Shown here: positions 1 through 64,000 of the stretch, in pieces
How the letters are laid out: every line of letters begins with the position of its first letter
Position numbering within the stretch: the stretch's first letter is position 1
NCBI GenBank assembly: GCA_011322445.1
Contig: DRMV01000008.1
Coordinates: 1 to 64,000, forward strand
Reading direction: 5' to 3'
Source of the DNA: Chloroflexota bacterium
Lineage (GTDB): Bacteria; Chloroflexota; Anaerolineae; Anaerolineales; DRMV01
DNA length: 64,000 bases
The notes under the pieces: generated by a model
What the model saw: only the letters and a program-made list of their open reading frames with translations
What the model was told of the DNA's origin: nothing
Databases searched by the model: none
Made by a program: the position numbers and the translations under genes

Positions 1-2
1 GC

Positions 3-452
3 GGAGCCTACAAAGTGCGCTTTGGGGCAGGAATGCCCGTCTGCACCTGCCCCGACTGGCAGCGCCACGGCCACGGGCACGTGTGTAAGCATGTGCTCAT
101 GGCTTCGATGGCTGCTGCTCGCGTAGCCTATGTGGGTTTCCGCACCGCTGAAGGGCCGCGGGTGCACGTGGTGCGGGATGGAAACCCTTTCCTCTTGCGC
201 CACGTGGAGATGCACAGCCCTACCGGTTTTGAGTGGGGCTACGCTGGCAGCGGCCCCGCCGACCTTGCCCTCTCTATCCTCGTGGACTACCTCGGCAACG
301 AGGAAGCCGCCGAGGATTTGAAGGGCGTTTTCAAGGAGGAGGTCATCTCACGACTGCCCTCTACAGCATGGATGCTTACGGAAGACGCGCTTGCCGCGTT
401 CTTCCACCGTCATCCTGTGCGCTTGCCCGTGAATATCCCTGCCTATGCCTGA
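3..452 (+). CDS. SWIM zinc-finger protein, C-terminal part (5' end outside window)
   Basis: The reading frame is open to the left edge, so the N-terminus is missing; the GTG at base 15 is probably internal. The visible start reads GAYKVRF followed by CTCPDWQ and, about a dozen residues on, CKHVLM. This is the CxC...CxH zinc-binding pattern of SWIM domains, which bind DNA or protein in many bacterial and mobile-element proteins. The remaining 100 or so residues show no motif I recognise. The gene stops just before a strong hairpin and converges on the leftward restriction operon. It sits inside the accessory island, but nothing shows that it works with the restriction genes. Role unknown beyond zinc-dependent binding. 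Confidence 0.7.
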   Translation, partial: GAYKVRFGAGMPVCTCPDWQRHGHGHVCKHVLMASMAAARVAYVGFRTAEGPRVHVVRDGNPFLLRHVEMHSPTGFEWGYAGSGPADLALSILVDYLGNEEAAEDLKGVFKEEVISRLPSTAWMLTEDALAAFFHRHPVRLPVNIPAYA

Positions 453-464
453 CCCCCAAACGCA

Positions 465-491
465 AACAGCACGGCTACCCGCCGTGCTGTT
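465..491 (+). terminator. Hairpin terminator between convergent genes
   Basis: Perfect 11-bp inverted repeat (AACAGCACGGC and its complement, loop of 5) right after the SWIM gene and before the convergent metallopeptidase-like gene. It is GC-rich and followed by T-containing sequence, so it may act in both directions. A near-identical hairpin occurs at 15467-15495 after the integrase. Confidence 0.7.
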
Positions 492-528
492 CGTGTTTGG
501 TTTGGGAAATGTGTATCGGGGAACTTCC

Positions 529-873
529 TCAACCACTTCGGTTAGATGTATCGCTGATCCCCCCCTGGGATGACGTTTGTGAATTTTCTCCCAGGTATGC
601 ACGCAGGAGCACACGGAATAGCTTAGCATGACTGCCGTTGTCCAGTTTGAGGTGTAGCAGTTCATGGACGATCACTTCCCACTGGAAAGCCAAGGGTAGA
701 TCCAGCAGTTCGGTGTTGAAGGTCAGGCGACCACGGCGAGATGCGCTGGCCCATTTGCGGCGCATGGCACGCAGGTGGATTTCTTTCACCTCGACGCCGA
801 TGCGCTTAGCCCAGCGGCGCACCTCGGCTTTGAACATTTCGCGGCGTACCAGGTTGTCGGTCAACTCACGCAT
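529..873 (-). CDS. YgjP/SprT-like zinc metallopeptidase-domain protein
   Basis: About 114 residues starting at MRELTDNL. This start overlaps the end of hsdR by 8 bases (ATGCGTGA), implying translational coupling. The protein has the HELLH zinc-binding motif followed by a short segment and a further histidine (N-G-S-H), the arrangement of the YgjP-like / DUF45 (M48-like) family. It is shorter than typical YgjP proteins (about 230 residues) and appears to hold only the C-terminal catalytic part. Such genes often follow hsdR in type I restriction operons; their function there is not established. It is the last gene of the leftward hsd operon. Confidence 0.75.
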   Translation of the reverse strand: MRELTDNLVRREMFKAEVRRWAKRIGVEVKEIHLRAMRRKWASASRRGRLTFNTELLDLPLAFQWEVIVHELLHLKLDNGSHAKLFRVLLRAYLGENSQTSSQGGISDTSNRSG

Positions 874-3856
874 GGCGCTTCGCCAACACATCCAGGATCT
901 CGTTCACCAGGGCAGAAACCTGCTTGTTGATGCCTTGCCGCAGCAACACCTTGTAGAGTGCCCGGCGCAGTTCGCGTTGCTGGCGCTGGCTGGTGGCCCA
1001 GTGGGGGTAAGCCTGGAAAGTCTGCACCAAATCCGTGGCTACAGCCCGGGCCGTCTCTTTGGACACGGCGTGATGCTGATGCAACAACCAATACACGGTG
1101 AAGGTCTCGGCTTCCAGACCTTGCTCGGCGAATTCCCGCTCGGCAGCGTTGATTTCGGCAATCAGGGCCTTGAGGGCATCTAAGGCCTCCTGAACGCTCT
1201 GCTGTCGTTCCTGGAAAGCCTGAACGATGGCCTCGGCCCGCTCGCCAATGGAGAGTAGGAAAGGCTTCGCCGTGGCCTCCTCAGCCACTTTCTGGCGGAT
1301 GGATTTTACCAGATTGAACACCTCCACGGTGGGCGGCTTACGGCTGGCCTCCAGGCGGCGAAGCAGGTCGGCATTGATTTCGTACACCTCCACCGCGCCA
1401 CGGATGGCCCCGCCCTGGGTGTGTTGTTGCACCAGAACCGCCGTCTTGCGTAACATCTCCCGAACATCCAAGCCAGCCTCGCTCCCCTCGTAGGCTTCCT
1501 GGAACATGGAGACCATCTGGGTCAGCAACGCATAGTCGTCCAGGTAGGGGCGCAGGAAAGCCGCCGGGGAGAGTACCTCGTACAGGTCAGCGAGTTCATC
1601 GAAGAAAGCGTAGAAAGCCTGCCGCGTTTCCTCGTCTCGAAAGTGGGAAAGCACTCGCTCAGCGGCCTTGTCGTCGCCGCCCGCGGCCAGGGGGATGTAC
1701 TCGCTGCGGGCCTGGGCCATCAGATGCTCAAAGCGCTCCCGCAGCACATCCAGGTCGGTGACCACGCCTTCAATGTCCTGAGAGTCAAAGGCCAAGGCCT
1801 TCTCCAAGTTTTCAAAAATGCCCACAAAGTCCACAATGAGACCGTGCTTTTTGCGCTGGCCGTCTTGCTCGTAGGGGCGGTTGACGCGTGCAATAGCCTG
1901 GAGGAGCACATGGTCGCGCATGGGTTTGTCCAGGTACATCACATAGAGGTTGGGCGCGTCGAAGCCGGTGAGTAACTTGGAGGTGACAATGAGAAACTTA
2001 GGATGTTCCTCGCGCCGGAAGCGATCGCGAATCTCCCGCTCTTCCTCCGCGCTGCGGTGATATTGGCGCAGCAAAGGTGGGTCATTGTAGTTGCTGCTGA
2101 TGACCACTTCGAAGGCTTCGGGCGGCAGGTAGCGTTCGGGATCTTCCCGATAGAGGCGCTCAAAGGCCTCTTGGTAAAGGGCACAGGCTTCCCGATCCAC
2201 GGCCACCATGAGGGCCTTGTAGCCCAAGGGCTCCACATATTCACGGTAGTGTTCGACCACGAAGCGGGCCACGCGTTGGATGCGGTCGTGGTTTTTGAGC
2301 ATGTTGCGCAGGGTGACGGCCCGTTCGAGGATACGGTTGAGTTCCTCGGGATCCGCCAGACCTTCGGCTTCGGCCAGGTCGAGGAATTCCCGTTCCAGGG
2401 TCTCGCGATCCACCCGCAGTTCGTTCTCGGCCAGGGTGTAGTGCAATGGGACGGTGGCACCGTCTTCGATGGACTCGCGGATGGAATACTTGTCTAAGTA
2501 GCCGTGGGGCGGGTCGTCCACCCCGAAGATTTGGAAGGTGCTCTTGCCGTGGGCGCTGCGGTCAATGGGTGTGCCGGTGAAGCCGAGGATGGTGGCGTTG
2601 GGCAGTGCGGCCATGAGATAAGTGCCCAGGTCGCCGCCGGTGGTGCGGTGGGCCTCGTCAATGAGCACGAAGATGTTGGCACGGGTGTTGATGTTGGCGG
2701 GCATCTGATGAAATTTGTGAATGGTGGACACGATAAGGCCACGGTAGTCCTGCCGCAGCAGGCCGCGCAGTTCGCGCTTGCTTTCGACCACCACGGCGTG
2801 CCCCAGCCCCACCGCGGCCAGGTTGGAGAAGAGTTGCTGCTCCAGATCGTTGCGGTCAACCAGCATCAACACGGTGGGGTTCTGGAAAAGAGGCTCGGCC
2901 AGCAGACGCTGGGCGATGGTGATCATGGTGAAGGTCTTGCCGGAGCCTTGAGTATGCCAGATGAGACCGCGGCGCTTGGGCTTTTGGCCCGGCGAAGGTT
3001 GCACGGCTTCCTCGGCGCGTTGCAGCACCTTGTCCACAGCCCGCATCTGGTGAGGGCGTAGGACAACTTTAGTCAGTTCGCCGTCGCGGTGGACAAAGAG
3101 GATGTAGTCGCGCAGCACGCGCACGATGCGCGCCGGGTGGACGAAAGCCTTGACCAGGGTTTCAAAATCCAAGGAGGGCGACTGGCCGGTCGCCCCAGAG
3201 GACGCAGACTCCACAGCCCCCGCAGTGGTGCGCCAATTGATAAGCGCCTTGCGCTCGGTGTTCCAGGTGGGGCCGTAGTAGAAGCGCACCAGGTGAGTGA
3301 TGGCGAAAAGCTGCATCAGCGCCAGCAAGGGCGCACCGTTCTCATGGTAGCGTCGCACTTGGATCAAGGCCTCAGCCAGACCCTCTCGCTTGTGTGCGGC
3401 TTTGGCCTCCACCAGCAGGACGGGGATGCCGTTGACGAAATAGGCAATGTCGATGCGGATAGGTTCGCGGCCTCCGGTGTAGCGCAGTTCCTGAGTGATA
3501 TGATAAAGGTTATTCTCCCAGTGCTCCAGATCCACCAAGCGGACGTTGCGCTCCCGCTTTTCCTCGGGAACATAAACGGTCTTGAGGCCGCGCAGGTATT
3601 CCCAGGTCTGCAGGTTGCCCTGGATGTTGGGGCGGATGCGGGCCAGACGGGCGGCCAGGTCTTCGGCTTCCCGCAGCCCGACCACGCCGGGGTTGAGGGC
3701 TTGCACCCGTTCGAGAAAGATATCGTAGAGGAGCAGGCCGTTGGTGCCTCGACGTAGGCGCTCGGCCTCCTCCTGGGAGAGTTCACGCCATTCCACCTCG
3801 GTGGAGTAGCGAGCCATGGGTTCCTGAACGGTGCGGCGTTCGGTGAAGCGGGGCAT
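866..3856 (-). CDS. hsdR: Type I restriction enzyme R subunit (HsdR)
   Basis: ATP-dependent translocase and endonuclease subunit of a type I restriction system, 996 residues from the chosen start MPRFTERR. That start has a GGGAG box 6 bases upstream; an open frame further upstream lacks a ribosome site and overlaps the preceding gene. The nuclease domain shows D136, then E150-x-K152 (VEAKAA), followed by a QxxxY motif near 166-170. Walker A is HTQGSGKT (301-308), the DEAH box is at 400-403, and later superfamily 2 motifs include TGFDAPN and the Q-x-x-x-R-x-x-R-like AIARVNRP. The length is normal and no damage is visible. It is cotranscribed with the genes upstream (18-base gap) and overlaps the metallopeptidase-like gene downstream. 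It needs HsdM and HsdS to cut DNA lacking host methylation. Confidence 0.95.
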   Translation of the reverse strand: MPRFTERRTVQEPMARYSTEVEWRELSQEEAERLRRGTNGLLLYDIFLERVQALNPGVVGLREAEDLAARLARIRPNIQGNLQTWEYLRGLKTVYVPEEKRERNVRLVDLEHWENNLYHITQELRYTGGREPIRIDIAYFVNGIPVLLVEAKAAHKREGLAEALIQVRRYHENGAPLLALMQLFAITHLVRFYYGPTWNTERKALINWRTTAGAVESASSGATGQSPSLDFETLVKAFVHPARIVRVLRDYILFVHRDGELTKVVLRPHQMRAVDKVLQRAEEAVQPSPGQKPKRRGLIWHTQGSGKTFTMITIAQRLLAEPLFQNPTVLMLVDRNDLEQQLFSNLAAVGLGHAVVVESKRELRGLLRQDYRGLIVSTIHKFHQMPANINTRANIFVLIDEAHRTTGGDLGTYLMAALPNATILGFTGTPIDRSAHGKSTFQIFGVDDPPHGYLDKYSIRESIEDGATVPLHYTLAENELRVDRETLEREFLDLAEAEGLADPEELNRILERAVTLRNMLKNHDRIQRVARFVVEHYREYVEPLGYKALMVAVDREACALYQEAFERLYREDPERYLPPEAFEVVISSNYNDPPLLRQYHRSAEEEREIRDRFRREEHPKFLIVTSKLLTGFDAPNLYVMYLDKPMRDHVLLQAIARVNRPYEQDGQRKKHGLIVDFVGIFENLEKALAFDSQDIEGVVTDLDVLRERFEHLMAQARSEYIPLAAGGDDKAAERVLSHFRDEETRQAFYAFFDELADLYEVLSPAAFLRPYLDDYALLTQMVSMFQEAYEGSEAGLDVREMLRKTAVLVQQHTQGGAIRGAVEVYEINADLLRRLEASRKPPTVEVFNLVKSIRQKVAEEATAKPFLLSIGERAEAIVQAFQERQQSVQEALDALKALIAEINAAEREFAEQGLEAETFTVYWLLHQHHAVSKETARAVATDLVQTFQAYPHWATSQRQQRELRRALYKVLLRQGINKQVSALVNEILDVLAKRHA

Positions 3857-3873
3857 AGACATCTCCCTCATTC

Positions 3874-6753
3874 TCATTGGATGCTGAAATGTAGTAAATC
3901 TCTGTACTCGAGAAATCCTCGGCTGCCAAGGTAATGGATTACCTGTTCTGCTGTTTGCTTTGCCTCGGGGGTTCCCAATGCCCATTGAAGAGCCTGTCGA
4001 ATGTGCTCCTGACCCGCGTAGAGTTCCCACCCCTCGATGTCTGCTTCTACGATCATCTTCAGGCATTCTACAGACTTCAAGGGATGCGTTTGGGCCGTTT
4101 CAGCCAAGCGTTCCAGTACCATACGGGTGGGTTCGATTTGGCCCGCGATTTCCAGGGAGGCGATTAACTGGTCAAGTGCCCAGCATGTATCAAATTTCGC
4201 CGACACAAACCACCAGCCAAAGGCCCTCATCTCTTCTGCAAAGGCGCTTGACGAGGAAGACGTTCTGGCCTGCTCCAGGCGGGATTCCCAAAGCCGCTTG
4301 AGGCGATCGAGAATTTCTTCAGGGGCTTGCCCCTCAGTCTGCATTAGAGCACGCCCTACAAAATCCAACGCATGTCCCCGTAGAGTCCCAGGCGCTTGTT
4401 CCCAGAACGTAGTGAGCAGAGGATCGTCCAGAGGGAGTTTCCCGCGCCAGAAGAACACCATCAAATGCTCTGCCAGTCTCTTGTCGGGATCGGCGTGCCA
4501 GGGCTTTTCCTCTCTTTGGTGGCCAATTCGTTTTACTGCATGACCGTACTGCTCACGGAGGAGATCGAAGGCATTGTCATAAGGCCTGTTGAGCGCAATA
4601 TAGGCGTTCCAGGCCGCTTCAAAGTAAGCCCGCTCTTCTTCATTGAGAGGGAAAATTCGAGTGACATGTTCATGTGCCCAGCCTTCATCCAAAAGCGCAA
4701 GCCACGGGAACCATTGTCCATAAACGGCTCGGATGGCGAAGGAAGGGTCTTTAGCAAGGTCCAGATGCGCTTCAAGCACCGCACGTACTTCGGGCATTTC
4801 CTCAAAGCCTTTGGCTAAGCGTTCGCTTGCGTCGGCTTGTTTTTTCAGGTAGCGACGGATCCAGAGAGCATATTGAAGAACGGCGTGCATGGCAGCGCCC
4901 CGGGTAGTGTTGATGGACAACGTAGCAGGGTCCATGCTGGTGTCTTTCTCACGTGACGGAGTAGGATCTGGATCCCCCGTCAATTGCTGCAAAATAGTCC
5001 ACGCCCTTTCCCGATAAGCCATAGGGAGCGCGGTCTCCTGCCGGAAGCCAGCGTCGAACAATTCCGCAAGGGCCTTTCGTGCCCATCCCCAGTCAGGGTC
5101 TCTCTCAAAATGGTGCACTTTGCGACCGGGGATATCCCTTGGTTGGGTGACAACCCAGTGAGAAAGGCGAAGCACCTGATCCCAATTGAAGGCTTGTTTG
5201 TGTTGCTCTATCGCCTGCCGAAGCCCCTCGAACAACGCTCGGACATATGTCGGGTCTGTCTCTTGGAAGTGTTCCGCCTGCTCGGTGAAACGACCGGGCT
5301 CCTCGGCGACGACCGAGGCCAGGACGCGGCCGAGGCCTTCAGGCGATGGCTCTTGAAACATCTCTTCCGGCGGCTGCCAGGTTTTTAGGAAAGTCACGAT
5401 TGCTTCGACCGACATGGCCTTCAATTCTTCGGCGGTTTTGGGGCTTCTCGGCCCGACCTCGCTAACCGTAAAATATACAGGGAACTCCGGATGCTCTGGC
5501 TCGCCATACCGTTGAACCAGGGCTCGATACTGCGCTCGCCAATCCTCAGGAAGGTTTTCAGGCCCAATCCATGCCAATCGGTCTCGCTGCCAGATTTCGC
5601 GGTAGCGGTCAATTTCTTCCTCTGTTGGTGCTTGGCCGTGCCGCTCTTGCCATTCTGCCCGGAATTGCTTGATCTCGGGGCCTTCCTCAATCCAGCGAAG
5701 AATCGTGTGCTGGTCTTCTGGTGAAAGGGCTGAGAAACCTTTTCTCAGCAAGAGGATATATTCATGTCGCACCCCCACGTCTTCAAAGAGTTCGCGGTCG
5801 GTCAAGTGGGCAGCGACCAGCCCTTTGGCCTGCTCATGGAACACCCTGAGGAGGTGTAGCGCAATTCGGCGGAAGACGTTCCAGGGTTTGGCTTCAAGGA
5901 AAGCCACCATTTCTTCCAAAGGTGCCTTGTCCTGCCTTACCGCCATCTCGGCGGCGTCACGGAGCCCTGAAACCAGTGCTTTGCGGGCATCCTCTCCCAT
6001 ATTTTGGGGGTGATCTTCAATGGCAGGACGCCAAGTAGTTGAAAAATCCGTGCCCTCTTGGACTTCTTCTCGCCGTAGCGAGAGCCGTATGGCTTTATCG
6101 AGAAGGTTACAAAGCAATTCCAATGCAGGGAAAGGGGCTATTCGGACGAGTTCTGGATAGTGCTCCTCTAAAATCTGTTCATAATCCCACATCTTGAAGC
6201 GTGGCCTGGGTTCCGAAAGTAGCGAATGCGCTACATCTGGATCACTTGCGTCAAGGGATACATCCAGCAACTCAGATGCCAAACGCAAGGCTTCCTCGGC
6301 TTTCCCGGCCCGTGCCCAATGGGCCAGGAGAGCCCCCAGTTTCTCAGGTAGAAGCAGAAGCAAATAGGGGGTTGCTGCCCATTTCAGCGCCTTCTCCACC
6401 AGCGTGACAGAAATCTCGGGGGGCATGGCAAGAGCAGCCTCTATTAAGGCCTGAAGCACAGCAGGGTTTTCTGTATCCTCCATCTGTTGAATAATTTCGG
6501 CCACAACATCGGGCTTGTATTTTGCCATCCGTGCCAGGTAACGCGCTTCAGGCCAGGGAGGAAAGCGGATAGTGCCTTTCTCCTCATTTCGTACTGGCTG
6601 CGGAGGATGTTTAAAGAAGCCCTCATTCCAAAGCGGCTTCAGCCACTCGGGGTTTTCAAGTCGGTCGAAGAAGTAGCGGTAATGCTCGGCGCACACAAGT
6701 AATGCTATTGCCCGGTCAACTTGCTCAGGCGTTGGCTTCTTCCAGGAGCGCAT
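3874..6753 (-). CDS. Unrecognised 959-residue helical protein in hsd operon
   Basis: A large soluble protein between hsdS and hsdR. The N-terminus (AEHYRYFFDRLENPEWLKPL region) is followed by a proline-rich turn (GFFKHPPQPV), then mostly amphipathic helices with many Ala, Leu and Glu residues, suggesting HEAT/TPR-like solenoid repeats. I see no Walker motif, nuclease motif, signal peptide or membrane segment. Its start overlaps the preceding gene by 29 bases and its stop lies 18 bases before hsdR, so all are probably one transcript. I do not recognise the family with certainty. Position in the operon suggests a role connected to restriction or phage defence (scaffold or sensor); that is inference only. 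Confidence 0.8.
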   Translation of the reverse strand: MRSWKKPTPEQVDRAIALLVCAEHYRYFFDRLENPEWLKPLWNEGFFKHPPQPVRNEEKGTIRFPPWPEARYLARMAKYKPDVVAEIIQQMEDTENPAVLQALIEAALAMPPEISVTLVEKALKWAATPYLLLLLPEKLGALLAHWARAGKAEEALRLASELLDVSLDASDPDVAHSLLSEPRPRFKMWDYEQILEEHYPELVRIAPFPALELLCNLLDKAIRLSLRREEVQEGTDFSTTWRPAIEDHPQNMGEDARKALVSGLRDAAEMAVRQDKAPLEEMVAFLEAKPWNVFRRIALHLLRVFHEQAKGLVAAHLTDRELFEDVGVRHEYILLLRKGFSALSPEDQHTILRWIEEGPEIKQFRAEWQERHGQAPTEEEIDRYREIWQRDRLAWIGPENLPEDWRAQYRALVQRYGEPEHPEFPVYFTVSEVGPRSPKTAEELKAMSVEAIVTFLKTWQPPEEMFQEPSPEGLGRVLASVVAEEPGRFTEQAEHFQETDPTYVRALFEGLRQAIEQHKQAFNWDQVLRLSHWVVTQPRDIPGRKVHHFERDPDWGWARKALAELFDAGFRQETALPMAYRERAWTILQQLTGDPDPTPSREKDTSMDPATLSINTTRGAAMHAVLQYALWIRRYLKKQADASERLAKGFEEMPEVRAVLEAHLDLAKDPSFAIRAVYGQWFPWLALLDEGWAHEHVTRIFPLNEEERAYFEAAWNAYIALNRPYDNAFDLLREQYGHAVKRIGHQREEKPWHADPDKRLAEHLMVFFWRGKLPLDDPLLTTFWEQAPGTLRGHALDFVGRALMQTEGQAPEEILDRLKRLWESRLEQARTSSSSSAFAEEMRAFGWWFVSAKFDTCWALDQLIASLEIAGQIEPTRMVLERLAETAQTHPLKSVECLKMIVEADIEGWELYAGQEHIRQALQWALGTPEAKQTAEQVIHYLGSRGFLEYRDLLHFSIQ

Positions 6754-7438
6754 CTAGTTCCTCCACTGTTTTGAAGAATCCTCTAACTATCCCTGATAAT
6801 GCATACTCAAAAATCTCGAAGCGTTCTTTAAGTTCATCAGCTCCCATGTGTGCGTCGGTCGCACCTCTCTCATGAGCCCGTTTTACAAACCATTCGGTAC
6901 TTTCAAGCCAAAATATAATTCTTGGCCTAAGAGTCTCCTCTGATAGGCTATTGTTAGGATCGATTGCCTGAAACAAACGTCGTGCTGTTTCGTACCTCTT
7001 TTCGCGAACTCTTTCATAGTCACTTACCAGTTTGGCAATCTTTTTATAGACCTTCCGCGGAATCGGTATCTTATTACGGTCAGGCAAGGTTTCTGATAAG
7101 GTTACTTCCGTTGGTGGTAAAGAACCATCCAAAGGGAGGCCATGTCGCCCCCAAACGTCCAGAATCTCATTAAGCCGGTTTTTGTATTGGAACTGACCTT
7201 CTGCCTTAGGCCCTGCTATCACATCGGGCAGTCGGTTTCGTATCTCACGAACAGCGTGTGAAACGAACCGAACTCTGCCGGGAAAGTTCTCACGGAACAC
7301 CATCGCCAGCGCCCCCTCATAGAGTTCTCCAAGAGATGGCGCCTCTTTCCTGAACCACGCTCGTAATTCTCTGCGCAATGGGGTCCAATAAACTGATTGT
7401 TTGCTGTATTCAGGTTCTTCAAATGGAGACCTGCTCAC
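6725..7438 (-). CDS. Unrecognised 237-residue protein in hsd operon
   Basis: Start chosen at a GTG with AGGAGG nine bases upstream; this overlaps the end of the HepT-HsdS gene by 20 bases, and the stop overlaps the next gene by 29 bases. This double overlap suggests tight translational coupling with the 959-residue protein, so the two are likely partners. The sequence is soluble and helical, with a conserved-looking core around SHAVREIRNRLPD in the first third and a Lys/Arg-rich middle. No catalytic motif is apparent. Function unknown. The gene sits where a type I operon normally has nothing between hsdS and hsdR, and may be part of an added defence module. Confidence 0.8.
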   Translation of the reverse strand: MSRSPFEEPEYSKQSVYWTPLRRELRAWFRKEAPSLGELYEGALAMVFRENFPGRVRFVSHAVREIRNRLPDVIAGPKAEGQFQYKNRLNEILDVWGRHGLPLDGSLPPTEVTLSETLPDRNKIPIPRKVYKKIAKLVSDYERVREKRYETARRLFQAIDPNNSLSEETLRPRIIFWLESTEWFVKRAHERGATDAHMGADELKERFEIFEYALSGIVRGFFKTVEELDALLEEANA

Positions 7439-9038
7439 GGCTATTGACCTCCTCAAACCGCTGCACAACCCCCTGCGGTAGGCGCACCTTGGCCGTCATC
7501 AGGTGATGGAGCAGGGAACGGAAGAGGTCGTCCAGCGCCTGCTGCCGTGCTTCTTCGGCCTCGATTTTGCGATCCACCGTTTGCAGGATGCGGGCGATGG
7601 CGCGTTGCTCCGGGAGTGGGGGGAGGGGGATAAAGGCTTGGCTTAAGGCTTTCCAAGAGGTTCGAGGATGGTTGACTCCTGCGGTGGTAGCAATTGCGTG
7701 GTTTAGAACAAAGGGAGTGTGCATCAAGTAGGCTAAGAAAAGAGGCTCGGCCTTTACTGGCTGAAGCACAAGAATATCTGTGGAGCACACACCAGGCCAT
7801 TCTGCTATAGCGGCTTTGTCCAAATAGGGACGTAGTTTGCCGTACAACACATCTCCTTCCTCAAATACCGATTTTGCGCTGCGAGTGGAGCCGGCACGGC
7901 CAAATTGCTTGATGCGTATCTCGCCAGGAGTTAGGTGTTCAAGGCCAATGTACCGTGCATTAGGAGCATCTGATGGATGGATGGTACCCTTGCGTAGTGT
8001 TACCACGTCCCCCAACCTCACCACGCGCCAATGAGCGGGGATGGGGCCAATAGGGGTATCCTGCAGCGCCACCTGGTCAGCCATGTCCACAGGCACGGGG
8101 CCGTAGGTGAAGAGGTGGCGCATGAGGGCGCGTTTGAAGTCGCGCAGGGCGACGATGACGCGTGCAGTGGCCTCGCTGGCTTCTTGCACCGTCCGCAGCA
8201 CATGGGCAATGGCGCGCTGTTCGGGCAGGGGCGGGTGTAGGATAAGGAACTCTTGAAGTGTCTTCTTGTTGATGCTTTGGAAGATCGTGCCCGAAGCCTC
8301 GCTCCTTAATCTCGGACGTTCGTAAAGCAATACGAAGAACAGATACCAAGCATCCGTGTGCTGCTTTGGCCTAACCTCTGCTAAACCACGGCCTATAGCA
8401 TATCTTCGATCCGAAATATTTACGTTGCCCACTGGGGCTCGAACTGAAATCAATATGGACCAAGAGGCAGATATACGTTTGGGCTGTGTCGTCCATTTGG
8501 TATTTCTCGGAAAGATCTCTCCGAACTCAGCCTTACCTTGCAAGAAGGCTACACCTTTACCGTTCTCATTGTAGCTAGATGAAGGCGGTGATTGTCCCAT
8601 ATAAATGTTAGCCACATCAGATAGGTGCTTTACACTCCAATTTGATGGTAAATCAACAAGAACTTCGATCATTGGTATGTACCTCATGATCTTATCTTTA
8701 AGATCGGGTAAACGGCGCCTTGCCACATCCCATACTATTTCAAGATCAACATTATCAAGGTTGTGTACAAGTACATCTCTCATTCCAGAGATATCTTTCC
8801 AGGGGATATCGGGAATGCGTTGACGAAGAGGTATGGGTAGCCTCTTTGCTGCTTCTCCGATTATTTCGATGGTTTTTATGACAGCATATCGTTTTTCATC
8901 ATTTCTGATGAAATCATTATATTCAACACCTTCAACGAAATAGCGACCTCGCCGACATTCTCGTGCAATAATGGAAAACGTTTTTCTTACTAATTGGACG
9001 GCTTCCGTTTCCATCGCTAATTGTGCCTTTGTTCTCAT
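7419..9038 (-). CDS. hsdS: HepT-like (DUF86/HEPN) domain fused to type I specificity subunit HsdS
   Basis: 539 residues in one uninterrupted frame. Residues 10-128 match the HepT/DUF86 fold: a helical domain with the HEPN motif R87-x4-H92 (MRDVLVHN) followed by VDLEIVWDV. Residues 131-539 are a full HsdS: first target-recognition domain from PSNWSVKHL, a conserved spacer helix with PLPEQRAIA (about 270-315), a second target-recognition domain from AHWRVVRLG, and a second PLPEQRAIA helix. HsdS chooses the DNA site for methylation and cleavage; HepT domains are RNase toxins of MNT/HEPN systems. The Tyr usually AMPylated in HepT (RX4HXY) is Leu94 here. Met123 is preceded by GAGG nine bases upstream, so HsdS could also be made alone from about base 8672. 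No MNT antitoxin gene is adjacent. Confidence 0.85.
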   Translation of the reverse strand: MRTKAQLAMETEAVQLVRKTFSIIARECRRGRYFVEGVEYNDFIRNDEKRYAVIKTIEIIGEAAKRLPIPLRQRIPDIPWKDISGMRDVLVHNLDNVDLEIVWDVARRRLPDLKDKIMRYIPMIEVLVDLPSNWSVKHLSDVANIYMGQSPPSSSYNENGKGVAFLQGKAEFGEIFPRNTKWTTQPKRISASWSILISVRAPVGNVNISDRRYAIGRGLAEVRPKQHTDAWYLFFVLLYERPRLRSEASGTIFQSINKKTLQEFLILHPPLPEQRAIAHVLRTVQEASEATARVIVALRDFKRALMRHLFTYGPVPVDMADQVALQDTPIGPIPAHWRVVRLGDVVTLRKGTIHPSDAPNARYIGLEHLTPGEIRIKQFGRAGSTRSAKSVFEEGDVLYGKLRPYLDKAAIAEWPGVCSTDILVLQPVKAEPLFLAYLMHTPFVLNHAIATTAGVNHPRTSWKALSQAFIPLPPLPEQRAIARILQTVDRKIEAEEARQQALDDLFRSLLHHLMTAKVRLPQGVVQRFEEVNSREQVSI

Positions 9039-9208
9039 AGCCGGGACGAGTTTTTTGGCAAAGTGGCTCTTTGCCTTTGCTTATACTTCTAACCGCGCCA
9101 CTTTCGACTCCCCGGGTAGGTGGCCGAAATCGGTCAAGCAATAGCCAGTAGGGAAGCTGATTGTATTCGGGATGGGGTACAATGGGTCCTCGTCGGCCTT
9201 GTGAAGTG
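9039..9208. other. hsdM-hsdS intergenic spacer
   Basis: 170 bases between hsdM and the HepT-HsdS gene, unusually long for an hsd operon. I see no intact gene. It is too short for a MntA-type nucleotidyltransferase, the usual partner of HepT. It may be scar sequence from the event that placed the HepT domain in front of hsdS. Confidence 0.5.
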
Positions 9209-10822
9209 TCAGGATGGTTGTTGTTTTTGTGGATCCGTAGCGTCCTTATCAATCAATCCCAAGACGCGTAGGACGCCTTGCAGGGCGCGGTCGGCCTCGG
9301 AGCGGGTCTCCTCGGCCTCGCGCAGCCGCACCACGGCCTCCTCCAGGGGCAACACCTCCTCCTCGTCGTTCTGGGCCACGTAGCGGTTGGGGCTCAGGTT
9401 GTAGTCATTGGCCGCGGCCTCCTCGGTGGTGATAATGCGGCTCAGGCCCTCTTCTTCGGCCCAGTCGTGATACACGCGGGCGATGCGATCCACATGCTCG
9501 TCGGTCAGTTCGTTTTTGGGGCGGCCTTTGACGAAGAGGCGGGAGGCGTTGATGAGCAGGATCTCGCTTGGATGGCGCTTCTGCTTGTTGATGACCATGA
9601 TGATGCCGGGCGCGGTGGTGTTGTAGAAGAGGTTTTCAGGCAGCAGGATGACGGCTTCGATGAGGTCGCCCGGCACGGTGACATCGCCCTCGATGAAGCG
9701 CTTGCGGATGTCGCGCTCGCGGTTGCTGCCGCGCGTGCCGCTGCCCCGGCTTACCGCGCCCGTGTCCAACACCACGGCCATGCGACCTGTGTCGTTCAAC
9801 GAGGCCACCATGTGCTGCACCCAGCCCCAGTCCGCGCTGGATGCGGGCGGCACGCCGTAGGGAAAGCGATTGTACGGGTCGTGCTCGTACACCTCGGTGG
9901 GGATATCCTGGTTCCACATGGGATTGGCGACTATCAGATCAAAACGGCGCAGGTGACTTCCCGCAGTGTCCAGGAACGCGGGCTTGCGCATCGTATCGCC
10001 CAGGCGGATGTCCGCATCTTCAATATCGTGGACGACCACGTTCATCCAGGCCATGGCGTAGGCTGAAGCGTTGATGTCCTGGCCGAAGACGCGGATTTCC
10101 GCGATATGGCCGGAGGGCTTTAGACGACCATTCTCCTCCTCGCCGTACTTTTCCAGGAAGCGAAGAAAGGTCTTGACCAGGAGGCCGCCGGAGCCGCAGG
10201 TGGGGTCATACACGCTCATGCCGGGTTCGGGGTCGAGGATGCGAGCCATGAGCACGCTGACCATGCGCGGGGTGTAGAACTCGCCCGCGGACTGGCCCGC
10301 GCCCTCCGCAAACTTGCGCAGCAGGTACTCGTAGGCACGGCCCAGGATGTCGGGCTCCACATCGTCCAGGCCCAGACGATGCTGGGAAAGAACCTGAATC
10401 AGGCGGTGCAGGTGGGGATCATCCACAATGCGCTGGCCCGCGGTGGTGGCGTTGAAGTCGGTAATGTCAATGACGCCGCTCAGGCGCGGGTTTTCGCGAG
10501 CCACGGCCCGCACGGCGTCGGTCAGGCGCTGGCCCAGGCCCTGGGCGGGCAGGTCGCGCAAGGTGGCCCAGCGGGCCGTCGAAGGGATATAGAAACGCAC
10601 TAGGGCGTGATCTTCGTCCACCATCTCCCGCGCCTGCTCCGGCGGCATGCCAAACTCAGCAGCCACGCGCTGCACTTCGTCGTCGAACACATCAGACAGG
10701 CGTTTGAGGAAGATGAGGGGGAGGATGTAGTCCTTGAACTTGGGCGCATCTACCGGCCCGCGGATGGCGCAAGCGGCCTCCCAGAGCCAGGATTCCAGGG
10801 TGGAAATATCCAGGGTGGTCAT
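9209..10822 (-). CDS. hsdM: Type I DNA methyltransferase subunit (HsdM)
   Basis: N6-adenine methyltransferase subunit, 537 residues from MTTLDISTLE; an upstream extension of the frame has no ribosome site. The helical N-terminal HsdM domain is followed by the SAM-binding motif DPTCGSGG (206-213) and the catalytic motif IV at 300-303, which reads NPMW rather than the common NPPF/Y. The remaining fold around LPENLFYNTTAPG and the C-terminal helices fit HsdM. With HsdS it forms the modification enzyme, and with HsdR the restriction complex. It is the first gene of the leftward operon, with a probable extended -10 promoter about 115 bases upstream of the start. Confidence 0.95.
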   Translation of the reverse strand: MTTLDISTLESWLWEAACAIRGPVDAPKFKDYILPLIFLKRLSDVFDDEVQRVAAEFGMPPEQAREMVDEDHALVRFYIPSTARWATLRDLPAQGLGQRLTDAVRAVARENPRLSGVIDITDFNATTAGQRIVDDPHLHRLIQVLSQHRLGLDDVEPDILGRAYEYLLRKFAEGAGQSAGEFYTPRMVSVLMARILDPEPGMSVYDPTCGSGGLLVKTFLRFLEKYGEEENGRLKPSGHIAEIRVFGQDINASAYAMAWMNVVVHDIEDADIRLGDTMRKPAFLDTAGSHLRRFDLIVANPMWNQDIPTEVYEHDPYNRFPYGVPPASSADWGWVQHMVASLNDTGRMAVVLDTGAVSRGSGTRGSNRERDIRKRFIEGDVTVPGDLIEAVILLPENLFYNTTAPGIIMVINKQKRHPSEILLINASRLFVKGRPKNELTDEHVDRIARVYHDWAEEEGLSRIITTEEAAANDYNLSPNRYVAQNDEEEVLPLEEAVVRLREAEETRSEADRALQGVLRVLGLIDKDATDPQKQQPS

Positions 10823-10933
10823 GGGTCTCTGCACTCCGTGGCGATGTCCATTGCCAAGAGGGGATCGTGAAGAAAAAAGAATTTGTCCCCTTATTAATCT
10901 CATAAGGCTCTAATCAGGCGTAGTAACACAAGC

Positions 10934-10942
10934 AGTATAGCA
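10934..10942 (-). promoter_or_regulatory. Probable extended -10 promoter of the hsd operon
   Basis: Minus-strand TGCTATACT is an extended -10 element (TGn plus TATACT). No good -35 is seen. Thirteen bases upstream of the hexamer is the 14-bp word GTGTCGCACAATTC, which recurs before another leftward defence remnant near 15200. Confidence 0.45.
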
Positions 10943-10952
10943 TAAACGCGCT

Positions 10953-11220
10953 GAATTGTGCGACACGATTTTGAGAGTTGCATCTTGGCCGTGTATTCTT
11001 CCCTTATGTCTATCTTCCCCGCATGTTCTGGAGCACCATCTTTCTGTACCTCAACAAGGTCTGCTATTCTTGGCCTCATTGCATCTTTAAGCAAGAGGAG
11101 GCCGTTATGAACTTGGAGACTTTGTTGGACGATTTCTTTGCCACCCACTCTTGGAGCGCAGCCACGGAAGCCAGTTATCGCCGCGTCCTGATGCTGTTTC
11201 TGGAAGACGTCGCCGACACG
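10953..11220. repeat. Diverged duplicated upstream region, copy 1
   Basis: Begins with GAATTGTGCGACAC (10953-10966). After 106 bases comes GTCTGCTATTCTTG, then a conserved stretch with the GCAAGAGGAGGCC ribosome site and the first 35 or so codons of a tyrosine recombinase. Copy 2 (15202-15445) has the same order with a 100-base spacing and clear similarity in the recombinase part. Confidence 0.7.
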
Positions 11221-11730
11221 TCCACCCTCACGGCCATTGAGTTCAAGCGGTGGCTGGAAGGGCACGAAAGTTGGGGCGAGAATATGCGTTGGATGGCTTA
11301 CGTCGCTGTATGAAACTATCTGCGCTGGCGACACGGTGATTTGCACCCTGCCCTGCGATACCGTTTCCAGCGCAGGGAACGGGGCAAACCCCAGCGTACC
11401 CTCACGCCAGAGCAAATTACTCGTTTGCTGGCAATCCTTCCTGACACCCCCATTGGAAAGCGCAACCGTACGCTAATTCTGCTTATGCTGGATACAGGCT
11501 TGCGGGCGGCCGAGGTGTGCCGTTTGGAGATGCGCTTTTTAGACCTGGGCACCCGCCACCTTTCAGTGCTCGCGAAAGGAGAGAAGTGGCGCACCTGCAT
11601 TTTCGGGGAGCCAACCGCAGAGGCGTTACGCGCCTGACTTGAAGTGCGAGAGGCGAGCGAGGAAACGCAAACGGTCTTTGTATCCATTAGTATCTCCCTT
11701 CGGAAACCGCAGTCAGGAGGCGATAGCCTT
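11107..11730 (+). pseudogene. Broken tyrosine recombinase (XerC/D-like)
   Basis: Starts at ATG 11107 after a good AAGAGGAGG site. The frame encodes a SAM-like N-terminal core-binding domain, then an in-frame TGA at 11311, then NYLRWRHG and a catalytic-domain start with the active-site Arg in DTGLRAAEV and the Lys region around AKGEKWR. A second in-frame TGA lies at 11635 and the frame ends near 11730. The C-terminal half with the HxxR and Tyr nucleophile is missing. Both stops fall where the family often has Trp or Arg, so simple point mutations explain them. This is an inactive integrase remnant within the island. Confidence 0.8.
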
Positions 11731-11879
11731 TAATTACGGCCTGGTAGCGCTTCGACGGCTCGCTGGACCAAGACGCGCTGGGGCTGGATGCGTGGCTCGT
11801 GGAGGAAGATAAAACAAAGGGGGCCTGTGGGGCGGTAGGGTGAGAAAATCGTTAGGGGGGATTCGGGTGTGGTACAATT
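11731..11879. other. Intergenic sequence after broken recombinase
   Basis: About 150 bases with no convincing gene. It may contain decayed recombinase sequence, but I cannot align it by eye to the missing catalytic half. Confidence 0.3.
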
Positions 11880-11928
11880 CCCATATTGGGAAAAAGCCCA
11901 TTGACTTTTTCCCAATATGGGATATACT
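11880..11928 (+). promoter_or_regulatory. higBA promoter within a perfect 17-bp palindromic operator
   Basis: A perfect 17-bp inverted repeat (left arm 11880-11896, right arm 11905-11921; spacer of 8) reads CCCATATTGGGAAAAAG and its complement. The -35 TTGACT (11901-11906) starts in the spacer and a -10 TATACT (11923-11928) follows at 16-bp spacing. A repressor bound to the palindrome would cover the promoter. The obvious candidate is the HigA HTH domain encoded downstream, giving autoregulation; this is inferred. Confidence 0.8.
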
Positions 11929-11956
11929 TACTCATGGAGCGCGTCAAGGAATTGCA

Positions 11957-12250
11957 ATGCACGTTATCTCAAAAAAGAAGCTTATCGAGTGCTGGACTCA
12001 GCATCCTGATGCCGAACAACCCCTAAAAGCGTGGCACGCAGAGGCAAAGAAGGCTCAGTGGAAGACACCGGCGGATGTCAAAGAGAAATTCGGCAGTGCA
12101 AGCATTCTTGCCAATAACCGCGTGGTATTCAACATTGGGGGCAACAAATACCGCCTGGTGGTGGAAATCCACTACAAAGGAAAGGTGGTCTTTGTCCGTT
12201 GGGTAGGCACTCATGCCGAATATGACCGGATAAACGCAGAGGAAATCTGA
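11957..12250 (+). CDS. higB: HigB-like mRNA interferase toxin
   Basis: 97 residues from ATG 11957, with AAGGA six bases upstream. The sequence MHVISKKKLIECW, the DVKEKFGSA stretch and the C-terminal VVFVRWVGTHAEYDRI match the HigB family of RelE-fold toxins, which cleave mRNA at the ribosome. The basic and aromatic C-terminal residues typical of the active surface are present and the length is normal. The stop overlaps the start of the antitoxin gene (TGATG), and the operon is led by a palindromic operator. Toxin-first order is typical of higBA. Confidence 0.9.
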   Translation: MHVISKKKLIECWTQHPDAEQPLKAWHAEAKKAQWKTPADVKEKFGSASILANNRVVFNIGGNKYRLVVEIHYKGKVVFVRWVGTHAEYDRINAEEI

Positions 12251-13467
12251 TGAAACCCCAGGTAATCAAAACCCCAGAGGAATACGAACAAGCTCTGGCG
12301 CATATCGAGACCTTGATGGATGCAACTCCCGGCTCTGCCGAGGAAAAGGAACTGGAACTCTTTGTGCTGTTGGTGGAAGCCTACGAAGAGGAACACTTTC
12401 CCGTCGGTTTGCCGGATCCTATCGAGGCCATCAAATTCCGCATGGAACAAGAGGGACTGACGCGCAAGGACTTGGTGCCTTACATTGGCAGCATGAGCAA
12501 GGTGTCCGAAGTCCTCAACCGCAAGCGCCCTCTCAGCCTGAGGATGATCCGCAGGTTGCACGCGGGGCTGGGCATTCCGGCCGAAGTGCTGCTTCAGGAA
12601 CCGGGGAAAGAGAGCATTGCCCCTCCCCGGTACACCGTGAGTGAATTCCCTTTCAGTAAAATGTTCAAGCGCGGCTATTTTCAGTTTTCGGGGCCGCTGA
12701 CCATGGCGAAGGAATATGGCGAAGAACTCTTGGCTGAATTGTTCTCGGTATTTGGAGAGCAAGCGCCCCAGGCGCTCTACCGCCGGGCGGACAAGGAAGT
12801 CGACGAAAAAGCCCTCCTGGCCTGGTTGGCTCGGGCAATGCAGCTGGCGCGGCAGGAAAACTTGCCGCCTTATAACCCCGAAGACCTCACGGAAACCTTT
12901 TTCCAGTATCTGGTGGGGTTAAGCATTTTCGACAATGGACCGGTGTTGGCCAAAGAGTTCCTGAACAAGAATGGCATTCACCTGATCGTGCTCCGACACC
13001 TTCCCAAAACTTATCTGGACGGCGCCGCTTTCATCGCTCCCACCGGCCGGCCGGCTGTAGGGCTGACGCTGCGGTATGACCGTCTGGATAACTTCTGGTT
13101 CACCTTGCTGCACGAGTTGGCGCACGTTCGTCTTCACCTCCACGATGGGAACGTGGCCTTTTTCGACGACACCGAAAAGCAGCCGGAAGGGGACGACCCC
13201 AAAGAGCAAGAAGCCAACCAGTTTGCGCGCAACGCGCTCATCCCGCCGGCGGCCTGGGAAGAATGGAAAGACCGGTTGCTCACCAATTACGCCGACGACC
13301 TCCTGAAGACTTTTGCCCACCGGCTGCGCATCCATCCGGCCATCGTCGCCGGCCGTGTCCGCTGGGAAACCGGAGATTACACCCACCATTCGTCTTTGCT
13401 GGGGACAGGGATGGTACGGAAGCAACTTTTGAAAGAGGAGTGCCGCCTTGTACCGTCTGAGGTGTAG
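12250..13467 (+). CDS. higA: HigA-type HTH antitoxin fused to ImmA/IrrE metallopeptidase domain
   Basis: 405 residues, about four times the usual length of HigA. Residues 1-118 match HigA-like antitoxins, with a helix-turn-helix around 68-105 (LTRKDLVPYIG, SKVSEVLNRKR). Residues 210-345 are an ImmA/IrrE-type zinc peptidase with H288-E-L-A-H292 and a downstream acidic ligand around E321 (EQEANQFA). The peptidase could cleave the protein's own DNA-binding part or another repressor, as ImmA and IrrE do, and so link toxin release to stress; that link is inferred. The start overlaps the higB stop by one base. There is no sign of frame damage. Confidence 0.85.
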   Translation: MKPQVIKTPEEYEQALAHIETLMDATPGSAEEKELELFVLLVEAYEEEHFPVGLPDPIEAIKFRMEQEGLTRKDLVPYIGSMSKVSEVLNRKRPLSLRMIRRLHAGLGIPAEVLLQEPGKESIAPPRYTVSEFPFSKMFKRGYFQFSGPLTMAKEYGEELLAELFSVFGEQAPQALYRRADKEVDEKALLAWLARAMQLARQENLPPYNPEDLTETFFQYLVGLSIFDNGPVLAKEFLNKNGIHLIVLRHLPKTYLDGAAFIAPTGRPAVGLTLRYDRLDNFWFTLLHELAHVRLHLHDGNVAFFDDTEKQPEGDDPKEQEANQFARNALIPPAAWEEWKDRLLTNYADDLLKTFAHRLRIHPAIVAGRVRWETGDYTHHSSLLGTGMVRKQLLKEECRLVPSEV

Positions 13468-13568
13468 GCAAGAAGCAGAAAAACTACCGGGCAGGGGAGG
13501 GGCGTGGTGCTCACGCAGTTTACCCGGGCAGGCAGCCTTGGGGAGCTGCCGTACTGCCTCAGTTGCGC

Positions 13569-13597
13569 TTGACATATTCTAAGATGTGTGGTAAGAT
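13569..13597 (+). promoter_or_regulatory. Sigma70-like promoter of small-peptide cassettes
   Basis: A perfect TTGACA -35 (13569-13574), 17-bp spacer and TAAGAT -10 (13592-13597). Transcription would start near 13604, at a GCCTGC-AGAGA-GCAGGC hairpin (13605-13621), leaving a leader of about 280 bases before the first small reading frame. Confidence 0.65.
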
Positions 13598-13735
13598 GAC
13601 TCCCGCCTGCAGAGAGCAGGCCCAGGCACACATCTTTCCGTGGGGAACGTTGGTGATCAAAAAATATTTTGTAAAACTGATTTACTAATTCTCTAAAAAC
13701 AAAGTTGTCCCTATCCCCGCGTCAATATGTTATTT

Positions 13736-13764
13736 AACCGCCCTTGAGGCGGTTGTTTTATTTT
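13736..13764 (+). terminator. Leader hairpin 1 of unit A (terminator-like)
   Basis: AACCGCC and GGCGGTT pair around a five-base loop (13736-13754) and are followed by GTTTTATTTT. It lies between the promoter and the first small gene, so it would attenuate transcription. The equivalent hairpin in unit B has lost pairing. Confidence 0.5.
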
Positions 13765-13799
13765 CCCCTTTCTTTTCTCTAAATCCAAAAAAGCATTTC

Positions 13800-13825
13800 C
13801 CCGCCGGGCGTCGGCGGGCTTTTTT
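13800..13825 (+). terminator. Leader hairpin 2 of unit A (terminator-like)
   Basis: CCCGCCG / CGGCGGG stem (13800-13806, 13812-13818) followed directly by CTTTTTT. It lies about 60 bases before the first small gene. It is a good intrinsic terminator, so the gene would be expressed only by read-through or by controlled antitermination. Confidence 0.6.
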
Positions 13826-13886
13826 CGTTAACGCTCCGTGATTTATTTTTCCCTTTATTCGCTTTTTCCTAAAAAAGGAGGTGTCG

Positions 13887-14150
13887 TTGAAAACAAATGA
13901 AAACCTCGAAGCACGGCTATTCTGGACTCTGTCATTATCCCGACCCGATGGGCTGGACATTATCGTTTCGTTGGCGCTGCTTTTCCTTCGTCCCACTGCC
14001 CCCACCATGGCGGCTGCGGGGGGGTTGGGGGTTGTCGTCTTTACCGGTGCTCTAAAGAACAAAGATCCTCCCTATCCCCATGTCAATAGAAAAACCGCCA
14101 AATTCAATTATCCTAGGCAGTTGTTCTATTTCCTCCCTTCTTTTCTCTAA
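13887..14150 (+). CDS. Small hydrophobic-helix peptide, copy 1
   Basis: TTG start with a strong AAAGGAGG site, giving up to 87 residues (a GTG two codons earlier is also possible). The first 55 residues match copy 2 and contain DGLDIIVSLALLFL, a hydrophobic helix that could insert in a membrane, after a charged N-terminus. The part after about residue 58 has no counterpart in copy 2 and runs through the unit B leader, so the true original stop may have been lost. Family not recognised. A type I toxin-like or phage-derived membrane peptide is possible but unproven. Confidence 0.5.
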   Translation: MKTNENLEARLFWTLSLSRPDGLDIIVSLALLFLRPTAPTMAAAGGLGVVVFTGALKNKDPPYPHVNRKTAKFNYPRQLFYFLPSFL

Positions 14151-14168
14151 AACCAAAAGATGCGTTTC

Positions 14169-14195
14169 CCCACCGGTTAACCGGTGGGCGTTTTT
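14169..14195 (+). terminator. Leader hairpin 2 of unit B (terminator-like)
   Basis: A perfect 20-bp palindrome (CCCACCGGTT and its complement, 14169-14188) followed by CGTTTTT. It is the counterpart of the unit A hairpin at 13800 but with a different stem sequence, so the pairing is kept while the bases differ. It sits about 50 bases before copy 2. Confidence 0.6.
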
Positions 14196-14245
14196 CGTTA
14201 CAGTGATTTATTTAATTTCCGATTTCTCTAAAAAAGGAGGTATCT

Positions 14246-14431
14246 TTGAAAATAAATAAAAACTTCAAAGCACGTCCGTTTTCGGTTAAGTTATTATCCT
14301 GGCTCGATGGGCTGGACTTTATCGTTTCGTTGGCGCTGCTCTTTTTTCATCCCTCTCCCGCCACGATGCAGACTGTGGAGATACTTCACATCGTCATCTT
14401 CCTGATGAAGGTGCTGCTGAAGCAGCGGTAA
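14246..14431 (+). CDS. Small hydrophobic-helix peptide, copy 2
   Basis: 61 residues from a TTG start with a strong AAAGGAGG site. The charged N-terminus (KINKNFKAR) is followed by LDGLDFIVSLALLFF, then a Pro-rich turn and a second hydrophobic segment (ILHIVIFLMKVLL) ending in KQR. This looks like a two-helix membrane peptide with basic ends. It shares the DGLD-IVSLALLF core and position in the repeat unit with copy 1 and is the more complete copy. No family recognised. Confidence 0.55.
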   Translation: MKINKNFKARPFSVKLLSWLDGLDFIVSLALLFFHPSPATMQTVEILHIVIFLMKVLLKQR

Positions 14432-14462
14432 CCGCTGGAAAGCGCCGTTTTGCTTTGGCCAG

Positions 14463-14498
14463 AGCCGCCCACCCCATTTTCCCCGGCGGTGGGCGGCT
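14463..14498 (+). terminator. Hairpin after small-peptide copy 2
   Basis: An 11-bp perfect stem (AGCCGCCCACC and complement, 14-base loop) just after copy 2. No T-run follows, so termination would be inefficient or Rho-aided. Confidence 0.4.
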
Positions 14499-14518
14499 GC
14501 CGGTCCGGTGTTCTTATC

Positions 14519-15169
14519 AACTGAAAGCGCACCTGCTTGGGGGATTGAGGGGGGCGCGCGGCGTAAACGCGCCTGCCCTAACATATAAATTTCTTCCCGC
14601 GGTGCAAACCAAACCGATAAATCTGTTCCAGGTGTCACCGAATCCATATTCCGCGAAGAAACAAAAACGCAGCCCTTCTGAAATATTTAAATCTAACAGT
14701 AGAAACCTGAGCTTTGAGGCATCCCAGGCTTCAATAGTCAGTTTACGGCCCTCAGCGGCAGATCCCCTTTCACGTTTTTCTCGCGCCATTCCTCAAACAT
14801 TTCTTGACCACTTCGACTCCGCCGCCCTGTGGGGCCGGTAAGATTGAACGGGAAACAGACAATGTAATGAGTTAGAGTAGTAGGATGAATTTTTAGGGCT
14901 GTAGTCAGTGAAGCATCAAGTTGGCGAATTAGGGAGGCCACATCGAATACGTATTTGGCTTGCCACCCAACCCAGGCACCATTAAGCCGGTCAGTAAAAC
15001 ACTCAACTCCACCATCGCCACCCGCTCCATGAAGACGTATATAGTTCGCCTCGTTTGGAAGAGTACGACGTGCTAATTGGCAGCAAAGCTCTTCAAAAGC
15101 TTCATGTGTGGTGGCTTCAGGATAAGTAGCCGCTCTTGCACTTTTTGTTTTTCAAATCTAAGACCGCCT
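14519..15169 (-). pseudogene. Frameshifted fragment of an Mrr-like nuclease-domain defence protein
   Basis: No start codon follows the TGA that opens the frame. The visible part reads AFEELCCQLARR, then GAGGDGGVE and WVGWQAKYVFDV, i.e. a D-(n)-[EQ]-x-K arrangement of a PD-(D/E)xK Mrr-like nuclease domain, then HYIVCFPFNLTGPTGRR. The frame ends at 14738, but the next frame continues the same protein (RKLTIEAWDASKLRFLLL). Loss of one G from the run at 14764-14767 explains the shift. The sequence fades out by about 14570, so the large C-terminal part, probably an NTPase, is gone. It resembles N-terminal nuclease modules of large defence NTPases; the family is inferred. Confidence 0.65.
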
Positions 15170-15192
15170 CATCACTCTTACTCCATAGGCCT

Positions 15193-15215
15193 ATTATAGC
15201 CGAATTGTGCGACAC
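15193..15215 (-). promoter_or_regulatory. Possible promoter of the leftward nuclease remnant
   Basis: Minus-strand TATAAT (15198-15193) lies three bases after the word GTGTCGCACAATTC, which is shared with the hsd promoter region. No clear -35. Confidence 0.35.
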
Positions 15216-15445
15216 ATTTCTGGAGGAAGAATTTTGCTTGTGATATCTTCGCGTCATGCTATTTGCAACTTTTAGCCCATTGTCGTGCGTGCTCCAATAA
15301 TGTCTGCTATTCTTGACCTTATTGCATTTTTGGGCAAGAGGAGGCCAAGGTAAAGACAGAAACTCTGTTGGACGATTTCTTCGCTACCCACTCTTGGAGC
15401 GCGGCTACGGAACAGTTACTGCCGCGTCCTAACGCTGTTTCTGGA
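15202..15445. repeat. Diverged duplicated upstream region, copy 2
   Basis: Matches copy 1 (10953-11220): GAATTGTGCGACAC at 15202-15215, GTCTGCTATTCTTG at 15302, GCAAGAGGAGGCC, then the recombinase 5' end. Similarity stops abruptly near 15445 beside the integrase terminator. Confidence 0.7.
15345..15445 (+). pseudogene. Tyrosine recombinase N-terminal scrap
   Basis: Encodes TLLDDFFATHSWSAATE, almost identical to the start of the broken recombinase at 11107. The start codon is lost, a two-base deletion shifts the frame after that segment, and the homology ends after about 100 bases. It is a decayed second copy. Confidence 0.75.
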
Positions 15446-15466
15446 AACCGCCACCTCCCCTTCTGC

Positions 15467-15495
15467 AAACAGCACGGCTACTTGCCGTGCTGTTT
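15467..15495 (-). terminator. Hairpin terminator of the integrase gene
   Basis: A 12-bp perfect inverted repeat (AAACAGCACGGC and complement, five-base loop) overlapping the integrase stop codon. It has the same stem as the hairpin at 465-491, which is noteworthy because both lie in the same island. Confidence 0.7.
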
Positions 15496-16437
15496 GTCTT
15501 GTCCAATTAGCGCCAACGGGCTTTTACCTTGTCCCTGCACGGTTTTCCATACCTGTTCGGCGAGCAATGCCTGGGAGTACCGTTCCACCATTTTCAGATC
15601 TTCCCACCGCCCCATGATTTGTAAAACACGGGTCGGAACACCTGCTTGCAATGCCATAACCGCGAAGGTGCGCCGAAAAGCGTGGGGGTGTACGTCTTCT
15701 ACTTGCGCCTGCTTCCCCAGCTTTTGCAAGATAACCCTCAAACCGCGCCGCGTTAGCGCCTTGCCGGGAGTATATCCGCCCACGGCTACGAAAAGATGGT
15801 CTTCTTCTGGTTTGGCTATTTTTGAGCGATGAGCCAGCCATCTTTGCAGGTGCTCGGCACATTCAACGCTACACCACACAGACGCCTTTTTGCGGCCTTT
15901 TCCCAAGACCATAATTTTGCGTGTGCTTTCTTGCCAATCTTCCAGCCGCAACCTGATAAGTTCACTTGCCCGAAGGCCAGTATCTAACAGTACGGCCATG
16001 ATAGCAATATCCCTCGCTCCTTTGGGAGTGGACGGGTCGCATACGGCAAACAGCCGTCTGACTTCCGCTGTAGTCAAAGTGCGCTGGGGCGAGATACCCA
16101 CGTGAGGTACAGGGATTTCCTTGGCAAAATTTTTGTCGATCTCCCCGCGGGCGTACAACCACCGCACCCACGCCCTCAAAGCCTGACCGCTTTGCTTAAT
16201 CGTGCTTGGCTGGTAGTGTTCCCATAAATTGCTCATCCATGCCAAAGCGTTTTCCCGCGTGACGTCGGCCAGGGTGTGCGCCTGCCGTTCGTTTTCCAGC
16301 CAGCGGGCGAAGCGATACAAGTGCCAACCATAGCCACGAATGGTGTCGCGCGACCGGCCAGCGGCACGAAGTTCTTGCAGGAAAGCGTCAATGGACTGTT
16401 GAAATACTTTGGGGGCTTCACCGGGGATATGCAACAT
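15478..16437 (-). CDS. Tyrosine recombinase / integrase (XerC/D-like)
   Basis: 319 residues, intact. A SAM-like core-binding domain (10-105) precedes the catalytic domain, with R156 (TGLRASE), a Lys in the GKGRKK beta-hairpin near 180, H252-x-x-R255 (HAFRRTF), W278 in place of the second His (GRWEDL, a known substitution), and the nucleophile Y287. It cuts and rejoins DNA at attachment sites. Its 5' end is about 60 bases from a tRNA 3' fragment, the usual layout at the end of an integrative element, so it is probably the island's integrase. It has a different N-terminal domain from the two broken recombinases. Confidence 0.92.
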   Translation of the reverse strand: MLHIPGEAPKVFQQSIDAFLQELRAAGRSRDTIRGYGWHLYRFARWLENERQAHTLADVTRENALAWMSNLWEHYQPSTIKQSGQALRAWVRWLYARGEIDKNFAKEIPVPHVGISPQRTLTTAEVRRLFAVCDPSTPKGARDIAIMAVLLDTGLRASELIRLRLEDWQESTRKIMVLGKGRKKASVWCSVECAEHLQRWLAHRSKIAKPEEDHLFVAVGGYTPGKALTRRGLRVILQKLGKQAQVEDVHPHAFRRTFAVMALQAGVPTRVLQIMGRWEDLKMVERYSQALLAEQVWKTVQGQGKSPLALIGQDKQHGK

Positions 16438-16492
16438 CGTTTTACCTCCTGCTCTTGGAATTTCCCCCAGTGTAACAGGATAGGAGGCATCT

Positions 16493-16530
16493 TACGCTAG
16501 GTTGCAGGTTCGAGTCCTGCCCGAGGAGCC
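16493..16530 (+). other. Attachment-site remnant: 3' part of a tRNA gene (best fit tRNA-Asn)
   Basis: The sequence contains a variable-loop-like AGGTT, a perfect T arm (GCAGG-TTCGAGT-CCTGC, 16504-16520), then CCGAGGA + G + CC, which is an acceptor 3' strand with discriminator G. The required 5' strand (TCCTCGG) is absent upstream, so this is not a whole tRNA. The acceptor and discriminator fit tRNA-Asn. The fragment directly abuts the integrase region and marks the right end of the integrated island. Confidence 0.75.
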
Positions 16531-16834
16531 TCAAATAAAAAAGCGGGCTTCGCCCCGCACTGCCAGCAGAGCGCCCACGGCCAAAATCGTGGGCGTTGAT
16601 GTTTTTAACGCCGTCACTTCTCCTCCCCCCCGCCAGCCTCCCAACGCCAAAGCATCCTTCTTTGCCTGTTCGTGACATTCATGCTCAGGCCGCCGTTCCC
16701 CACGGTCGACCTTCAGCTTTTCATAAGCATTTCCTGGGGCTTTTTTCAGCCCCCTGGGCTACACTAAAAACAGCAAGGGAACAGCAATCCTACCGAGAAC
16801 ACTTCGGGGTTCTCCCCGGAAAGGAGAAAAAGCC
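16531..16834. other. Intergenic region right of the island end
   Basis: No gene seen. It contains a GCGGG/CCCGC hairpin (16543-16558) whose T-run is on the minus strand, an 8-bp CGCCCACG hairpin with a T-run on the plus strand (16572-16606), and a leader with AAAGGAG before the next gene. Confidence 0.5.
16572..16606 (+). terminator. Rho-independent terminator after tRNA fragment
   Basis: CGCCCACG (16572-16579) pairs with CGTGGGCG (16588-16595), followed by TTGATGTTTTT. It was probably the native terminator of the tRNA gene before or after integration. Confidence 0.55.
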
Positions 16835-17512
16835 ATGTTGACCGGATGGTTTGACCTGCACAACAACGGCACCCCTGCCCCGCCTCCAGGAAATCCGCCT
16901 CCTCCACCGCCCCCTGGTGGTGGAACGCCTCCTCCACCGCCCCCTGGTGGTGGCACACCTCCACCTCCGCCGCCCGGGAACACGCCGCCTCCGCCGCCGC
17001 CTGCTGGTGGCGGAACGCCCCCTCCGCCGCCACCTGGTGGTGGCACACCTCCACCTCCGCCGCCCGGGAACACGCCGCCTCCGCCGCCGCCTGCTGGTGG
17101 GCCGCCTGCCCCCCCGCCGCCTGGTGGTGGCGCACCTCCGCCCCCGCCGCCCGGAAACACACCGCCGCCTCCCCCGCCACCTGCTGGCGGACCGCCTGCC
17201 CCCCCACCGCCGCCCGGCCCGCCGCGCGACCCACAGGCAGAAGCCTTCCGCGCCGGCTTTGAGCTGGATAGCGCCTACCGGGACCTCCGCCGTGGCGCGC
17301 TGATGGTGCAACAAATGGAAACACAAAACCCCCACGCCCCGGAAATCACCGACGCCCGCCAAGTGTTTGAAATTGCCTCGCGACTCTACCAAACGGCCTT
17401 CCAGGCCCGCCAAGCCGGCCAAAACCTGAAAGCCGCCGAGTATTCAGTCGCTGTCAAAGATCTGATGCGAGCCATCGACAAATTCTACAATGTGATGTTC
17501 GCATCGTGGTAA
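16835..17512 (+). CDS. Polyproline/glycine-rich protein with helical C-terminal domain
   Basis: 225 residues with AAAGGAG upstream. Residues 13-130 are runs of 5-7 prolines separated by GGGT, GNT or AGG, much like formin FH1 segments; the underlying DNA is a diverged tandem repeat (about 90 bp period near 16920-17100). Residues 131-225 are a soluble helical domain (AFRAGFELDSAYRDL, ending DKFYNVMFASW). No signal peptide or membrane segment. A rigid polyproline spacer joined to a small helical domain suggests a protein-interaction role; function unknown. The same reading frame is kept throughout despite the repeat. Confidence 0.75.
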   Translation: MLTGWFDLHNNGTPAPPPGNPPPPPPPGGGTPPPPPPGGGTPPPPPPGNTPPPPPPAGGGTPPPPPPGGGTPPPPPPGNTPPPPPPAGGPPAPPPPGGGAPPPPPPGNTPPPPPPPAGGPPAPPPPPGPPRDPQAEAFRAGFELDSAYRDLRRGALMVQQMETQNPHAPEITDARQVFEIASRLYQTAFQARQAGQNLKAAEYSVAVKDLMRAIDKFYNVMFASW

Positions 17513-17518
17513 AGCCCA

Positions 17519-17543
17519 GGGCGGGGAGAAATCCCCGCCCTTT
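17519..17543 (+). terminator. Terminator after polyproline gene
   Basis: GGGCGGGGA / TCCCCGCCC stem with a GAAA loop, followed by TTTCT, directly after the stop codon. Confidence 0.75.
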
Positions 17544-17561
17544 CTAATGACGAGGAAAACC

Positions 17562-18725
17562 ATGTTGGGAAGCACTGCCATGTCTCTTATCCGTAAAAAC
17601 GGTTCGCTGCATACCTTCCACTGCCAAACCATCAAAATGCTCAAACGGCATGCCGAACTGGTTGCTCTAATCATCTTGCTCATACCTCTACTGGCCTATC
17701 AACGCGCTTACCTGCAGCACCCCAGCGCCTTACTGGCACTGGTCGATTGGGAAACCATCGCCACGCTGGCAGGCATCATCCTTGCCACCACCGCCGTCCG
17801 GCAAAGCCGCCTTTTTGGCAGGCTGGCAGCAGGCATTCTCTCCCACATCCGCTCTGAGCGCGCGTTGGCCCTCGTTCTGACCAGCCTGACGGCAGGCATG
17901 GCAACCTTCCTGACAAACGATATCGCCTTGCTCATCATCGTACCGCTCACACTCAGCCTGCAAGACTTTCTGGAAGAAGACATCACCAAAATCGTGATCT
18001 TCGAGGCCTTAGCAGCCAATGTGGGCTCCGCGCTCACCCCTATCGGCAACCCGCAAAACCTTTTCTTATGGCACCAGTGGGGGCTGCACTTCACGCAGTT
18101 TGTCGGTGAAATGGCTGCACCAGTAGGGCTCATGATGGCGCTCTTGATCGCGCTGATGTGGTTTTCCTTCCGTAAACGCAGCCTTACCCTCAAAGTGCGA
18201 GAAAACTGCCACTTCCAACCGCGCCTGGCTGCGCTTTCGCTGACCGCGCTCGGCGTGTATATCGTGCTGGCGGAATTCCGGCTCAGCATCTACGCTTTCC
18301 TGCCTTTGCTGGCTTTCTTCCTCATTGCCGACCGCGAGGCTGTCCGCCAGGCCGATTGGGCACTCGTGGGGCTGTTCATTTTGATGTTCGTCGATTTCCA
18401 CCTCCTGGCCGCCGTGCCGCTGGTCGCACGGACACTGAGCGCACTCCAGGGCGATGGTGCAGGCACGGTGTTTCTCGGCTCGATTCTGACTTCCCAGGTC
18501 ATCAGCAACGTACCTGCTGCCATCCTGGTTTCCCAGTTCTCGCACGCATGGCGGGCCATCGCTTACGGCGTCAACCTCGGCGGGAACGGGCTGTTCATCG
18601 GCTCGCTCGCCAACCTGATTGCGCTCAAAATGGTCAACAACCGGCGAATATGGCGCGACTTCCACCTCTACTCCCTGCCTTACCTGGCCGTCACCGCCAC
18701 GCTGGTATACTTCATATTGTTATGA
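17562..18725 (+). CDS. ArsB/NhaD-like anion or Na+/H+ permease
   Basis: 387 residues, with the start chosen at ATG 17562 because of the AGGAA box seven bases upstream; other in-frame ATGs at 17547 and 17580 are possible. About ten hydrophobic segments. Two signature hairpins of the ion transporter superfamily are present: NVGSALTPIGNPQNL in the first half and SQVISNVPAAILVSQF in the second, as in ArsB, NhaD and citrate/sulfate carriers. The substrate cannot be told from the sequence. It lies about 55 bases upstream of a two-component pair and may be co-expressed with it. Length is slightly below typical ArsB (about 420). Confidence 0.8.
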   Translation: MLGSTAMSLIRKNGSLHTFHCQTIKMLKRHAELVALIILLIPLLAYQRAYLQHPSALLALVDWETIATLAGIILATTAVRQSRLFGRLAAGILSHIRSERALALVLTSLTAGMATFLTNDIALLIIVPLTLSLQDFLEEDITKIVIFEALAANVGSALTPIGNPQNLFLWHQWGLHFTQFVGEMAAPVGLMMALLIALMWFSFRKRSLTLKVRENCHFQPRLAALSLTALGVYIVLAEFRLSIYAFLPLLAFFLIADREAVRQADWALVGLFILMFVDFHLLAAVPLVARTLSALQGDGAGTVFLGSILTSQVISNVPAAILVSQFSHAWRAIAYGVNLGGNGLFIGSLANLIALKMVNNRRIWRDFHLYSLPYLAVTATLVYFILL

Positions 18726-18781
18726 GAAAATCATAAGAGAACCCGCCAACCACCGCAGGCCACAGTCAGAAGGAGCACCGG

Positions 18782-19492
18782 ATGAGCGACGAAAAAATTC
18801 GCATTTTGGTGATAGAAGACGAACCAACGATTACCGAATTTCTGCGGGTAGGCTTCGGCTACGAAGGTTACGAGGTCGCCATTGCCGAAGACGGCCGCAC
18901 AGGCCTGCAAATGGCCGAACAAGGGGATTACGGCGTTATCATTCTCGACATCATGCTCCCCGATATGGATGGTTTCACCGTGTGCCGCAAACTGCGCGCG
19001 CGCGGCAACAACACGCCCATCATCATGCTCACGGCGCTTACCGAACTTTCTGACCGTGTCACCGGCCTCGATAGCGGGGCCGACGACTACGTCACCAAAC
19101 CGTTCATGTTCGAGGAATTGCTGGCACGTGTGCGGGTGCAGTTGCGTCACCGGGGGAAACTTCCCACCCAAACCGAACTACGGGCAGGCGACCTGGTACT
19201 CAACCCCGACACGCACGAAGTCTTCAAAGGGAAAAAACCGCTTCACCTCACCCCCACCGAGTTCAAAATGCTGCATTTGCTGATGAGCCACCCCCGGCGG
19301 GTGTTTTCCAAGGAAACTCTGCTCAACCGCGTTTGGGGTTATGATTACGTGGGTGACACCAACATCGTCGAAGTCCACATCAGCCACCTGCGCGACAAAA
19401 TCGGCGACAAGCCGCCCCGCCTCATCCAAACGGTGTATGGTGTCGGCTACGCCTTCCACCCCGAGGAAGCCAGTGATGCGCCTGTTGAATAA
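18782..19492 (+). CDS. OmpR/PhoB-family response regulator
   Basis: 236 residues with AAGGAGC upstream. Receiver domain 6-120 with acidic pair E12/D13, phospho-acceptor D56, T84 and K106. C-terminal winged-helix DNA-binding domain (about 135-230) with the family pattern LTPTEFKML ... RVFSKETLL ... VEVHISHLRDKIG ... TVYGVGYAF. It is phosphorylated by the kinase encoded next, with which it overlaps by 17 bases, and acts as a transcription factor. Targets are unknown; the permease just upstream is a candidate. Confidence 0.95.
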   Translation: MSDEKIRILVIEDEPTITEFLRVGFGYEGYEVAIAEDGRTGLQMAEQGDYGVIILDIMLPDMDGFTVCRKLRARGNNTPIIMLTALTELSDRVTGLDSGADDYVTKPFMFEELLARVRVQLRHRGKLPTQTELRAGDLVLNPDTHEVFKGKKPLHLTPTEFKMLHLLMSHPRRVFSKETLLNRVWGYDYVGDTNIVEVHISHLRDKIGDKPPRLIQTVYGVGYAFHPEEASDAPVE

Positions 19493-20843
19493 GACGCCGC
19501 TCAAACTCAGGCTAACCCTGCTTTATGTCGGCCTTTTTTCTGCCCTTTTTGCCGCCTTGTGGCTGGGGTTATATACCGAAACCCAACACACGCTACTGGC
19601 CGAAACCACGGCCAACCTGCGCGCACAAACCCGCGCCGCCCTGCAAAACTGGGAAACCTCGCCGCCGCGCCCTCTCGCTGCGCTTACCCAATCCCTTGCC
19701 GAGCGCGGTCTGGCCGCTGCAGTGGTAGACGCTTCCGGGGCAGTCCTGGCGAGCGCCGGCACACCTTCTAATTTCGCGCAAGCCGTAACAACCGCCTGCG
19801 CAGCCCCACCGCTCACTTCTCCCTGCACGCTTACTGTGGGGAACGAACGCTACATCGTCGTGGCACAACCGTTGAAAACTGCCGGAATGGCGGTGCTGCT
19901 CACAGGGCGCTCGCTTCAATCCCTCGACCGCGTGCTGGCACGGCAGCGCCTCGGCCTGGTTGTGGGGTTGGCAATCCTGATCACGTTAGGAACGGCGTTG
20001 GGGCTGTGGCTTGCTGGGTCTATGCTCAAACCGCTGGACGAAATGACTACAACCTGCAACCGCATCGCCGCCGGCGATTTGAGCCATCGCGTCAATCTTC
20101 CCCATCGAAGCGATGAAATTGGGCGGCTGGCCGAAGCCATCGACCGCATGGCAGCACGCGTGGAAGCCACTTTGGCTTCCCAACAGCGCTTCATCGCCAG
20201 TGCAGCGCACGAACTCCGCACGCCCCTGGCAGCCCTCCAGGGGTCGTTAGATGTGCTTCTGCGCGGCGCGTTAGACGAACCACCCACCGCGCGGCGCCTC
20301 ACGCAAAGCATGTATCGCGAAGTCACGCGCCTGTTCCGGCTCTGCGACCAATTGCTCGGGCTTTCGCGCGCCCATGCCGCCGAGGCCATTCACACCCAAC
20401 CGGTCGAGATCCACACCTTCCTGCGCGAATTTGCCACACAAGCAAGTTTCCTGGCACAAGAGCGGGAACTCACGCTGCAAGAAGGCGAACCGCTTACCAT
20501 CGAAGCCGACCCCGACGCCCTCAAGCGCATGCTCTTTAATTTAGTGGATAACGCCGTGCAGCACACCTTCGAAGGGGGCAAAATCACCATCGGGTGGGAA
20601 CAAGCGGGCAATGGCGTAAAAATCTTCGTCGCCGACAACGGGGAAGGTATCGCCCCTCAAGATTTGCCGCACATTTTCGAGCCTTTTTACCGGGGTGACC
20701 GTTCACGCTCGCGACGGCGTGGCGGCACAGGCTTAGGGCTTGCCATGGTCAAAGCGCTCGTCGAAGCCCACGGCGGCAAAATTACAGCCGCCAGCACCCC
20801 CGGCCAGGGAGCAAGGTTCACCATCTGGCTCCCCAAAGGTTAA
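19476..20843 (+). CDS. Sensor histidine kinase partner of the PhoB-type regulator
   Basis: 455 residues from ATG 19476 (GAGGAAG six bases upstream), overlapping the regulator gene. TM1 at about 12-33, an extracytoplasmic loop of about 120 residues with four Cys (CAAPPLTSPC and others), TM2 near 165-185, HAMP, dimerisation H box SAAHELRTPL with H245, then the N (NLVDNAVQHT), G1 (DNGEGI) and G2 (GTGLGLAMVKA) boxes of the ATPase domain. A complete classical kinase of EnvZ/PhoR type. The ligand is unknown. Confidence 0.95.
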   Translation: MRLLNKTPLKLRLTLLYVGLFSALFAALWLGLYTETQHTLLAETTANLRAQTRAALQNWETSPPRPLAALTQSLAERGLAAAVVDASGAVLASAGTPSNFAQAVTTACAAPPLTSPCTLTVGNERYIVVAQPLKTAGMAVLLTGRSLQSLDRVLARQRLGLVVGLAILITLGTALGLWLAGSMLKPLDEMTTTCNRIAAGDLSHRVNLPHRSDEIGRLAEAIDRMAARVEATLASQQRFIASAAHELRTPLAALQGSLDVLLRGALDEPPTARRLTQSMYREVTRLFRLCDQLLGLSRAHAAEAIHTQPVEIHTFLREFATQASFLAQERELTLQEGEPLTIEADPDALKRMLFNLVDNAVQHTFEGGKITIGWEQAGNGVKIFVADNGEGIAPQDLPHIFEPFYRGDRSRSRRRGGTGLGLAMVKALVEAHGGKITAASTPGQGARFTIWLPKG

Positions 20844-20934
20844 TGCAGCCCCAACATACAACCCAACGACCGCTGCGCTTTCCCCCACACAACCGAGCCA
20901 GCCAACCCAAAGCCGCGGCAAGAGGCCCTAAAAC

Positions 20935-21140
20935 AAAAAGCCGCCCTCATCAGGCGGCAAAGAAACACCCCACCGTGCCGTGTGCTGCCCAGTTTTGCTC
21001 CTGCATACGCAGGTGGGGGCCGCCCCGGACGGTTCCGCCTTGGCCGAAGCCTATCGCGTCGCCGCCCACGAGATTGGCCCCTTAAAGAAAGGTGTTGGGG
21101 CAAAACCGGTCACTGCGGCATCACGTACACGGCAGGGCTG
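20935..21140 (-). ncRNA. ssrS: Candidate 6S-like RNA with promoter and terminator
   Basis: A gene-free region on the minus strand starts after a TATAAG -10 (21151-21146) and ends in a strong terminator (GCCGCC / GGCGGC at 20940-20958, then TTTTTGTTTT). The roughly 200-base RNA would fold as one long hairpin: closing stem TGCCGTGT with ACACGGCA, a large asymmetric internal bubble, then GTTTTGC with GCAAAAC, then an internal stem-loop (GGGGCC region). A closed stem, large bubble and long arm is the 6S RNA plan that mimics an open promoter and binds RNA polymerase. The identification rests on length, isolation and architecture only. Confidence 0.5.
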
Positions 21141-21218
21141 TTCTTCTTATACCACGATTTTTAGCCGTTGGGTAGGGGGATTTCCGCCCCCTTCTCATTT
21201 TTCTCCTGTCAGCAACCG

Positions 21219-21551
21219 CTACCGGCCTTCCCAAAACCCTTCAGCGAAGAAATGCTCCAGCGAAAGGTGATAGTGCCGTTGCAACAAGGCCTCATCCAGG
21301 TCGTGCAACGCCAGCCATTGCTGTAATGCCCGCACTTTTTCGGCATGCGTGAGCGACCGTCCGGGCGTCACCCCATCATCTCCACGCCCATAACCACAAA
21401 TCGGACACCGTTCCACCGGCAAGGGATAAGTGTGCGGCGAAGGCGAGAGCACTTCCATCAACCGGAAGCCACAATGCGGGCAAACCTCATAAGTCTTCGG
21501 CGCTTCTTTCACCCGCAGACGGTTGCGAGCCGGAGCGATTTGCAAGAGCAT
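21219..21551 (-). CDS. Small zinc-ribbon protein
   Basis: 110 residues from the ATG preceded by TGAGG at six bases; an ATG four codons earlier (21563) is an alternative. Two knuckles, CPHCG and CPICG about 25 residues apart, form a zinc ribbon. The C-terminal half is helical (THAEKVRALQQWLALHDLDEALLQRHYHL). No known family recognised. It stands alone on the minus strand between the putative 6S RNA and the signalling locus. Function unknown; nucleic-acid or protein binding is plausible. Confidence 0.65.
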   Translation of the reverse strand: MLLQIAPARNRLRVKEAPKTYEVCPHCGFRLMEVLSPSPHTYPLPVERCPICGYGRGDDGVTPGRSLTHAEKVRALQQWLALHDLDEALLQRHYHLSLEHFFAEGFWEGR

Positions 21552-21692
21552 CTCGAACCTCATTCCAGGAGATAATACCTCAAAAGTACATGTAAATTAT
21601 AAGCGTCTTGGACCTGGCGCCACATAACGCTTTCATTACAGTTTTTAGCCTCCCGGCAACGTTTCTGTCACGTTAATAGGGGAACTTTTTGA

Positions 21693-21698
21693 TACAAT
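21693..21698 (+). promoter_or_regulatory. Possible -10 of the signalling operon
   Basis: TACAAT in the sequence TTTTTGATACAATAGTATTATGG, 30 bases before the first receiver gene. A convincing -35 at 17 bp is not seen. Confidence 0.3.
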
Positions 21699-21727
21699 AG
21701 TATTATGGACAACTATCGGAGGGTCAC

Positions 21728-22102
21728 ATGGCATTAATCTTGTATGTAGAAGACGACTTCGCCAATCGCATTCTGATTCAGCGAATTTTGACTGCCGAAG
21801 GGCACCGCGTGGTCGAAGCCGGCAACGCTGAAGAAGCGTTGGCAGCCCTGGAAAACCAACGCCCCGACTTGATCCTCATGGATATCAACATGCCCGAAGT
21901 CGATGGCTTCACCCTGACCAAACGCATCAAAAGCAACCCCGCGTGGAAAGATATTCCGGTTGTTGCCCTCACAGCCAACGTGATGAAAGGCGACCGGGAA
22001 CGGGTGCTTCAGGCGGGCTGTGATGGGTACATCCAAAAGCCCATCGACGTCGACGCCCTGCCGCGCCAGATTGCCAGTTTTCTCCCCACCCAACCCTCAT
22101 AA
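21728..22102 (+). CDS. Single-domain receiver (CheY/DivK-like)
   Basis: 124 residues with a GGAGG box. A full receiver fold with D9/D10, phospho-acceptor D52 (LMDINMPE), T82 and K104 (QKPID), and no output domain. It resembles DivK/CheY-type regulators that act by protein contact. It is the first gene of a packed signalling locus and is followed after 11 bases by a second stand-alone receiver. Likely phospho-partner: the hybrid kinase at the end of the locus. Confidence 0.92.
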   Translation: MALILYVEDDFANRILIQRILTAEGHRVVEAGNAEEALAALENQRPDLILMDINMPEVDGFTLTKRIKSNPAWKDIPVVALTANVMKGDRERVLQAGCDGYIQKPIDVDALPRQIASFLPTQPS

Positions 22103-22113
22103 GGGGGGAAAGC

Positions 22114-22569
22114 ATGACCACCAACCAAGACACTACCCCCATCTCTGAAATTCAAAACCGCCGCTTGCCGGAAAACCCGGAAGAGGCCATTGTGCTCGTG
22201 GTCGAAGACAACGTTGCCAACTTCGTACTCATTGCCCGCATGTTGGGGTATATGGGCATCCATTGCGAATGGAAAACCAGCGGCTACGAAGTGGTGGAAT
22301 ACGCCGACACCTTGCCGCGCGTAGACTTGATTTTGATGGACATCCGCCTGCCTTACGAAGATGGCTACAGCGCGCTGCGCAAAATTCGCTCTTCCCCCAC
22401 ACTGAAAGATACCCTCGTCGTTGCTGTCACAGCAGAAGCCAGCCGGGAACAGATCAACAAAGCCAAAGCCGCCGGCTTCGACGGCTTCATTGGCAAACCC
22501 CTCGACCCAGACCGCTTCCCCGACCAGATTCGCCGCATTTTGAACGGCGAGCCCGTGTGGGAACTTTGA
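22114..22569 (+). CDS. Single-domain receiver with N-terminal extension
   Basis: 151 residues with a GGGGGAA box. After about 24 unstructured residues the receiver has E31/D32, phospho-acceptor D76 (LMDIRLP), T106 and K128 (GKPLD). No output domain. Thirteen bases separate it from the next sensor gene, so the genes are probably one operon. With the preceding receiver it gives the locus two diffusible phospho-acceptors. Confidence 0.92.
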   Translation: MTTNQDTTPISEIQNRRLPENPEEAIVLVVEDNVANFVLIARMLGYMGIHCEWKTSGYEVVEYADTLPRVDLILMDIRLPYEDGYSALRKIRSSPTLKDTLVVAVTAEASREQINKAKAAGFDGFIGKPLDPDRFPDQIRRILNGEPVWEL

Positions 22570-22582
22570 TGCGGAGACCCCA

Positions 22583-25500
22583 ATGAGCAAACACCCTCCC
22601 GTTTCTCCTCAAGCCACTACCCCAGCGTTTCGGGGGCGCCTGGCACGGCGAATGGTTTTCATGCTCGTCCCCCTGATGCTGCTCATTATGGCGGCCTTGG
22701 GATGGTACAGCGCCAGAGAGTCTCAAAATGCGCTCCGAGAGCAAACAGCCGACCAATTACGCCAGGCAGAAGACAACATGAAGGGGGACATCAACGAATG
22801 GCTCCTCGCCAAAAGCGCACGCTTAGACATGATTGCCCACCGGAAAACCTTCGCCCGAGATGCCCACTTGCTGCTGACTACCTTCCACGAAGACCCCCGC
22901 TTCCCCACCCTTCAAAAAGAAGTCATCCAACAACTCTCCGACGCCAACCGCTACCAAACCTACCCCCTTTTCAACGACTTTATTATTCTCTCTTCTGACG
23001 GCACCATTTTAGCCAGCAGCAAGCCCGAGTGGCAGGGGCTGCAAATTCGAGGCAGCGCCCTCGCCAAACTCATTCACCAAATCGGCACGCGAGCACCCAC
23101 CCGCGGCCTGGAATGGTTCACAAAATTCGTTCCCACCAACAAAGGCTTCATCCCCGGCCCCTTTGGAAGCGTTCATTTCCTCACTTACGGTTATTCCCCT
23201 CTTCCTACAGAAACACCACGCACCTTCCTCTTCACCGTGCTGCCTTACGCCGACCGTGTAAGCGGCCAGAAAATGTATATCATCGGGCTCTCAGAAGAAG
23301 TTGCCCTGGAAAAACGCCTCAACCAGTTGGCAGCCCGCTACCCCTCCAGCCATGCCTATTTTTTGCTTTACGACGGCACTTTCATCAGCCTCGACCCCGC
23401 CACCCACACGCTGAAAGCCCTGAAAGACCTTCCCCCCCTGTTAGAGCAAGGGTTTGCGAACGCGGCCGAAACCGCCGAAGGTGAAATCGAAGGCACCTAC
23501 ATTTCACCCATTACCCACGAAAAAGCCTTCACGCTGGCAAGCTGGGTGCCGGCGCTGAATGCGGCCATGGGGCTGGAAATCCCCACCAACATTTTCTTCC
23601 AGCGCACGCAATCCATTCTGCCGGCCGTGACACGGGGCTTCCTCATTGCAGCCCTGGTGCTGGCGCTGATCGTCTGGCTTACCATCTCTTACATTACCCG
23701 CCCGCTACTACAAATGGCCGATACAGCGCGGCGGTTTGCAGAAGGCGATTGGCTTCAGCGCGCTCCCGTTAACCGCAACGACGAAGTCGGCATGCTGGCC
23801 CACGCCTTCAACCAGATGGCCGACGAACTCAGTGAATTCTATCGTTCACTGGAAGCCCAGGTCGAAGAACGCACCGAACAATTGCGCGCGGCTTCGGAAG
23901 TCGCAGCCGTCGCCACTTCGGCCGCCGACCTTTCGGAAATTCTTCGCCGCAGCGTCGAACTGATCGTCGAGCGCTTCCCCCAGTACTATCACGCCTCCGT
24001 TTTCCTCATCGACGAAAACGGTTACGCCGTCCTGGAAGAGTCCACGGGCGAAGTCGGAGCCCAGATGAAACAACAAGGACACCGGCTGAAGGTAGGCAGC
24101 CCCTCCGTGGTCGGGTGGGCAGCCGCGCACAAACAGCCGCGTGTGGCTTCCGACGTCACCGACGACCCCATCTATTTCAAGAACCCCCTCCTGCCGGAAA
24201 CCCGCTCCGAAGCCGGCATTCCGCTGCTCATCGGCAACGAAGTGCTGGGCGTGTTAGACGTGCAAAGCAAAAACCCCGAAGCCTTCGACGAGCAAAGCAT
24301 CGCCACTTTGCAAACGCTTGCCAGCCAAGTGGCCGCCGCCATCTACAACGCCCGGCTGCGTGAACGCGCCGAAATTGGCTTCGGCGAAATCCGGCTGCTG
24401 TACCAAATCAGCCGCAAACTGGCGACCTCCCAAACCGTAGACGACATCATGGCCGTGGGCAAAGAGGCGCTCGAAGGCCTGCCCTTCATCAGCGCGATGT
24501 ACGTTCGCGACCCTCGCGACGGCACCTACCGCCTGGCCTCCGCGCATCATCCTCAGCACGGCGACCTCACCGAAGCGCCTCCCGCCCTCAACCTGGACGA
24601 AGAGGCTCTACGCCGCTACCTACCAGCGGGTGGTTCGTTGCTGCTACGCGACCTGCAAAGCGCCGTCGCCATGCCCGAATCCCTGGCGGCGCTGGCAAAA
24701 TCTTTGGGGTGCGGTTCTGCTGCCTTCCTGCCCCTTTACAACGGCGACATTTTAGAGGCTGTCTTCCTGCTGGGGAGCGAAACGCCCGGCGAGCTTTCCG
24801 GCCAACGGATGCAGCCCTACACCACCCTGGCCGAGATCGCTGGGGCAGCCCTGCAGCGCACCGTGGCGCTTGCCACCGCCCAGCGGCGCTTGCAGGAATT
24901 CCAAACCCTGGTGCGCCTCTCCCAAAGCGTCGGCGAAGCCACCACATCCGCCGAATTCTACAAAACCCTGCACAGCGAACTGCGCGCTGCCTTCGGCGAC
25001 ATCGGCATCATCGTAGCCCTCTACGACCCGCTGAAGCGGCGCATCGAAATACCCTACGCGTACGAACAAGGGCAAGAGGAACTGCTCCACATCGAGCCGT
25101 TCCCGTTGGGCGAAGGGCTACTCTCTCGCGTGCTTTCCACCCGCAAGACCCTCCTCCTCACCGGCGACGTCGCGCAGCGCGCCCGCGAACTGGGAGCAAA
25201 AATCGTCGGAAAGCCCGCCCGGTCGTGGTTGGGGGTTCCGCTCATCGCTGGCGACCAACTCATCGGCGCCCTCGCCCTTCAAGACACCGAGCGCGCCTAC
25301 CGCTTCGGCGAGGACGATGCAGAGTTTGCCGAAGCCATTGCTGCTTCGGTGGCTTTGCTCTTGAACAAAATTCATCTGCTCAACCGGGCAGAAACGGCTC
25401 GCCAGCGAGAGCGGGTTTTGCTGGAAATCACCGAAACGGCAGGGCGTTCCCACACCATCCACGAAGTGCTGGAAAACACGCTTCGCAGCCTGCAACGCTC

Positions 25501-25597
25501 ACTGAAAATCCGCCGCGGTGTTGCCAGGGTAAACCTCGGCAGCCTGCAAACCGAAGAAGATTCGTCCACCGGGGAGGGGAACAATGACCACGCCTAA
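22583..25597 (+). CDS. Membrane sensor: Cache-like, HAMP, GAF repeats, no kinase domain
   Basis: 1004 residues. TM1 about 24-44, a 300-residue extracytoplasmic region with Cache-like features (FNDFIILSSDGTILASS), TM2 about 352-372, HAMP (RPLLQMADTARRFAEGDW), coiled coil, then three GAF-type domains; the first has the recurrent YYHASVFLIDENG and GVLDVQS pattern. The protein ends in a helical stretch (LLEITETAGRSHTIHEV) and the start of a further GAF-like strand. There is no H box, ATPase, cyclase or methyl-accepting domain, so its output must pass to another protein. Its last 14 bases overlap the next gene. Confidence 0.85.
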   Translation: MSKHPPVSPQATTPAFRGRLARRMVFMLVPLMLLIMAALGWYSARESQNALREQTADQLRQAEDNMKGDINEWLLAKSARLDMIAHRKTFARDAHLLLTTFHEDPRFPTLQKEVIQQLSDANRYQTYPLFNDFIILSSDGTILASSKPEWQGLQIRGSALAKLIHQIGTRAPTRGLEWFTKFVPTNKGFIPGPFGSVHFLTYGYSPLPTETPRTFLFTVLPYADRVSGQKMYIIGLSEEVALEKRLNQLAARYPSSHAYFLLYDGTFISLDPATHTLKALKDLPPLLEQGFANAAETAEGEIEGTYISPITHEKAFTLASWVPALNAAMGLEIPTNIFFQRTQSILPAVTRGFLIAALVLALIVWLTISYITRPLLQMADTARRFAEGDWLQRAPVNRNDEVGMLAHAFNQMADELSEFYRSLEAQVEERTEQLRAASEVAAVATSAADLSEILRRSVELIVERFPQYYHASVFLIDENGYAVLEESTGEVGAQMKQQGHRLKVGSPSVVGWAAAHKQPRVASDVTDDPIYFKNPLLPETRSEAGIPLLIGNEVLGVLDVQSKNPEAFDEQSIATLQTLASQVAAAIYNARLRERAEIGFGEIRLLYQISRKLATSQTVDDIMAVGKEALEGLPFISAMYVRDPRDGTYRLASAHHPQHGDLTEAPPALNLDEEALRRYLPAGGSLLLRDLQSAVAMPESLAALAKSLGCGSAAFLPLYNGDILEAVFLLGSETPGELSGQRMQPYTTLAEIAGAALQRTVALATAQRRLQEFQTLVRLSQSVGEATTSAEFYKTLHSELRAAFGDIGIIVALYDPLKRRIEIPYAYEQGQEELLHIEPFPLGEGLLSRVLSTRKTLLLTGDVAQRARELGAKIVGKPARSWLGVPLIAGDQLIGALALQDTERAYRFGEDDAEFAEAIAASVALLLNKIHLLNRAETARQRERVLLEITETAGRSHTIHEVLENTLRSLQRSLKIRRGVARVNLGSLQTEEDSSTGEGNNDHA

Positions 25598-27200
25598 CCC
25601 CACCAGGGCTACTGCTGGCGTCGGCGACTTTCGCGTCCGCGTCCTCAACATCCTTTTAGGCATGGCCGTCATCGGGAGTATCCCGATCGTGGCCGTCAAT
25701 GCCAGCACAGCCGCCAAAGCGGGCGCCTATGGCCTGGCCGCCGCCTATGTGGGGGCGTTCCTGTTCCTCCTGTTGCTCTTTTTCCTCAAAGCCTACCCCC
25801 ACCTCTACACCTGGCGGGTGTGGGGTCTGATGCTCGTCATGTATAGCGTCACCACCGCGGCCTATACCATCAGCGGCGTTGTCGGCGATGGGCGCGTCTG
25901 GCTGCTGGGGACGCTGGCTATGGGCACCCTGTTGTTGCCTGAGCCTCACAACTTCGTCAACCTGGCTTTCGGCCTTTCTTATCACTTCGGCATGGGCTTC
26001 ATCTTCACCCACGGCTGGTTACCCATGCCGCCCAACGAACCCAATCTTCACAGCGACCTCCCCGCGGCGTGGACCCGCACCGGCTTCACTCTGATGGGTG
26101 TGACCCTGACCCTGGGGGCAGCACTGGTGCTTTACCGCCGCAGCCTGGAAAACACCCTGGAAGAAAGTGAAACCCTCAACGCCATTCTGGAAAAAGAGCG
26201 CCGCCGCCTGGAAGAACAAGGGCAAACCCTGGAACGCCGCCTGGCCCAGATTCGCACCGCCAGTGAAATCGCCCGCGTCATCACCACCATTTTGGACCCC
26301 GATGAGCTCATCAAGCGCGTGGTCAACCTGGTGCGCGACCGCTTCGACCTGTACTATGTTGGTATCTTCCTGGTTGACGAGCGCGGTGAATACGCCGTCT
26401 TGCGCGCGGGCACTGGCGAAGCAGGCCGCAAAATGCTGGCCGAAGGCCACAAACTGGCTATCGGCGGCGCCTCCATGATTGGGTGGAGCATCAGTAACCG
26501 CAAGCCTCGCATCGCCCTTGACGTGGGGGAAGAAGCCGTCCGTTTCGCCAACCCCCACTTGCCCCTCACCCGCACCGAACTGGCTTTGCCCCTGATCAGC
26601 CACGGCGAAGTGCTCGGTGCAATGACCGTGCAATCGGAGCGCCCGGCCGCCTTCGACGAAGACGACCTCGCCGTGCTACAAAGCATCGTGGACAATGTGG
26701 CGACCGCCCTGCACAACGCCCGGCTTTACCAGGAAACTCAGCGCGGCCTGCAAACCCTGGCAGAAACCCACCGCCGCTTCCTCGCCGAAGCATGGCAAAT
26801 GTCAGCCGATACCCCCGACCAGGTGGAAATTACCATCGGCGCGCCGGAAGAAGCGCCCACAAACGACACCTCCACCTACCCTCTCGAAGTGCCTATCTCT
26901 CTTTATGGGCAAATTCTGGGCACCATCGTCCTGGAAAGCGAAACGCCCTGGTCTGAGGAAGACAAAGACTTTGCCGCCCAGGCCGGCGCGCAACTGGCCC
27001 TCGCCATCGAAAACCTCTACCTGGCACGCCACGCCCAACAAAGCGCCCAGGAAAGCCGCCTTTTGAGCGACCTTTCCGAGCGGCTGGGAGCCACCCTCGA
27101 CCTCGACACCATCCTCCAAACCGCCCTGCGAGAACTGCAACAAATTCTCAACGTCACCGAAGCCGAAATCCAACTGGTCGCGCCCGAAGCGACGGAGTAG
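25584..27200 (+). CDS. Polytopic membrane GAF sensor without kinase domain
   Basis: 538 residues with a GGGGAGGGGA box. About five or six membrane helices in residues 15-185 (ILLGMAVIGSIPIVAV, YVGAFLFLLLLFFL, others), a coiled coil at 190-230, a GAF domain at 235-375 (YYVGIFLVDERGEYAVLRAGTGEAG ... GAMTVQSE), a degenerate second GAF at about 395-480, and the terminal helix SERLGATLDLDTILQTALREL with one strand of a further GAF-like fold. No catalytic output. It overlaps the preceding sensor gene and is followed after three bases by another, implying coupled production. Confidence 0.85.
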   Translation: MTTPNPTRATAGVGDFRVRVLNILLGMAVIGSIPIVAVNASTAAKAGAYGLAAAYVGAFLFLLLLFFLKAYPHLYTWRVWGLMLVMYSVTTAAYTISGVVGDGRVWLLGTLAMGTLLLPEPHNFVNLAFGLSYHFGMGFIFTHGWLPMPPNEPNLHSDLPAAWTRTGFTLMGVTLTLGAALVLYRRSLENTLEESETLNAILEKERRRLEEQGQTLERRLAQIRTASEIARVITTILDPDELIKRVVNLVRDRFDLYYVGIFLVDERGEYAVLRAGTGEAGRKMLAEGHKLAIGGASMIGWSISNRKPRIALDVGEEAVRFANPHLPLTRTELALPLISHGEVLGAMTVQSERPAAFDEDDLAVLQSIVDNVATALHNARLYQETQRGLQTLAETHRRFLAEAWQMSADTPDQVEITIGAPEEAPTNDTSTYPLEVPISLYGQILGTIVLESETPWSEEDKDFAAQAGAQLALAIENLYLARHAQQSAQESRLLSDLSERLGATLDLDTILQTALRELQQILNVTEAEIQLVAPEATE

Positions 27201-27203
27201 ACC

Positions 27204-30200
27204 ATGGCATCATCTTCTTCCCCCCTCCCTCGCACCTCGCTCATGCGGCGTGTGCTTATCGTGAGCGCCGTGCTGTTGCTTGCCTTCATCGTGGCCGGGG
27301 TTGCGATCACCTACGGCAACTTCCATCTGCGCCAACTCGCAGCCCAATACACCACAATGTTGGAGATCAAAGAAAGTGTTTCTAAAACCCTCATGGACCT
27401 GGCTCGTCTGGATAACGGCCTCAGCACTGCCTATCCTACCCACAATATCCGCTTCCTTCAGGAAGAAACCTCGCTGTGGATCACCGACCTGAAACACGAC
27501 CGGGATACACTCCAACAACTCAACGCCCAACTTCCCCCTGATACCCTCACCCGCAAGAGCCTCACTGCCGCGCTGCCCCGCCTCAACCAGGTCATCATCC
27601 TTGCCGAAGGCATCCTGAGCCAGGCTCAAATCAACAACTGGTCCGCAGCCGACTTTCGCCGCCAAATGCTGCGCCGCCAGGAAATCGCACTTCGCTCCAC
27701 CCTCGAGCGCGTTTACGTCCACGCCGACGAATACAACCAGCAACACGCCCAGGCCCTGGCGAACACCACCCGCTTGTTGATGGGCGTGCCCCTCTTCATC
27801 ACTTTGTTAGGGCTGCTCTTCCTGCTGGGCGGCATTCTGCTTCTGCGACGGCACATCATCCAGCCCCTCGAAACGCTCACCACGCAAATTCAACACTTTG
27901 CCGAAGGCGACTTCAGCGTCCGCGTACCGGTGCACCAAGGGGATGAAATCGGGCAACTGGCACACACCTTCAACCTGATGGCCGACCGCATTCAAGAAGC
28001 CTACGCGACGCTGGCCGACAAAGTCGAAGAGCGCACCCGCGCCCTTCAACAGCGCACAGCCCAACTTCAAGCAGCCACTGAAATCGGCCGCGCTGTGGCA
28101 GCCATTAACGACCTCGACACCATGCTTCAGGAAGCCGTCCGGCTGATCAGCCAGCGTTACGGCTTCTACCACGTGGCTGCCTTCCTGGCTGAAGAAAACG
28201 CTCAGCGGGTGGTCATCCGCGCGGCCTATACCCAAAACGGCAATGCTGCAGAGCGCCTGCTGGCCGAGCACCTGAGCATCCCCCAACACGATTCCAGCGT
28301 CATCGGGCAAACCCTGACAACCATCCAGCCTCATACCGCCCAGTTTTCCCCTGACGCCCCCCCTCGCCCTGAACTGGCAGCCACCCGCATCGAAATGGCC
28401 CTGCCCCTCAAGAGCGGCAACCGCATTTTGGGCGTGTTAGACGTGCATTCCCAAAACGCCGAACCGCTGACGCCCGAAGAAATTACGGCGCTGCAAATGG
28501 TGGCCGACCTGCTGGCCGTTGCCATTGCTAATGCTTACCTGCTGCGTGAAACACAAAGCGCTCTGGAAGCTGCCCAGCGGGCTTACGAGCAACTCAGTCA
28601 ACAAGGCTGGCAACGCTTCCTCCAAATGCAGCGCGTGTTGGGCTTTCGGCTGGAGCCCAGCGGGCAAATTCGCCCCTTGCCCAAAGAGCAAGTCAAGCAC
28701 TCCCTCCCCGCGGCCAGCGACGAAACGCCGCCCTCGCCCCCTTCTGACGACGGCGAAGCCCTGCACGAACACCGCTTCCTGGTCGCGGCCCGCGGCCGCA
28801 CGGTAGCCGTTGCCCAACTGCGCAAGCCCACCCCGTGGAAACCTGCCGAGAAACGCCTGTTAGACCGCCTGGCCGACCGCCTGGGCAGCGTGTTGGAAAG
28901 CGCCCGCCTGTACGCCGAAGCCCAACGGCGCTCGGCGCAACTGCAAATCGCTTCTGAAATCGCCCGCGACGCCAGCGGCACCCTCGACCTCGACGAACTG
29001 CTCCGCAAGGCCATCAACCTGGTGCGCGAACGGTTTGGCTTCTACCACGCCTCGGTATTCCTGCTCGACGAAAGCGGCCAATACGCTTACGTCAAAGAAT
29101 CCACTGGCGAAGCAGGCGAACAACTCAAAGCCCGCCGCCACCGCCTGGCCGTAGGCTCGGCTTCTGTCATCGGTCAAACGCTCGCCAGCGGGGCGCCGGT
29201 GGTGGTCAACGATGTCAGCCAAAGCGAAATTCACCACTTCAACCCCCTGCTGCCCAATACGCAGGCAGAAATGGGCCTTCCGCTCAAGGTCGGCAACGAA
29301 CTCATTGGCGCCCTTGACATTCAAGCCGTTTACACACACGCCTTCAGTGAAGAAGACGTCGCCGTGCTGCAAATTCTGGCCGACCAGTTAGCCATCGCCG
29401 TGGTCAACGCCCGGCTGTTTGCCGAAGCCCAGGAACACCTGGTGCAACACCGCTACCTGCACCAAATTACCGCAGCCGCTGCCTCGGCCACCACCGTCGA
29501 GGAAGCCATCCGCAACGTCGTCGAAAGCCTGCACGCCGTCCGCCCCGACGAAGCAGTGGCTCTCCTTGTCCCAACGGAAGACACCCCTCAAACCCTGCGG
29601 CTGGCCGCATGGGCAGGGCATACCCTCAACCCCGAGGCAGCCCGCCGCATCCGCATTCCGTTAGGAGAAGGCGCTATTGGCCGCGCGGCTGCCGACAAGC
29701 AGCCCGTTCTCATCGGCGATACCAGCGCCAGCAACAACACCGGCGCCCTCTCTCCCGACACCCGGGCCATCCTGGTCGAACCCCTCATCTACCGCGGCGA
29801 ATTGTTGGGGGTGCTGGACCTGGAAAGCGCCGTTGCCAACGCCTATGACGAGCATGATCTGGAAATGCTCCGCACCTTAGCCAACAGCCTGGCCGCCATC
29901 ATCGCCAACATCCGCTTGCTCGAAGAGGTCCGCCGCCACTCCAATGAACTGTCGCTGCTCTATGAAATTACCGCGGCCGCGGCTTCCGAGGTAGACCTCG
30001 ACAAACTGCTCAATCTGCTCGCCCATCGCCTGCAAGAAGGGCTCGACGTCCTCCACTGCGGTGTGATCCTCTTCGACGACAACGGCCAAACCGGCACCCT
30101 GGTGGCCTCGGCTTCTGCCGAAGGAGCCCCCGGCGCCGGCATGGTCGGCACGAAGATCCCGCTGGATTCCTCCTCCATTCAAATCGCCCTGCACACAGGC

Positions 30201-30629
30201 AAACCGGTCGTCTACCGCGACATCACCCAAGACGAGCGCATCGCCGACATCCGCCCCCTGCTGGAACAGCGCGGCACACGCCAGCTCATCGTGGTGCCGC
30301 TCCTCTCCCGCGATGAAATTATCGGCACCTTGGGGCTGGATATTGCCGACCCCAACCGGCAAATCACCGACAACGACCTGCGCCTGTTAGAGCAGATTGC
30401 CCGCCAAATCGCAACCTCGGTCGAAGTGGCCCGCCTGTTCCAGCAAGCCGTGCGTACGGCCGAGCGTGAACACACCGTCACCGAGATTACGACCAAAATC
30501 CGCGCCACTAACGACCCGCAAGCCATTTTGCAAACCGCCATCGAAGAATTACGGAAAGCCCTGCGGGTGCAACAGACCCAGATTGTTTTCATCGACGAAG
30601 ACGGAAACTCCCCTTCTGACAATGCTTAA
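27204..30629 (+). CDS. Membrane sensor: HAMP plus multiple GAF domains, no kinase domain
   Basis: 1141 residues. TM1 about 14-36, a periplasmic four-helix-type region about 160 residues long, TM2 about 192-212, HAMP (QPLETLTTQIQHFAEGDF), coiled coil, then four or five GAF domains. Several share the GFYHASVFLLDESGQYAYV and GALDIQAV motifs with the sibling sensors. It ends in EITTKIRATNDPQAILQTA and a single beta strand, the same type of tail as the two preceding sensors. No H box or ATPase domain. It probably feeds the hybrid kinase encoded two genes downstream (inference). Confidence 0.85.
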   Translation: MASSSSPLPRTSLMRRVLIVSAVLLLAFIVAGVAITYGNFHLRQLAAQYTTMLEIKESVSKTLMDLARLDNGLSTAYPTHNIRFLQEETSLWITDLKHDRDTLQQLNAQLPPDTLTRKSLTAALPRLNQVIILAEGILSQAQINNWSAADFRRQMLRRQEIALRSTLERVYVHADEYNQQHAQALANTTRLLMGVPLFITLLGLLFLLGGILLLRRHIIQPLETLTTQIQHFAEGDFSVRVPVHQGDEIGQLAHTFNLMADRIQEAYATLADKVEERTRALQQRTAQLQAATEIGRAVAAINDLDTMLQEAVRLISQRYGFYHVAAFLAEENAQRVVIRAAYTQNGNAAERLLAEHLSIPQHDSSVIGQTLTTIQPHTAQFSPDAPPRPELAATRIEMALPLKSGNRILGVLDVHSQNAEPLTPEEITALQMVADLLAVAIANAYLLRETQSALEAAQRAYEQLSQQGWQRFLQMQRVLGFRLEPSGQIRPLPKEQVKHSLPAASDETPPSPPSDDGEALHEHRFLVAARGRTVAVAQLRKPTPWKPAEKRLLDRLADRLGSVLESARLYAEAQRRSAQLQIASEIARDASGTLDLDELLRKAINLVRERFGFYHASVFLLDESGQYAYVKESTGEAGEQLKARRHRLAVGSASVIGQTLASGAPVVVNDVSQSEIHHFNPLLPNTQAEMGLPLKVGNELIGALDIQAVYTHAFSEEDVAVLQILADQLAIAVVNARLFAEAQEHLVQHRYLHQITAAAASATTVEEAIRNVVESLHAVRPDEAVALLVPTEDTPQTLRLAAWAGHTLNPEAARRIRIPLGEGAIGRAAADKQPVLIGDTSASNNTGALSPDTRAILVEPLIYRGELLGVLDLESAVANAYDEHDLEMLRTLANSLAAIIANIRLLEEVRRHSNELSLLYEITAAAASEVDLDKLLNLLAHRLQEGLDVLHCGVILFDDNGQTGTLVASASAEGAPGAGMVGTKIPLDSSSIQIALHTGKPVVYRDITQDERIADIRPLLEQRGTRQLIVVPLLSRDEIIGTLGLDIADPNRQITDNDLRLLEQIARQIATSVEVARLFQQAVRTAEREHTVTEITTKIRATNDPQAILQTAIEELRKALRVQQTQIVFIDEDGNSPSDNA

Positions 30630-30640
30630 GGAGCCCGCCG

Positions 30641-31426
30641 ATGGCCTATCCCATCGCAATTTGTAGCCAAAAAGGCGGTGTTGCCAAAACCACCACAACG
30701 CTGAGCCTGGCTGGCGCCCTTGCCGAACAGCACTACCGGGTTTTGGCAATCGACCTCGACCCGCAAAGCAACCTGACGTTGGGCTTCGGCTTCCAGCCGC
30801 GCCAGTTCCAATACACCCTTGCCGATGTCTTGCTCAACGCCGCCGACGCCACGACCGTCCTCGTCCCTACCGACATCGCGGGTATTGACCTCATTCCCGC
30901 AGGCAAACAGCTCCATCTGGCAGAGCGTTACCTTCCCAGTCGACCCCGTTACCAATATCTTCTCAAAGACGCCCTCCAACCCCTCCAAGACGCCTACGAC
31001 TACATCCTGCTGGATTGTCCCCCTTCCCTCAGCGTGCTCAGCACCAATGCTTTAGTGACAGCATCCATGGCCTTGTTGCTCACCCAGGCAGAATATTTCT
31101 CGGCCTACGCTCTCAAGCCCATGCTACAAACGCTGCAAACCATCCGACAACGGCACAATCCTACCCTGGTTTACCGCATTCTTCTCACCATGTTCCGGCG
31201 TCGCAACCGAGCCCATCGTATCATCCGGGCACGACTGGAAGCCACCTTCGGCGGCGGCCTTTGCCGCACCGTGATCGAGACCGACACCAAACTACGGGAA
31301 GCGGCCATTGCTGGCATGCCCATCACCCACTTCTCTTCCAGCAGCCGCAGCGCATTGCAATATCGCGACCTGGCCCAGGAGTTAGTTGCTTATGTCCAAA
31401 AAGAAAGCATTCGAGAAACGGCTTGA
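30641..31426 (+). CDS. ParA/Soj-like P-loop ATPase
   Basis: 261 residues with an AAGGAG box. Deviant Walker A KGGVAKTT (11-18), the signature AIDLDPQSNLT (D38/D40), and LLDCPPSLS as Walker B region: a ParA/MinD-type dimerising ATPase. No ParB gene is nearby, which argues against a chromosome partition locus. Instead it is enclosed between GAF sensors and a hybrid kinase, and its end overlaps the kinase start by 35 bases. ParA-like proteins such as ParC/PpfA position chemosensory arrays; a similar role in placing this signalling complex is an inference. Confidence 0.88.
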   Translation: MAYPIAICSQKGGVAKTTTTLSLAGALAEQHYRVLAIDLDPQSNLTLGFGFQPRQFQYTLADVLLNAADATTVLVPTDIAGIDLIPAGKQLHLAERYLPSRPRYQYLLKDALQPLQDAYDYILLDCPPSLSVLSTNALVTASMALLLTQAEYFSAYALKPMLQTLQTIRQRHNPTLVYRILLTMFRRRNRAHRIIRARLEATFGGGLCRTVIETDTKLREAAIAGMPITHFSSSSRSALQYRDLAQELVAYVQKESIRETA

Positions 31427-34400
31427 CGCCCTCTTCCAAACCCTGCAAGAAGAAACTGCCGAAGCCGAGGCGCTTCACATTGCTCCCGAGCGCATTGAGG
31501 GGTGGGGTTGGCAGAGCGACGCGGCAGGGCGCTACCAGGCCTGTGACGAAAGCATCACCTCCCTCTTGGGCTACCCGCGTGAAGCGCTCTTAGGGCAGGC
31601 CATTGACCGCTTTGCCCTTGAGACTGCCTCTCAAGAAGCCGTCCGCCGCGCCCTGAACGCCGGCGACTTTCCCGCCGAGGTGCCGGTTATTCTGCGAGAT
31701 GCCCACGGCCAAAGCCGTGCGGCGTTGTTCTACATCGTCAAACAAACACCCGAGGGCGGCTTTCAAGGCTTTGTGCGCCTGCAAACCGATGGGGGCATGC
31801 CCACCGAACCCCTGACGCCGCTTCCCCAACCCGCCGCGGCGCTGACCCTCGGCGAGATCTTCCCCAAAGGGTTACGCACCGACGGCCAAAAGGTACTACC
31901 GGCAGAGCGCTCCCTGACACCAGTCGGCATGCGCGCCCTGCAAGCCCGGCAACCCATCGCGACCAGCAGCCCCGAAGGCGCTGCACTGGCCGTGCCGCTG
32001 GAAGTCCCGCCCAAAACCGCCCTGCTGGAAGCCCTCGACCCTTCCCCCGACCGCACCTGGACGCCTGATGAAGAGCGGCTGGTCGAACAAGTCGCCGAAC
32101 AGCTGGCCCTCGCGCTGGAAAACGCCCAACTTTTCCAATCGGCCCAACGCCGCGCGGCTGAATTGGAAACCCTGCACCAGATGGCAACGGCCATCAACCG
32201 CTCGCTGGACCTCGACGAAATTTACCACGAGGTGCTCCAACAGTTGCAAAGCCTGGTGCATGTCGACGCAGGGCTCATTACCCAACCCATCGAAGGCGAC
32301 GACGAATATCTGCAACTGGTGGCCCATTGGAATCTTCCCCCCGAACTGGTTGAACGGTTAGAAAAGAACAAAATCGCCATTCAACGCAGTTGCTGCGGCC
32401 TCACTTACCAGAAGCGCGAGATCGTCGTGCTTTCCGACCTCGAACTCGCGCACGAAGGCGCCCCCGAGATCGGCATGGTGCCCCGCCAGTTCGGCTTCCA
32501 TTCATACATGGGCGCGCCTTTGATTTACCAGGACCAGGTGCTGGGCACACTGTGCCTCTTCCGCCGCAACGTCCACGAAGCGACCGAGCACGAAAAACGG
32601 CTTCTGAGCACAATTGCCAACCAAGTGGCCTCTGCCGCAGCCAACGCCCGCCTTTTCCAGCAAACGAAAGACGCGCTGGAAACCACCGAAAGCCTTTACG
32701 AAGCCACCGCGACTTTCAACGCGGCAACATCCTACGAAGACATCCTGAAGGCTATCCACGCTCACGTGGGGGCACATGCGCGTATCATTACCCTGGGTGC
32801 ATTCTCCAAACCTTGGGTCGACGATAACAACCCACCAGAGTGGATTACTCCTCTAGCCTATTGGAGCAACCTTAAAGCACGGGAAGTTGACCCCGATATA
32901 CTTCACCAATTAGCAAACTACAAGTTTCCCCTATCTGACTACCCTGACCTCCAGGAAATTCGCAACGGACGATTCATCGAAGACATTGAAAAATGGGAAA
33001 GCGCTACACCTCAAACGCGCTACATCTACACTGACCTACTAAAGTCTAAAGCAACAGCCTTTTTACCCCTCTATGTAGGTGGAGAGTGGTTTGGCGTCCT
33101 CAACATCATTTACGATGACCATGTTGAGTTCAGTCACGCCTACCGACAATTTCTTGGCGCGTTGGCAAGCCAGGCCAGTATCGCTATCCAAAACTTACGC
33201 TCACTGGAAGCCATCCACCAGCGCACTGAAGAAACCAAAGCCCTTTACCAAGCCACTGCCCAATTCAACGCGGCCACTTCCTACGATGACATCGTCCAAA
33301 CCCTTCAGGAAGTGCTTCAGCAGCCCCTCAGCCTGGTGGTGCTGGGGTTGTTCAACCGCCCCTGGACCAAAGACGATGAGCCTGAGATCATCGAGCCGGT
33401 TGCTTATTGGGCTGCGCCCCACATCCCTCCTGAAGTCGCCGCGGAACTGCAAAAGCCCTACCCCATTGAGCACTTCCCGGTCATCCGCCAGCTCTCGCCC
33501 GACAAGCCACTGATCATCCCCGACACCTCCGACAACCCGCCGTGGGATGCCAACACCCACCACGTTTACGCCGAAGTGCTGGGGGGGAAAGCCGCGGCGT
33601 TCATTCCCCTGGAAGTCAGCGGCCGCTGGATTGGTTTCCTGAACCTGCTTTACAGCGAACCTGTGCACTTCGACCAGGCCACGCACCAACGCATCCGAGC
33701 CCTGGTGACCCAGGCAGGCATCGCGGTAGAAACCCTGCGGGCGCTGGACACCATCCGCCAGCGCAGTGAAGAAACCGAAGCCCTTTACAGAGCCACCGCC
33801 GCCTTCAACACCGCCACAACTTACCAGGACGTCTTGCAAACCCTTCACGACCACATCGGCGAGCACGTTCACACCGTCATCATCAGCATGTTCAACCGCC
33901 CCTGGGATGACGAACACACTCCCGAATGGGTCTACCCGCTGGGCTACCACACCAGCAGCGACATTCCACCCGACTTACTCGAAACGCTGGCTTCTCAACG
34001 CTACCCTATCGAAAGTTTCCCAACGATTCGGCACATTCGAGAAGGGCTGTTCATTCCCGATACCTCCAAACGGGCTGAGTGGAATGAAGCCACGCGCGTG
34101 CTGTATGCAGACCAACTGCACGCCCGGGCCATCGCCTTTGTTCCCATGCACCTGGGCGGTCGCTGGATTGGCTTCCTGAACGTGCTCTACGACCAGCCCA
34201 TGACGTTCACGCCACGTGAGCGGCAATTCGTGCAAACGCTGACCAGCCAGGCTGGCGTTGCCATTGAAAACCTGCGTTCCCTTGAAACCATCCAAAAACG
34301 CAGCAAGGAAACCGAGACCCTCTACCAACTGGCCGCCCGCCTCAACGAAACCAGCAGTTACCAGGACATCGTAAACGCCCTTCACGACCTCACCCCGTTG

Positions 34401-36857
34401 GGCGAAGGCGCCAGCAACATCTCCCTGAATGTCTTCAGCAAACCCTGGCAGGACCCCGACGACATTCCCCAGTGGGTTAGCGTGATGGCACGGTGGAGCA
34501 AACTGCCGTCCGACGCCCTGCTTCCTCGTTACCCCTTGGCACAATTCCCAGCGGCGCGCTTGCTGAGCCCCTCAGAGCCGCTGGTGATTGCTGACGTCGC
34601 CAACGACCCGCGGTTAGACGAACAGACACGCGCCCTTTACGCCCAACAATTTCGCGCCGCCAGCACAGTTTTTTACCCCCTGGTGGCTGCTGGTCAATGG
34701 CTGGGCTACGTCAACGCCATTTACGGCCAGCAGCGCGAGTTTGCCGAAGACGAACTCCGCCTGATTTCCGCGGCCGTCTCGCAAGCCGCTGTGGCCTACC
34801 AGAACCTGCACCGCTACGAAACCACCCAGAAATACGCTCAGGACCTGGAAACGGCCGCCCTCACGGCCAGCGAAATCGCTGCCGCCAGCCAGGATATGGA
34901 AGCCTTGCTCAGCCATTCGGTAGAACTCATCCGCGAACGCTTCGGGTTCTACCACGCTTCGGTATTCCTCATCGATGAAAGCGGGTCCTACGCGGTGGTG
35001 CGGGCTTCCACGGGCAAGGCGGGCGAAGAGATGCTCCAACGCCACCACCGCTTAGCCATCGGCCACCGCTCGACCGTGGGGCAGGCGGCCGCCCGGCGCG
35101 AACCGGTCATCCTCAACAATGTCCTCCAAAGCGACATCCACCGCCCCAACCCACTCTTGCCTGACACGCGGGCCGAGGCAGCCATCCCCCTGATTGCAGG
35201 CGAGCGGCTCATCGGCGTGTTAGACGTGCAAGCCACCGAAATCAATGCCTTCACCGAAGATAGCGTCCGCATGCTCCAACTGTTGGCCACCCAACTGGCC
35301 GTCGCCATCGAAAACGCCCAGGCCTACGAACTGGAACGCCAGGCCCTGGAAGAAATGCGGCGCGCCGACGAACTCAAGAGCCAGTTCCTCGCCAACATGA
35401 GCCACGAGCTCCGCACCCCGCTCAACTCGATCATCGGCTTCTCGCGTGTCATCCTCAAAGGCATCGACGGCCCTATCACCGACCTGCAACAACAAGACCT
35501 CACCGCCATCTACAACGCCGGTCAACACCTGCTGGGCCTGATCAACGACATCCTCGACCTCTCTAAAATCGAGGCGGGCAAAATGGAACTTGCCTTCGAG
35601 GAAGTCGACATTGGCGACCTAGTCAACAGCGTCATGTCCACAGCCGTGGGCCTGGTCAAAGACAAACCGGTGGAACTGGTCAAAGAGATTCAGCCCGACC
35701 TCCCCATCATCCACGCCGACCCCATCCGGGTGCGGCAGGTGCTTCTCAACCTGGTTTCCAACGCGGCCAAATTCACCGAAAACGGCTACATCAAGGTCTT
35801 CGCCCGCCTGCAAAAAGGGCCTCACGGGCTGGAAGAAGTGCTCATCGGCGTGGAAGACACCGGCCCCGGCATTTCCAAAGAAGACCAGGAAAAACTCTTC
35901 AAACCGTTCTCGCAAGTCGATGCTTCGCTCACCCGCAAAACCGGCGGCACGGGCCTGGGGCTCTCGATTTCCCGCAACCTGGTCGAGATGCACGGCGGGC
36001 GCATTTGGGTCGAATCTGAAGTAGGCAAAGGCTCTACCTTCTATTTCACCTTGCCGCTCATCCAGGCCGGCACTTCGGACGAAGAAAGCGAGCGCATCAT
36101 TCTCGCCATTGACGACGACACCAACGTCATCCACCTCTACCAGCGCTACCTCACGCCGGAAGGCTACCGCGTGGTCCCGCTTACCGACCCCAACATGGCC
36201 GTCGCACGGGCGCGCGAACTCAAGCCCGTCGCCATTCTGCTGGATATCATGATGCCGGGCCGCGATGGCTGGCAAGTGTTGCAAGACCTGAAAACCCACG
36301 AGGCCACCAAGCACATTCCTGTCATCATCGCCAGCATCGTCGACGAGCGAGAAAAGGGCTTCAGCCTGGGCGCGGCCGAATATCTGGTCAAACCCATTCT
36401 GGAAGAAGACCTCAAACGCGCGCTGAAAACGCTGGACCCGGATGGGCAGGTCAAAGAAGTGCTCATCGTGGAAGACGACACTTCAGATCGCTACCTGATC
36501 ACCCGCCTGCTGGAAGAAATCGGCTCCTACACCATTCGCACCGCGGAAACAGGCCAGGAAGCGTTAGAGCAAATTCGGGAACGCCGCCCAGACGCCATCG
36601 TTCTGGATCTGCTCCTCCCTGAAATGGATGGCTTCGCCGTCCTGGAAGCCATTCGCGGCACCGCCGAGTGGCAAGACATCCCCGTGGTGATTTTCACAGC
36701 CGCCGAACTGTCGGCTGGGGACCTGGCCCGCCTGCGGGCGGCATCGCAGGCCCTGCTCAAGAAAGGCGCTTTGGGCACTGACGAACTGCTCCAACGCCTG
36801 CGCCAGGTGCTTCAGAAAGTCGGCCCCGCTGCGCCACCCCCTGAGCAAGACGCGTAA
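31392..36857 (+). CDS. Giant hybrid histidine kinase: PAS, GAF repeats, kinase, two receivers
   Basis: 1821 residues from ATG 31392, no membrane segment. A PAS-like domain (about 38-140), a short GAF, then about four tandem GAF-type repeats of roughly 195 residues, each opening with E-T-x-x-LY-x-A/L-x-x-FN-x-x-(S/T)-Y-x-D and holding a central (F/N)-(R/K)-PW motif, then a GAF of the GFYHASVFLIDESG type. The kinase core has the H box NMSHELRTPL (H1338), N box NLVSNAAKF, and G boxes DTGPGIS and GTGLGLSIS. Two receivers follow with D1618 and D1739. It is probably the phosphorelay hub for the three kinase-less sensors and two receivers. Bases 32770-33200 have lower GC and different codon use than the rest. 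Confidence 0.92.
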   Translation: MSKKKAFEKRLDALFQTLQEETAEAEALHIAPERIEGWGWQSDAAGRYQACDESITSLLGYPREALLGQAIDRFALETASQEAVRRALNAGDFPAEVPVILRDAHGQSRAALFYIVKQTPEGGFQGFVRLQTDGGMPTEPLTPLPQPAAALTLGEIFPKGLRTDGQKVLPAERSLTPVGMRALQARQPIATSSPEGAALAVPLEVPPKTALLEALDPSPDRTWTPDEERLVEQVAEQLALALENAQLFQSAQRRAAELETLHQMATAINRSLDLDEIYHEVLQQLQSLVHVDAGLITQPIEGDDEYLQLVAHWNLPPELVERLEKNKIAIQRSCCGLTYQKREIVVLSDLELAHEGAPEIGMVPRQFGFHSYMGAPLIYQDQVLGTLCLFRRNVHEATEHEKRLLSTIANQVASAAANARLFQQTKDALETTESLYEATATFNAATSYEDILKAIHAHVGAHARIITLGAFSKPWVDDNNPPEWITPLAYWSNLKAREVDPDILHQLANYKFPLSDYPDLQEIRNGRFIEDIEKWESATPQTRYIYTDLLKSKATAFLPLYVGGEWFGVLNIIYDDHVEFSHAYRQFLGALASQASIAIQNLRSLEAIHQRTEETKALYQATAQFNAATSYDDIVQTLQEVLQQPLSLVVLGLFNRPWTKDDEPEIIEPVAYWAAPHIPPEVAAELQKPYPIEHFPVIRQLSPDKPLIIPDTSDNPPWDANTHHVYAEVLGGKAAAFIPLEVSGRWIGFLNLLYSEPVHFDQATHQRIRALVTQAGIAVETLRALDTIRQRSEETEALYRATAAFNTATTYQDVLQTLHDHIGEHVHTVIISMFNRPWDDEHTPEWVYPLGYHTSSDIPPDLLETLASQRYPIESFPTIRHIREGLFIPDTSKRAEWNEATRVLYADQLHARAIAFVPMHLGGRWIGFLNVLYDQPMTFTPRERQFVQTLTSQAGVAIENLRSLETIQKRSKETETLYQLAARLNETSSYQDIVNALHDLTPLGEGASNISLNVFSKPWQDPDDIPQWVSVMARWSKLPSDALLPRYPLAQFPAARLLSPSEPLVIADVANDPRLDEQTRALYAQQFRAASTVFYPLVAAGQWLGYVNAIYGQQREFAEDELRLISAAVSQAAVAYQNLHRYETTQKYAQDLETAALTASEIAAASQDMEALLSHSVELIRERFGFYHASVFLIDESGSYAVVRASTGKAGEEMLQRHHRLAIGHRSTVGQAAARREPVILNNVLQSDIHRPNPLLPDTRAEAAIPLIAGERLIGVLDVQATEINAFTEDSVRMLQLLATQLAVAIENAQAYELERQALEEMRRADELKSQFLANMSHELRTPLNSIIGFSRVILKGIDGPITDLQQQDLTAIYNAGQHLLGLINDILDLSKIEAGKMELAFEEVDIGDLVNSVMSTAVGLVKDKPVELVKEIQPDLPIIHADPIRVRQVLLNLVSNAAKFTENGYIKVFARLQKGPHGLEEVLIGVEDTGPGISKEDQEKLFKPFSQVDASLTRKTGGTGLGLSISRNLVEMHGGRIWVESEVGKGSTFYFTLPLIQAGTSDEESERIILAIDDDTNVIHLYQRYLTPEGYRVVPLTDPNMAVARARELKPVAILLDIMMPGRDGWQVLQDLKTHEATKHIPVIIASIVDEREKGFSLGAAEYLVKPILEEDLKRALKTLDPDGQVKEVLIVEDDTSDRYLITRLLEEIGSYTIRTAETGQEALEQIRERRPDAIVLDLLLPEMDGFAVLEAIRGTAEWQDIPVVIFTAAELSAGDLARLRAASQALLKKGALGTDELLQRLRQVLQKVGPAAPPPEQDA

Positions 36858-36868
36858 CCGTGACCTCA

Positions 36869-36898
36869 CCAAAAACGGCGGCGCACCGCCGTTTTTGG
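36869..36898 (+). terminator. Strong hairpin terminator after hybrid kinase
   Basis: A 13-bp perfect stem (CCAAAAACGGCGG and complement, loop of 4) with A and T tracts on both sides, able to act in both directions. It separates the hybrid kinase from the threonine synthase fusion, which starts only 20 bases later. Confidence 0.85.
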
Positions 36899-36917
36899 TC
36901 TTTATGGAAGTTTCACC

Positions 36918-38591
36918 ATGAACACCGAATTCATCACCGAATGCCTCGACTGCGGCCATCAACAACCCTTTGCCCCCCTCGACACCCGCTGCGAAAAGTG
37001 CGGCAGCGAGTGGATGGTGGCGCGCTACGATTACGACACCCTCGCCACCACCTTGCCAGCCGTCTGGCCTTCCCGCCCCTTCGACCTCTGGCGCTACCAC
37101 GAACTGCTACCTGTCAGCGCCCCTCGCCCCGAAATCTCGATGGGCGAAGGCGGCACGCCCTTGCTTCCCCTCAATCGCCTGGGGATGATGCTCAAACTGC
37201 CCCACATCTACTTCAAAGACGAGCGTCAAAACCCCACCTCTTCGTTCAAAGACCGTCAGGCCGCCGTAACCATCGCCGTGCTCAAAGAAGCCGGGCTGAC
37301 CGAAATGGTCGTCGCATCCACCGGGAACGTCGCCATTGCCTACGCGGCTTATGCCGCCCGGGCAGGCATCAAACTCTGGGCTTTCGTCACCAGCCTGGTG
37401 CCGGCAGAGAAGATGCGCGAAATTGCCATTTATGGCGCTCAGGTCATCAAAGTCGGCGGCACTTACGATGAAACCAAGCACGTGGCTGCCGAGTTTGCCA
37501 AACAACGCGGCCTCTATCTGGATAAAGGCGCCCGCTCTCTGCCCACCGTCGAATCGATGAAAACGCTGGCCTTCGAAATCAGCGAACAGATCACCGACAT
37601 CCTCGGCGCGCCGGGCACCGGCTTCCCGTGGCGCACCCCCGACTGGTTCGTCCAGGCGGTCAGCGGGGCATTGGGGCCGCTGGGCGTCCAAAAAGCCTAC
37701 GACGAACTGCAACAACTGGGGTTTGTCTCTCGCGCCCCCAAAATGGCGCTCATTCAAAGCGAAGGCTGCGCGCCCATGGCACACGCCTGGAAACAAAACC
37801 GGCCTGTGGCCGAGCCTGTCCGCCTGCCGCGCACCCACATTGCCACCCTGGCCACCGGCGACCCCGGGCGGGTTTACACCCTGATTTACGACGCCCTCAA
37901 AACCCACGGCGGCACCGTCACCAGCGTGAGCGACGAAGAAGCCTTTCGCGCCATGCACATCCTCGCCAAAATGGAAGGCCTGTCCGTCGAGCCAGCCACG
38001 GCAGTGGCCGTGGCCGGAGTCATCCGCCTGGCGCGGGAAGGCATCATCCGCCCTGACGAAGTAGTGGTCATCAACGGCACGGGGCACACCATGCCGATCG
38101 AATCGCACATTCTCGGCAAACGGTGGGTCAAGAACGTCGACCTGCCCCACGCCGAAGCCTCGGAGACCGCGCCGCCCACCGAAGGGCTGCAAGCCGCCCT
38201 CAACACCCTGGTTTCCCGCGAAGTCCCCCACATTGCCATCGTGGACGACCATGAACCGGCTCGCATCTTGCTGCGCCGCGTGCTACAATCGTTGGGGGAA
38301 TTCACCATCTCAGAAGCCAGCAACGGCACCGAGGCGATTGCGCTGGCCCGCAAGGAACACCCCGACCTCATCTTGCTCGATTTGATGATGCCGGGAACCG
38401 ATGGCTTCGAGGTCATTGAAACCTTGCGCACCGACCCAACCACCCACAACATCCCCATCATCGCCGTCACCGCAAAAGCCCTGACCCCCGAGGAACAACA
38501 CCGCCTAAGTGGGCAAATCGAAAAGCTCCTCCAAAAGGGGGAGTTCCTAACCGACGAGTTGCTGGATGAAATTCGGGCTTTATTGGGGTAA
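36918..38591 (+). CDS. thrC: Threonine synthase fused to a C-terminal receiver domain
   Basis: 557 residues in one frame. Residues 1-35 form a zinc ribbon (C9, C12, C25, C28). Residues 70-405 are a fold-type II PLP enzyme with GEGGTPL, the PLP lysine K111 in NPTSSFKDRQ, and GTGHTMP near the end, the pattern of threonine synthase (O-phosphohomoserine to threonine). Residues 437-555 are a complete receiver with D443/D444, phospho-acceptor D488 (LLDLMMPG), T518 and K540. The receiver's end (KLLQKGEFLTDELLDEIRALL) resembles the last receiver of the hybrid kinase just upstream. Phosphorylation might control the enzyme or the enzyme domain may be a passenger; both are inference. Confidence 0.88.
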   Translation: MNTEFITECLDCGHQQPFAPLDTRCEKCGSEWMVARYDYDTLATTLPAVWPSRPFDLWRYHELLPVSAPRPEISMGEGGTPLLPLNRLGMMLKLPHIYFKDERQNPTSSFKDRQAAVTIAVLKEAGLTEMVVASTGNVAIAYAAYAARAGIKLWAFVTSLVPAEKMREIAIYGAQVIKVGGTYDETKHVAAEFAKQRGLYLDKGARSLPTVESMKTLAFEISEQITDILGAPGTGFPWRTPDWFVQAVSGALGPLGVQKAYDELQQLGFVSRAPKMALIQSEGCAPMAHAWKQNRPVAEPVRLPRTHIATLATGDPGRVYTLIYDALKTHGGTVTSVSDEEAFRAMHILAKMEGLSVEPATAVAVAGVIRLAREGIIRPDEVVVINGTGHTMPIESHILGKRWVKNVDLPHAEASETAPPTEGLQAALNTLVSREVPHIAIVDDHEPARILLRRVLQSLGEFTISEASNGTEAIALARKEHPDLILLDLMMPGTDGFEVIETLRTDPTTHNIPIIAVTAKALTPEEQHRLSGQIEKLLQKGEFLTDELLDEIRALLG

Positions 38592-38638
38592 ACGCCCCGT
38601 TTTGACCTGCAGCAACCGAGAGCGTAAGGCTTAACCTT

Positions 38639-39565
38639 ATGAAACACGCGCGGCGGGGACTTCGTGCGGCGGTGCTCTCTGCCCTCTTCCTGGGCATGGC
38701 ACCCATTTTCGGCAAGCAGGCTATCCTGGCCGGCTTGCCTCCCCTCGCGGTGGTGGCCCTGCGCACCGTGTTCGCCGCGCTGCTCCTCTTCTTCATCCTC
38801 CTGATTTTCAAACGGCCTTTCTTGCACGTTTACTCCTTAGGGCTCATTGGTTGTTTGCTGGCCGGCGCGATCAACGGCATCGGCTCACTTTTCTATTACA
38901 GCGCCCTTGGCCGAATTGACGCCGGCATTGGGCAGTTGCTCTATTCGCTGTACCCGCTTTTCGTGGCCCTGTGGCTTTGGTTAGATAAACAGCCCCCCAC
39001 CCGGCTCACCCTGGTGCGGTTGGCTCTGGCCGTACCAGCCGTAGCGCTGCTGACCCTCGGCGGCGCTCACCATCTCGACCCCCTCGGCATGGGGATGATG
39101 CTTCTGGCCTCCGCGCTGTACGCGCTGCACATTCCGGTCAACCAGCGCGTGCTGTTCGACGTGCCAGCACCCACCGTAACCCTTTACACCTTGCTGGCAA
39201 TGAGTGGGGTGGTCGTCCCGGCATTCCTGATTCTGGGGCCGGTGCAATTTCCTTACAGCGCCGCTACGTGGGAACCCGTGATAGGCCTTACGCTGGTGAC
39301 CTTCTTCTCGCGCCTCACCCTCTTCCTCGGCGTGAAACACATCGGCGGCATGCAAACCGCCCTGCTGGGGTTAGGAGAACTGCTGGTCACGCTGGCGCTT
39401 TCCCATTGGTGGCTGCACGAAAGCCTGACTTCAACCCAATGGGCTGGCGCCATTATCCTGGGCGTGATTTTATTACTGGCAGGCATAGACCAACCCGCCG
39501 CCCCCACCCGCACCCATCCCGGCGGCGGGTGGCTCAGCTGGCTGCGGCCGCGTGGCCTGGCATAA
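38639..39565 (+). CDS. EamA/DMT-family exporter
   Basis: 308 residues, about ten membrane helices in two five-helix halves (LFLGMAPIFGKQAILAGLPP begins the first), matching the EamA drug/metabolite transporter family. These move small metabolites such as amino acids; the substrate is not predictable. Its position after threonine synthase could suggest amino-acid export, but a 47-base gap and lack of other evidence leave this open. The C-terminus is Pro/Gly rich. Confidence 0.85.
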   Translation: MKHARRGLRAAVLSALFLGMAPIFGKQAILAGLPPLAVVALRTVFAALLLFFILLIFKRPFLHVYSLGLIGCLLAGAINGIGSLFYYSALGRIDAGIGQLLYSLYPLFVALWLWLDKQPPTRLTLVRLALAVPAVALLTLGGAHHLDPLGMGMMLLASALYALHIPVNQRVLFDVPAPTVTLYTLLAMSGVVVPAFLILGPVQFPYSAATWEPVIGLTLVTFFSRLTLFLGVKHIGGMQTALLGLGELLVTLALSHWWLHESLTSTQWAGAIILGVILLLAGIDQPAAPTRTHPGGGWLSWLRPRGLA

Positions 39566-39589
39566 GCCCCGGCACATGACATTGCACAC

Positions 39590-39618
39590 TTGACGGCAAA
39601 GCCCAAGGCGGCTACAAT
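39590..39618 (+). promoter_or_regulatory. Sigma70-like promoter of the flavin-uptake operon
   Basis: TTGACG (39590-39595), a 17-bp spacer and TACAAT (39613-39618). Transcription would start near 39625, about 25 bases before the FMN riboswitch. Confidence 0.8.
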
Positions 39619-39648
39619 CAAGGCGTAACTTCCACAATGGCATACTAC

Positions 39649-39779
39649 AACCTTCGGGGCAGGGTGAGCAGCCACGGCTGCAATTCCCGACCGGCGGTAA
39701 AAGCCCGCGAGCGCCGCACCAACGGCGCAGACCCGGTGTAATTCCGGGGCCGACGGTAAAGTCCGGATGGGAGAAGGTT
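39649..39779 (+). promoter_or_regulatory. FMN riboswitch (RFN element)
   Basis: Closing stem P1 is AACCTTC (39649-39655) with GAAGGTT (39773-39779). Between them the hallmark RFN segments appear in order: GGGGCAGGGTGA, ATTCCCGACCGGCGGTAAAAGCCCGCGA, ACCCGGTGTAATTCCGGGGCCGACGGTAAAGTCC (given here in short pieces) and GGATGGGAGAAGG. The aptamer binds FMN and normally shuts off riboflavin synthesis or uptake genes. It precedes an ABC permease gene, so that transporter is predicted to handle flavin. Confidence 0.96.
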
Positions 39780-39839
39780 GGCTGGCACGTTGCACTGCCG
39801 TGCAAGGTGCTGGTTTGCGTGCTTCTGGCGCGCCCCGTG

Positions 39840-39877
39840 CCCCGAAAACGCACCTGCCGTTTTCGGGGATTTTCGTT
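39840..39877 (+). terminator. Riboswitch expression-platform terminator
   Basis: CCCCGAAAACG pairs with CGTTTTCGGGG (39858-39868), followed by ATTTTCGTT. It lies about 60 bases after the aptamer and is the expected FMN-controlled terminator. Confidence 0.75.
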
Positions 39878-39912
39878 CTGCGGCGGCGCGCGCCCGCGCC
39901 ACGTACCTCTCC

Positions 39913-39940
39913 CGCCCCGTCGCCACGGGGCGTTTGCTTT
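39913..39940 (+). terminator. Second leader terminator
   Basis: CGCCCCGT / ACGGGGCG stem with loop CGCC, followed by TTTGCTTTT, only 27 bases before the permease start. It forms a tandem pair with the terminator at 39840. Confidence 0.6.
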
Positions 39941-39966
39941 TCCCCGCCCCTTGCGAGGATGCGCTC

Positions 39967-40785
39967 ATGAATCTGGCCCACACCCGCCGCATGGTTTTCC
40001 GCACAGCCCGCCGCAGCCACCGCCGCATACGCCACACTTTCCTTTCCGTGGCCGTGGCGCTGCTGTTGTGGTGGGGATTGGTGCGTCTACTCAACCTGCC
40101 GGAATTCCTGCTCCCCACCCCGTGGGAAGTGGCCGTGCGCGGGTGGCAGGCCCTGCAAGATGGCACCCTTTTGCACCACACCTGGATTACCCTGCAAGAG
40201 GTGCTCTCTGGCCTGGCATTAGGGGCGGGAAGCGCCACCCTGCTGGGCTACGCGCTGGCAAAATCGCGCACCTTAGAACGCCTGCTCGCGCCTTACCTGG
40301 TCGCGAGCCAATCGGTGCCCGTTGTCGCCATCGCCCCGCTGCTCATCATCTGGTTTGGCACCGGCCTGCTGGCAAAAACGCTGATCTGCGCCCTCATCGT
40401 GTTCTTCCCGGTGCTGGTGAACACCGTGGTAGGCATTCGCAGCGTGCCCGAAGAGCTCCGCGACCTGCTCCACTCGTTAGATGCAACGCCGTGGCAGGTC
40501 ATCCGCTATCTGGAAATCCCCGCGGCCATGCCGGTGTTCCTGGGCGGCCTGCGCATCGGGGCTACTCTCTCGGTCATCGGTGCGGTAGTCGGTGAATTCG
40601 TCGCTGCCGACAGCGGCCTGGGCTTCCTCATCAACCTGGCACGCGGCCGCTACGATACACCGCTGGTCTTCGTTGCCGTTTTCACCCTTATTGGCCTTGC
40701 CCTGGCCCTTTACGGCGGTGTGCTCGCGCTGGAACGCCATTTTCTGGCCTGGCAAGCCCCTGCCGGGAAACCCCGCCGCTATTGA
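39967..40785 (+). CDS. ribX: Flavin ABC transporter permease (RibX-like)
   Basis: 272 residues from ATG 39967 with GAGGA seven bases upstream; earlier in-frame starts lie inside the riboswitch leader. Six membrane helices and the BPD_transp_1 EAA-type loop (VPEELRDLLHSLDATPWQVIRYLEIPAAM region) typical of the SsuC/TauC/ThiX group. Under an FMN riboswitch and followed by an NMT1-like binding protein and an ATPase, it matches the RibXY flavin uptake system described in Chloroflexi. The basic N-terminal extension (RRSHRRIRH) is cytoplasmic. Confidence 0.88.
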   Translation: MNLAHTRRMVFRTARRSHRRIRHTFLSVAVALLLWWGLVRLLNLPEFLLPTPWEVAVRGWQALQDGTLLHHTWITLQEVLSGLALGAGSATLLGYALAKSRTLERLLAPYLVASQSVPVVAIAPLLIIWFGTGLLAKTLICALIVFFPVLVNTVVGIRSVPEELRDLLHSLDATPWQVIRYLEIPAAMPVFLGGLRIGATLSVIGAVVGEFVAADSGLGFLINLARGRYDTPLVFVAVFTLIGLALALYGGVLALERHFLAWQAPAGKPRRY

Positions 40786-41145
40786 ACACCGCCGCTTACG
40801 CGCAACTTTCCGCCGTGTGCGGGCGAAAAAGCCGAGTTCCGGAAAAGCACGTTGAGCGGAGATTGCGGAGCAAGTGCGGTCAAAACGCGCTGTTCTTGGC
40901 GTTTCGTACTTCGACTTCGCTCCCGTTGGTCGCTCCGCTCAGTACGAAACGCTACCGAGCGGCGGCGAAGCCCGCCAAAGCACCTGTCACCTGTGCTGAA
41001 CCCACTGAAGCAGCCTCCCATATTGCCGCCACGATAACACCCCAGGATGATTTGCAACACCAACGCTCCTTCACACCGTTGTCAACCAACTTTTGAACTT
41101 CTCAACAAAAAGTTCGTCTAATCTTTTCTCGGAGGTGCCTTCCCC
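40786..41145. other. ribX-ribY intergenic region with repeat
   Basis: 360 bases without a convincing gene inside an otherwise compact operon. It holds a dispersed repeat copy (40841-40892) and a 10-bp inverted repeat GTTTCGTACT / AGTACGAAAC (40901-40950). It ends in an AT-rich leader with CGGAGGTGCC before ribY. Confidence 0.6.
40841..40892 (+). repeat. Dispersed repeat copy 1
   Basis: Contains CGTTGAGCGGAGATTGCG and ends AAACGCGCTG. An inverted copy lies at 52948-53003 with the same word and the same end, about 80% alike by eye. Confidence 0.65.
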
Positions 41146-42138
41146 ATGAAACGCATCATCACCACCTTAGCACTGCTGCTCACGGTCACTTTGCCCCTTG
41201 CCGCCTGCGGCTCGCAAAAGGCCGCCACGCCCACAGCGCAACCGCTGGTTCACATTCGGCTGCCGATGGGCTACATTCCCAATATTCAATACGCGCCGTT
41301 TTACGTCGCCAAAGAAAAAGGCTACTACCGACAAGCCGGGTTCGACGTCGATTTCGATTACAGTTTTGAAACCGACGGCGTGGCGCTGGTGGGGGCGAAC
41401 AAACTGCCCTTTGCCATTGTTTCGGGTGAGCAGGTGCTGATGGGGCGCGACAAGGGCCTGCCGCTGGTATACGTGATGGCATGGTGGCAGAAATATCCCA
41501 TCGTGGTGATTGCCGACGCCAAACTTGGCCTGAAAACCCCAGCCGACCTGAAGGGCAAACGCATTGGCCTGCCGGGGCTGTTTGGCGCCAACTACATCGG
41601 CCTGGTAGCCCTGCTACACGAATTTGGCCTCACCCCCCACGACGTCACCCTCGATTCCATCGGCTTCAACCAGGTCGAAGCCTTTGCCAGCGGCAAAGAG
41701 CCCGTTGTGGTCGGGTATGTCACCAACGAGCCTATTCAACTCAAAGCCAAAGGCTTCGATATTACCACCTTCCCGGTGGCCGACTACGTCGATCTGGCCT
41801 CCAACGGCATCATCACCAACGAAACGCTCATCAAAGACGACCCTGAAATGGTCCATCGCTTCGTGCGTGCCACCCTGCGCGGCCTCAATTACACCATCCA
41901 CTACCCCAACGACGCTTATGAAATTTCCACAAAGTACGTCGAAGGGCTGGACAAAGCCGACCGGGATGTGCAAATGCAAATTCTCTCAACCGCCATCGCC
42001 TATTGGAAAGGCGACCCTCTTGGCTATACGAAACCCAAAGCCTGGCAAAAAATGCAAGAGATCTTGCTGCAAATGGGGCTGATTTCCAAGCCGCAAGACT
42101 TGCAAGGCGCGTACACCAACGAATTCCTCAAACCCTGA
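41146..42138 (+). CDS. ribY: Flavin ABC transporter binding lipoprotein (RibY-like)
   Basis: 330 residues with a strong GGAGG box. Signal peptide with lipobox LAAC (Cys about 21), then an NMT1/THI5-like fold: GYIPNIQYAPFYVAKEKGYY, a motif shared by thiamine-pyrimidine and flavin binding proteins, and LKGKRIGLPG. It is anchored to the outer face of the membrane and delivers substrate to the permease. The riboswitch context points to riboflavin. ThiY-like pyrimidine binding is the main alternative. Confidence 0.88.
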   Translation: MKRIITTLALLLTVTLPLAACGSQKAATPTAQPLVHIRLPMGYIPNIQYAPFYVAKEKGYYRQAGFDVDFDYSFETDGVALVGANKLPFAIVSGEQVLMGRDKGLPLVYVMAWWQKYPIVVIADAKLGLKTPADLKGKRIGLPGLFGANYIGLVALLHEFGLTPHDVTLDSIGFNQVEAFASGKEPVVVGYVTNEPIQLKAKGFDITTFPVADYVDLASNGIITNETLIKDDPEMVHRFVRATLRGLNYTIHYPNDAYEISTKYVEGLDKADRDVQMQILSTAIAYWKGDPLGYTKPKAWQKMQEILLQMGLISKPQDLQGAYTNEFLKP

Positions 42139-42148
42139 CCCCGCCCTC

Positions 42149-42180
42149 AAGCCCGTGCGTCCACGCCGGCGCACGGGCTT
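42149..42180 (+). terminator. Intercistronic hairpin between ribY and the ATPase gene
   Basis: AAGCCCGTGCG and CGCACGGGCTT form an 11-bp stem (loop 10) without a clean T-run. It probably lowers downstream expression or protects the ribY mRNA end, in keeping with higher need for binding protein. Confidence 0.6.
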
Positions 42181-42196
42181 CCCCCTTCACCTCCCT

Positions 42197-42976
42197 ATGA
42201 ATGCAACCCTCCCCTTAGTGCGTGTTCGCCACCTTGGCGTTGTCTTCCCCACCGAAGACGGGCTGGGGCTGGAAGCCATTCACGACCTTTCTTTTGAAGT
42301 GCAACCGCAGGAATTCCTCGCAGTGGTCGGGCCTTCGGGGTGCGGCAAAAGCACCCTGCTGCGGGTGCTCGCCGGGCTGCTGGAAGCCACCCGCGGCGAA
42401 GTTGCCTTCCCGGCCCACCCGCAAGGCAAACCGCAAGTCGGGCTGGTCTTTCAAAAAGCCAACCTGATGCCGTGGCGAAGTGTGCTGCGCAACATCACCC
42501 TGCCGCTGGAACTGCACGGCGTGCCGTGGCAGGAAGCCGAAGCCCGCGCCCAGGCCATGATTGACCTCATGGGGCTGGAAGGCTTTGCCGACGCGCTGCC
42601 GCGCGACCTCTCTGGCGGCATGGCACAGCGGGTAGCACTGGCTCGGGCGCTTATCCATCGCCCCGACCTGCTGCTGCTCGACGAGCCTTTCACAGCCCTC
42701 GACGCCCTCACCCGCGAACGCCTGTGGGAAGAACTGCTGCGTATCTGGCAGCACGAGCGCACGACCGTGGTCATGGTCACGCATTCGGTGACCGAAGCGC
42801 TGCTGCTGGCCGACCGGGTGCTGGTGCTCACCGACCGTCCGGCGCGCCTGCAAGTGGATCTGCAGGTAGACCTTCCCCGCCCGCGCCACGCCGACCTGCG
42901 CTACACCCCCCATTTTGGCCGCCTGGCCCGCCGCCTGCGGGAAGCCCTCGGAGCCAGCCCCCAAAAGTTGCGGTAA
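42197..42976 (+). CDS. Flavin ABC transporter ATPase (SsuB/TauB-type)
   Basis: 259 residues from ATG 42197; the longer open frame upstream runs through the hairpin and has no ribosome site. Walker [11 protein letters not shown] loop [10 protein letters not shown], signature LSGGMAQR, Walker B LLLLDEP and H loop VTHSV are all present. It belongs to the nitrate/sulfonate/taurine subfamily and powers the preceding permease. RibXY systems in the literature were described without an adjacent ATPase in some genomes; here one is encoded. Confidence 0.9.
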
Positions 42977-43012
42977 AATAAGGCCGCAACCTCACTCCCG
43001 GAGGCTTCTTCC

Positions 43013-43957
43013 ATGACCCGAAAACGCACTGCGCCCGCCCTGCTGATGGCCCTCTTGCTCACCCTGCTGGCCGCGGGGGGCGCACAAGCCGCAGCCCCGC
43101 ACTTCGCCATCCTCAAGGTGTCGCTCTGGCCGGAATACGACAAACCCAACGTTCTGGTCATGTATGACATCACCCTGCCCGGCGATGCCACCCTGCCGCT
43201 GTCGTTAGACGTCCGCATTCCTGCCCGCGCTGGTGAGCCGTTAGCCGTGGCCTATCAGCAGCCCAACGGCAACCTGGTCAACGCCGAATACACTTACAGC
43301 GCCGATGCGCAATGGGGCACCATCCATCTCAAAGCCATGATGCCCAACGTCCACATCGAATACTACGATCCGGCGCTCAAAAAAGACGGCAACCAGCGGG
43401 AATTCACCTTCCACTGGCCGGGCGGGGCGCAAATCGACGCCTTGCTGCTGGTGGTGCAACAGCCGGCCACAGCCAAAGACATCAAAATCTCGCCGACGAT
43501 GGGCACAGGCGAAGTAGCCGCCGATGGGCTGACCTACTACCACGCGCAACTGGGCGCGCTGCGCAGCGACCAAACGTTCGACCTCACCATTGCCTACACC
43601 AAAGACGACGACACGCTGAGCGTGGAAGCCCTGCACGCCAACAACAACACCGCTGGTGTGCCGCCAACAGCCGCCCCCGTGGCTGGCGAAACCACCTGGC
43701 AACGGATGATACCGTGGGCTATTACCCTTTTGGGCCTCATCCTGATTGTGGCCGGGCTGGGATGGTACTGGTTGAGCACCCACACCGTCCCTGAAACGCC
43801 GCACCGTCGCCGGCGTTCCCGCCGCCCCTTGCCGCCGGAAGCCCTTGCCGCGGACATGGAAACCACCCCCAACAAAGTGCGCTACTGCCCACAGTGTGGC
43901 GCGCGCGCCCAGCCGGGCGACAAATTCTGCCGCGTGTGTGGCACCCCACTGCGTTAA
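43013..43957 (+). CDS. Secreted/membrane protein with C-terminal zinc ribbon
   Basis: 314 residues with a GGAGG box. N-terminal signal peptide (LLMALLLTLLAAGGAQA), an extracytoplasmic beta-rich domain of about 200 residues, one membrane helix at about 234-252 (WAITLLGLILIVAGLGWYW), a basic stretch (HRRRRSRR), and a zinc ribbon ending (YCPQCGARAQPGDKFCRVCG) in the cytoplasm. The outside domain resembles dockerin-free carbohydrate- or carboxypeptidase-like beta sandwiches, and a similar domain occurs in the cytochrome protein of the ccm operon. It lies just before the ccm genes but is separated by a terminator. Function unknown. Confidence 0.7.
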   Translation: MTRKRTAPALLMALLLTLLAAGGAQAAAPHFAILKVSLWPEYDKPNVLVMYDITLPGDATLPLSLDVRIPARAGEPLAVAYQQPNGNLVNAEYTYSADAQWGTIHLKAMMPNVHIEYYDPALKKDGNQREFTFHWPGGAQIDALLLVVQQPATAKDIKISPTMGTGEVAADGLTYYHAQLGALRSDQTFDLTIAYTKDDDTLSVEALHANNNTAGVPPTAAPVAGETTWQRMIPWAITLLGLILIVAGLGWYWLSTHTVPETPHRRRRSRRPLPPEALAADMETTPNKVRYCPQCGARAQPGDKFCRVCGTPLR

Positions 43958-43980
43958 CCCCCTCACAAGCATTGCATAGG

Positions 43981-44010
43981 CCTCTGCGCCGCTGGCCGCA
44001 GGGGCTTTTT
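43981..44010 (+). terminator. Terminator before the ccm operon
   Basis: CCTCTGCG with CGCAGGGG (one G-T pair), followed by CTTTTTC. It ends the zinc-ribbon gene transcript. Confidence 0.75.
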
Positions 44011-44082
44011 CATCCCACCTTAATCGCTGTGTGTCAAAATGAAAGCGGCCAACCTATCCCCTCGCATTCCTGGGAGCGTGTC

Positions 44083-44571
44083 ATGAGCAACCGTAACAAG
44101 TTCCTGATTGGAGCGCTTTTCATCGCCGCCGCGGTGGTGTACCTCATCTTCTCAGCCACCAAGGCCAGCGCCCAATACTTCCTCACGGTCAACGAACTGC
44201 TGGCCCGCAAAAGCGAATTTGTGGGCAAAAACGTGCGCATTTCCGGCGCCGTGATCGGGAAAACCATCCACTACGACCCGCAAACGCTGGAACTGCGTTT
44301 CACCATCGCCCACGTGCCGGGCGACAACAAGGTCGTCGAGGAAGAGGGCGGCCTGGCGAAAGTGCTGCACGACGCCGTGACCGACCCCAACCGCGCCCAC
44401 CTGGACGTGGTGTATCACGGGCCGCGCCCCGATATGCTGAAAGACGAAGCCCAGGCCATCATCACCGGCCACCTGGGCGAAGATGGCGTGTTCTACGCCG
44501 ACGAACTGCTGCTCAAGTGCCCTTCGCATTACGAAGACGCCGTGCCCGACCAGGCGCAAGGCAACAACTAA
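44083..44571 (+). CDS. ccmE: Cytochrome c maturation heme chaperone CcmE (CxxxY type)
   Basis: 162 residues; the longer frame upstream crosses the terminator, so ATG 44083 is chosen. N-terminal membrane anchor (FLIGALFIAAAVVYLIF), then the OB-fold domain (VRISGAVIG, LRFTIAHVPG). CcmE carries heme covalently before handing it to CcmF. The usual heme-binding HxxxY is here C146-P-S-H-Y150, i.e. the CxxxY variant known from archaeal and some bacterial CcmE. First gene of the ccm operon. Confidence 0.92.
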   Translation: MSNRNKFLIGALFIAAAVVYLIFSATKASAQYFLTVNELLARKSEFVGKNVRISGAVIGKTIHYDPQTLELRFTIAHVPGDNKVVEEEGGLAKVLHDAVTDPNRAHLDVVYHGPRPDMLKDEAQAIITGHLGEDGVFYADELLLKCPSHYEDAVPDQAQGNN

Positions 44572-44601
44572 CCTCTCCCCTGCTCCCCCTCAGGAGGCGC
44601 C

Positions 44602-46671
44602 ATGCTTGCCCATATCGGTTACGGCGCGTTGCTGCTTTCCTTCTTGCTCAGCCTGTACGCCATTGGAGCCGCCTTCTACGGGGCACAGCGCGGCAGGCCC
44701 GACTGGCTGGAAAGCGCCCGCCGCGCTGTGCTCGTCGTTTGGCCTCTGCTCACCCTCTCCGCGGTGAGCATCGTCGCCTTGTTGCTGACCAATCAGTTCC
44801 AGATTGAATACGTCGCTTCGGTGACCAGCCGCGAAATGCCCGTTTACCTCAAAATCACGGCTTTGTGGGGTGGTCAGGCCGGGTCGTTGATCTTCTGGTC
44901 GTGGCTGATGGCGACGTTTACCTTTGTGCTCATGCTGCGGTCGTGGAAGCGCGACCGCGAATTCCTCCCGTGGGTCATCATCGTGACGATGGTGACCTTA
45001 GCCTTTTTCCTCGGCCTGAGCCTGTTCGTCGAAAACCCGTTTGCCCGGCTGTGGGCCACTTTAGACGGCCACACTGTCAAAGCCATGTTCCGCCCCGCGG
45101 GCGCCATGCCTTTCACCCCGCAAGACGGCAACGGCCTCAACCCCTTGCTGCGGCACCCCGGCATGATTTTGCACCCGCCGTTCCTCTACGCGGGCTTCGT
45201 GGCTTTCGTCATCCCTTACGCCTTCGCGATGGCTTCACTGATCACCGGCCGCACCGATGCCCGCTGGATTCGCATCACCCGCCGCTGGAGCCTCGCGGCC
45301 TGGCTTTTCCTCTCCCTTGGCTTGATTTTGGGCATGCGCTGGTCTTACGACGTTTTGGGCTGGGGCGGCTATTGGGGATGGGACCCCGTTGAGGTTGCAG
45401 CCCTGCTCCCCTGGCTGAGCGGCACTGCCTTCCTGCACTCGGTGATGATTCAAGAAAAAGAGGAACTGCTAAAGCACTGGAACATGGTGCTCATCATTCT
45501 GACCTACGCGCTGGTCATTTTCGGCACGTTCCTCACCCGCTCTGGCGTGCTTTCGTCGGTCCACGCGTTTGCTCAAAGCGCCATTGGGCCGCTCTTCTTC
45601 GCCTTCATCGGCATCACTTTCACCGCCTCGCTCTATTTGCTGATGCGCCGCTGGAACGACCTCAAAAGCGACCTGCGCATCGAATCGCTGCTCTCGCGTG
45701 AGGCGCTGTTCACCTTCAACAACATGGTTTTTATGGGCATCGTGGTGGTCGCGTTTTGGGGCGTGATTTTCCCCATCCTTTCGGAACTGGTCACCGGCCA
45801 AAAGGTGACGGTGGGGCCGCCGTTCTACCGCAAGGCCACAGGCCCGCTGTTTGCGCTCTTGTTGCTGCTGATGGGCATCGCGCCGCTTTCGGCATGGGGG
45901 TACGCGAGCGCCAGGCGGCTGAAAAAACTCATCTGGCTGCCGGTCGTGCTGGCTTTCCTCACCACCGGGGGGCTGATTGCCATTGGCATTCGCTCGGTGT
46001 GGGCGTTAGTGGGCTTCTGGCTGGTGGCTTTTACAGCCTTCGTCACCCTGAGCGAATTCGTGCGCGGGGTGCGGGCGCGGATGCGCCGCGGGGAATCCCT
46101 TCCCACGGCTTTCGTGCGGCTGGTTTCCCGCAACCGGCGGCGCTACGGGGGCTACATCGTGCACCTGGGCGTCATTGTGATGGCAACAGGCATCATCGGA
46201 ACCCAGTTCTTCGCCACCCAAACCCAGGCCACCGTGCCGCAGGGCGGTAAAATCACCCTCGGCCACTACACCATGACCTACGACGGGCTGCAGGAATTTT
46301 TCGCCCCCGACGGCCGGCACGTGGCCCGCGCTATCGTGAGCGTATACAAAGACGGCAAAAAAGTCGGCGTTGTTCACCCACGCCGCGACTTTTATCTGGA
46401 TTCCCAGCAACCCATGACCATCCCGGGCGTGCGCAGCACGTGGCTGGATGACTTTTACGTCATCCTGGTTGACTGGCAACCGATTTCGGTTGAAGGGGCA
46501 ACCTTCAAGGTGTATCACCAGCCCCTGGTCAACTGGATCTGGACCGGTGCGTTGATCTTCATTTTGGGCACCCTGGTAGCCGCCTGGCCGGAACCTGACC
46601 CCGAAACCGCCAAGCGGCGCCGCCGTCCCCGCCATTCCGCCCGCCGCACCGCGCGGGCTTCAGCATCTTGA
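44602..46671 (+). CDS. ccmF: Cytochrome c heme lyase subunit CcmF
   Basis: 689 residues, about 13-15 membrane helices, AGGAGG upstream. The tryptophan-rich WWD-type motif (WGGYWGWDPVEVAALLPWL) that handles heme is present, as are LKHWN and LTRSGVLSSVHAF, which are hallmarks of CcmF. The periplasmic C-terminal domain is followed by a last helix and a basic Arg-rich tail. With CcmH it attaches heme to the CxxCH of apocytochromes. Confidence 0.95.
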   Translation: MLAHIGYGALLLSFLLSLYAIGAAFYGAQRGRPDWLESARRAVLVVWPLLTLSAVSIVALLLTNQFQIEYVASVTSREMPVYLKITALWGGQAGSLIFWSWLMATFTFVLMLRSWKRDREFLPWVIIVTMVTLAFFLGLSLFVENPFARLWATLDGHTVKAMFRPAGAMPFTPQDGNGLNPLLRHPGMILHPPFLYAGFVAFVIPYAFAMASLITGRTDARWIRITRRWSLAAWLFLSLGLILGMRWSYDVLGWGGYWGWDPVEVAALLPWLSGTAFLHSVMIQEKEELLKHWNMVLIILTYALVIFGTFLTRSGVLSSVHAFAQSAIGPLFFAFIGITFTASLYLLMRRWNDLKSDLRIESLLSREALFTFNNMVFMGIVVVAFWGVIFPILSELVTGQKVTVGPPFYRKATGPLFALLLLLMGIAPLSAWGYASARRLKKLIWLPVVLAFLTTGGLIAIGIRSVWALVGFWLVAFTAFVTLSEFVRGVRARMRRGESLPTAFVRLVSRNRRRYGGYIVHLGVIVMATGIIGTQFFATQTQATVPQGGKITLGHYTMTYDGLQEFFAPDGRHVARAIVSVYKDGKKVGVVHPRRDFYLDSQQPMTIPGVRSTWLDDFYVILVDWQPISVEGATFKVYHQPLVNWIWTGALIFILGTLVAAWPEPDPETAKRRRRPRHSARRTARASAS

Positions 46672-46685
46672 AATTGGAGGTTCCC

Positions 46686-47216
46686 GTGAAGCGCACTTTC
46701 TGGCTCGCTCTCGGTCTGCTGGTGGTGCTGCTGGCGGCGGCAAGCGCCTTCCCGGCGCAGGCAGCCCAACCCACCCCCACCGCCACGCCGGTCATCACCG
46801 ATAACCAGGTCAATGCCGTCGCCCATACCCTCTACTGCCCGGTGTGTGAAAACACCCCGCTCGATGTGTGTGGCACCCAGGCCTGTGCCCAGTGGCGGGA
46901 ACTCATTCGCCAGCAACTGCAACAGGGCTGGACGGTCGAGCAAATTCAGCAATATTTCGTCGAAAACTACGGGGCGCGGGTGCTGGCTGCTCCGCCACGC
47001 AAAGGCTTTTGGTGGCTGGCCTACATCGTGCCGCCGCTGGCAATTTTAGCCGGGCTTTACATCCTCTACCGCGCCATGAAACAATGGTACCATCCCCGCA
47101 AAGCCACGGCGGGGGAAAGCCCTGCCGAAACGCCCGACGCGCCGCAAGCGGAGGCTTCCCAGGAAGACGACGAATACCTCCGCCGCGTCGAAGAAGAACT
47201 CCACAAGCGGGGCTGA
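46686..47216 (+). CDS. ccmH: Cytochrome c maturation protein CcmH
   Basis: 176 residues from GTG 46686 (GGAGG five bases upstream). Signal peptide (FWLALGLLVVLLAAASAF), then the CcmH helical domain with YCPVC in place of the usual LRCxxC, plus an extra pair of Cys (DVCGTQAC) not found in classical CcmH, and QWRELIRQQLQQGWT. One C-terminal membrane helix and an acidic tail. It reduces or presents apocytochrome Cys residues to CcmF. Confidence 0.88.
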   Translation: MKRTFWLALGLLVVLLAAASAFPAQAAQPTPTATPVITDNQVNAVAHTLYCPVCENTPLDVCGTQACAQWRELIRQQLQQGWTVEQIQQYFVENYGARVLAAPPRKGFWWLAYIVPPLAILAGLYILYRAMKQWYHPRKATAGESPAETPDAPQAEASQEDDEYLRRVEEELHKRG

Positions 47217-47288
47217 CCCTGCTCCCGAAGCCGACCTACACCCCCAGACTGCCGTCGGCTTCTCCACCCTGTTCATTCGGAGCCTCCC

Positions 47289-47876
47289 ATGAGTGCAGAT
47301 TCTTCCCCGCAACCCGAAACGCCCCCCGAGGCCACACCTTCCCCTAAGCAGGGGTTGACTTTAGGCAAGGCCATCGTGTGGGGCGGGTTGATTGCCCTGC
47401 TCGTCATCGTTGGGCTGATGCTCAACCGCACCCAAAAAGGCGGCGTTGCCATCGGCGACCGCGTGCCGCCCGACCTCACCCTGACGGCCTTCGACGGCAC
47501 GACGTACCGCGTGGGCGACCTGAAGGGCAAGGTCGTGCTTTTCAACTTCTGGGCTTCCTGGTGCACGACGTGCAAAGATGAAGCCGTGGCCCTGGAACAG
47601 GCCTGGCGGCAACTTCAGCCGCGGGGCGATGTGATTTTCCTGGGGCTGGACTATGTGGATACCGAACCCGACGCCAAAGCCTATCTGCAACGCTACCACA
47701 TCACCTACCCCAACGGCCCCGACAAAGCCACCCACTGGGCACAAACCTTCCGCATTACTGGCGTACCCGAAACCTACATCATCGACAAAGACGGCCGTCT
47801 GGCCTACAAGAAAATCGGCCCCTTCCGCGACCTGAACGAAATCATGGCCGCGATAACGGCCGTTCTGGAGAAATGA
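47289..47876 (+). CDS. ccmG: Thiol-disulfide oxidoreductase (CcmG/ResA/TlpA-like)
   Basis: 195 residues with a GGAG box. Signal-anchor helix near 30-48, then a thioredoxin fold with active site WCTTC (FNFWASWCTTCKDEA) and cis-Pro region GVPETYIID. A membrane-tethered reductant that keeps the apocytochrome CxxCH reduced. Three bases separate it from the next gene. Confidence 0.93.
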   Translation: MSADSSPQPETPPEATPSPKQGLTLGKAIVWGGLIALLVIVGLMLNRTQKGGVAIGDRVPPDLTLTAFDGTTYRVGDLKGKVVLFNFWASWCTTCKDEAVALEQAWRQLQPRGDVIFLGLDYVDTEPDAKAYLQRYHITYPNGPDKATHWAQTFRITGVPETYIIDKDGRLAYKKIGPFRDLNEIMAAITAVLEK

Positions 47877-47879
47877 CCC

Positions 47880-48380
47880 ATGGACTGGGGAGCACTATTT
47901 TTCTTACTGGCGTTAGTCGCCCTCACGGGGCTGTATGTCGCCCTGCCCATCCTGCGGCAGGAAGGCACGCTGGTCACCGTCGAAGAACAAGAGCAATCCG
48001 CGCTGCTGGCGCGGCGCGACCAGGTGCTGGACGCCCTCGCCGAACTGGATTTCGACTTCAACACCGGCAAAATCGACGAAAGCCACTACCAGGTGCGACG
48101 CCAGGCGCTGATGCAAGAAGCCGCTGACATTCTCAAACGGCTGGACGCCCTCAAGCCCCTTACCTCGGGCGACTCACTGGAAACGCTGCTCAAGCAGCGC
48201 AAAGCCCAACGCTCAGCCTTAGCCCACGGTGACCCCGACGACGCCGTCGAAGCGCTGCTGGCTGCGCGGCGGCGCGCCCGCAGCGGCCAGAAAGCCGCCG
48301 GCTTTTGCCCCCAATGCGGCGCGCCCGTGTTGGAAAGCGACCGTTTTTGCCCGCGGTGCGGCGCGCCGCTCAAGGCTTAG
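47880..48380 (+). CDS. CcmI-like membrane protein with zinc ribbon
   Basis: 166 residues. One N-terminal helix (ALFFLLALVALTGLYVAL), then a coiled region with LAELDFDFNTGKIDESHYQ, matching the CcmI N-terminal pattern (L-E-x-D-x-x-x-G-K-I-x-x-x-x-Y), and a C-terminal zinc ribbon (FCPQCGAPVLESDRFCPRCG). It lacks the TPR part of full CcmI. Probably an assembly factor in the CcmFHI heme ligation complex. The same ...EEGKI-EEEAY pattern reappears at the end of the cytochrome encoded next. Confidence 0.75.
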   Translation: MDWGALFFLLALVALTGLYVALPILRQEGTLVTVEEQEQSALLARRDQVLDALAELDFDFNTGKIDESHYQVRRQALMQEAADILKRLDALKPLTSGDSLETLLKQRKAQRSALAHGDPDDAVEALLAARRRARSGQKAAGFCPQCGAPVLESDRFCPRCGAPLKA

Positions 48381-48404
48381 CGCCAGGCCGAAAGTTTCTG
48401 GCGG

Positions 48405-48513
48405 GGCGTCACTGCGAGGCAAAGGGCGCGTTGCCGAAGCAATCTCTTGACCGCAAAACGGGAGCCTGCTTCGCCCCTTCGACTGCCGTTCAAGAGAGTC
48501 GCAATGACATCAC
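48405..48513. repeat. Miniature inverted-repeat element
   Basis: About 109 bp with imperfect terminal inverted repeats (GCGTCACTGCGAG and, inverted, GATGTCATTGCGAC) and inner arms TCTCTTGA / TCAAGAGA. GCCGAAGCAATCTC-type words with CGCAATGAC ends are typical of small palindromic dispersed repeats in bacteria. It splits the ccm operon between the CcmI-like gene and the cytochrome gene. Confidence 0.7.
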
Positions 48514-48630
48514 CCCCTGATTTTTTCAGATAGATACTCAGGCAAAAATTCAGCACCGTCAAACGGTTTGCCTAACTTCGCGAAACCTCTCTGGCATTTG
48601 CCCACCACCCTTCGCACCTGAGGCTGTTTC

Positions 48631-50562
48631 ATGCACACCTTCCCCAAAACGACCCGCTTGCTCCTCTTCCTTGTCGTCGCCCTGGCTGCGCTCAGCCTGG
48701 GCGCGTGCGGTTTCAACCTGGCTGGCGACGTCACCCCGCCTCCCGGCTGGCACCCCACTGCCGTTCCCCCCACGCCAAACACCGCCGACCTCTACCCCGC
48801 TTTGCCGCCCGACCCCGTCGCCGGGAAAGCCATTTACCAGCAGCGGTGCCAGAAATGCCACGGTGCGACCGGGCTGGGCGATGGTCCCCAGGCCGCAGCC
48901 CTCGACATCAACCCCGCCGCCCTGGCCGACCCCGAAGAGGCCCGCGCCGACGTGCCCGCCAAACGCTTCGCCGTGCTAACCCAGGGCAAAATGGACGAGG
49001 GCATGCCGACCTTCGCTCACATCCTCACCGCTCGTGAGCGCTGGGATGTGCTGGCCTACATCTACACCCTCAGCGTGCCGCCGGCAACCCTGCAACACGG
49101 CAAAGCCCTTTACACCGACCGTTGCCAGGTTTGCCACGAAGCCGATGGGCACGGCAAAGACCTGGTCAACCAAAAACGCATGGCGCAAGCCTCCGACGAA
49201 GCGCTGGCAAAAGACATCACCGGCGAGCAACACCCGCCCGAAGTGTACGAAGGGCTCAGCATGGATGACCGCTTGGCCCTGGCCGCTTACATCCGCACGC
49301 TCTCGTTTGCGCACACGCAAGCGACCGCCACGGCCACTCCAACCGGCGAGGCTGCAGCAGCCACGGCTGCCGCCCCCACCCCTGCCGAGGGAACCGGCAC
49401 ACCCGCCGCAGAGGCTTCTGCAACCCCGGAAGCCACCACCACCCCCCAGGCCAACACCATCACCGTGACTGGCCAAGTGACCAACGGCACGCAGGGCAGC
49501 AGCGTGCCCCCCGACCTGGAAGTCACGCTACACGGCTACGACAAAGGCAGCATGAACGAGGTGTATAAAGCCTCGGCAACCATCGACGCGGACGGCAAAT
49601 TTGTCTTCCACAACGTGCCTTACGACCCGCAGCGCATTTTCTTCGTCACCGCCGAATACGCCAAAGTGCTCTACGGCTCGCGCACCGCGACCGCCCTGCC
49701 CGATCATCCCTCGCTCAACCTGCCCCTGACGATTTACGAAACCACCACCGATCCCAGCCATGTGCGGGTCGAGCGGCTGCATGTGTTTGTCTCACCGCAA
49801 ACCGACCAGGCCATTCAAGTGGTGGAAATGTACATCATCACCAACGAGGGTGACCGTACGCTGGTGAGCGCCGACCCTGAGAAGCCCGTGCTCACCTTCG
49901 ACCTGCCCGCTGGCGCGGTGCATCTGCAATTCCAGAACGGCAGCCTGGGAGGGCGCTACGTGCAAACCGCCCACGGCTTTGGCGACATGCTGCCCGTTTA
50001 CCCACAAGTGACCACACAGGAAGTTTTCGCCTACACCCTGCCTTTTGAGGGCAAAGAAATGAGCATCGCACACCCCGTGCCGTTGCCCGTAGCCGCCGCC
50101 GTTCTGATGGCGCCGGAAGGCCAACTTACGCTCAGCGGCCAGGGGTTGACCGATGGCGGCGTACAAAAAGACGAAACCGGCAACACTTTCCGCATCTACA
50201 ATGTAGCCGCCTTGAACGCCGGTGACACCCTTGCTTTCACCGTGCGGCGTGTAGGCAACGGGCTTTCCCTCGGTGGCAACAAAACCAGCCTTGCCATCGG
50301 CCTGCTGGCCCTGGGAGCGGCACTCATTGCCATCGCCGTGGTGCTCACCCGGCGGGAAGGCCCGGCTCCCGCTGCCCCTGCTGCGGCGGTGCCTTCCGAA
50401 ATTGCCGACGACCCCGACGCGCTGATGGACGCCATCCTCGCGCTGGACGACCTTTACGAGGAAGGCAAAATCGAGGAAGAGGCCTACCGCCGCCGCCGGA
50501 AAGCCCTCAAAGACCGCCTGAAGACTTTGCTGGCCGCCGCAGAGGACAAAGCCGACACATGA
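48631..50562 (+). CDS. Diheme c-type cytochrome lipoprotein with membrane helix and CcmI-like tail
   Basis: 643 residues. Lipobox LGAC (C26); two class I heme domains with C73-QK-C76-H77 and C165-QV-C168-H169; a Thr/Ala/Pro-rich linker (about 220-275); a beta-sandwich region (LEVTLHGYDKGSMNEVY onward); a membrane helix near 565-585; and a cytoplasmic tail (LDDLYEEGKIEEEAYRRRRKALKDR) resembling CcmI/SHOCT-type helices. The hemes lie outside the cell and would carry electrons or sense redox. Its stop overlaps ccmA (ATGA). A cytochrome inside a ccm operon is probably a main client of the system; the tail suggests contact with the maturation machinery (inference). Confidence 0.85.
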   Translation: MHTFPKTTRLLLFLVVALAALSLGACGFNLAGDVTPPPGWHPTAVPPTPNTADLYPALPPDPVAGKAIYQQRCQKCHGATGLGDGPQAAALDINPAALADPEEARADVPAKRFAVLTQGKMDEGMPTFAHILTARERWDVLAYIYTLSVPPATLQHGKALYTDRCQVCHEADGHGKDLVNQKRMAQASDEALAKDITGEQHPPEVYEGLSMDDRLALAAYIRTLSFAHTQATATATPTGEAAAATAAAPTPAEGTGTPAAEASATPEATTTPQANTITVTGQVTNGTQGSSVPPDLEVTLHGYDKGSMNEVYKASATIDADGKFVFHNVPYDPQRIFFVTAEYAKVLYGSRTATALPDHPSLNLPLTIYETTTDPSHVRVERLHVFVSPQTDQAIQVVEMYIITNEGDRTLVSADPEKPVLTFDLPAGAVHLQFQNGSLGGRYVQTAHGFGDMLPVYPQVTTQEVFAYTLPFEGKEMSIAHPVPLPVAAAVLMAPEGQLTLSGQGLTDGGVQKDETGNTFRIYNVAALNAGDTLAFTVRRVGNGLSLGGNKTSLAIGLLALGAALIAIAVVLTRREGPAPAAPAAAVPSEIADDPDALMDAILALDDLYEEGKIEEEAYRRRRKALKDRLKTLLAAAEDKADT

Positions 50563-51275
50563 CCGCCGCAATTGCCGTTTCACGCCTCACCAAGCGGTTC
50601 GGGCTCAAAACCGTCTTGCGCAGGCTCGATTTCACCGCCGAGCAGGGCGAGTTCGTGGCCTTGCTCGGCCCTAACGGTGCCGGGAAGACCACCTTCCTGC
50701 GCATTCTGGCCTCGCTGAGCCGCCCCACCGCTGGCGAGGTGCGCATCGGCGGGGCGCCGCTGCCCCAGGAAGCCGCGGCCGTGCGCCGCAGGCTGGGAGT
50801 GGTTTCCCACCAACCGCTGCTCTACGGCGACCTGACCGCCGAAGAAAACCTGCGTTTCTTCGCCCGCCTTTACGGCCTTTCGGAACCGGCTCAACGCATC
50901 ACCGAAGTGCTGGAACTGGTAGGTCTGGCACGCCGTCGCCACGATTTGGTGCGCACTTACTCCCGCGGCATGCAACAGCGCCTTGCCATTGCTCGCGCGA
51001 TTTTGCACGACCCCGAAGTGCTGCTGCTGGACGAGCCTTACACCGGCCTCGACCAGGACGCCAGCGCGATGTTAGACGCCGTGTTGCACGAAGTCGCCGC
51101 GCAAGGGCGCACCGTGGTGATGACTTCCCACGACTTGAGCCGGGTGGCCGCGCTGGCTTCCCGCTTCGACGTACTTGCCCGCGGCCGCATCGCTGCCTCT
51201 GCTTCCCGAGAGGCGATCGCCGACGCCCAACTGCTCGATTTTTACCGCGCCGCCATCGCCGAGGAGGCCTCATGA
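50559..51275 (+). CDS. ccmA: Heme exporter ATPase CcmA
   Basis: 238 residues, ATGA overlap with the preceding gene. Walker A GPNGAGKTT, signature YSRGMQQR (the variant usual for CcmA), Walker B LLLLDEP. With CcmB and CcmC it drives release of holo-CcmE. Overlaps ccmB by four bases. Confidence 0.93.
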   Translation: MTAAIAVSRLTKRFGLKTVLRRLDFTAEQGEFVALLGPNGAGKTTFLRILASLSRPTAGEVRIGGAPLPQEAAAVRRRLGVVSHQPLLYGDLTAEENLRFFARLYGLSEPAQRITEVLELVGLARRRHDLVRTYSRGMQQRLAIARAILHDPEVLLLDEPYTGLDQDASAMLDAVLHEVAAQGRTVVMTSHDLSRVAALASRFDVLARGRIAASASREAIADAQLLDFYRAAIAEEAS

Positions 51276-51964
51276 GCAGCCCCTCATCCGTCACCAGTCT
51301 CTGGCAGGCCACCCGCGCCATCGTCTGGAAAGACCTCACTGCCGAGCGCCGCAGCCGCGAGTTGCTCTCGGCTATGCTGGTGTTTGCACTGCTCGTCATC
51401 CTCTCTTTCAACTTTGCGCTGGACCTGGACCCCAAAACCCGGGGCAGCGTTGCCAGCGGCGTGTTGTGGGTCACCTTCATTTTCGCCGGCACGTTGGGGC
51501 TCAACCGCTCGATGGCAACCGAAAAAGACCGCGGCTGCCTCGATGGGCTGTTGCTCGCTCCCATCGACCGCAGCGCCATTTACTTCGGGAAAGCCATCGC
51601 CAACCTGGCCTTCATGCTGATTGTGGAAGCCATCGTCTTCCCGCTGTATAGCGTGCTCTACAATGTCAACCTCTTTTTGCCCGGCCTGCTGCTGACCGTC
51701 ATTCTCGGCTCGGTCGGCTACGTGGCCGTGGGGACGTTGCTTTCCAGCATGGCAGTGCAGGCTCGAACACGCGACATGCTGCTGCCGATTTTGCTCTTTC
51801 CGGTGGCATTGCCGGTGCTGATTGCCGCCGTCAAAGCCAGCGCGGGCTATCTAAGCGGGTTGCCGCTGGAAGAAATCACTCCCTGGCTCAATCTGCTATT
51901 GGTGTATGATGTGATCTTCATCGCCGTTGCTTTCATGGTCTTCGACTTCGTTGTGGAGGAATAA
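51272..51964 (+). CDS. ccmB: Heme exporter membrane subunit CcmB
   Basis: 230 residues, six membrane helices, and the conserved KDLTAERRSRELLSAM and FAGTLGLNRSMATEKDRGCLDGLLLAP segments of CcmB. Membrane partner of CcmA; start overlaps the ccmA stop (ATGA). Confidence 0.93.
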   Translation: MSSPSSVTSLWQATRAIVWKDLTAERRSRELLSAMLVFALLVILSFNFALDLDPKTRGSVASGVLWVTFIFAGTLGLNRSMATEKDRGCLDGLLLAPIDRSAIYFGKAIANLAFMLIVEAIVFPLYSVLYNVNLFLPGLLLTVILGSVGYVAVGTLLSSMAVQARTRDMLLPILLFPVALPVLIAAVKASAGYLSGLPLEEITPWLNLLLVYDVIFIAVAFMVFDFVVEE

Positions 51965-51967
51965 CGC

Positions 51968-52648
51968 ATGAAATCTACCCCAACCGCTTTGAAAGTGCTC
52001 GACGCCCTCAGCGCGCTCTTGCTTGTAGCCGCACTCGGTATGGTGTTCGGCTATGCCCCCACCGAGCGCACGATGGGGCTGGTGCAAAAAGTGTTTTACT
52101 TCCACGTCTCAGCGAACTGGGTGGGCATGTTGGGCTTCCTGGTCGCGGCGGTGGCCGGGGGGCTTTACCTTGCCAAAGGCTCCCCCAAATGGGATGTAGT
52201 GGAAGTTGCCGCGGTGGAAATCGGTTTGGCGTTTTCCCTCATCGGCATTGTCAGCGGCTCGATCTGGGCCCGCCCCATCTGGAACACCTGGTGGACGTGG
52301 GACCCCCGCCTGGTGACGGTCACGGTGATGGAACTGATCTACATTGCCTATTTCATGCTACGCAGCGGCATCGAAGACCCCGACCGTCGCGCCCGCTATG
52401 CTGCCGTGTATGCCATTGTGGGCTTTCTAAGCGTGCCGTTGACCTTTCTTTCCATCCGCATGTACCGCAGCATCCACCCGGTGGTCATTACCAGCACCAA
52501 AGCCGAGCTCTCGCCTCACATGTTCCAGACGTTCATGTTCAGCCTGTTCACCTTCACGGTGGTGTTCGCGACACTGCTGTGGCATCGGGTGCGCCTGGGC
52601 GAATTGACCGCTCAGGTGGAACGTCTGCGCCTGAAACTCACCGATTAA
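51968..52648 (+). CDS. ccmC: Heme handling protein CcmC
   Basis: 226 residues, six membrane helices, GGAGG upstream. The heme-binding WWD-type motif (WNTWWTWDPRLV) and flanking His residues (YFHVSANW, SIHPVV) are present. It loads heme onto CcmE. Confidence 0.95.
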   Translation: MKSTPTALKVLDALSALLLVAALGMVFGYAPTERTMGLVQKVFYFHVSANWVGMLGFLVAAVAGGLYLAKGSPKWDVVEVAAVEIGLAFSLIGIVSGSIWARPIWNTWWTWDPRLVTVTVMELIYIAYFMLRSGIEDPDRRARYAAVYAIVGFLSVPLTFLSIRMYRSIHPVVITSTKAELSPHMFQTFMFSLFTFTVVFATLLWHRVRLGELTAQVERLRLKLTD

Positions 52649-52662
52649 CGAGGAGCAATCGC

Positions 52663-52809
52663 ATGGTACCTCAAACTGGAAACTACATGATTGCCGGTTA
52701 CGTGGTCATTTTGGGCGGCATGGCGCTCTATGTGGTGAGCCTGGTCGTGCGCTTCCGCAGCCGCCTGCGCGAACTGGCCGCGCTGGAAGAAGAAGCGGCC
52801 CGCGAGTAG
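52663..52809 (+). CDS. ccmD: CcmD-like small membrane protein
   Basis: 48 residues from ATG 52663 (GAGGAG eight bases upstream). A single helix (MIAGYVVILGGMALYVVSLV) followed by RFRSRLRELAALEEE, the usual CcmD size, topology and place after ccmC. CcmD stabilises CcmC-CcmE and the CcmAB complex. Confidence 0.85.
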   Translation: MVPQTGNYMIAGYVVILGGMALYVVSLVVRFRSRLRELAALEEEAARE

Positions 52810-53020
52810 CCGATAAAAAAGACTTGGGCCAACACCCACACAGCCGCAGGTGTTCCCCCCGGCCAGCGCTGCTTTGCGCCCCGCCTTGGGGAATGCCCTG
52901 CGGCTGTTGCGCGAAAGAGCCCAATCGTTGTCTCATAACCTCAGATCAGCGCGTTTCAACTGCGCCTGCTTCGCAATCTCCGCTCAACGCGCTGCTCCGA
53001 AACCTAAGTTTGTTGCCTTC
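52810..53020. other. Intergenic region between convergent genes
   Basis: No gene seen. It holds an inverted dispersed repeat copy (52948-53003) between ccmD and the convergent spermidine-synthase-like gene. Confidence 0.5.
52948..53003 (-). repeat. Dispersed repeat copy 2 (inverted)
   Basis: The minus strand reads GGAGCAGCGCGTTGAGCGGA, then GATTGCG, and ends AAACGCGCTG, matching the element at 40841-40892. Confidence 0.65.
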
Positions 53021-54559
53021 TCAGGGGGAATCCAACACCACGCGCAACACCATGCTATCCGTCAAAAGCGCCACCGGGGCACGGTCGTCGGTAAACACCT
53101 CCCCCGCGGCGATATCCAACGCCACCCGATGGGTCGCAGCAAGGTCCATCGAGGTCAGCAAAAGCGGCGGGGCATGGGGTTCCTGACGCAAGGCCGCCTC
53201 ATTGGCTTCCAGATTGACAAACTGCGTGGGCTGCGCCGTGGCATAAATCACCACGTTGAAAGTATTCGGCACCCGCACCGCATACACCGAGGGGAAAACC
53301 GTGTGCAGTGTGGCCGCGATGGCATTTGCCAGGCGGAAATCGCCCGGCGGCGCCCCCACATTGACGGCAACAGCCCCCCGCGGCGTAAGGTGTTGCCGCA
53401 CCAGTTGGAAAAATTCACGGGTGGTGAGATGCCAGGGGATATAGGGCGGGCGGTAAGCATCCAGCACAATCAGGTCATAACGGTAAGGCGAGCGCCGTAG
53501 CCCTACCCGGCCATCTTCGGCGTAGGTATGCAAATTGGGCAAAGCAGCCAGGCCGAAATAGCGTCGCCCTACGCTCAAAATGGCAGGGTCGATTTCATAA
53601 CCGTCGATGGGCACCGCCCCAAAGACCGCCGTGGCCTGCCGCGCCACCGTGCCTGCCGCCAGCCCCACCACCGCAATGCGATGCACGTCCGCAGGGCGGT
53701 AAGGCGGTGCGTTGAAAAACGGCGCGTTCAGGAAAAACATCCACGCTCCGTAATAAGCCAGCCGGGTGGGATGGTAAACTGAATGCACCCCCTGCCCTTC
53801 ATTCAAACGCAGATAGCGGTAGCCATCCTGCTGCAACACCTGAATGTAATTGTATGCCGATTCCGTCTCGTAAATCTGCCCAGCCGTGCGCTTAATGGGG
53901 CCAGAAGCCCAAAAAACCCACAAACAGACAATCAGCAGCGGCATCCAGCCATAGCGCCAAAACGCCCGGCGCTGCTCCATCCACAGGCCGCCTAACGCCG
54001 TGAGCGTAAGCAACAACCCCAGCAGCAGGAAAGTGCGTCGCGTGCCCAACAGCGGCACCAGCAGCAAATCGGGCAAGAAAGTGCCCACAAAAGAGCCGAG
54101 GGTGGAAAGCGCATACACCCGCCCGGAAACTCTTCCGGCTTCCGAAGTGCGCTTCGTGGCTATACGAATTACGAAAGGGGAAACCATCCCCAGCAAGGTC
54201 ACCGGCACCACTAACAGCACCAACACCGCCGCGAAAGCCCCCAACAACACCCCCAGCCGCAAAGCATCGAAAGCATCGGCCGCGCGATAAAGCACCGGAC
54301 GCGCCGCCACCGGCACCAGTGCCACGGCCAGCCCCGCCCACGCCACAATGCGGTAAAGCGTATAAGGGCGCGGGTCGCGGTCGGCCCAACGCCCGCCGAG
54401 GAAATACCCCACGGTGAGGTAAAGCAAAATCAGGCCAATGATCGTCGCCCACACCAGGTTGCTGGTGCCGAAATACGCTCCCAACAAGCGCGCCGCGGCC
54501 AGTTCCACGGCCAGCGACGCCATGCCGGTCATAAAGGCAGTGAAAAAGAGGTAGGGCAT
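53021..54559 (-). CDS. Membrane-fused spermidine synthase-like protein
   Basis: 512 residues. Residues 1-225 contain about seven or eight helices of MFS-like type (SLAVELAAARLLGAYFG start, LLGMVSPFVIRI); residues 240-512 are a Rossmann methyltransferase-like domain of the polyamine synthase family (IAVVGLAAGTVARQ, YEIDPAI, DLIVLDAYRPPYIPWHLTTREFF). Such fusions are widespread in bacteria, but whether they make spermidine is unproven. The classical G-G-G-D/E motif is only partly kept (VVGLAAGT). Convergent with the ccm operon. Confidence 0.85.
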   Translation of the reverse strand: MPYLFFTAFMTGMASLAVELAAARLLGAYFGTSNLVWATIIGLILLYLTVGYFLGGRWADRDPRPYTLYRIVAWAGLAVALVPVAARPVLYRAADAFDALRLGVLLGAFAAVLVLLVVPVTLLGMVSPFVIRIATKRTSEAGRVSGRVYALSTLGSFVGTFLPDLLLVPLLGTRRTFLLLGLLLTLTALGGLWMEQRRAFWRYGWMPLLIVCLWVFWASGPIKRTAGQIYETESAYNYIQVLQQDGYRYLRLNEGQGVHSVYHPTRLAYYGAWMFFLNAPFFNAPPYRPADVHRIAVVGLAAGTVARQATAVFGAVPIDGYEIDPAILSVGRRYFGLAALPNLHTYAEDGRVGLRRSPYRYDLIVLDAYRPPYIPWHLTTREFFQLVRQHLTPRGAVAVNVGAPPGDFRLANAIAATLHTVFPSVYAVRVPNTFNVVIYATAQPTQFVNLEANEAALRQEPHAPPLLLTSMDLAATHRVALDIAAGEVFTDDRAPVALLTDSMVLRVVLDSP

Positions 54560-54588
54560 AAGAAAGAGTGTTCCAGTGCTCCGCCGGC

Positions 54589-56619
54589 TCAGTGGCAGGC
54601 CTGCCCTTTATCAAAAGCCGCGATGTTCCACAAATCGCTGGCGGCGCTGGGGTCCGGCACAAAGCCGCAGAAATCGGGGCGGGTGGCGGCAACCCGTGGC
54701 AACCGATAGAGCATGATGGAAGGCAAATCGCGCGCCAGAATAGCCTGCAAGTGCGTCATATCCTTGCCAAAACCTTCATCGTCAGGAACACTGTTATTAG
54801 CCGCCCGGCAATAGCCATCGAAGTTCGTATTGACATAGGCGGTATCGTTCCATCCTGCCCAGCCCATCGGGAAAGCCTTTTCGTCTTCGTGGGTCTTGCC
54901 GAAAATTTTGAGCAACCAGGGCACGTCCTTGATCGTCAACGTGCCATCACCAGGAATCGCGTCCCGCATCCACAACCGGCACTGCGGGCGGTAACTCATT
55001 TGCATGGGCACCACGGCGAGGTCAAACTTACGGCCAAAGATAGGGCCATCGGGGCCAGGCGCATAAAGGGCTTTGGGGTCATCCCACAGTTTGACCTTGA
55101 GTTCAATGCCACATGCCGCCGCCGATTGCTTGAAGATTTCCGCGGCTTTGGCTTCCCGCGGGGTGTTGGGCGCCCAATAGTTCAAAACCAGTGGGTCCCC
55201 CCAGGTAATCGCCGCCGGCTCGCCCTGATAAACCCGCGGCGTGGTGGGGTTGTTGTCGTGATCCACCCAACCGGCAGCCTGAAGCAACGCCGCCCCTCGC
55301 TTCGGGTCGTAGGTATATTTAGCAACCTTAGCGTTATACCACTGGCTTTCGGCTGGCACAAAAGAATCCATAACCTCGGCATGACCACCCCACACCTCTT
55401 GCACTACCTTCTGGCGGTCGAGGCAATAGGCCAATGCCTGGCGCACCTGAGGATCTCCAAAGAAATCAGGGCGCTCACCCGGTTGCCAGCCATCATCGTA
55501 AATGGCGGGGCGCAAATCCAGGTCCAGCCGCTCAAAGGCCGTTCCCTGGGTGTAATAAGCCGCGACCTTACCCTCCTTCTGCAAGACGTCTAACTGGCTA
55601 CTGACCGAAAGCAAATCGACCGTTTCGTCGAGCACATCACACTTGCCCGCTTGCAAGTCATCCAGGGCTTCCTGCGGGCTTTTGACAAAGCGGAAGACCA
55701 GATAATCGAACTTTGGCAACCCCTCAGGGGAGCGGAAATAATGCGGATTACGGGAAAGGCGGATATATTCACCTGCTTTCCAGTCATCAATGACATAAGG
55801 CCCCCACCCCACCGGCGCGCGAGTGGCTTCCGGTAGCGCGAGCAGTTCCTTGGGGGCATATTTTGCCCAGAGGTGCGCGGGCAAAGGCATCCAGAAATTG
55901 AGGTAATAAGCCGGGTCACGGTAGCCAGGAAGGCCTTTCCACACCACCGTGGTCTTGTCCGTGGCCTTGTAGGCAGCGGTGTGGCGGAGCATATCGGCAT
56001 AGCGGCCATGTGCGGGGGTATCGGGCGAAGAAACCAGAGTATAGGTGAACACCGAATCGTCGGCCGTGAGAGGCTGCCCGTCAGACCACTTCAAGCCCGG
56101 CAGCAGGTGAAACGTGACCTGCATTTGCTCCATATCAACCGCGCCCATATCGTCGGTGTATTTGAGTGCGCAACGGGTGGAATGGCAACCAGCGGGCAAG
56201 AAAGACACCCCATCCTTCAAGGTTGTAATCTCGCCCCGCGCGTCCACAATCTGGCTTCCGGGCGCGACTTCCACCTCCACAAAAGCCGCATCGCCGTCGG
56301 CCACATTGGGCAGTTTTTCCAAAATCACCGGCTGGAAGCCAAACGTGCGGTATTCCACCGGTCCTTCATACACCGCAGCGAGCACGCTCCGCATGGCCTG
56401 CGTATCGCCAGCCAGGGGGTAGAGCGTGTGCGGCTCCTTCCCCATGCAGATGGTCAGGGTCCGCGGGGCGGGGGTAGGCTGCGGCGTGGGAGTAATCAAC
56501 GCCACCGACGGTGGTTGTGTCGGCTGAGGCACAGCCGTAGGGCTGGGGGCCGCGGTAGGTTGACGGCTGCAAGCCGCCAGCACGACCGTCAACACGAACA
56601 AGAACCAAAAACGACGCAT
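54589..56619 (-). CDS. Peptide ABC transporter binding lipoprotein (SBP family 5)
   Basis: 676 residues from MRRFWFLFV (GGAG seven bases upstream). Lipobox LAAC, then a Thr/Pro linker and the two-lobed DppA/OppA fold (TLYPLAGDTQAM, GLKWSDGQPLTADDSVFTYTL, AYCLDRQKVVQEVWGG). Binds peptides or similar ligands at the cell surface. It lies downstream of the opp genes on the same strand but after a terminator, so it may be a second, separately controlled binding protein. Somewhat longer than usual (about 530-600). Confidence 0.88.
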   Translation of the reverse strand: MRRFWFLFVLTVVLAACSRQPTAAPSPTAVPQPTQPPSVALITPTPQPTPAPRTLTICMGKEPHTLYPLAGDTQAMRSVLAAVYEGPVEYRTFGFQPVILEKLPNVADGDAAFVEVEVAPGSQIVDARGEITTLKDGVSFLPAGCHSTRCALKYTDDMGAVDMEQMQVTFHLLPGLKWSDGQPLTADDSVFTYTLVSSPDTPAHGRYADMLRHTAAYKATDKTTVVWKGLPGYRDPAYYLNFWMPLPAHLWAKYAPKELLALPEATRAPVGWGPYVIDDWKAGEYIRLSRNPHYFRSPEGLPKFDYLVFRFVKSPQEALDDLQAGKCDVLDETVDLLSVSSQLDVLQKEGKVAAYYTQGTAFERLDLDLRPAIYDDGWQPGERPDFFGDPQVRQALAYCLDRQKVVQEVWGGHAEVMDSFVPAESQWYNAKVAKYTYDPKRGAALLQAAGWVDHDNNPTTPRVYQGEPAAITWGDPLVLNYWAPNTPREAKAAEIFKQSAAACGIELKVKLWDDPKALYAPGPDGPIFGRKFDLAVVPMQMSYRPQCRLWMRDAIPGDGTLTIKDVPWLLKIFGKTHEDEKAFPMGWAGWNDTAYVNTNFDGYCRAANNSVPDDEGFGKDMTHLQAILARDLPSIMLYRLPRVAATRPDFCGFVPDPSAASDLWNIAAFDKGQACH

Positions 56620-56688
56620 AGTACACTCCTGCACGCGCTCACAGCGCGGGGTCGAGTCAGGCTAAAGTATACCATCGCCAAAGAAAAC

Positions 56689-56713
56689 GCCCAACGCGGT
56701 CACCGCGCTGGGC
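56689..56713 (-). terminator. Terminator of the opp operon
   Basis: A stem formed by GCCCAACGCGG and CCGCGCTGGGC (one mismatch pair), followed on the minus strand by GTTTTCTTT, just after the small membrane protein gene. Confidence 0.75.
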
Positions 56714-56740
56714 AAAAGGGGCAACGGTCAGCCGCCAGGG

Positions 56741-56980
56741 CTATTGCGCCCACGGCTTCGGAGGCTCAGGATGGTCTTCCCGGTGGCGGCGGGCCTGCAC
56801 GAGCATCAAAACGCCCAAATAGCCCAGGAACAGGCCCGAGATGCCCGCGAGAAAGGCCACGCCATTGAGCAACCAGGTCGAAGGGAGTACACCTACCACC
56901 ATCAACATGGGAAGGGCAACACCCACCACTTCCAACACGCCGCCCACCCCAATCAACCGCCAGGGCGAAATCGGACGCAT
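56741..56980 (-). CDS. Small two-helix membrane protein in opp operon
   Basis: 79 residues from the ATG overlapping the oppF stop (TGATG), with AGGAGG four bases upstream. Two hydrophobic helices (LIGVGGVLEVVGVALPMLMVV, GISGLFLGYLGVLMLV) and a charged, Pro-rich cytoplasmic tail. No known family recognised. Translational coupling to the ATPase gene suggests a role with the transporter. Confidence 0.7.
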   Translation of the reverse strand: MRPISPWRLIGVGGVLEVVGVALPMLMVVGVLPSTWLLNGVAFLAGISGLFLGYLGVLMLVQARRHREDHPEPPKPWAQ

Positions 56981-58014
56981 CAAGCCTCCTCACGATACAG
57001 CCAGCAAGCGACGTCGTGGTCGGGTGCGACGGAAAAGTGCGGCGGCACCTCGACTTCGCACAAACCTTGAATGGCCTTCTGGCAACGCGGGTGAAAACGG
57101 CAACCCGGCGGAGGGGTAATCAAACTGGGCGGTTCGCCCGGGGGGATGTCACGCAACTTAGTCGCATTCTCGGCCAGCGGGTCGGAAATGGCGTTGAGCA
57201 GCGCCCAGGTATAGGGGTGTTTGGGGTTGTGCAGAATTTCGCGCGTGCTGGCCTTTTCGATTAATTTACCAGCATACATCACGAAAATCCGCTCTGAGAA
57301 GTAACGCACCGTGGAAAGGTCGTGGGTGATGTAAATCACCGACAGGTGGCGCTCCTTTTGCACTTCATCGAGCAGTTTCAAGATTTCCACCCGCACCGAA
57401 GCATCGAGCATCGAAACCGGCTCGTCGGCAATGAGCATTTTAGGGTTGCGGATGAGGGCACGCGCAATCACTACACGCTGCTGCTGACCACCGCTGAGCA
57501 TGTGCGGATATTTGTTGAGGAAATCGCTGGGCGGTGTGACCTTGACCTCTTCCAGACTGCGAATGACGCGTTCCAGACGCTCCTCTTTGTCTTTCATACC
57601 GGCCAGAATAAGCGGCTCTTCCAAAATACGGCGAATGGTCATAAAAGGCGGCAACGCGCCGTAGGGGTCTTGCTGCACATAGCCCACTTTCATACGGTAA
57701 GCCCGCATGGCTTCTGCGCCGCCTTCCCAAATATCCTGACCTTCAAACAAAATTTGACCCTCATGGGGGTGCACCAGCCCCAGAATGGCCTTCATCAGGC
57801 TGGATTTACCACACCCGCTCTCGCCCACCACGGCAATCGCCTCGCCACGCGGCAGATCAAAAGTCACATCATCCACCGCCTTGACGTAACCCGCATGCAG
57901 GAAACCAAACCGCTTGAGTTCGTACCAGATTTTGAGGTGACGGACCGAGAGCAACGGCTGATCTTGTGCCTCGGCGGGAGCAGGGACGGCTGCTTGAACC
58001 TGTTGTTCGCTCAT
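56980..58014 (-). CDS. oppF: Oligopeptide ABC transporter ATPase (OppF/DppF)
   Basis: 344 residues. Walker A GESGCGKSS, signature LSGGQQQR, Walker B MLIADEP, and the C-terminal oligopeptide/dipeptide domain with a Cys cluster (CRFHPRC ... C) typical of the family. Second ATPase of the transporter. Confidence 0.94.
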   Translation of the reverse strand: MSEQQVQAAVPAPAEAQDQPLLSVRHLKIWYELKRFGFLHAGYVKAVDDVTFDLPRGEAIAVVGESGCGKSSLMKAILGLVHPHEGQILFEGQDIWEGGAEAMRAYRMKVGYVQQDPYGALPPFMTIRRILEEPLILAGMKDKEERLERVIRSLEEVKVTPPSDFLNKYPHMLSGGQQQRVVIARALIRNPKMLIADEPVSMLDASVRVEILKLLDEVQKERHLSVIYITHDLSTVRYFSERIFVMYAGKLIEKASTREILHNPKHPYTWALLNAISDPLAENATKLRDIPPGEPPSLITPPPGCRFHPRCQKAIQGLCEVEVPPHFSVAPDHDVACWLYREEA

Positions 58015-58035
58015 ACCAATCTCTCCGTAAAGGGG

Positions 58036-59067
58036 CTAAGCGGAAATGCCCGCCAGGGCTTCGGGCGAGGAAACGATTTCATCGGCCTCTTTTTCATACA
58101 GCCAGCACTTGACCAATCGGTCGCCCACGCGGAAGGTCGGCGGCTCGATTTTGCATTTTTCCATCGCCAACGGGCAGCGGTCGGCAAAGCGGCAGCCCGT
58201 GGGCGGGTCGAGCAGGCTGGGGGGCTTGCCAGGGATGAATTGGAGTTCCTCTTCACCATAAAGTTTAGGCACCGCGGCCATCAGCATTTTGGCATAGGGG
58301 TGCAGAGGCTCAGCGAAAAATTCCCCTGCCGAGGAATGCTCCATCATGTGCCCGGCATACATCACCAAAACATCGTCGGCCAATTCGCTGGAAGTCGCCA
58401 CGTCGTGGGTAATGAGCACAAAACTGGTGCCCTTTTCCCACTTGATACGTTTGAGGACGTTGTAGATGTTCGCCTGGGTAAGCACATCCAGCGCCGAGGT
58501 CGGCTCATCCAGCACGATGACCGCGGGGTTGGTAATCAACGCCATCGCAATCACCACCCGTTGCCGCATCCCGCCGCTCAGTTCGAAGGGGTAACGCTCG
58601 ATGAAGCCATCGGGAACCCCTACGAAGTCGAATACCGCATGCACCCGCTCTAACGCTTCTTCCTGGGTAATACCCTTTTCATGGAGCAGCAAGGGCTCCA
58701 TGACCTGATCTTTGAGTTTGAGCACCGGGTTCAGGGCGTTCATCGCCGCCTGCGGCACCTGCGAGATCTTCACCCACCGCACCTGCTCGCGGTAAGTCTC
58801 ATCGTCCATGCTCATGGTTTCCACGCCGTCGATGAACACCTTGCCGGTATAGCGGTTGACGTTGCGGGGCAACAAGCGGGTCAAAGCCCGCCCCATCGAA
58901 GTCTTGCCACACCCCGACTCGCCAATAACCACCACGGCGCGATTCTTCTCCAGCGAAAAACTGACGTGGTCCACAGCCTGCACTGTGCCGTGCGTCAGTT
59001 GAAAATACAGCACCAGGTCTTCAACCACCAAAGCCTTTTCGCGAATCTCATCAGAGGGAACCATCAT
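58036..59067 (-). CDS. oppD: Oligopeptide ABC transporter ATPase (OppD/DppD)
   Basis: 343 residues with AAGGAG upstream. Walker A GESGCGKTS, signature LSGGMRQR, Walker B VIVLDEP, and the C-terminal Cys region (GCRFADRCPLAMEKC). Pairs with OppF; 21 bases separate it from the permease gene upstream. Confidence 0.94.
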   Translation of the reverse strand: MMVPSDEIREKALVVEDLVLYFQLTHGTVQAVDHVSFSLEKNRAVVVIGESGCGKTSMGRALTRLLPRNVNRYTGKVFIDGVETMSMDDETYREQVRWVKISQVPQAAMNALNPVLKLKDQVMEPLLLHEKGITQEEALERVHAVFDFVGVPDGFIERYPFELSGGMRQRVVIAMALITNPAVIVLDEPTSALDVLTQANIYNVLKRIKWEKGTSFVLITHDVATSSELADDVLVMYAGHMMEHSSAGEFFAEPLHPYAKMLMAAVPKLYGEEELQFIPGKPPSLLDPPTGCRFADRCPLAMEKCKIEPPTFRVGDRLVKCWLYEKEADEIVSSPEALAGISA

Positions 59068-59087
59068 CTGCTTCTCTCCTTAGCAAA

Positions 59088-60479
59088 CTACTCTTGCCGC
59101 AACCGCGGGTTGAAAATACGGTCGAGGGCAAAGCCCAGCAAGGCAAACCCCAGGCCCGTGATCATCAACAGCACCGACGGCTCCAGAATCCAATAATACA
59201 ACCCTTTATACAAAGCCGCATTCGCTTGAGCATCCTGAATGATCTTGCCCCACGTTGGCAATACCGGGTCGCCAATGCCCAACACCGCCAACGAGGCTTC
59301 CAGGAAAACAAAACTGGGAATCGCGCTGATGAAACCCGGAATCAGCATGGGCAAAATACGGGGAATCAGGTAGAGGAAAATGATGCGGCTGTTCCCCGCC
59401 CCATAAGCCTGGGCGGCCTCAATGTACGGGGATTCCCGCAGTTGCAGGAACATGGCGCGGTACGATTTAATGCCCGCGCCAAAAATGCTCAAGGCGATTG
59501 TGACCAACATTATCACCCATAGGCTGCGCGAGACGAAAATACCCACCATGATCAAAATCGGCAGGAACGGCAGCACCATGTTAATTTCGGTAATACGCTG
59601 GATGAGGTCATCCACCACGCCGCCGTACCACACACCAATGGCAGCAATAATCATGGTCGCCAGCCCAATCACCAAGGCAGAAATCAAACCAAAGGCCATG
59701 GCCACCGGCGTGCCCCACAACAGCCCCACCATTAAGTCGCGCCGCAGGTGGTCGGTGCCGGCAATGCCGTACACGCCACCGTAGACCAGCAGCTCGGCCT
59801 GCACATCGTCCTGAGGCGAGAATGTGATAACCGAAAGCTGCAACTTGTAATGGCCTTTGAGGGGGCGCAGGCTCTTCTGATCCACCGGCTGGGAAGTATC
59901 CTTGGGCAAGGAAGCCGGATCAACGAGCAGGCCAATATCTGCCGGAATATCCACATGCAACATCCGGCGCACCCGTCGCGCCAGGTCCTTATCCTGCCCC
60001 ATGTGGAAACTATACCCCTGGGTCACAATGAAGTTCCCTAAACGGAACTTCCTCCCATCGGGGGTAATCCATTCCCCGGAAACAAACGGCTGTTTGGCCG
60101 CGTAGGTAGGGTAAAAGTAAACCACAATTTCGGGCGGGAATTCATCGGCCGTATAATCAAACTCATAAGTCAGTTCAATTTGTTTCCCATCGCCCAACTT
60201 CTTCTCGGTTCGCTGGACCTCGCCTTCTTTCCGGGAATCCAGGTCAATGGTGGTCGGCAATTTCTTGGTACGGAAATAGTTCACCCATGAAGGCGGCACC
60301 ATCTTAGGGTTCCGGTACCAAACCTCACTGGTTCCCCGCCACAAATAAACCGCTCGATGATAGGGGATAGCAATAACGGCGTAGAGAGCCACCCCCAACA
60401 GCGCCACGATGATCAAGGTGCCTACAATCGCCGAGGGGTAATACTTCAACTCACGGAAAAAGGATTTCAAAAATCCCAT
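59088..60479 (-). CDS. oppC: Oligopeptide ABC permease OppC-like with large extracytoplasmic domain
   Basis: 463 residues, about 160 longer than typical OppC/DppC. TM1 at 18-40; then about 200 residues outside the membrane (41-240) instead of some 50; then GTDHLRRDLMVGLLWG and the five-helix permease core with the EAA loop (IEAAQAYGAGNSRIIFLYLIPRILP). The extra domain contains beta-type sequence (IELTYEFDY, EIVVYFYPTY) and several charged stretches. It may contact the binding protein or a substrate directly. Translated with OppB in one operon. Confidence 0.88.
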   Translation of the reverse strand: MGFLKSFFRELKYYPSAIVGTLIIVALLGVALYAVIAIPYHRAVYLWRGTSEVWYRNPKMVPPSWVNYFRTKKLPTTIDLDSRKEGEVQRTEKKLGDGKQIELTYEFDYTADEFPPEIVVYFYPTYAAKQPFVSGEWITPDGRKFRLGNFIVTQGYSFHMGQDKDLARRVRRMLHVDIPADIGLLVDPASLPKDTSQPVDQKSLRPLKGHYKLQLSVITFSPQDDVQAELLVYGGVYGIAGTDHLRRDLMVGLLWGTPVAMAFGLISALVIGLATMIIAAIGVWYGGVVDDLIQRITEINMVLPFLPILIMVGIFVSRSLWVIMLVTIALSIFGAGIKSYRAMFLQLRESPYIEAAQAYGAGNSRIIFLYLIPRILPMLIPGFISAIPSFVFLEASLAVLGIGDPVLPTWGKIIQDAQANAALYKGLYYWILEPSVLLMITGLGFALLGFALDRIFNPRLRQE

Positions 60480-60505
60480 GCTTCACCTCTCCGACGGTGG
60501 TAATC

Positions 60506-61582
60506 TCAGCCCTGACGAGACGAACCCACCCTTACCCGCGGGTCCAGGAGTGCGTAGATGATATCCAGCAAGAACACCGAAATTGCCAGCAAGTAAGCAT
60601 AGATGATGGTATTGCCAACAATCACGGGCACGTCTTTCATACCAATGGCCTGGTAATACAAGCGGCCATTGCCCGGCCAGTTGAACACCGTCTCGAAGAT
60701 GATGGCACCCATCCACAATGTAATCACGCTCAACAAGAAGTTCGTCACAATTGTGGGCAGGGTCGGTCGCAAAATGTAGCGACGCTCCAACATACGAGCA
60801 GGCAAACCTTTCGCGCGGGCCAGGTCAACGTAGTCTTCGCTGGAGTAAATCAAGAAGAAGGTGCGGTTGCCATACACCCCAATGAAGTGGGAACTCAGCA
60901 GCATGGCGCCCAACGGCAAAACCATGTGCTTAGCCACGTTGAGGGCATAGAGCCATGCCGTGGGCGGCTTTGGTGCATCCACCATTCCCCCGAATGGCAA
61001 CCATCCTAACCACGCAGCAAACACCAGGATGAGGAAAATCCCATAAAACCATGCCGGTGCCGCCGAGAGAGGGGCCATTGTAATGTATATCTTATCTAAC
61101 CAACTGCCATACTGACGAGAGAGCGCCAAACCAATAAACAAATTGAGGAAAAATATCAGAAAGAATGATGTTCCCATCAACAACAAGGTTGGTGGGAGGC
61201 GCTCCAAAATAATCGCTTTGACCTGACGTGAGCCAGAATCGCTCACCATGAACTGAGCACGACCGAGGTTCAGCGTCATTGCGTCTCGCAAGAAATACAG
61301 GCTGCGAATGAGGAAGGGCTTGTCTAAGCCCAAACGCTCAGCCTCCAGCCGAACCTTCTCTTCAATCATTTTCTTTTTCTGGGTTGTCGGAACGTTTCTC
61401 AACGCCGGGTCGCGCATGATTTTCATACCAATTTCTTCACGCAGCTGGCTCATGCGCAACTTATCCACATAGCCCCCCATATTCGCCACCAAAATCGTGA
61501 TGTAAACGCCAATGACCGTGGTGATGAACAACAGAATGAGTTTGAAAGTCAGGTATCGTGCAAAACGCTTTGCACTGCCCAT
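60506..61582 (-). CDS. oppB: Oligopeptide ABC permease OppB-like
   Basis: 358 residues with GGAGGAG upstream. TM1 at 13-33, an extracytoplasmic helical region of about 80 residues, then the permease core with the EAA-type loop (ARAKGLPARMLERRYILRPTLPTIV) and final helix near the C-terminus. Partners OppC. Expression is probably reduced relative to the upstream binding-protein gene by the hairpin at 61625-61659. Confidence 0.92.
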   Translation of the reverse strand: MGSAKRFARYLTFKLILLFITTVIGVYITILVANMGGYVDKLRMSQLREEIGMKIMRDPALRNVPTTQKKKMIEEKVRLEAERLGLDKPFLIRSLYFLRDAMTLNLGRAQFMVSDSGSRQVKAIILERLPPTLLLMGTSFFLIFFLNLFIGLALSRQYGSWLDKIYITMAPLSAAPAWFYGIFLILVFAAWLGWLPFGGMVDAPKPPTAWLYALNVAKHMVLPLGAMLLSSHFIGVYGNRTFFLIYSSEDYVDLARAKGLPARMLERRYILRPTLPTIVTNFLLSVITLWMGAIIFETVFNWPGNGRLYYQAIGMKDVPVIVGNTIIYAYLLAISVFLLDIIYALLDPRVRVGSSRQG

Positions 61583-61624
61583 AAAGTGTCTCCTCCGCGG
61601 CAGAACCCGCCTGTTCCTTCAAAG

Positions 61625-61659
61625 CAAAAAAGGCCAGTGGGGGCAGCCCCCCACTGGCC
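61625..61659 (-). terminator. Attenuator between binding-protein gene and oppB
   Basis: On the minus strand GGCCAGTGGGGG and CCCCCACTGGCC form a 12-bp stem followed by TTTTTTGC, a strong intrinsic terminator placed directly after the binding-protein stop codon. Partial read-through would give less permease than binding protein. Confidence 0.85.
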
Positions 61660-61674
61660 TCTTCAAGAACGAAC

Positions 61675-64000
61675 TTACGGCGCTACAACCACAAAGTCAA
61701 AGGAAGCGACGCCGGGCACCGCAACGGCCTTGGAGACCGCCACGACTTGCAGTTTCAGCGAGCCAGCGGTGAACTTGGAGGTCACGTCGCCAGGAATGGA
61801 GATCTGGTACGTGCCTTCCTCGGTCATCTTGGCTTCGCCACGGGTCAGCATGTTGCCGTTTTCGTCGAAGACCAGGTATTCCACTTTCTCCAACTGGTCC
61901 GACGGATACGGCTTGTCCTTGAAGGTGACGTAAGCATCGAAGGAAGCATCCTTGCCCTGGACAACCTGCGCGTCGCCGTCGATTTCCACGGTCGCCAGCA
62001 TGGGCGCACCGAAGATCGACCACTTCGCGGAGTCATCCGGGAAGTCGGCGTAGCGCTTCAAGACCGCGGTCTTGTTGGTGGTGTCCACCTGGGTGAGGAT
62101 GAAGGGGCCATTACCAACCCAGAAGTGACCGTATTCTTTGTAGAACTTCTGCAGGTTGGCGTAGCGGGTCTTCGCCTCGTCGGTGGTGATGTAGTTCTTC
62201 AGCGTGGGGGCGTAAGGAATCGTATTGTTCTTGGCGGCCTCATCCAGATACTGAGCCAGGATCTTCAGGCTCGGGCCAGCGATGAAGCTCGTCCACTCGG
62301 CCTTCTTCTTGTCAGCCTTGTCGCTGGAGAAGGCCAGTTTGCCATCGGCCTCAGCCGCAGCAGCGACGGAGAGCACGTCCCAACCCTGGGCGTGTTGCGG
62401 GAACCAGGTGGTCACCAGGTTCTCGGCATCCAGCGTGGCCACGCCATCGTCGTAGGTCGCGATGGTCAGCGGGTCGGTGGAGACGATCTTCACACCCTTG
62501 AAGTGGCTGAGATAAGCAGCCAGGTTGTCCGCAGCGCTCTCGTCGTAGATGGCGCTATCTTTCTTGCCGCGGTCAAAGGTGAGGATCATGTTGTACACGA
62601 AGTCGCCCAGCGAGAGGTGGCTGCCATCCTGCCAGGTCACCTTCTGGAAGAGGTCCTTCGGGTAGGTCACGATGGAGACCATCTTGGCCGTCTTGTAGAG
62701 GTCTTTGCCGGCCAGGTCGAAAGTAGCGGCATCCTGCTGAGACAGGAAGTCCACACCGTAGGCAGCCAGCGCAGCGGCCTTGTCGTCGGCCTTGTTGATC
62801 TCGGCGACTTTGTCGGTCAACGCCTTCGCAGCGTCCTTGTCCTTGAAGTAGGCTTCGACGTCGACGTCCACGCCGTAGGCTTTCGCCAGGTCGGCCAGGT
62901 ACGCCTTCACCGAATTCTCGTCAATGGTCTCAACTTTGCTCGCCAGATCTTTCGCGGTCGCCTTGGCCTTGTCAACCTTGTCCTTGGCGGCCTGGATCTT
63001 GGCGTTCATTTCATCGGCGGTGATCCACTTCTGGTTCTTGGCGTCCCAGTCAACCCAGGCGTCACCGGGCACGTCAATCTTGTCCACGAACTTCAGGTCA
63101 ACCCAGTCGAGGGTCTTCTGCACCGGGGTGCCCTTGACCACATCGATTTCGGCCTTCTCGATGCGCTCGGGGCGAGCCAGGCCAGTGTACGGATCCATGA
63201 AGACACCCTTGTCGTTGGTCGCAGCCTGCACGGCCAAGTCGTAGGCCCAGTTGCTGCCGTCGACAGGGTTCCACGGATCGATGAAGAGGCTCTTCTCGGC
63301 AAACTTGACCGTACCACCGGTCTTGTCAGCCCAGCGGATGGTGTAAGGCCAAATGTCAGAACCGCCAATGCCTGCCGCCAGGTCGTAGGCCACGCTCAGC
63401 CCCTTGCGATAGGGCTGGAAGCCAGTCAACATCACCACGAACATGTGGGTGTTCCAGGCGGTGAACATCTCGGCGGCCTTGCGCATCAGTTCGGTGCGTT
63501 CCTGGATGGTGTCGTACTGACCATTCCAGAGCTTCTTGGCAATCTCGAAGGCTTCCTTGGGCGGGTTGTAGGCCTGCCACAGCGGCACGCCGATGCCCAG
63601 TTTGGTGTAGAAGAAGCCCCAGTTGGAAGACTCGTCACGCGGAATCGCGGAGTTGCCCCACCCACCGATGTAGAGGTTCCAGGTGCCGTCGGTGGGGTCA
63701 CTGCCAAACACGATGGGGCTGGTCTCGTCGCGCGTCTTGTACTGGCGGTCGACGGTGAAGCCAGCCTTTTCCAACTGGTCAGAGAAGAGGTCACCGATCT
63801 GCTTGTTTTTCCAGAGGTCGGTGCGGATGAGGAAGTGGACTACAACGGGCTCGCCGTTCATGTACCACTTGCCGTCTTTCATCTCCGCGCCCAAAGCCTG
63901 CATGCGCTCGGCGATCACTTTGTCACCCTTTTCAGGGTTGTAGCGATATTTCGCCTCCAGTGCCTTCATCGTGTCGATGATGTTCACGTAGTCAGGCATG
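61675..64000 (-). CDS. Peptide ABC transporter binding protein, C-terminal 774 residues (5' end outside window)
   Basis: Open to the right edge, so the N-terminus and signal peptide are not visible. The SBP family 5 fold is evident (LIRTDLWKNKQIGDLFSDQLEKAGF, YIGGWGNSAIPRDE, DGSHLSLGDFVYNMILTFDRG). Two additions are unusual: a Lys/Ala/Asp-rich coiled-coil insertion of about 80 residues (AKIQAAKDKVDKAKATAKDL onward, bases about 62720-63010), and a C-terminal beta domain of about 100 residues resembling an Ig-like module (VVQGKDASFDAYVTF to the end). First gene of the opp operon as seen here; probably a very large surface binding protein. Confidence 0.88.
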   Translation of the reverse strand, partial: MPDYVNIIDTMKALEAKYRYNPEKGDKVIAERMQALGAEMKDGKWYMNGEPVVVHFLIRTDLWKNKQIGDLFSDQLEKAGFTVDRQYKTRDETSPIVFGSDPTDGTWNLYIGGWGNSAIPRDESSNWGFFYTKLGIGVPLWQAYNPPKEAFEIAKKLWNGQYDTIQERTELMRKAAEMFTAWNTHMFVVMLTGFQPYRKGLSVAYDLAAGIGGSDIWPYTIRWADKTGGTVKFAEKSLFIDPWNPVDGSNWAYDLAVQAATNDKGVFMDPYTGLARPERIEKAEIDVVKGTPVQKTLDWVDLKFVDKIDVPGDAWVDWDAKNQKWITADEMNAKIQAAKDKVDKAKATAKDLASKVETIDENSVKAYLADLAKAYGVDVDVEAYFKDKDAAKALTDKVAEINKADDKAAALAAYGVDFLSQQDAATFDLAGKDLYKTAKMVSIVTYPKDLFQKVTWQDGSHLSLGDFVYNMILTFDRGKKDSAIYDESAADNLAAYLSHFKGVKIVSTDPLTIATYDDGVATLDAENLVTTWFPQHAQGWDVLSVAAAAEADGKLAFSSDKADKKKAEWTSFIAGPSLKILAQYLDEAAKNNTIPYAPTLKNYITTDEAKTRYANLQKFYKEYGHFWVGNGPFILTQVDTTNKTAVLKRYADFPDDSAKWSIFGAPMLATVEIDGDAQVVQGKDASFDAYVTFKDKPYPSDQLEKVEYLVFDENGNMLTRGEAKMTEEGTYQISIPGDVTSKFTAGSLKLQVVAVSKAVAVPGVASFDFVVVAP

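Follow-up and report, generated by a model that had tools for sequence, protein, structure and literature searches.

The anti-phage system DSR1 is encoded by a single gene, whose protein carries an N-terminal SIR2 NADase domain ahead of a C-terminal solenoid. A C-terminal helical sensor joined to an N-terminal effector is also the logic of DSR2, which PMC10973363 describes as activated by a phage tail tube protein, and of Avs proteins, which contain a STAND NTPase core. Restriction operons can themselves harbour additional defence genes. One such gene encodes PrrC, a protein with an ABC-type ATPase and an anticodon nuclease region. PMC3874165 places prrC within the type IC operon EcoprrI, where it sits between hsdS and hsdR.

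Here we describe two genes, SMALL and LARGE, that occupy the same site in a type I operon of a Chloroflexota genome (GCA_011322445.1). The window, i.e., the whole stretch of DNA analysed, comprises 64,000 nt (contig DRMV01000008.1, positions 1 to 64,000). We consider it reasonably likely that the restriction operon has here taken in an anti-phage module akin to DSR1 and Avs, in which one gene encodes the sensor and the other the effector. The pair would share the sensor-effector logic of DSR2 and Avs, and it shares a solenoid with DSR1. However, unlike DSR1 it consists of two ORFs, with SMALL as a separate gene at the effector position, LARGE lacks SIR2, and the pair is embedded in a restriction operon; unlike Avs it has no STAND NTPase core. 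The proteins are unrelated to PrrC, and the pair, in contrast to that system, also occurs in type II/IIG-like and type III operons and alone.

Methods

Open reading frames were called with a crude script, and spurious calls are possible in G+C-rich contigs. A weak match from the first scan (L005/L014, G281) was left out as chance; the LARGE gene was absent nearby. Natural fusions were compared by hhalign with a SMALL profile made without the fusion sequences. The tree of LARGE omits loci in which this gene is broken or cut, including L013, L018, L022, L030, L041, L043, L052, L055, L056, L058, L060, L065, L067, L070, L071, L103, L106 and L112.

Results

All genes of the locus lie on the minus strand, and Pfam matches identified the three genes of a type I restriction-modification operon. 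These are hsdM, the methyltransferase gene (positions 9209-10903; 564 aa as ORF; N6_Mtase 3.7e-90, HsdM_N 5.3e-24), hsdS, whose 539-aa product has an N-terminal HepT-like domain (7419-9038; Methylase_S 1.4e-34, HepT-like 1.1e-21), and hsdR (866-3856; HSDR_N 1.3e-25, SWI2_SNF2 8.5e-63). Between the latter two lie SMALL (6725-7438; 237 aa) and LARGE (3874-6753; 959 aa), and a sequence-only reading of this DNA was right that they overlap with one another and with hsdS and lie immediately before hsdR. The overlaps amount to 20 bp between SMALL and hsdS, which stops at 7419, and 29 bp between SMALL and LARGE. Each gene has a Shine-Dalgarno-like sequence, namely AGGAGG within hsdS for SMALL (7448-7453) and GGAGG within SMALL for LARGE (6760-6764). 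The SMALL ORF extends upstream to TTG 7468 (247 aa), and GTG 7438, where the 237-aa form begins, has the best such sequence among the candidate starts; LARGE starts at ATG 6753. The hsdR ORF reaches ATG 4066, yet the ATGs at 3877-3856 are a better fit: the first overlaps the LARGE stop by 4 bp, and the second, which gives a protein of 996 aa, is preceded by GAGGGAG.

Third-codon-position G+C was 0.52 in hsdS, 0.43 in SMALL and 0.57 in LARGE, against 0.79 in hsdM and 0.77 in hsdR, as if the first three genes had a different history from the other two. Scanning for promoters and terminators gave counts equal to or under those of shuffled sequences and was uninformative.

While the same reading called both proteins unrecognised, this holds only for SMALL, as LARGE is recognisable as a member of the DSR1 family. 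The PADLOC Dsr1 profile matched LARGE at E=4.8e-56, with residues 10-947 (938 residues) aligned to positions 307-1214 of 1227, and 39 of the 45 aligned LARGE proteins matched this profile (PDLC04166; E<=0.01). The NCBIfam Dsr1 model also matched (E 2.5e-13), but at 48.7 bits the score is far under the curated cut-off of 1400 bits, and the function of LARGE may therefore have drifted. Pfam detected no SIR2 domain in either protein, in keeping with a profile alignment that starts only at 307. By homology, LARGE thus corresponds to the C-terminal solenoid of DSR1 anti-phage proteins, with the SIR2 domain absent. The AlphaFold2 model (mean pLDDT 90.6) bears out the helical solenoid expected earlier and contains helical repeats only. 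Its top Foldseek match was 8dgf, i.e., Avs4 bound to phage portal (E 1.6e-5, TM 0.42 by query length), and Avs4 was absent among the best 50 chains listed by VIA. Sequence comparison of LARGE with solved structures gave no convincing match, PADLOC found no Avs match in the window pair or the aligned LARGE proteins, and neither protein of the pair matched a P-loop NTPase family in Pfam. We reject a housekeeping role because LARGE matches DSR1 models only and the neighbouring genes vary.

SMALL had no significant match in family searches (Pfam, PADLOC and NCBIfam among them), and its comparison with solved structures by sequence gave nothing convincing. Relatives are numerous and highly divergent, with 14-55% identity to the window protein, and once aligned they speak against the impression that SMALL has no catalytic motif: H61, R64, an acidic residue (D/E) at 65 and H189 are conserved in 51/51 copies, a catalytic-looking set. 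These residues weakly suggest a metal-independent nuclease, and they could instead be structural. The model is all-helical (pLDDT 83.2) with no clear fold match (best Foldseek E 0.52-0.56; best VIA Z 7.0, which is in the range of unrelated helical bundles). Since the fold-search matches were generic helical bundles and receptors with a helical fusion partner, at E 0.5 or worse, SMALL was assigned to no fold family. A HEPN RNase was considered in view of the helical bundle and the invariant His and Arg of SMALL, but H61, R64 and H189 are not in R-x4-6-H spacing and Pfam gave no HEPN match for the window protein.

A faint sequence likeness links the SMALL family to pP_pnuc_1 (PF18165), a predicted pPIWI-associating nuclease. 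Four of 45 family members matched at E<=0.05, the strongest at 2.1e-4, with all scores among the matches listed under the gathering cut-off of 26.3 bits, and the SMALL profile matched one PF18165 protein among the ORFs searched (E 6e-4). However, the window SMALL itself has no match and profile-profile comparison gave only E 0.026 at a probability of 1.9%, so that this possible kinship serves as a lead only.

SMALL stood beside or was fused to LARGE in 10/10 SMALL-bearing genomes among 400 sampled from the phylum, i.e., the pairing is obligate there. As had been proposed, the two form an accessory module: the tandem recurs in several phyla, as two genes or as one fused gene, and is therefore real rather than a chance arrangement. 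The fused N-termini are homologous to SMALL (hhalign probability 95.5%, E 1.6e-8). In other relatives SMALL is replaced. SIR2_2 is fused N-terminally to the LARGE relative in L107-L110, TIR_2 in L105, and DUF4062 plus a P-loop in L101, and in L017 SIR2_2 lies upstream of a LARGE relative (46% identical) as its own gene, at a distance of 7 bp; SMALL was looked for at this locus and not found. Single-sequence searches located LARGE relatives on 11 plasmids, mostly haloarchaeal, and no SMALL relatives on plasmids or viral contigs; the haloarchaeal plasmid proteins have AAA/STAND-like N-termini. In the tree of LARGE, with SIR2-bearing relatives from the same phylum as outgroup, the effector label has to change at least 11 times and the label 'restriction gene adjacent' at least 10 times, although this tree was made by a quick method with no bootstrap, has long branches, and carries hand-set labels that are approximate because of L034 and L060-type cases.

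Given the 10/10 pairing, and with the place of SMALL taken in relatives by SIR2, TIR or STAND-type modules, the role of effector probably falls to SMALL and that of phage sensor to LARGE. A different role for SMALL, as a non-enzyme adaptor or inhibitor controlling LARGE, with the harm done by LARGE or a neighbouring restriction enzyme, would agree with its lack of a fold or family match and with its small helical build, as small helical proteins are often adaptors. We regard this as rather unlikely: relatives have SIR2 or TIR enzymes where SMALL sits, SMALL is fused N-terminally to LARGE just as these enzymes are, and its four polar or charged positions are invariant despite the strong divergence of the family. 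Furthermore, stand-alone pairs require an effector of their own, which a LARGE made of helical repeats would hardly provide.

Restriction genes directly adjoin SMALL in 16/60 other loci, where they are of types I, II/IIG-like and III. This repeated location in restriction operons, with the kinship of LARGE to DSR1, upholds the suggested relation to defence. The pair was, however, also expected to travel with this particular restriction system, and this was not borne out, as a directly adjacent restriction gene is absent from 44/60 loci, including six in which the upstream flank is short or absent or restriction genes lie slightly further away. This count, a test set beforehand, rules out an obligate link, and the pair need not be tied functionally to restriction. 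Restriction ORFs made up 25/142 of ORFs at <1 kb, 10/173 at 1-3 kb, 6/229 at 3-6 kb and 6/139 beyond, counts skewed towards short distances, as several of the search seeds were themselves taken from close neighbours. Pfam annotation of adjacent versus distant genes gave a control without seed bias: the 49 adjacent genes included N6_N4_Mtase (7), ResIII (7), N6_Mtase (3), Methylase_S (2) and Eco57I (2), and these five families were absent among the 25 families listed of 53 for 49 genes at least 5 kb off, a set that may still contain a lone restriction gene. Judging from these neighbourhoods, SMALL-LARGE is a module adopted by restriction operons and not part of the type I machinery. The supposed connection with the HepT-HsdS fusion was rejected, with 0 HepT relatives among 1202 ORFs of module loci.

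These counts also bear on the idea that SMALL-LARGE acts as a PrrC-like guard, resting on the type I complex and firing once that complex is inhibited or altered by an anti-restriction protein of the phage. The translational coupling of SMALL to hsdS, the presence of the module beside restriction genes of three types and the site it shares with prrC (PMC3874165) all fit such a guard. Nevertheless, we consider it improbable, since 44/60 loci are without any adjacent restriction gene and the restriction partners vary in type, so that no single contact surface can be conserved. In addition, Pfam found no PrrC-like ATPase domain in either protein, and no ABC-type ATPase or anticodon nuclease family was matched at E<=1 (Pfam, PADLOC).

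The premise that nothing usually lies between hsdS and hsdR in type I operons stands in part. Seven relatives of the window operon could be viewed with all three hsd genes; in four of them (L138, L140, L141, L143) hsdR directly follows hsdS, but three have other inserts, and prrC inside EcoprrI is a further exception (PMC3874165). By eye, L135 and L136 hold other genes at this site, including a REP-associated transposase-like gene. That SMALL-LARGE is a degenerate or accidental passenger, trapped at a known hot spot by recombination and without a defence role, would accord with such inserts but is very improbable, as neither ORF is disrupted, each has a good ribosome-binding site and the pair recurs across three restriction types and several phyla.

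Discussion

In the sensor-effector module that we favour, LARGE would do the sensing, its HEAT/TPR-like solenoid probably recognising a protein made by the phage, and SMALL would be a small helical enzyme kept silent by LARGE. Binding of the phage protein would release SMALL, which would then harm the infected cell, perhaps by cutting a target. Being co-translated after hsdS, the pair may serve as a fallback against phages that evade restriction, and the module may be physically coupled to the restriction enzyme.

More tentatively, with a confidence that falls just short of even, we propose that SMALL is the founding member of a new toxic-enzyme family (invariant H-x-x-R-[DE] ... H). This family would supply the standard effector for a large, unnamed branch of sensors of the DSR1/Avs type. 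Restriction operons (types I, II/IIG-like and III) would have acquired that branch repeatedly as an in-built backup, and its sensor could swap its effector for SIR2, TIR or STAND modules.

Current annotation tools leave SMALL unnamed and label LARGE at best as a partial DSR1, and such systems are therefore overlooked or miscounted. SMALL offers a clear set of residues for mutation. The module links restriction operons with sirtuin defence of the DSR1 type and with Avs-type sensing, three topics that are mostly treated separately, and predicts that a single family of solenoid sensors works with partners as different as NADases, STAND NTPases and a helical protein of no recognised family. It suggests that restriction systems adopt ready-made alarm-and-suicide modules.

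Results

The larger of the two genes between hsdS and hsdR (LARGE, 959 residues) is, by its sequence, the predicted sensor half of DSR1, an anti-phage protein with an N-terminal SIR2 domain and a C-terminal solenoid. Nearly full-length LARGE matches the PADLOC Dsr1 profile (PDLC04166) from profile position 307 onward (E 4.8e-56), without the SIR2 part, and 39 of 45 aligned LARGE proteins match at E<=0.01. Agreement with the NCBI Dsr1 model is weak (E 2.5e-13; 48.7 bits, cut-off 1400). AlphaFold2 models LARGE with confidence as a helical solenoid (mean pLDDT 90.6, pTM 0.71). Its top Foldseek match is Avs4 with bound phage portal (8dgf; E 1.6e-5; TM 0.42 by query length, higher than that of the other matches listed), followed by HEAT-repeat proteins. 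Since VIA returned only HEAT-repeat proteins among its best 50 (Z up to 15.7), the modelled resemblance to Avs4 is a lead rather than a result.

The 237-residue neighbour (SMALL) represents a new family of partner proteins. In Pfam, NCBIfam, PADLOC and PHROGs the window protein had no match better than E 0.2, and its all-helical model (pLDDT 83.2) had no clear structural match in PDB or BFVD. Scanning genome contigs with the LARGE alignment gave 57 loci (L038, L045 and L066 lie on contigs that, judged by length, the genome search also found), most with a SMALL relative directly upstream. Relatives are 14-55% identical to the window protein (45-row set); H61, R64 and H189 are invariant in 51/51 aligned sequences, and position 65 is D in 26 and E in 25.

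Among 400 genomes sampled from the window's phylum (thresholds E<=1e-6 for LARGE, E<=1e-3 for SMALL), LARGE was found in 18 and SMALL in 10, all within those 18, and SMALL adjoins or is fused to LARGE in 10/10 (including G000, G117, G157 and G266). Fused SMALL-LARGE proteins occur at loci L007, L015, L016, L048, L051, L064, L100, L102 and L103. A profile built from separate SMALL genes alone recovered 7/10 fused N-termini at E<1e-4, the search space being those ten sequences only, and found 0/8 SIR2, TIR, STAND-type and other N-termini; profile-profile comparison aligned separate SMALL with the fused N-termini over their full length (probability 95.5%, E 1.6e-8). The fusion at L100:5989-15295 stands in a single row with hsdR, a short ORF and a Ser/Thr protein kinase gene (Pfam Pkinase 2.5e-27).

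The other eight genomes gave a match to LARGE but none to SMALL: LARGE starts with SIR2 in four (G033, G060, G101, G388), with TIR in G007, with DUF4062 and a P-loop in G130 and with an N-terminus matching no family in G133, while the match in G062 is a 42-bit fragment only. AAA/STAND-like domains start LARGE relatives on haloarchaeal plasmids. The nearest relatives of the window's LARGE also differ at the front, a pattern of apparent effector swapping: in L015 (71% identical) and L016 (57-58%) a divergent SMALL is fused to LARGE, L018 (59%) has SMALL as a gene of its own (55% identity to that of the window), and at L017 (46%) SIR2_2 is encoded separately, 7 bp upstream, with no SMALL found at that locus.

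In the window the operon runs on the minus strand from hsdM (9209-10903) through hsdS (7419-9038), which has a HepT-like N-terminal domain (Pfam, 1.1e-21), SMALL (6725-7438, GTG start) and LARGE (3874-6753) to hsdR (866 to about 3856). SMALL shares 20 bp with hsdS and 29 bp with LARGE; SMALL and LARGE each have a ribosome-binding-site-like sequence within the preceding gene. Third-position G+C is 0.43-0.57 in hsdS-SMALL-LARGE against 0.77-0.79 in hsdM and hsdR. The HepT-like domain is absent from relatives of this HsdS, and no MntA partner gene was seen adjoining it. Past hsdR lies a small ORF (529-891, minus strand) with a HELLHLK motif, by eye resembling a YgjP-type metallopeptidase; short ORFs like it also come after hsdR at L137, L138, L139, L140 and L142. 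Divergent from hsdM, tyrosine-recombinase-like fragments (10978-11637, plus strand; by eye) hint at a possible mobile-element border; beyond them are a HigB-type toxin-like gene (11840-12250, plus strand; by eye) and a 405-aa ORF (12250-13467).

Among HsdR relatives (46-57% identity over aligned length), seven operons had hsdM, hsdS and hsdR all, or nearly all, in view (hsdM was not identified at L135). Four of them (L138, L140, L141, L143) have nothing between hsdS and hsdR; in the other three this interval is occupied, by a REP-transposase-like gene (by eye) at L135 and L136 and by CHAT-STAND-like and TIR-like genes (by eye) plus a small gene at L142. This interval may be a defence-cargo hot spot. 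At L142:4087-9388 it holds a 1403-aa CHAT-plus-NTPase-like protein and the TIR-like protein (by eye). Because L015 and the window have hsdM (71% identical), hsdS (41%) and LARGE (71%) in common, transfer between phyla seems to have involved the modified operon in its entirety.

A restriction gene lies on the same strand within 400 bp in 16 of 60 SMALL loci, window excluded. These are type I at L015, L016, L023, L037 (fragment), L039 and L046; type III, in the order mod-SMALL-LARGE-res, at L035, L042, L050, L057 and L059, all Poribacteria; and II/IIG-like methylases at L011 and L012 (methylase-HNH, same genus), L034 (methylase only), and L054 and L060 (Eco57I family). The methylase-HNH fusions at L011:7895-9382 (N6_N4_Mtase 1.5e-38, HNH 5e-13) and L012:7634-9028 immediately precede SMALL-LARGE. 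The other 44 loci have no directly adjacent restriction gene; they include L013, L026 and L041, which lack a usable upstream flank. L018 has hsdS fragments (E 2e-4, 7e-4), with hsdM farther upstream. The DUF4062 form at L101 also adjoins mod and res: L101:3846-14000 holds both type III genes, then a 1480-aa DUF4062-P-loop-LARGE fusion (Pfam DUF4062 1.5e-22). Pfam families in 49 adjacent genes were N6_N4_Mtase (7), ResIII (7), TypeIII_RM_meth (4), N6_Mtase (3), Methylase_S (2), Eco57I (2) and HSDR_N (2); for 49 of the 97 genes lying 5 kb or more away, none of these families was among the 25 of 53 families listed.

Discussion

SIR2 and TIR are described as NAD-degrading effectors in defence (PMC10952713), and because SMALL holds the same position as these known effectors, it is a putative effector too. 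Judged by residue type, its invariant set of two histidines, an arginine and an acidic residue would fit a nuclease that needs no metal, which is a guess; the family also has a faint sequence lead to PF18165, a predicted nuclease family.

Probably, LARGE senses a phage protein and SMALL harms the infected cell: a phage-made protein would be bound by LARGE, which would then free or arrange SMALL, and SMALL would damage the cell. DSR2, which has the same layout as SMALL-LARGE, is activated by a phage tail tube protein via its C-terminal part (PMC10973363). In a search with little coverage of subscription papers or preprints, we found no paper joining DSR1 with restriction operons in the manner seen here, and one may exist. 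PrrC offers a precedent for a second line embedded in a type I operon (PMC3874165, PMC12707154). Since its translation follows that of hsdS, the pair would be made whenever the restriction enzyme is made and would come into play once restriction fails.

Follow-up and report, generated by a model that had tools for sequence, protein, structure and literature searches.

A HepT toxin domain joined in one open frame to a type I restriction specificity subunit in a Chloroflexota bacterium

HepT is a small toxin domain that cuts RNA and is usually paired with an antitoxin of its own, and HEPN toxins form dimers. A type I restriction enzyme (M2S) contains one HsdS, and hence an HsdS carrying HepT would bring one HepT to each enzyme. 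For the S. oneidensis HepT (SO_3166), the Y104A change reportedly left toxicity intact and impaired neutralisation by MntA (PMC7641770). In the parts of the 2013 HEPN survey available to us (PMC3710099), HEPN proteins are described as often linked to restriction-modification (R-M) systems, and PrrC as held by its own R-M system. The R-M-linked HEPN fusions in these parts are to REase, helicase and ATPase subunits and not to methylases; the survey's table adds occasional fusions of the DUF86 family to nucleic acid methylase domains, and a fusion to a specificity subunit is not mentioned in these parts. No report of a HepT-HsdS fusion was found in the open-licence literature on HEPN/HsdS.

The window analysed here is a stretch of 64,000 nucleotides of contig DRMV01000008.1. 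On its minus strand it carries, in order, hsdM, the HepT-hsdS gene, an unknown gene of ~237 aa, a 959-aa DSR1-like gene and hsdR, with the following features.

9209..10822, minus strand: HsdM; the frame opens at 10903, likely start Met28 at 10822 (Pfam N6_Mtase, HsdM_N)
9039..9208, minus strand: gap of 170 bp between hsdM and HepT, no MNT (three-frame translation)
8673..9038, minus strand: HepT/DUF86 HEPN domain, fusion residues 1-122 (Pfam, AF2 model, VIA-align, alignment)
8685-8963, minus strand: Pfam HepT match within the fusion gene
8778-8780, 8763-8765 and 8757-8759, minus strand: codons of R87, H92 and L94 (alignment)
8670..8685, minus strand: candidate internal HsdS start Met123, GAGGT at 8685-8681 and ATG at 8672-8670 (anti-SD duplex)
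7419..8672, minus strand: HsdS specificity subunit (residues 123-539) with two TRDs and a pair of long conserved helices (two Pfam Methylase_S matches; model)
6725..7438, minus strand: accessory gene ORF237, about 237 aa, between hsdS and hsdR (no Pfam match)
3874..6753, minus strand: accessory gene ORF959, 959 aa, like the C-terminal part of DSR1 (PADLOC)
866..3856, minus strand: HsdR; the frame opens at 4066, likely start 3856 (Pfam HSDR_N, SWI2_SNF2, ResIII)

The fusion gene is a frame of 539 aa without an internal stop (9038..7419, minus strand), in which a complete HepT/DUF86 HEPN domain is followed by a complete two-TRD HsdS, as an earlier note on this DNA had described. Pfam places a HepT-like match at residues 26-118 (E 1.1e-21), followed by two stretches of Methylase_S, the best of them at 131-289 (E 1.4e-34); matches this strong are far from what chance would give, and no other domain, including an ABC-ATPase of the PrrC type, was found by Pfam. 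The HsdS half has the two Methylase_S/TRD domains and two conserved helices of a specificity subunit (Pfam; model) and lies in an operon with hsdM and hsdR, while the HepT half has the HEPN fold and belongs to DUF86/PF01934 (Pfam; model comparison). The fusion is confirmed as real in this assembly, in one genome only. In so fragmented an assembly (53 contigs), with no sibling copy of the gene, one might suspect that the join is chimeric or that a stop has been lost. Such an artefact is quite unlikely, however, given a frame that is continuous through both domains with a sensible linker, an internal SD that coincides exactly with the HsdS boundary, and operon genes ordered as in relatives.

Because the HepT rows could not be combined with the HsdS rows in one alignment, the two halves were modelled separately. 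For the N-terminal domain, whose structure the earlier note had proposed to predict, AlphaFold2 (run on residues 1-125) gave a six-helix bundle with a mean pLDDT of 92, a HEPN fold nearest to HepT toxins. Among solved structures, HepT/HEPN toxins come closest by Foldseek (probability 1.00 and TM about 0.65, with an E of only 0.02), and comparison with HepT toxins by VIA-align gave Z of 10.8-12.1, as against 8.8 for the next rows. Values of this size are modest for a helical bundle, and the family call therefore leans mainly on the Pfam match. Additionally, the A2 profile search matched SO_3166-type HepTs, and phmmer with the HepT domain alone matched no solved structure. Of the PDB structures, the HsdS 1yf2 best matches the full-length model (E 4.9e-26), which shows both TRDs and the pair of long conserved helices. 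Confidence for the HepT half is low in this model (block pLDDT 34-61 over residues 1-120) because the HepT rows could not be included, and no reliable placement of HepT relative to HsdS can be taken from it; the C-terminal helix of HepT is modelled as reaching about residue 128, just ahead of TRD1.

R87 and H92 are present in the fusion, as claimed before, and in all of the 31 other HepTs aligned with it. The AMP-acceptor position is Tyr in 30 of these 31, Phe in one, and Leu94 in the fusion, where the next residues are DN (F95D, G96N) in place of the usual FG; the RX4HXY motif is thus kept at R and H and lost at the acceptor Tyr. Apart from Y94L and F95D, both of them in the AMP-acceptor loop, the fusion HepT retains the columns conserved in at least 80% (14 of 16), and its number of missed columns is about that of ordinary members. 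In a Legionella HEPN protein, R98A and H103A reportedly had a negligible effect on RNase activity, for which Q44/E47 matter (PMC11586414), and so retention of R and H is no proof of activity in the fusion. The kept structural columns and the modelled helix, continuous towards TRD1, would suit a non-catalytic structural domain used by the restriction complex for RNA binding or HsdS dimerisation, and other domesticated HEPN domains have reportedly lost catalytic residues (PMC3710099). Nevertheless, this explanation is improbable: the catalytic R and H are retained, and such a domain is found in none of the compared HsdS proteins, which indicates that HsdS does not need one.

An MNT gene was sought in all minus-strand frames of the 170-bp gap between hsdM and HepT, and none is encoded; nor was an MNT recognised among the other proteins of the operon. 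The absence of MNT and the replacement of the acceptor Tyr, both asserted in the earlier note, therefore stand. An MNT-like ORF adjoins each of the other two DUF86/HEPN genes in the genome. An inverted repeat of 7 pairs lies just upstream of the HepT start (window 9057-9075).

The translation signals of the two halves differ. GAGG lies 9 nt ahead of the Met123 ATG, and its anti-SD energy of -6.9 is reached by 7.9% of random ATGs, whose median is -2.8; Met1 of HepT has no SD (0), and Met9 has a weak one (-3.2). The internal start that the earlier note had pointed out is thus the best equipped of the three, and HsdS homology begins at this very residue. The likely starts of HsdM, HsdR, ORF237 and ORF959, which were chosen by agreement with homology or overlap, have energies from -6.1 to -12.6. 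For HsdM the SD at Met28 gives -6.1, with homology from about residue 29; for HsdR the value at residue 71 is -8.5; the ORF237 frame opens at TTG 7468, and GTG 7438 carries a strong SD (-12.6). The good SD at Met123, compared with none or a weak one at Met1 and Met9, suggests that most HsdS is made free of HepT, as far as start signals can predict.

In related operons the same position is occupied by many different genes. Scanning with HsdM yielded 80 loci from many phyla, 56-85% identical, and more than 400 bp separates hsdM from hsdS in 29 of the 59 loci with an hsdS frame in reach. The hsdM-hsdS gap in this HsdM lineage (L112-L191) is an accessory-gene slot, about half filled, with varied genes. 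Pfam identifies among its cargos SLFN_AlbA_2 with HATPase_c_4, Y1 transposase-like genes, SMC/AAA, HTH with IrrE peptidase, PIN, a 1662-aa protein with weak ATPase matches, and MNT. The 1662-aa protein, whose weak matches are AAA/NACHT-like, fills L118:11622-16610, and a 60-aa protein occurs together with an 831-aa SMC/AAA-like protein in the slot in two phyla (L117:11578-14233 and L134:11608-14263). The closest orthologues by HsdM identity, L112 (85%), L113 (79%) and L114 (80%), hold other genes in the slot, AlbA_2/HATPase in the first and Y1 transposase-like genes in the other two. The orthologue in G011 (L114/L193) was set aside as a comparison: contig ends break it inside hsdS and its slot is taken by a Y1 transposase-like gene, so that it offers neither a fused nor an unfused HepT.

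A DUF86 HepT gene follows hsdM in 6 of the 80 loci (L120, L134, L138, L146, L175 and L182) and is joined to HsdS in none of them. Separate genes in the order MNT-HepT-HsdS are found in L134 (titled Nitrospirae), L138 (Chloroflexi) and L146 (Chloroflexus; the same contig as L077), and in all three HepT overlaps both neighbours, MNT and HsdS, by a few bases. These sequence comparisons give good support to an origin of the fusion from a slot cassette of this kind, which has probably lost its MNT and whose HepT is now read through into HsdS. The fusion HepT shows about 35-38% identity to the HepTs of L134, L138 and L146 and belongs to another subfamily, so its insertion was probably independent. 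Its composition marks it as a foreign piece, with GC3 of 0.33 (GC 0.41) compared to 0.79 in HsdM (GC 0.63); the conserved HsdS regions have 0.77-0.78 (GC 0.63-0.66) and TRD1 has 0.48 (GC 0.47). Two of the six loci show arrangements of their own. In L182:11591-12157, directly after hsdM, one open frame comprises MNT and HepT, cut by the contig end, and in L175:11612-11950 the first residues of MNT, YKQTENDLIPEEWEVKKF, resemble an HsdS N-terminus, as if the cassette had entered the hsdS start.

The search across genomes for DUF86-HsdS fusions, which the earlier note had proposed, used the fusion or its first 270 residues as query against about 1,170 genomes in overlapping sets (101 relatives, 400 of the same phylum, 11 chosen genomes, and 111, 277 and 274 from three other phyla). 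No second HepT-HsdS fusion is among the matches listed from these genomes, and the listed plasmid and phage records contain none either (for plasmids, the best 40 and best 60). Several candidates were rejected: the long frame of G329 is spurious; G194 has a matching TRD in its second half and no HepT; G148, G424, G013, G402, G220 and G156 have HepT ORFs without HsdS; and in G1063, G939 and G1134 HepT adjoins MNT, with no HsdS. A fusion unique to this assembly, with separate genes in relatives, had been named in the earlier note as a refutation of its reading. In part this is what is seen, since relatives carry HepT and HsdS separately and the search turned up no second fusion; on the other hand, neither an orthologue of the HepT half nor a close orthologue with both domains is present among the relatives compared, which leaves no counterpart for direct comparison. 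The HepT-HsdS gene is a real new domain combination and probably a singleton.

The explanation that we favour over a PrrC-like backup, with about an even chance of being correct, is that HepT is a captured, weakly made and unregulated passenger on a working HsdS. An MNT-HepT toxin-antitoxin cassette would once have been present between hsdM and hsdS, as in related type I operons; MNT would then have been lost, and the HepT frame, which in relatives stops just where hsdS begins and overlaps it, would have run on into hsdS. The HsdS half would function as an ordinary specificity subunit, translated for the most part from Met123, the former hsdS start, with the long form made little or not at all. 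The HepT RNase, closed to AMPylation, may be tolerated as scarce and/or weakened, or as monomeric, with one per M2S complex. This account is consistent with the overlapping unfused arrays, the other three loci with HepT after hsdM, the varied contents of the slot even in the closest orthologues, the foreign GC3, the start signals in an operon otherwise well equipped, and the lack of a second fusion among the matches listed. Against it, the modelled HepT fold is intact and the 122-codon frame is still open, and neutral decay would be expected to strike conserved columns besides those of the acceptor loop, where both misses lie.

It had been proposed in the earlier note that the fusion serves as a built-in abortive-infection backup. 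In such a PrrC-like arrangement, which we hold only tentatively, HepT would be an active RNase kept inactive while HsdS is assembled with HsdM and HsdR; dissociation or blockage of the enzyme, or the meeting of two enzymes on invading DNA, would let HepT pair and cut RNA. Since the MNT gene and the acceptor Tyr are both gone, any control of HepT must come from elsewhere, and the retained R87/H92 and HEPN fold, the toxicity reported for SO_3166 Y104A, the reported R-M links of HEPN proteins and PrrC, and the modelled helix ending just before TRD1 all agree with this. The proposal loses ground, however, because the fusion is a singleton in the genomes searched, the RBS stands at the HsdS start and not at the HepT start, two residues after the lost Tyr are altered, and the overlapping MNT-HepT-HsdS genes of the slot offer a simple route to accidental fusion. 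Moreover, the ABC-ATPase sensor of PrrC is absent, the HepT half has low confidence in the full-length model, and its foreign composition is recent. A PrrC-like role is possible but less probable than that of a passenger. That HsdS carries a competent HEPN RNase, with incorporation into the restriction complex replacing the antitoxin and complex failure or pairing on foreign DNA activating it, is doubtful. It may be that the HepT part is a remnant which the cell tolerates and not an inbuilt suicide switch.

Between hsdS and hsdR lies a two-gene unit of ORF237 followed by ORF959, the latter without the SIR2 part: PADLOC matches it to Dsr1 (4.8e-56) over profile positions 307-1214 of 1227, the first about 300 positions being missing. 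Homologues of ORF237 stand directly upstream of ORF959 homologues in L066, L099, L106 and L107, and no HsdM, HsdS or HsdR homologue was found beside the pair in these four loci. After hsdR, an ORF at window 529-891 (minus strand) resembles, by eye only, a SprT-like metallopeptidase, and a similar ORF, also by eye only, stands behind an hsdR remnant in L077 (208-513).

If HepT is active, the locus would turn the PrrC/EcoprrI idea into a single chain, a toxin gated by the specificity subunit, with a masking mechanism that is directly testable. Even if it is inert, toxin-antitoxin and other accessory genes have repeatedly entered a slot at the hsdM-hsdS junction of this type I lineage, and the locus and its relatives illustrate a route by which a toxin ends up fused to an R-M subunit.

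Compared to ordinary HsdS proteins (1yf2, L153, L127), the gene shares the two TRDs, the two conserved helical regions and the operon with hsdM and hsdR, but adds an N-terminal HEPN domain of 122 residues. It resembles HepT/MntA (HEPN/MNT, type VII; SO_3166/SO_3165) in the HepT fold and R-x4-H, and its relatives have MNT upstream in the same slot, whereas the fusion itself has no MNT, has Leu for Tyr and is joined to HsdS. As with PrrC and EcoprrI (type Ic R-M), a HEPN RNase is genetically tied to hsdMSR; here, however, it is a HepT fused to HsdS, from another HEPN family and with no ABC-ATPase, and any regulation of it by the R-M system would be putative. Finally, as in the HEPN fusions to REase, helicase or AAA subunits of R-M systems (DUF4145-REase, DUF499-HEPN), a HEPN domain and an R-M component share one chain, but here the domain is joined to the specificity subunit, whose role extends to both methylation and restriction.

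Follow-up and report, generated by a model that had tools for sequence, protein, structure and literature searches.

A ThrC-like PLP enzyme fused to a receiver domain and co-inherited with a neighbouring histidine kinase in Chloroflexota

In the 64,000-nucleotide stretch of Chloroflexota DNA analysed here (hereafter the window; the source is a draft assembly of 53 contigs, and the genome is 96% complete), one forward-strand gene at positions 36918–38591 encodes a zinc ribbon, a ThrC-like fold-type-II PLP domain and a receiver domain, an assignment made from the open reading frame, Pfam and orthologues. As described in an earlier note on this DNA, PLP enzyme with zinc ribbon and receiver follow each other in a single frame: reading the window, this frame starts with ATG, runs uninterrupted over 557 amino acids with no internal stop, and is matched by the Pfam families PALP and Response_reg. 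The zinc-ribbon cysteines C9, C12, C25 and C28 (36942–37001) are at least 97% conserved over the 85 distinct full-length fused sequences in which residue conservation was counted. The PALP domain (PF00291, E 9e-67, 226 bits) extends from residue 73 to 386 (37134–38075) and includes the PLP lysine K111 (37248–37250). It is followed by a linker (residues 393–436, 38094–38225, placed from model and conservation), at the end of which stands a short conserved helix, EGLxxAL (422–428), and by the receiver (PF00072, E 4e-22, 79 bits; residues 439–550, 38232–38567), in which D488, T518 and K540 occupy the positions given in the earlier note. In an AlphaFold model computed from a 13-sequence input (mean pLDDT 78.0, pTM 0.67), linker residues 390–423 have low pLDDT and a helix is found at 424–429. 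The fold search, which took in mainly the PLP domain of the fusion, retrieved threonine synthase 2c2b as the best match of the enzyme part (Z 43.0, rmsd 2.4, 379 aligned), next the cysteate synthase CapA2 (9k3c, Z 39.3) and then more threonine synthases (Z 35–38).

Upstream, also on the forward strand, lies the gene of a probable cognate kinase of 1823 amino acids (31386–36857), for which Pfam indicates a GAF array, HisKA, HATPase_c and two receivers. The gap between the kinase stop and the fusion start holds, in this genome, a perfect 14-bp terminator-like hairpin with a T-rich arm (36868–36899, forward strand), which may uncouple the expression of kinase and fusion here. This hairpin is not conserved: of 32 loci checked, L128 alone has one, which is unrelated, and at many of these loci the kinase and fusion genes almost touch or overlap. 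Downstream of the fusion, after 47 bp, an EamA-family (DMT) transporter is encoded on the same strand (38639–39565, PF00892). In the neighbourhood counts, which omit three duplicate loci (L121, L154 and L155), EamA occurs within 1.6 kb downstream of the fusion at 35 of 44 loci, in 33 of them on the same strand, and is absent at nine, including all six class B loci, where a further receiver stands in its place. Class B is a second, paralogous fusion; at its loci L141, L143 and L144 a PRK08197-like enzyme is encoded separately, along with the one receiver, downstream where EamA would otherwise lie, giving two ThrC-like enzymes per cluster. The cluster in the window is directly followed by a set of ABC transporter genes, among them one for an NMT1/THI5-like binding protein (39778–42976); among the loci compared, a similar set is found only in the nearest relative.

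The upstream part of the cluster is sensory and lies on the forward strand as well. It begins with two single-domain receiver-like ORFs (21728–22102 and 22114–22569), recognised as reading frames matched by the fused receiver, and continues with three membrane GAF proteins devoid of a kinase domain (22583–30629; Cache-HAMP-GAF, MASE11-GAF and HAMP-GAF x4 according to Pfam) and a ParA/MinD-like ATPase (AAA_31 in Pfam, 30641–31426). A ParA-like ATPase is present within 9 kb upstream of the fusion at 25 of 44 loci, and a kinase-less dCache-HAMP-GAF protein precedes ParA in all four relatives scanned (4/4). The layout at 21728–31426, with dCache-HAMP-GAF, ParA and soluble kinase, is seen again in relatives and suggests a ParA-positioned signalling assembly. 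As to the nature of the signal, we considered an amino-acid-binding Cache sensor, the motif of which we take to be RxW[YF], and dropped this candidate because, among 20 proteins encoded upstream of ParA, no more than three carry the motif.

The earlier note had asked about further ThrC–receiver fusions, and these turned out to be numerous. Matches were detected in 39 of 61 relatives (E 1e-60), each of which has one or more that cover both domains, in 99 of 298 sampled genomes of the class, about one third (E 1e-90), and, when 301 genomes were sampled phylum-wide, in 34 of them. The last set includes a second Chloroflexota lineage, a separate group with genomes of 6.0–6.9 Mb and 46% identity to the window protein. 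Throughout the 85 fused sequences, K111, D444, D488 and K540 are invariant (85/85), as are S249, G250, G253 and P254 of the PLP loop; residue 518 is T or S and residue 443 is D or E in all 85, so that the acidic pair, phospho-accepting aspartate, T/S and lysine of a receiver are present in every one of them. In the linker helix, G423 and L428 are each conserved in 83/85. Comparing the window with seven relatives, we obtained pN/pS values of 0.14–0.39 for the PLP part, 0.08–0.34 for the receiver and 0.43–0.73 for the linker; since enzyme and receiver values are low relative to the linker, both domains are kept by selection, the constraint on the receiver being at least as strong as that on the enzyme. 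By this pattern, chance is excluded as the origin of the joined frame.

The Chloroflexota matches examined include no relative that carries the two domains as separate adjacent genes, an arrangement that would have spoken against the fusion, and no receiver-less member of the fused enzyme's subfamily. Concerning the partial matches examined (a set that leaves out G081:C682, G197:C106 and G255:C329), two stop at contig ends, G306 is complete on local reading, G189 is spread over three frames with every part there, and G313 has two stops. In G033:C1 (L152/L239), an in-frame deletion removed the receiver together with the second half of the enzyme, whose first 230 residues are joined to the EamA transporter. 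Additional N-terminal domains, as offered by frames of 600–1784 amino acids, were discarded as the extensions resemble non-coding read-through (the 1784-residue frame, from G153, was compared by tblastn alone). No fusion was found in viral contigs. Searches with profile A2 at 1e-110 gave 0 of 296 in the Actinomycetota phylum (of L048) and 0 of 376 in the Acidobacteria phylum (of L052), both weak negatives, since an empty result says little where a known positive is lacking.

We next turn to the identity of the enzyme, which the earlier note had named threonine synthase, a name that could not be upheld. The fused enzyme has a fold-type-II PLP domain with the Schiff-base lysine in SFKDR, and the motifs of its subfamily are the zinc ribbon, the SFKDRQ lysine, ASTGN[VA] and a VSGG-GP-G loop. 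The fused protein attains 144.8 bits against TIGR00260 (thrC; cut-off 167.1) and 261.1 bits against PRK08197 (cut-off 303), below the threshold of either family; some class B fusions do attain the thrC cut-off, at about 167–189 bits. The same genome has a canonical thrC on contig C27 (TIGR00260, 313 bits versus a cut-off of 167), hom (homoserine dehydrogenase) and thrB (homoserine kinase) away from the fusion, and two further ThrC-like proteins on C47 and C33. Another thrC, for which the earlier note had advised looking, thus exists, and the idea that the fusion is the sole thrC of the genome was rejected in view of the canonical thrC, thrB and hom elsewhere. A non-fused thrC-type match of at least 220 bits was present in 26 of 28 genomes tested, comprising 22/24 fusion-bearing genomes and 4/4 genomes with receiver-less relatives; the fusion-bearing G030 and G096 gave no thrC-type match of at least 220 bits among the 24 tested.

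Residues T88, S155, R160 and N188 (Thermus, Tth, numbering), which we take to line the substrate-phosphate site of threonine synthase, are present in 15 of 15 canonical-type ThrC sequences of our alignment and in neither the fused (0/12, from the 85 fused rows) nor the receiver-less sequences (0/4), which have V/A, G, T/A/G and G at these positions. The canonical-type rows are Thermus, the C27 thrC of the same genome and 13 of 20 fetched sequences, the remaining seven being other ThrC-like types in which at least one of the four is missing. Other ThrC-like groups are also devoid of some or all of them, and the cyanobacterial ThrC-like protein L214 (G1040) has none while scoring 341 bits for thrC. 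O-phosphohomoserine is probably no longer the main substrate of the fused enzyme, though L214 and the class B scores leave threonine synthase activity some probability.

In the tree, the fused enzymes form one clade (support 0.994), which is joined with receiver-less proteins from Cyanobacteriota (support 1.0). A search with profile A2 at 1e-110 through 244 genomes of the Cyanobacteriota phylum (that of L068, Coleofasciculus), the only phylum that gave any, detected such receiver-less members in four; these are L208–L211 (G926, G1040, G973 and G948). Their motifs, ASTGNVA, VSGG-GP-G and KDERQ-PT-[ST]FKDRQ, are the same in the fused enzymes. This phylogeny suggests a distinct ThrC-like subfamily and a single fusion event. 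An attempt to read the function from the surroundings of the four receiver-less relatives was dropped, as no shared gene neighbourhood was seen among them. The Actinomycetota locus L048 was likewise considered as ancestral state; its enzyme is thrC-type (308 bits), with an ordinary receiver encoded by a gene of its own behind it, and the locus was therefore not taken as such.

To place the receiver, we built a tree of 150 receivers from the fusion loci. The 44 fused receivers form a clade (support 0.915) inside a group of 67 (support 0.987). The other members of this group are kinase receivers: the full set of 22 that stand second of two, and one that is the single receiver of its kinase. By this grouping, the fused receiver has, on phylogenetic evidence, a common ancestry with the C-terminal receiver of the hybrid kinase next to it, which bears out the resemblance to that kinase's end pointed out previously. 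The earlier suggestion that a receiver from the adjacent locus was fused to thrC is supported in so far as the receivers are related, and is not supported in so far as it names the enzyme threonine synthase.

A histidine-kinase core is encoded directly upstream of the fusion, on the same strand, at 43 of 44 non-duplicate loci, so that a partner kinase is adjacent and co-inherited in nearly every case. The exception, L145 (G030:C74), has a fusion with neither adjacent kinase nor EamA, and its neighbour, as named from reading the sequence, is peptide-deformylase-like. In eight of the 43 loci the kinase core ends less than 200 bp from the fusion; one of these, L144, was scanned and has a kinase without receiver, i.e. 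a plain HK–RR pair. Pairwise distances of kinase and fusion correlate across the 43 loci (r 0.87), a value attained in 0 of 500 permutations. The six class B loci cluster in both the kinase tree and the fusion tree (support 1.0 each), and class A and class B copies share one genome in several cases. As the trees are congruent and class B stands apart in both despite shared genomes, kinase and fusion appear to have travelled together through duplication. We obtained no match to Hpt (PF01627) in the window's own genome, 96% complete as stated, while 8 of 14 control genomes were positive. This result makes direct transfer from kinase to receiver likelier than a phosphorelay. Hence, of the proposal that a phosphorelay switches threonine synthesis, control by the adjacent kinase survives as the natural reading (43/44 loci) and the role in threonine synthesis does not, with canonical thrC, thrB and hom located elsewhere; a phosphorelay in the strict sense is also disfavoured, both by the missing Hpt and by those relatives in which the kinase ends before the fusion without a receiver.

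Taken as a whole, these features are best explained, and we hold this with moderate confidence, by a two-component system in which the output of the response regulator is a distinct ThrC-like PLP enzyme. The data show the fusion and its conservation, inheritance along with the kinase, a full set of catalytic and phosphorylation residues and a separate canonical thrC; we infer phosphotransfer, an effect on catalysis, a change of substrate and a link to EamA, which can be arranged in the following model. A receiver akin to the one that ends the neighbouring kinase would have been fused once, at the C-terminus, in a forebear of those Chloroflexota lineages that now have the fusion. GAF and Cache sensors would feed the upstream kinase, which would most likely phosphorylate D488 directly, as no Hpt is detectable in the genome. 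The effect of phosphorylation would then pass via the conserved EGL..AL helix (422–428) to the PLP domain, where the outcome may be a changed activity or oligomeric state, and EamA would carry substrate or product across the membrane.

This model has to be weighed against other readings of the locus. That the fusion stems from misassembly, or from a recent accident confined to this locality of the tree, is suggested by nothing further than the draft state of the 53-contig assembly, and is contradicted by the full-length fusions of 39 relatives out of 61 and of further genomes, including the single-contig genomes G028 and G269; with this spread and the pN/pS pattern, artefact or chance joining was rejected, and we regard it as practically negligible. 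A more substantial case can be made for a phospho-regulated threonine synthase isozyme that converts O-phosphohomoserine to threonine, with the kinase setting the flux up or down and EamA exporting surplus threonine or homoserine. The best families by sequence and by fold are indeed threonine synthases, class B reaches the thrC cut-off, the 341-bit thrC-type protein shows that such a score is compatible with loss of the four residues, and EamA adjoins the fusion at 35 of 44 loci. Yet a canonical thrC is also in the genome, the window protein falls under the thrC cut-off, and every fused row compared is devoid of the four residues that canonical-type ThrC keeps without exception, and we consider such an isozyme quite unlikely.

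The receiver may also have no role as a switch, serving instead to localise or dimerise the enzyme or as a phosphate sink, or the PLP domain may sense an amino acid and modulate the kinase. The ParA-like protein in the cluster hints at a spatially organised complex, and the kinase-less sensors at a cluster working as a multi-protein assembly. A phosphate sink, however, needs no fusion, and the PLP lysine and the PLP-loop residues are invariant, so that the enzyme does not resemble a dead sensor; overall, we find this set of alternatives unlikely. The two-component reading with an enzymatic output can be extended to a widespread Chloroflexota system in which a PLP enzyme with a new specificity, gated by phosphorylation, works with EamA as the dedicated output, such that an outside signal would lead to an amino-acid-like molecule being made and released without transcription, possibly as a cell–cell signal. 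We put this extension forward as speculation and consider it unlikely.

If the model is correct, signal transduction would act on an amino-acid-type PLP enzyme directly, with no transcription step, and such direct control would have been kept across great evolutionary distance, beyond one genus. The ThrC-like subfamily would also be one so far unrecognised, as automatic annotation would label its members threonine synthase. The class B loci, with a kinase devoid of a receiver next to the fusion, offer ready kinase/regulator pairs.

In the open-access literature we found no paper on a threonine synthase–receiver fusion by title, and none on Anaerolineae two-component systems and threonine synthase. 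Compared with ThrC (TIGR00260; 1uim, 2zsj, 2d1f, 6cgq and 2c2b; Z 35–43), the fused enzyme has the same fold, SFKDR PLP lysine and ASTGN loop, but differs by the replaced positions T88/S155/R160/N188, the score below cut-off, the C-terminal receiver and its separate clade. Cysteate synthase (TIGR03844; 9k3c, CapA2; Z 39.3) is a relative among the ThrC-like PLP enzymes that acts on a different substrate, whereas the fusion reaches 117.2 bits of the 324.9 set as the TIGR03844 cut-off and lies outside that family. The Cyanobacteriota relatives (G926, G948, G973 and G1040) have motifs and clade in common with the fusion but no receiver. Plant threonine synthase is activated by S-adenosylmethionine (PMC3174156), which shows that this fold is open to allosteric gating. 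Response regulators with enzymatic output resemble the present protein in that a receiver is joined to a metabolic-type enzyme, and both bacteria and archaea are known to have REC–enzyme fusions; one section of PMC5847659 presents the archaeal ones as narrow, typically limited to one family or genus, and names no PLP enzyme. Unlike these archaeal fusions as described there, the Chloroflexota fusion occurs in about one third of the sampled genomes of a class and in a second lineage. Overall, the joining of a receiver to a metabolic enzyme is of a known kind, and the version with a PLP enzyme described here is a new variant of it.
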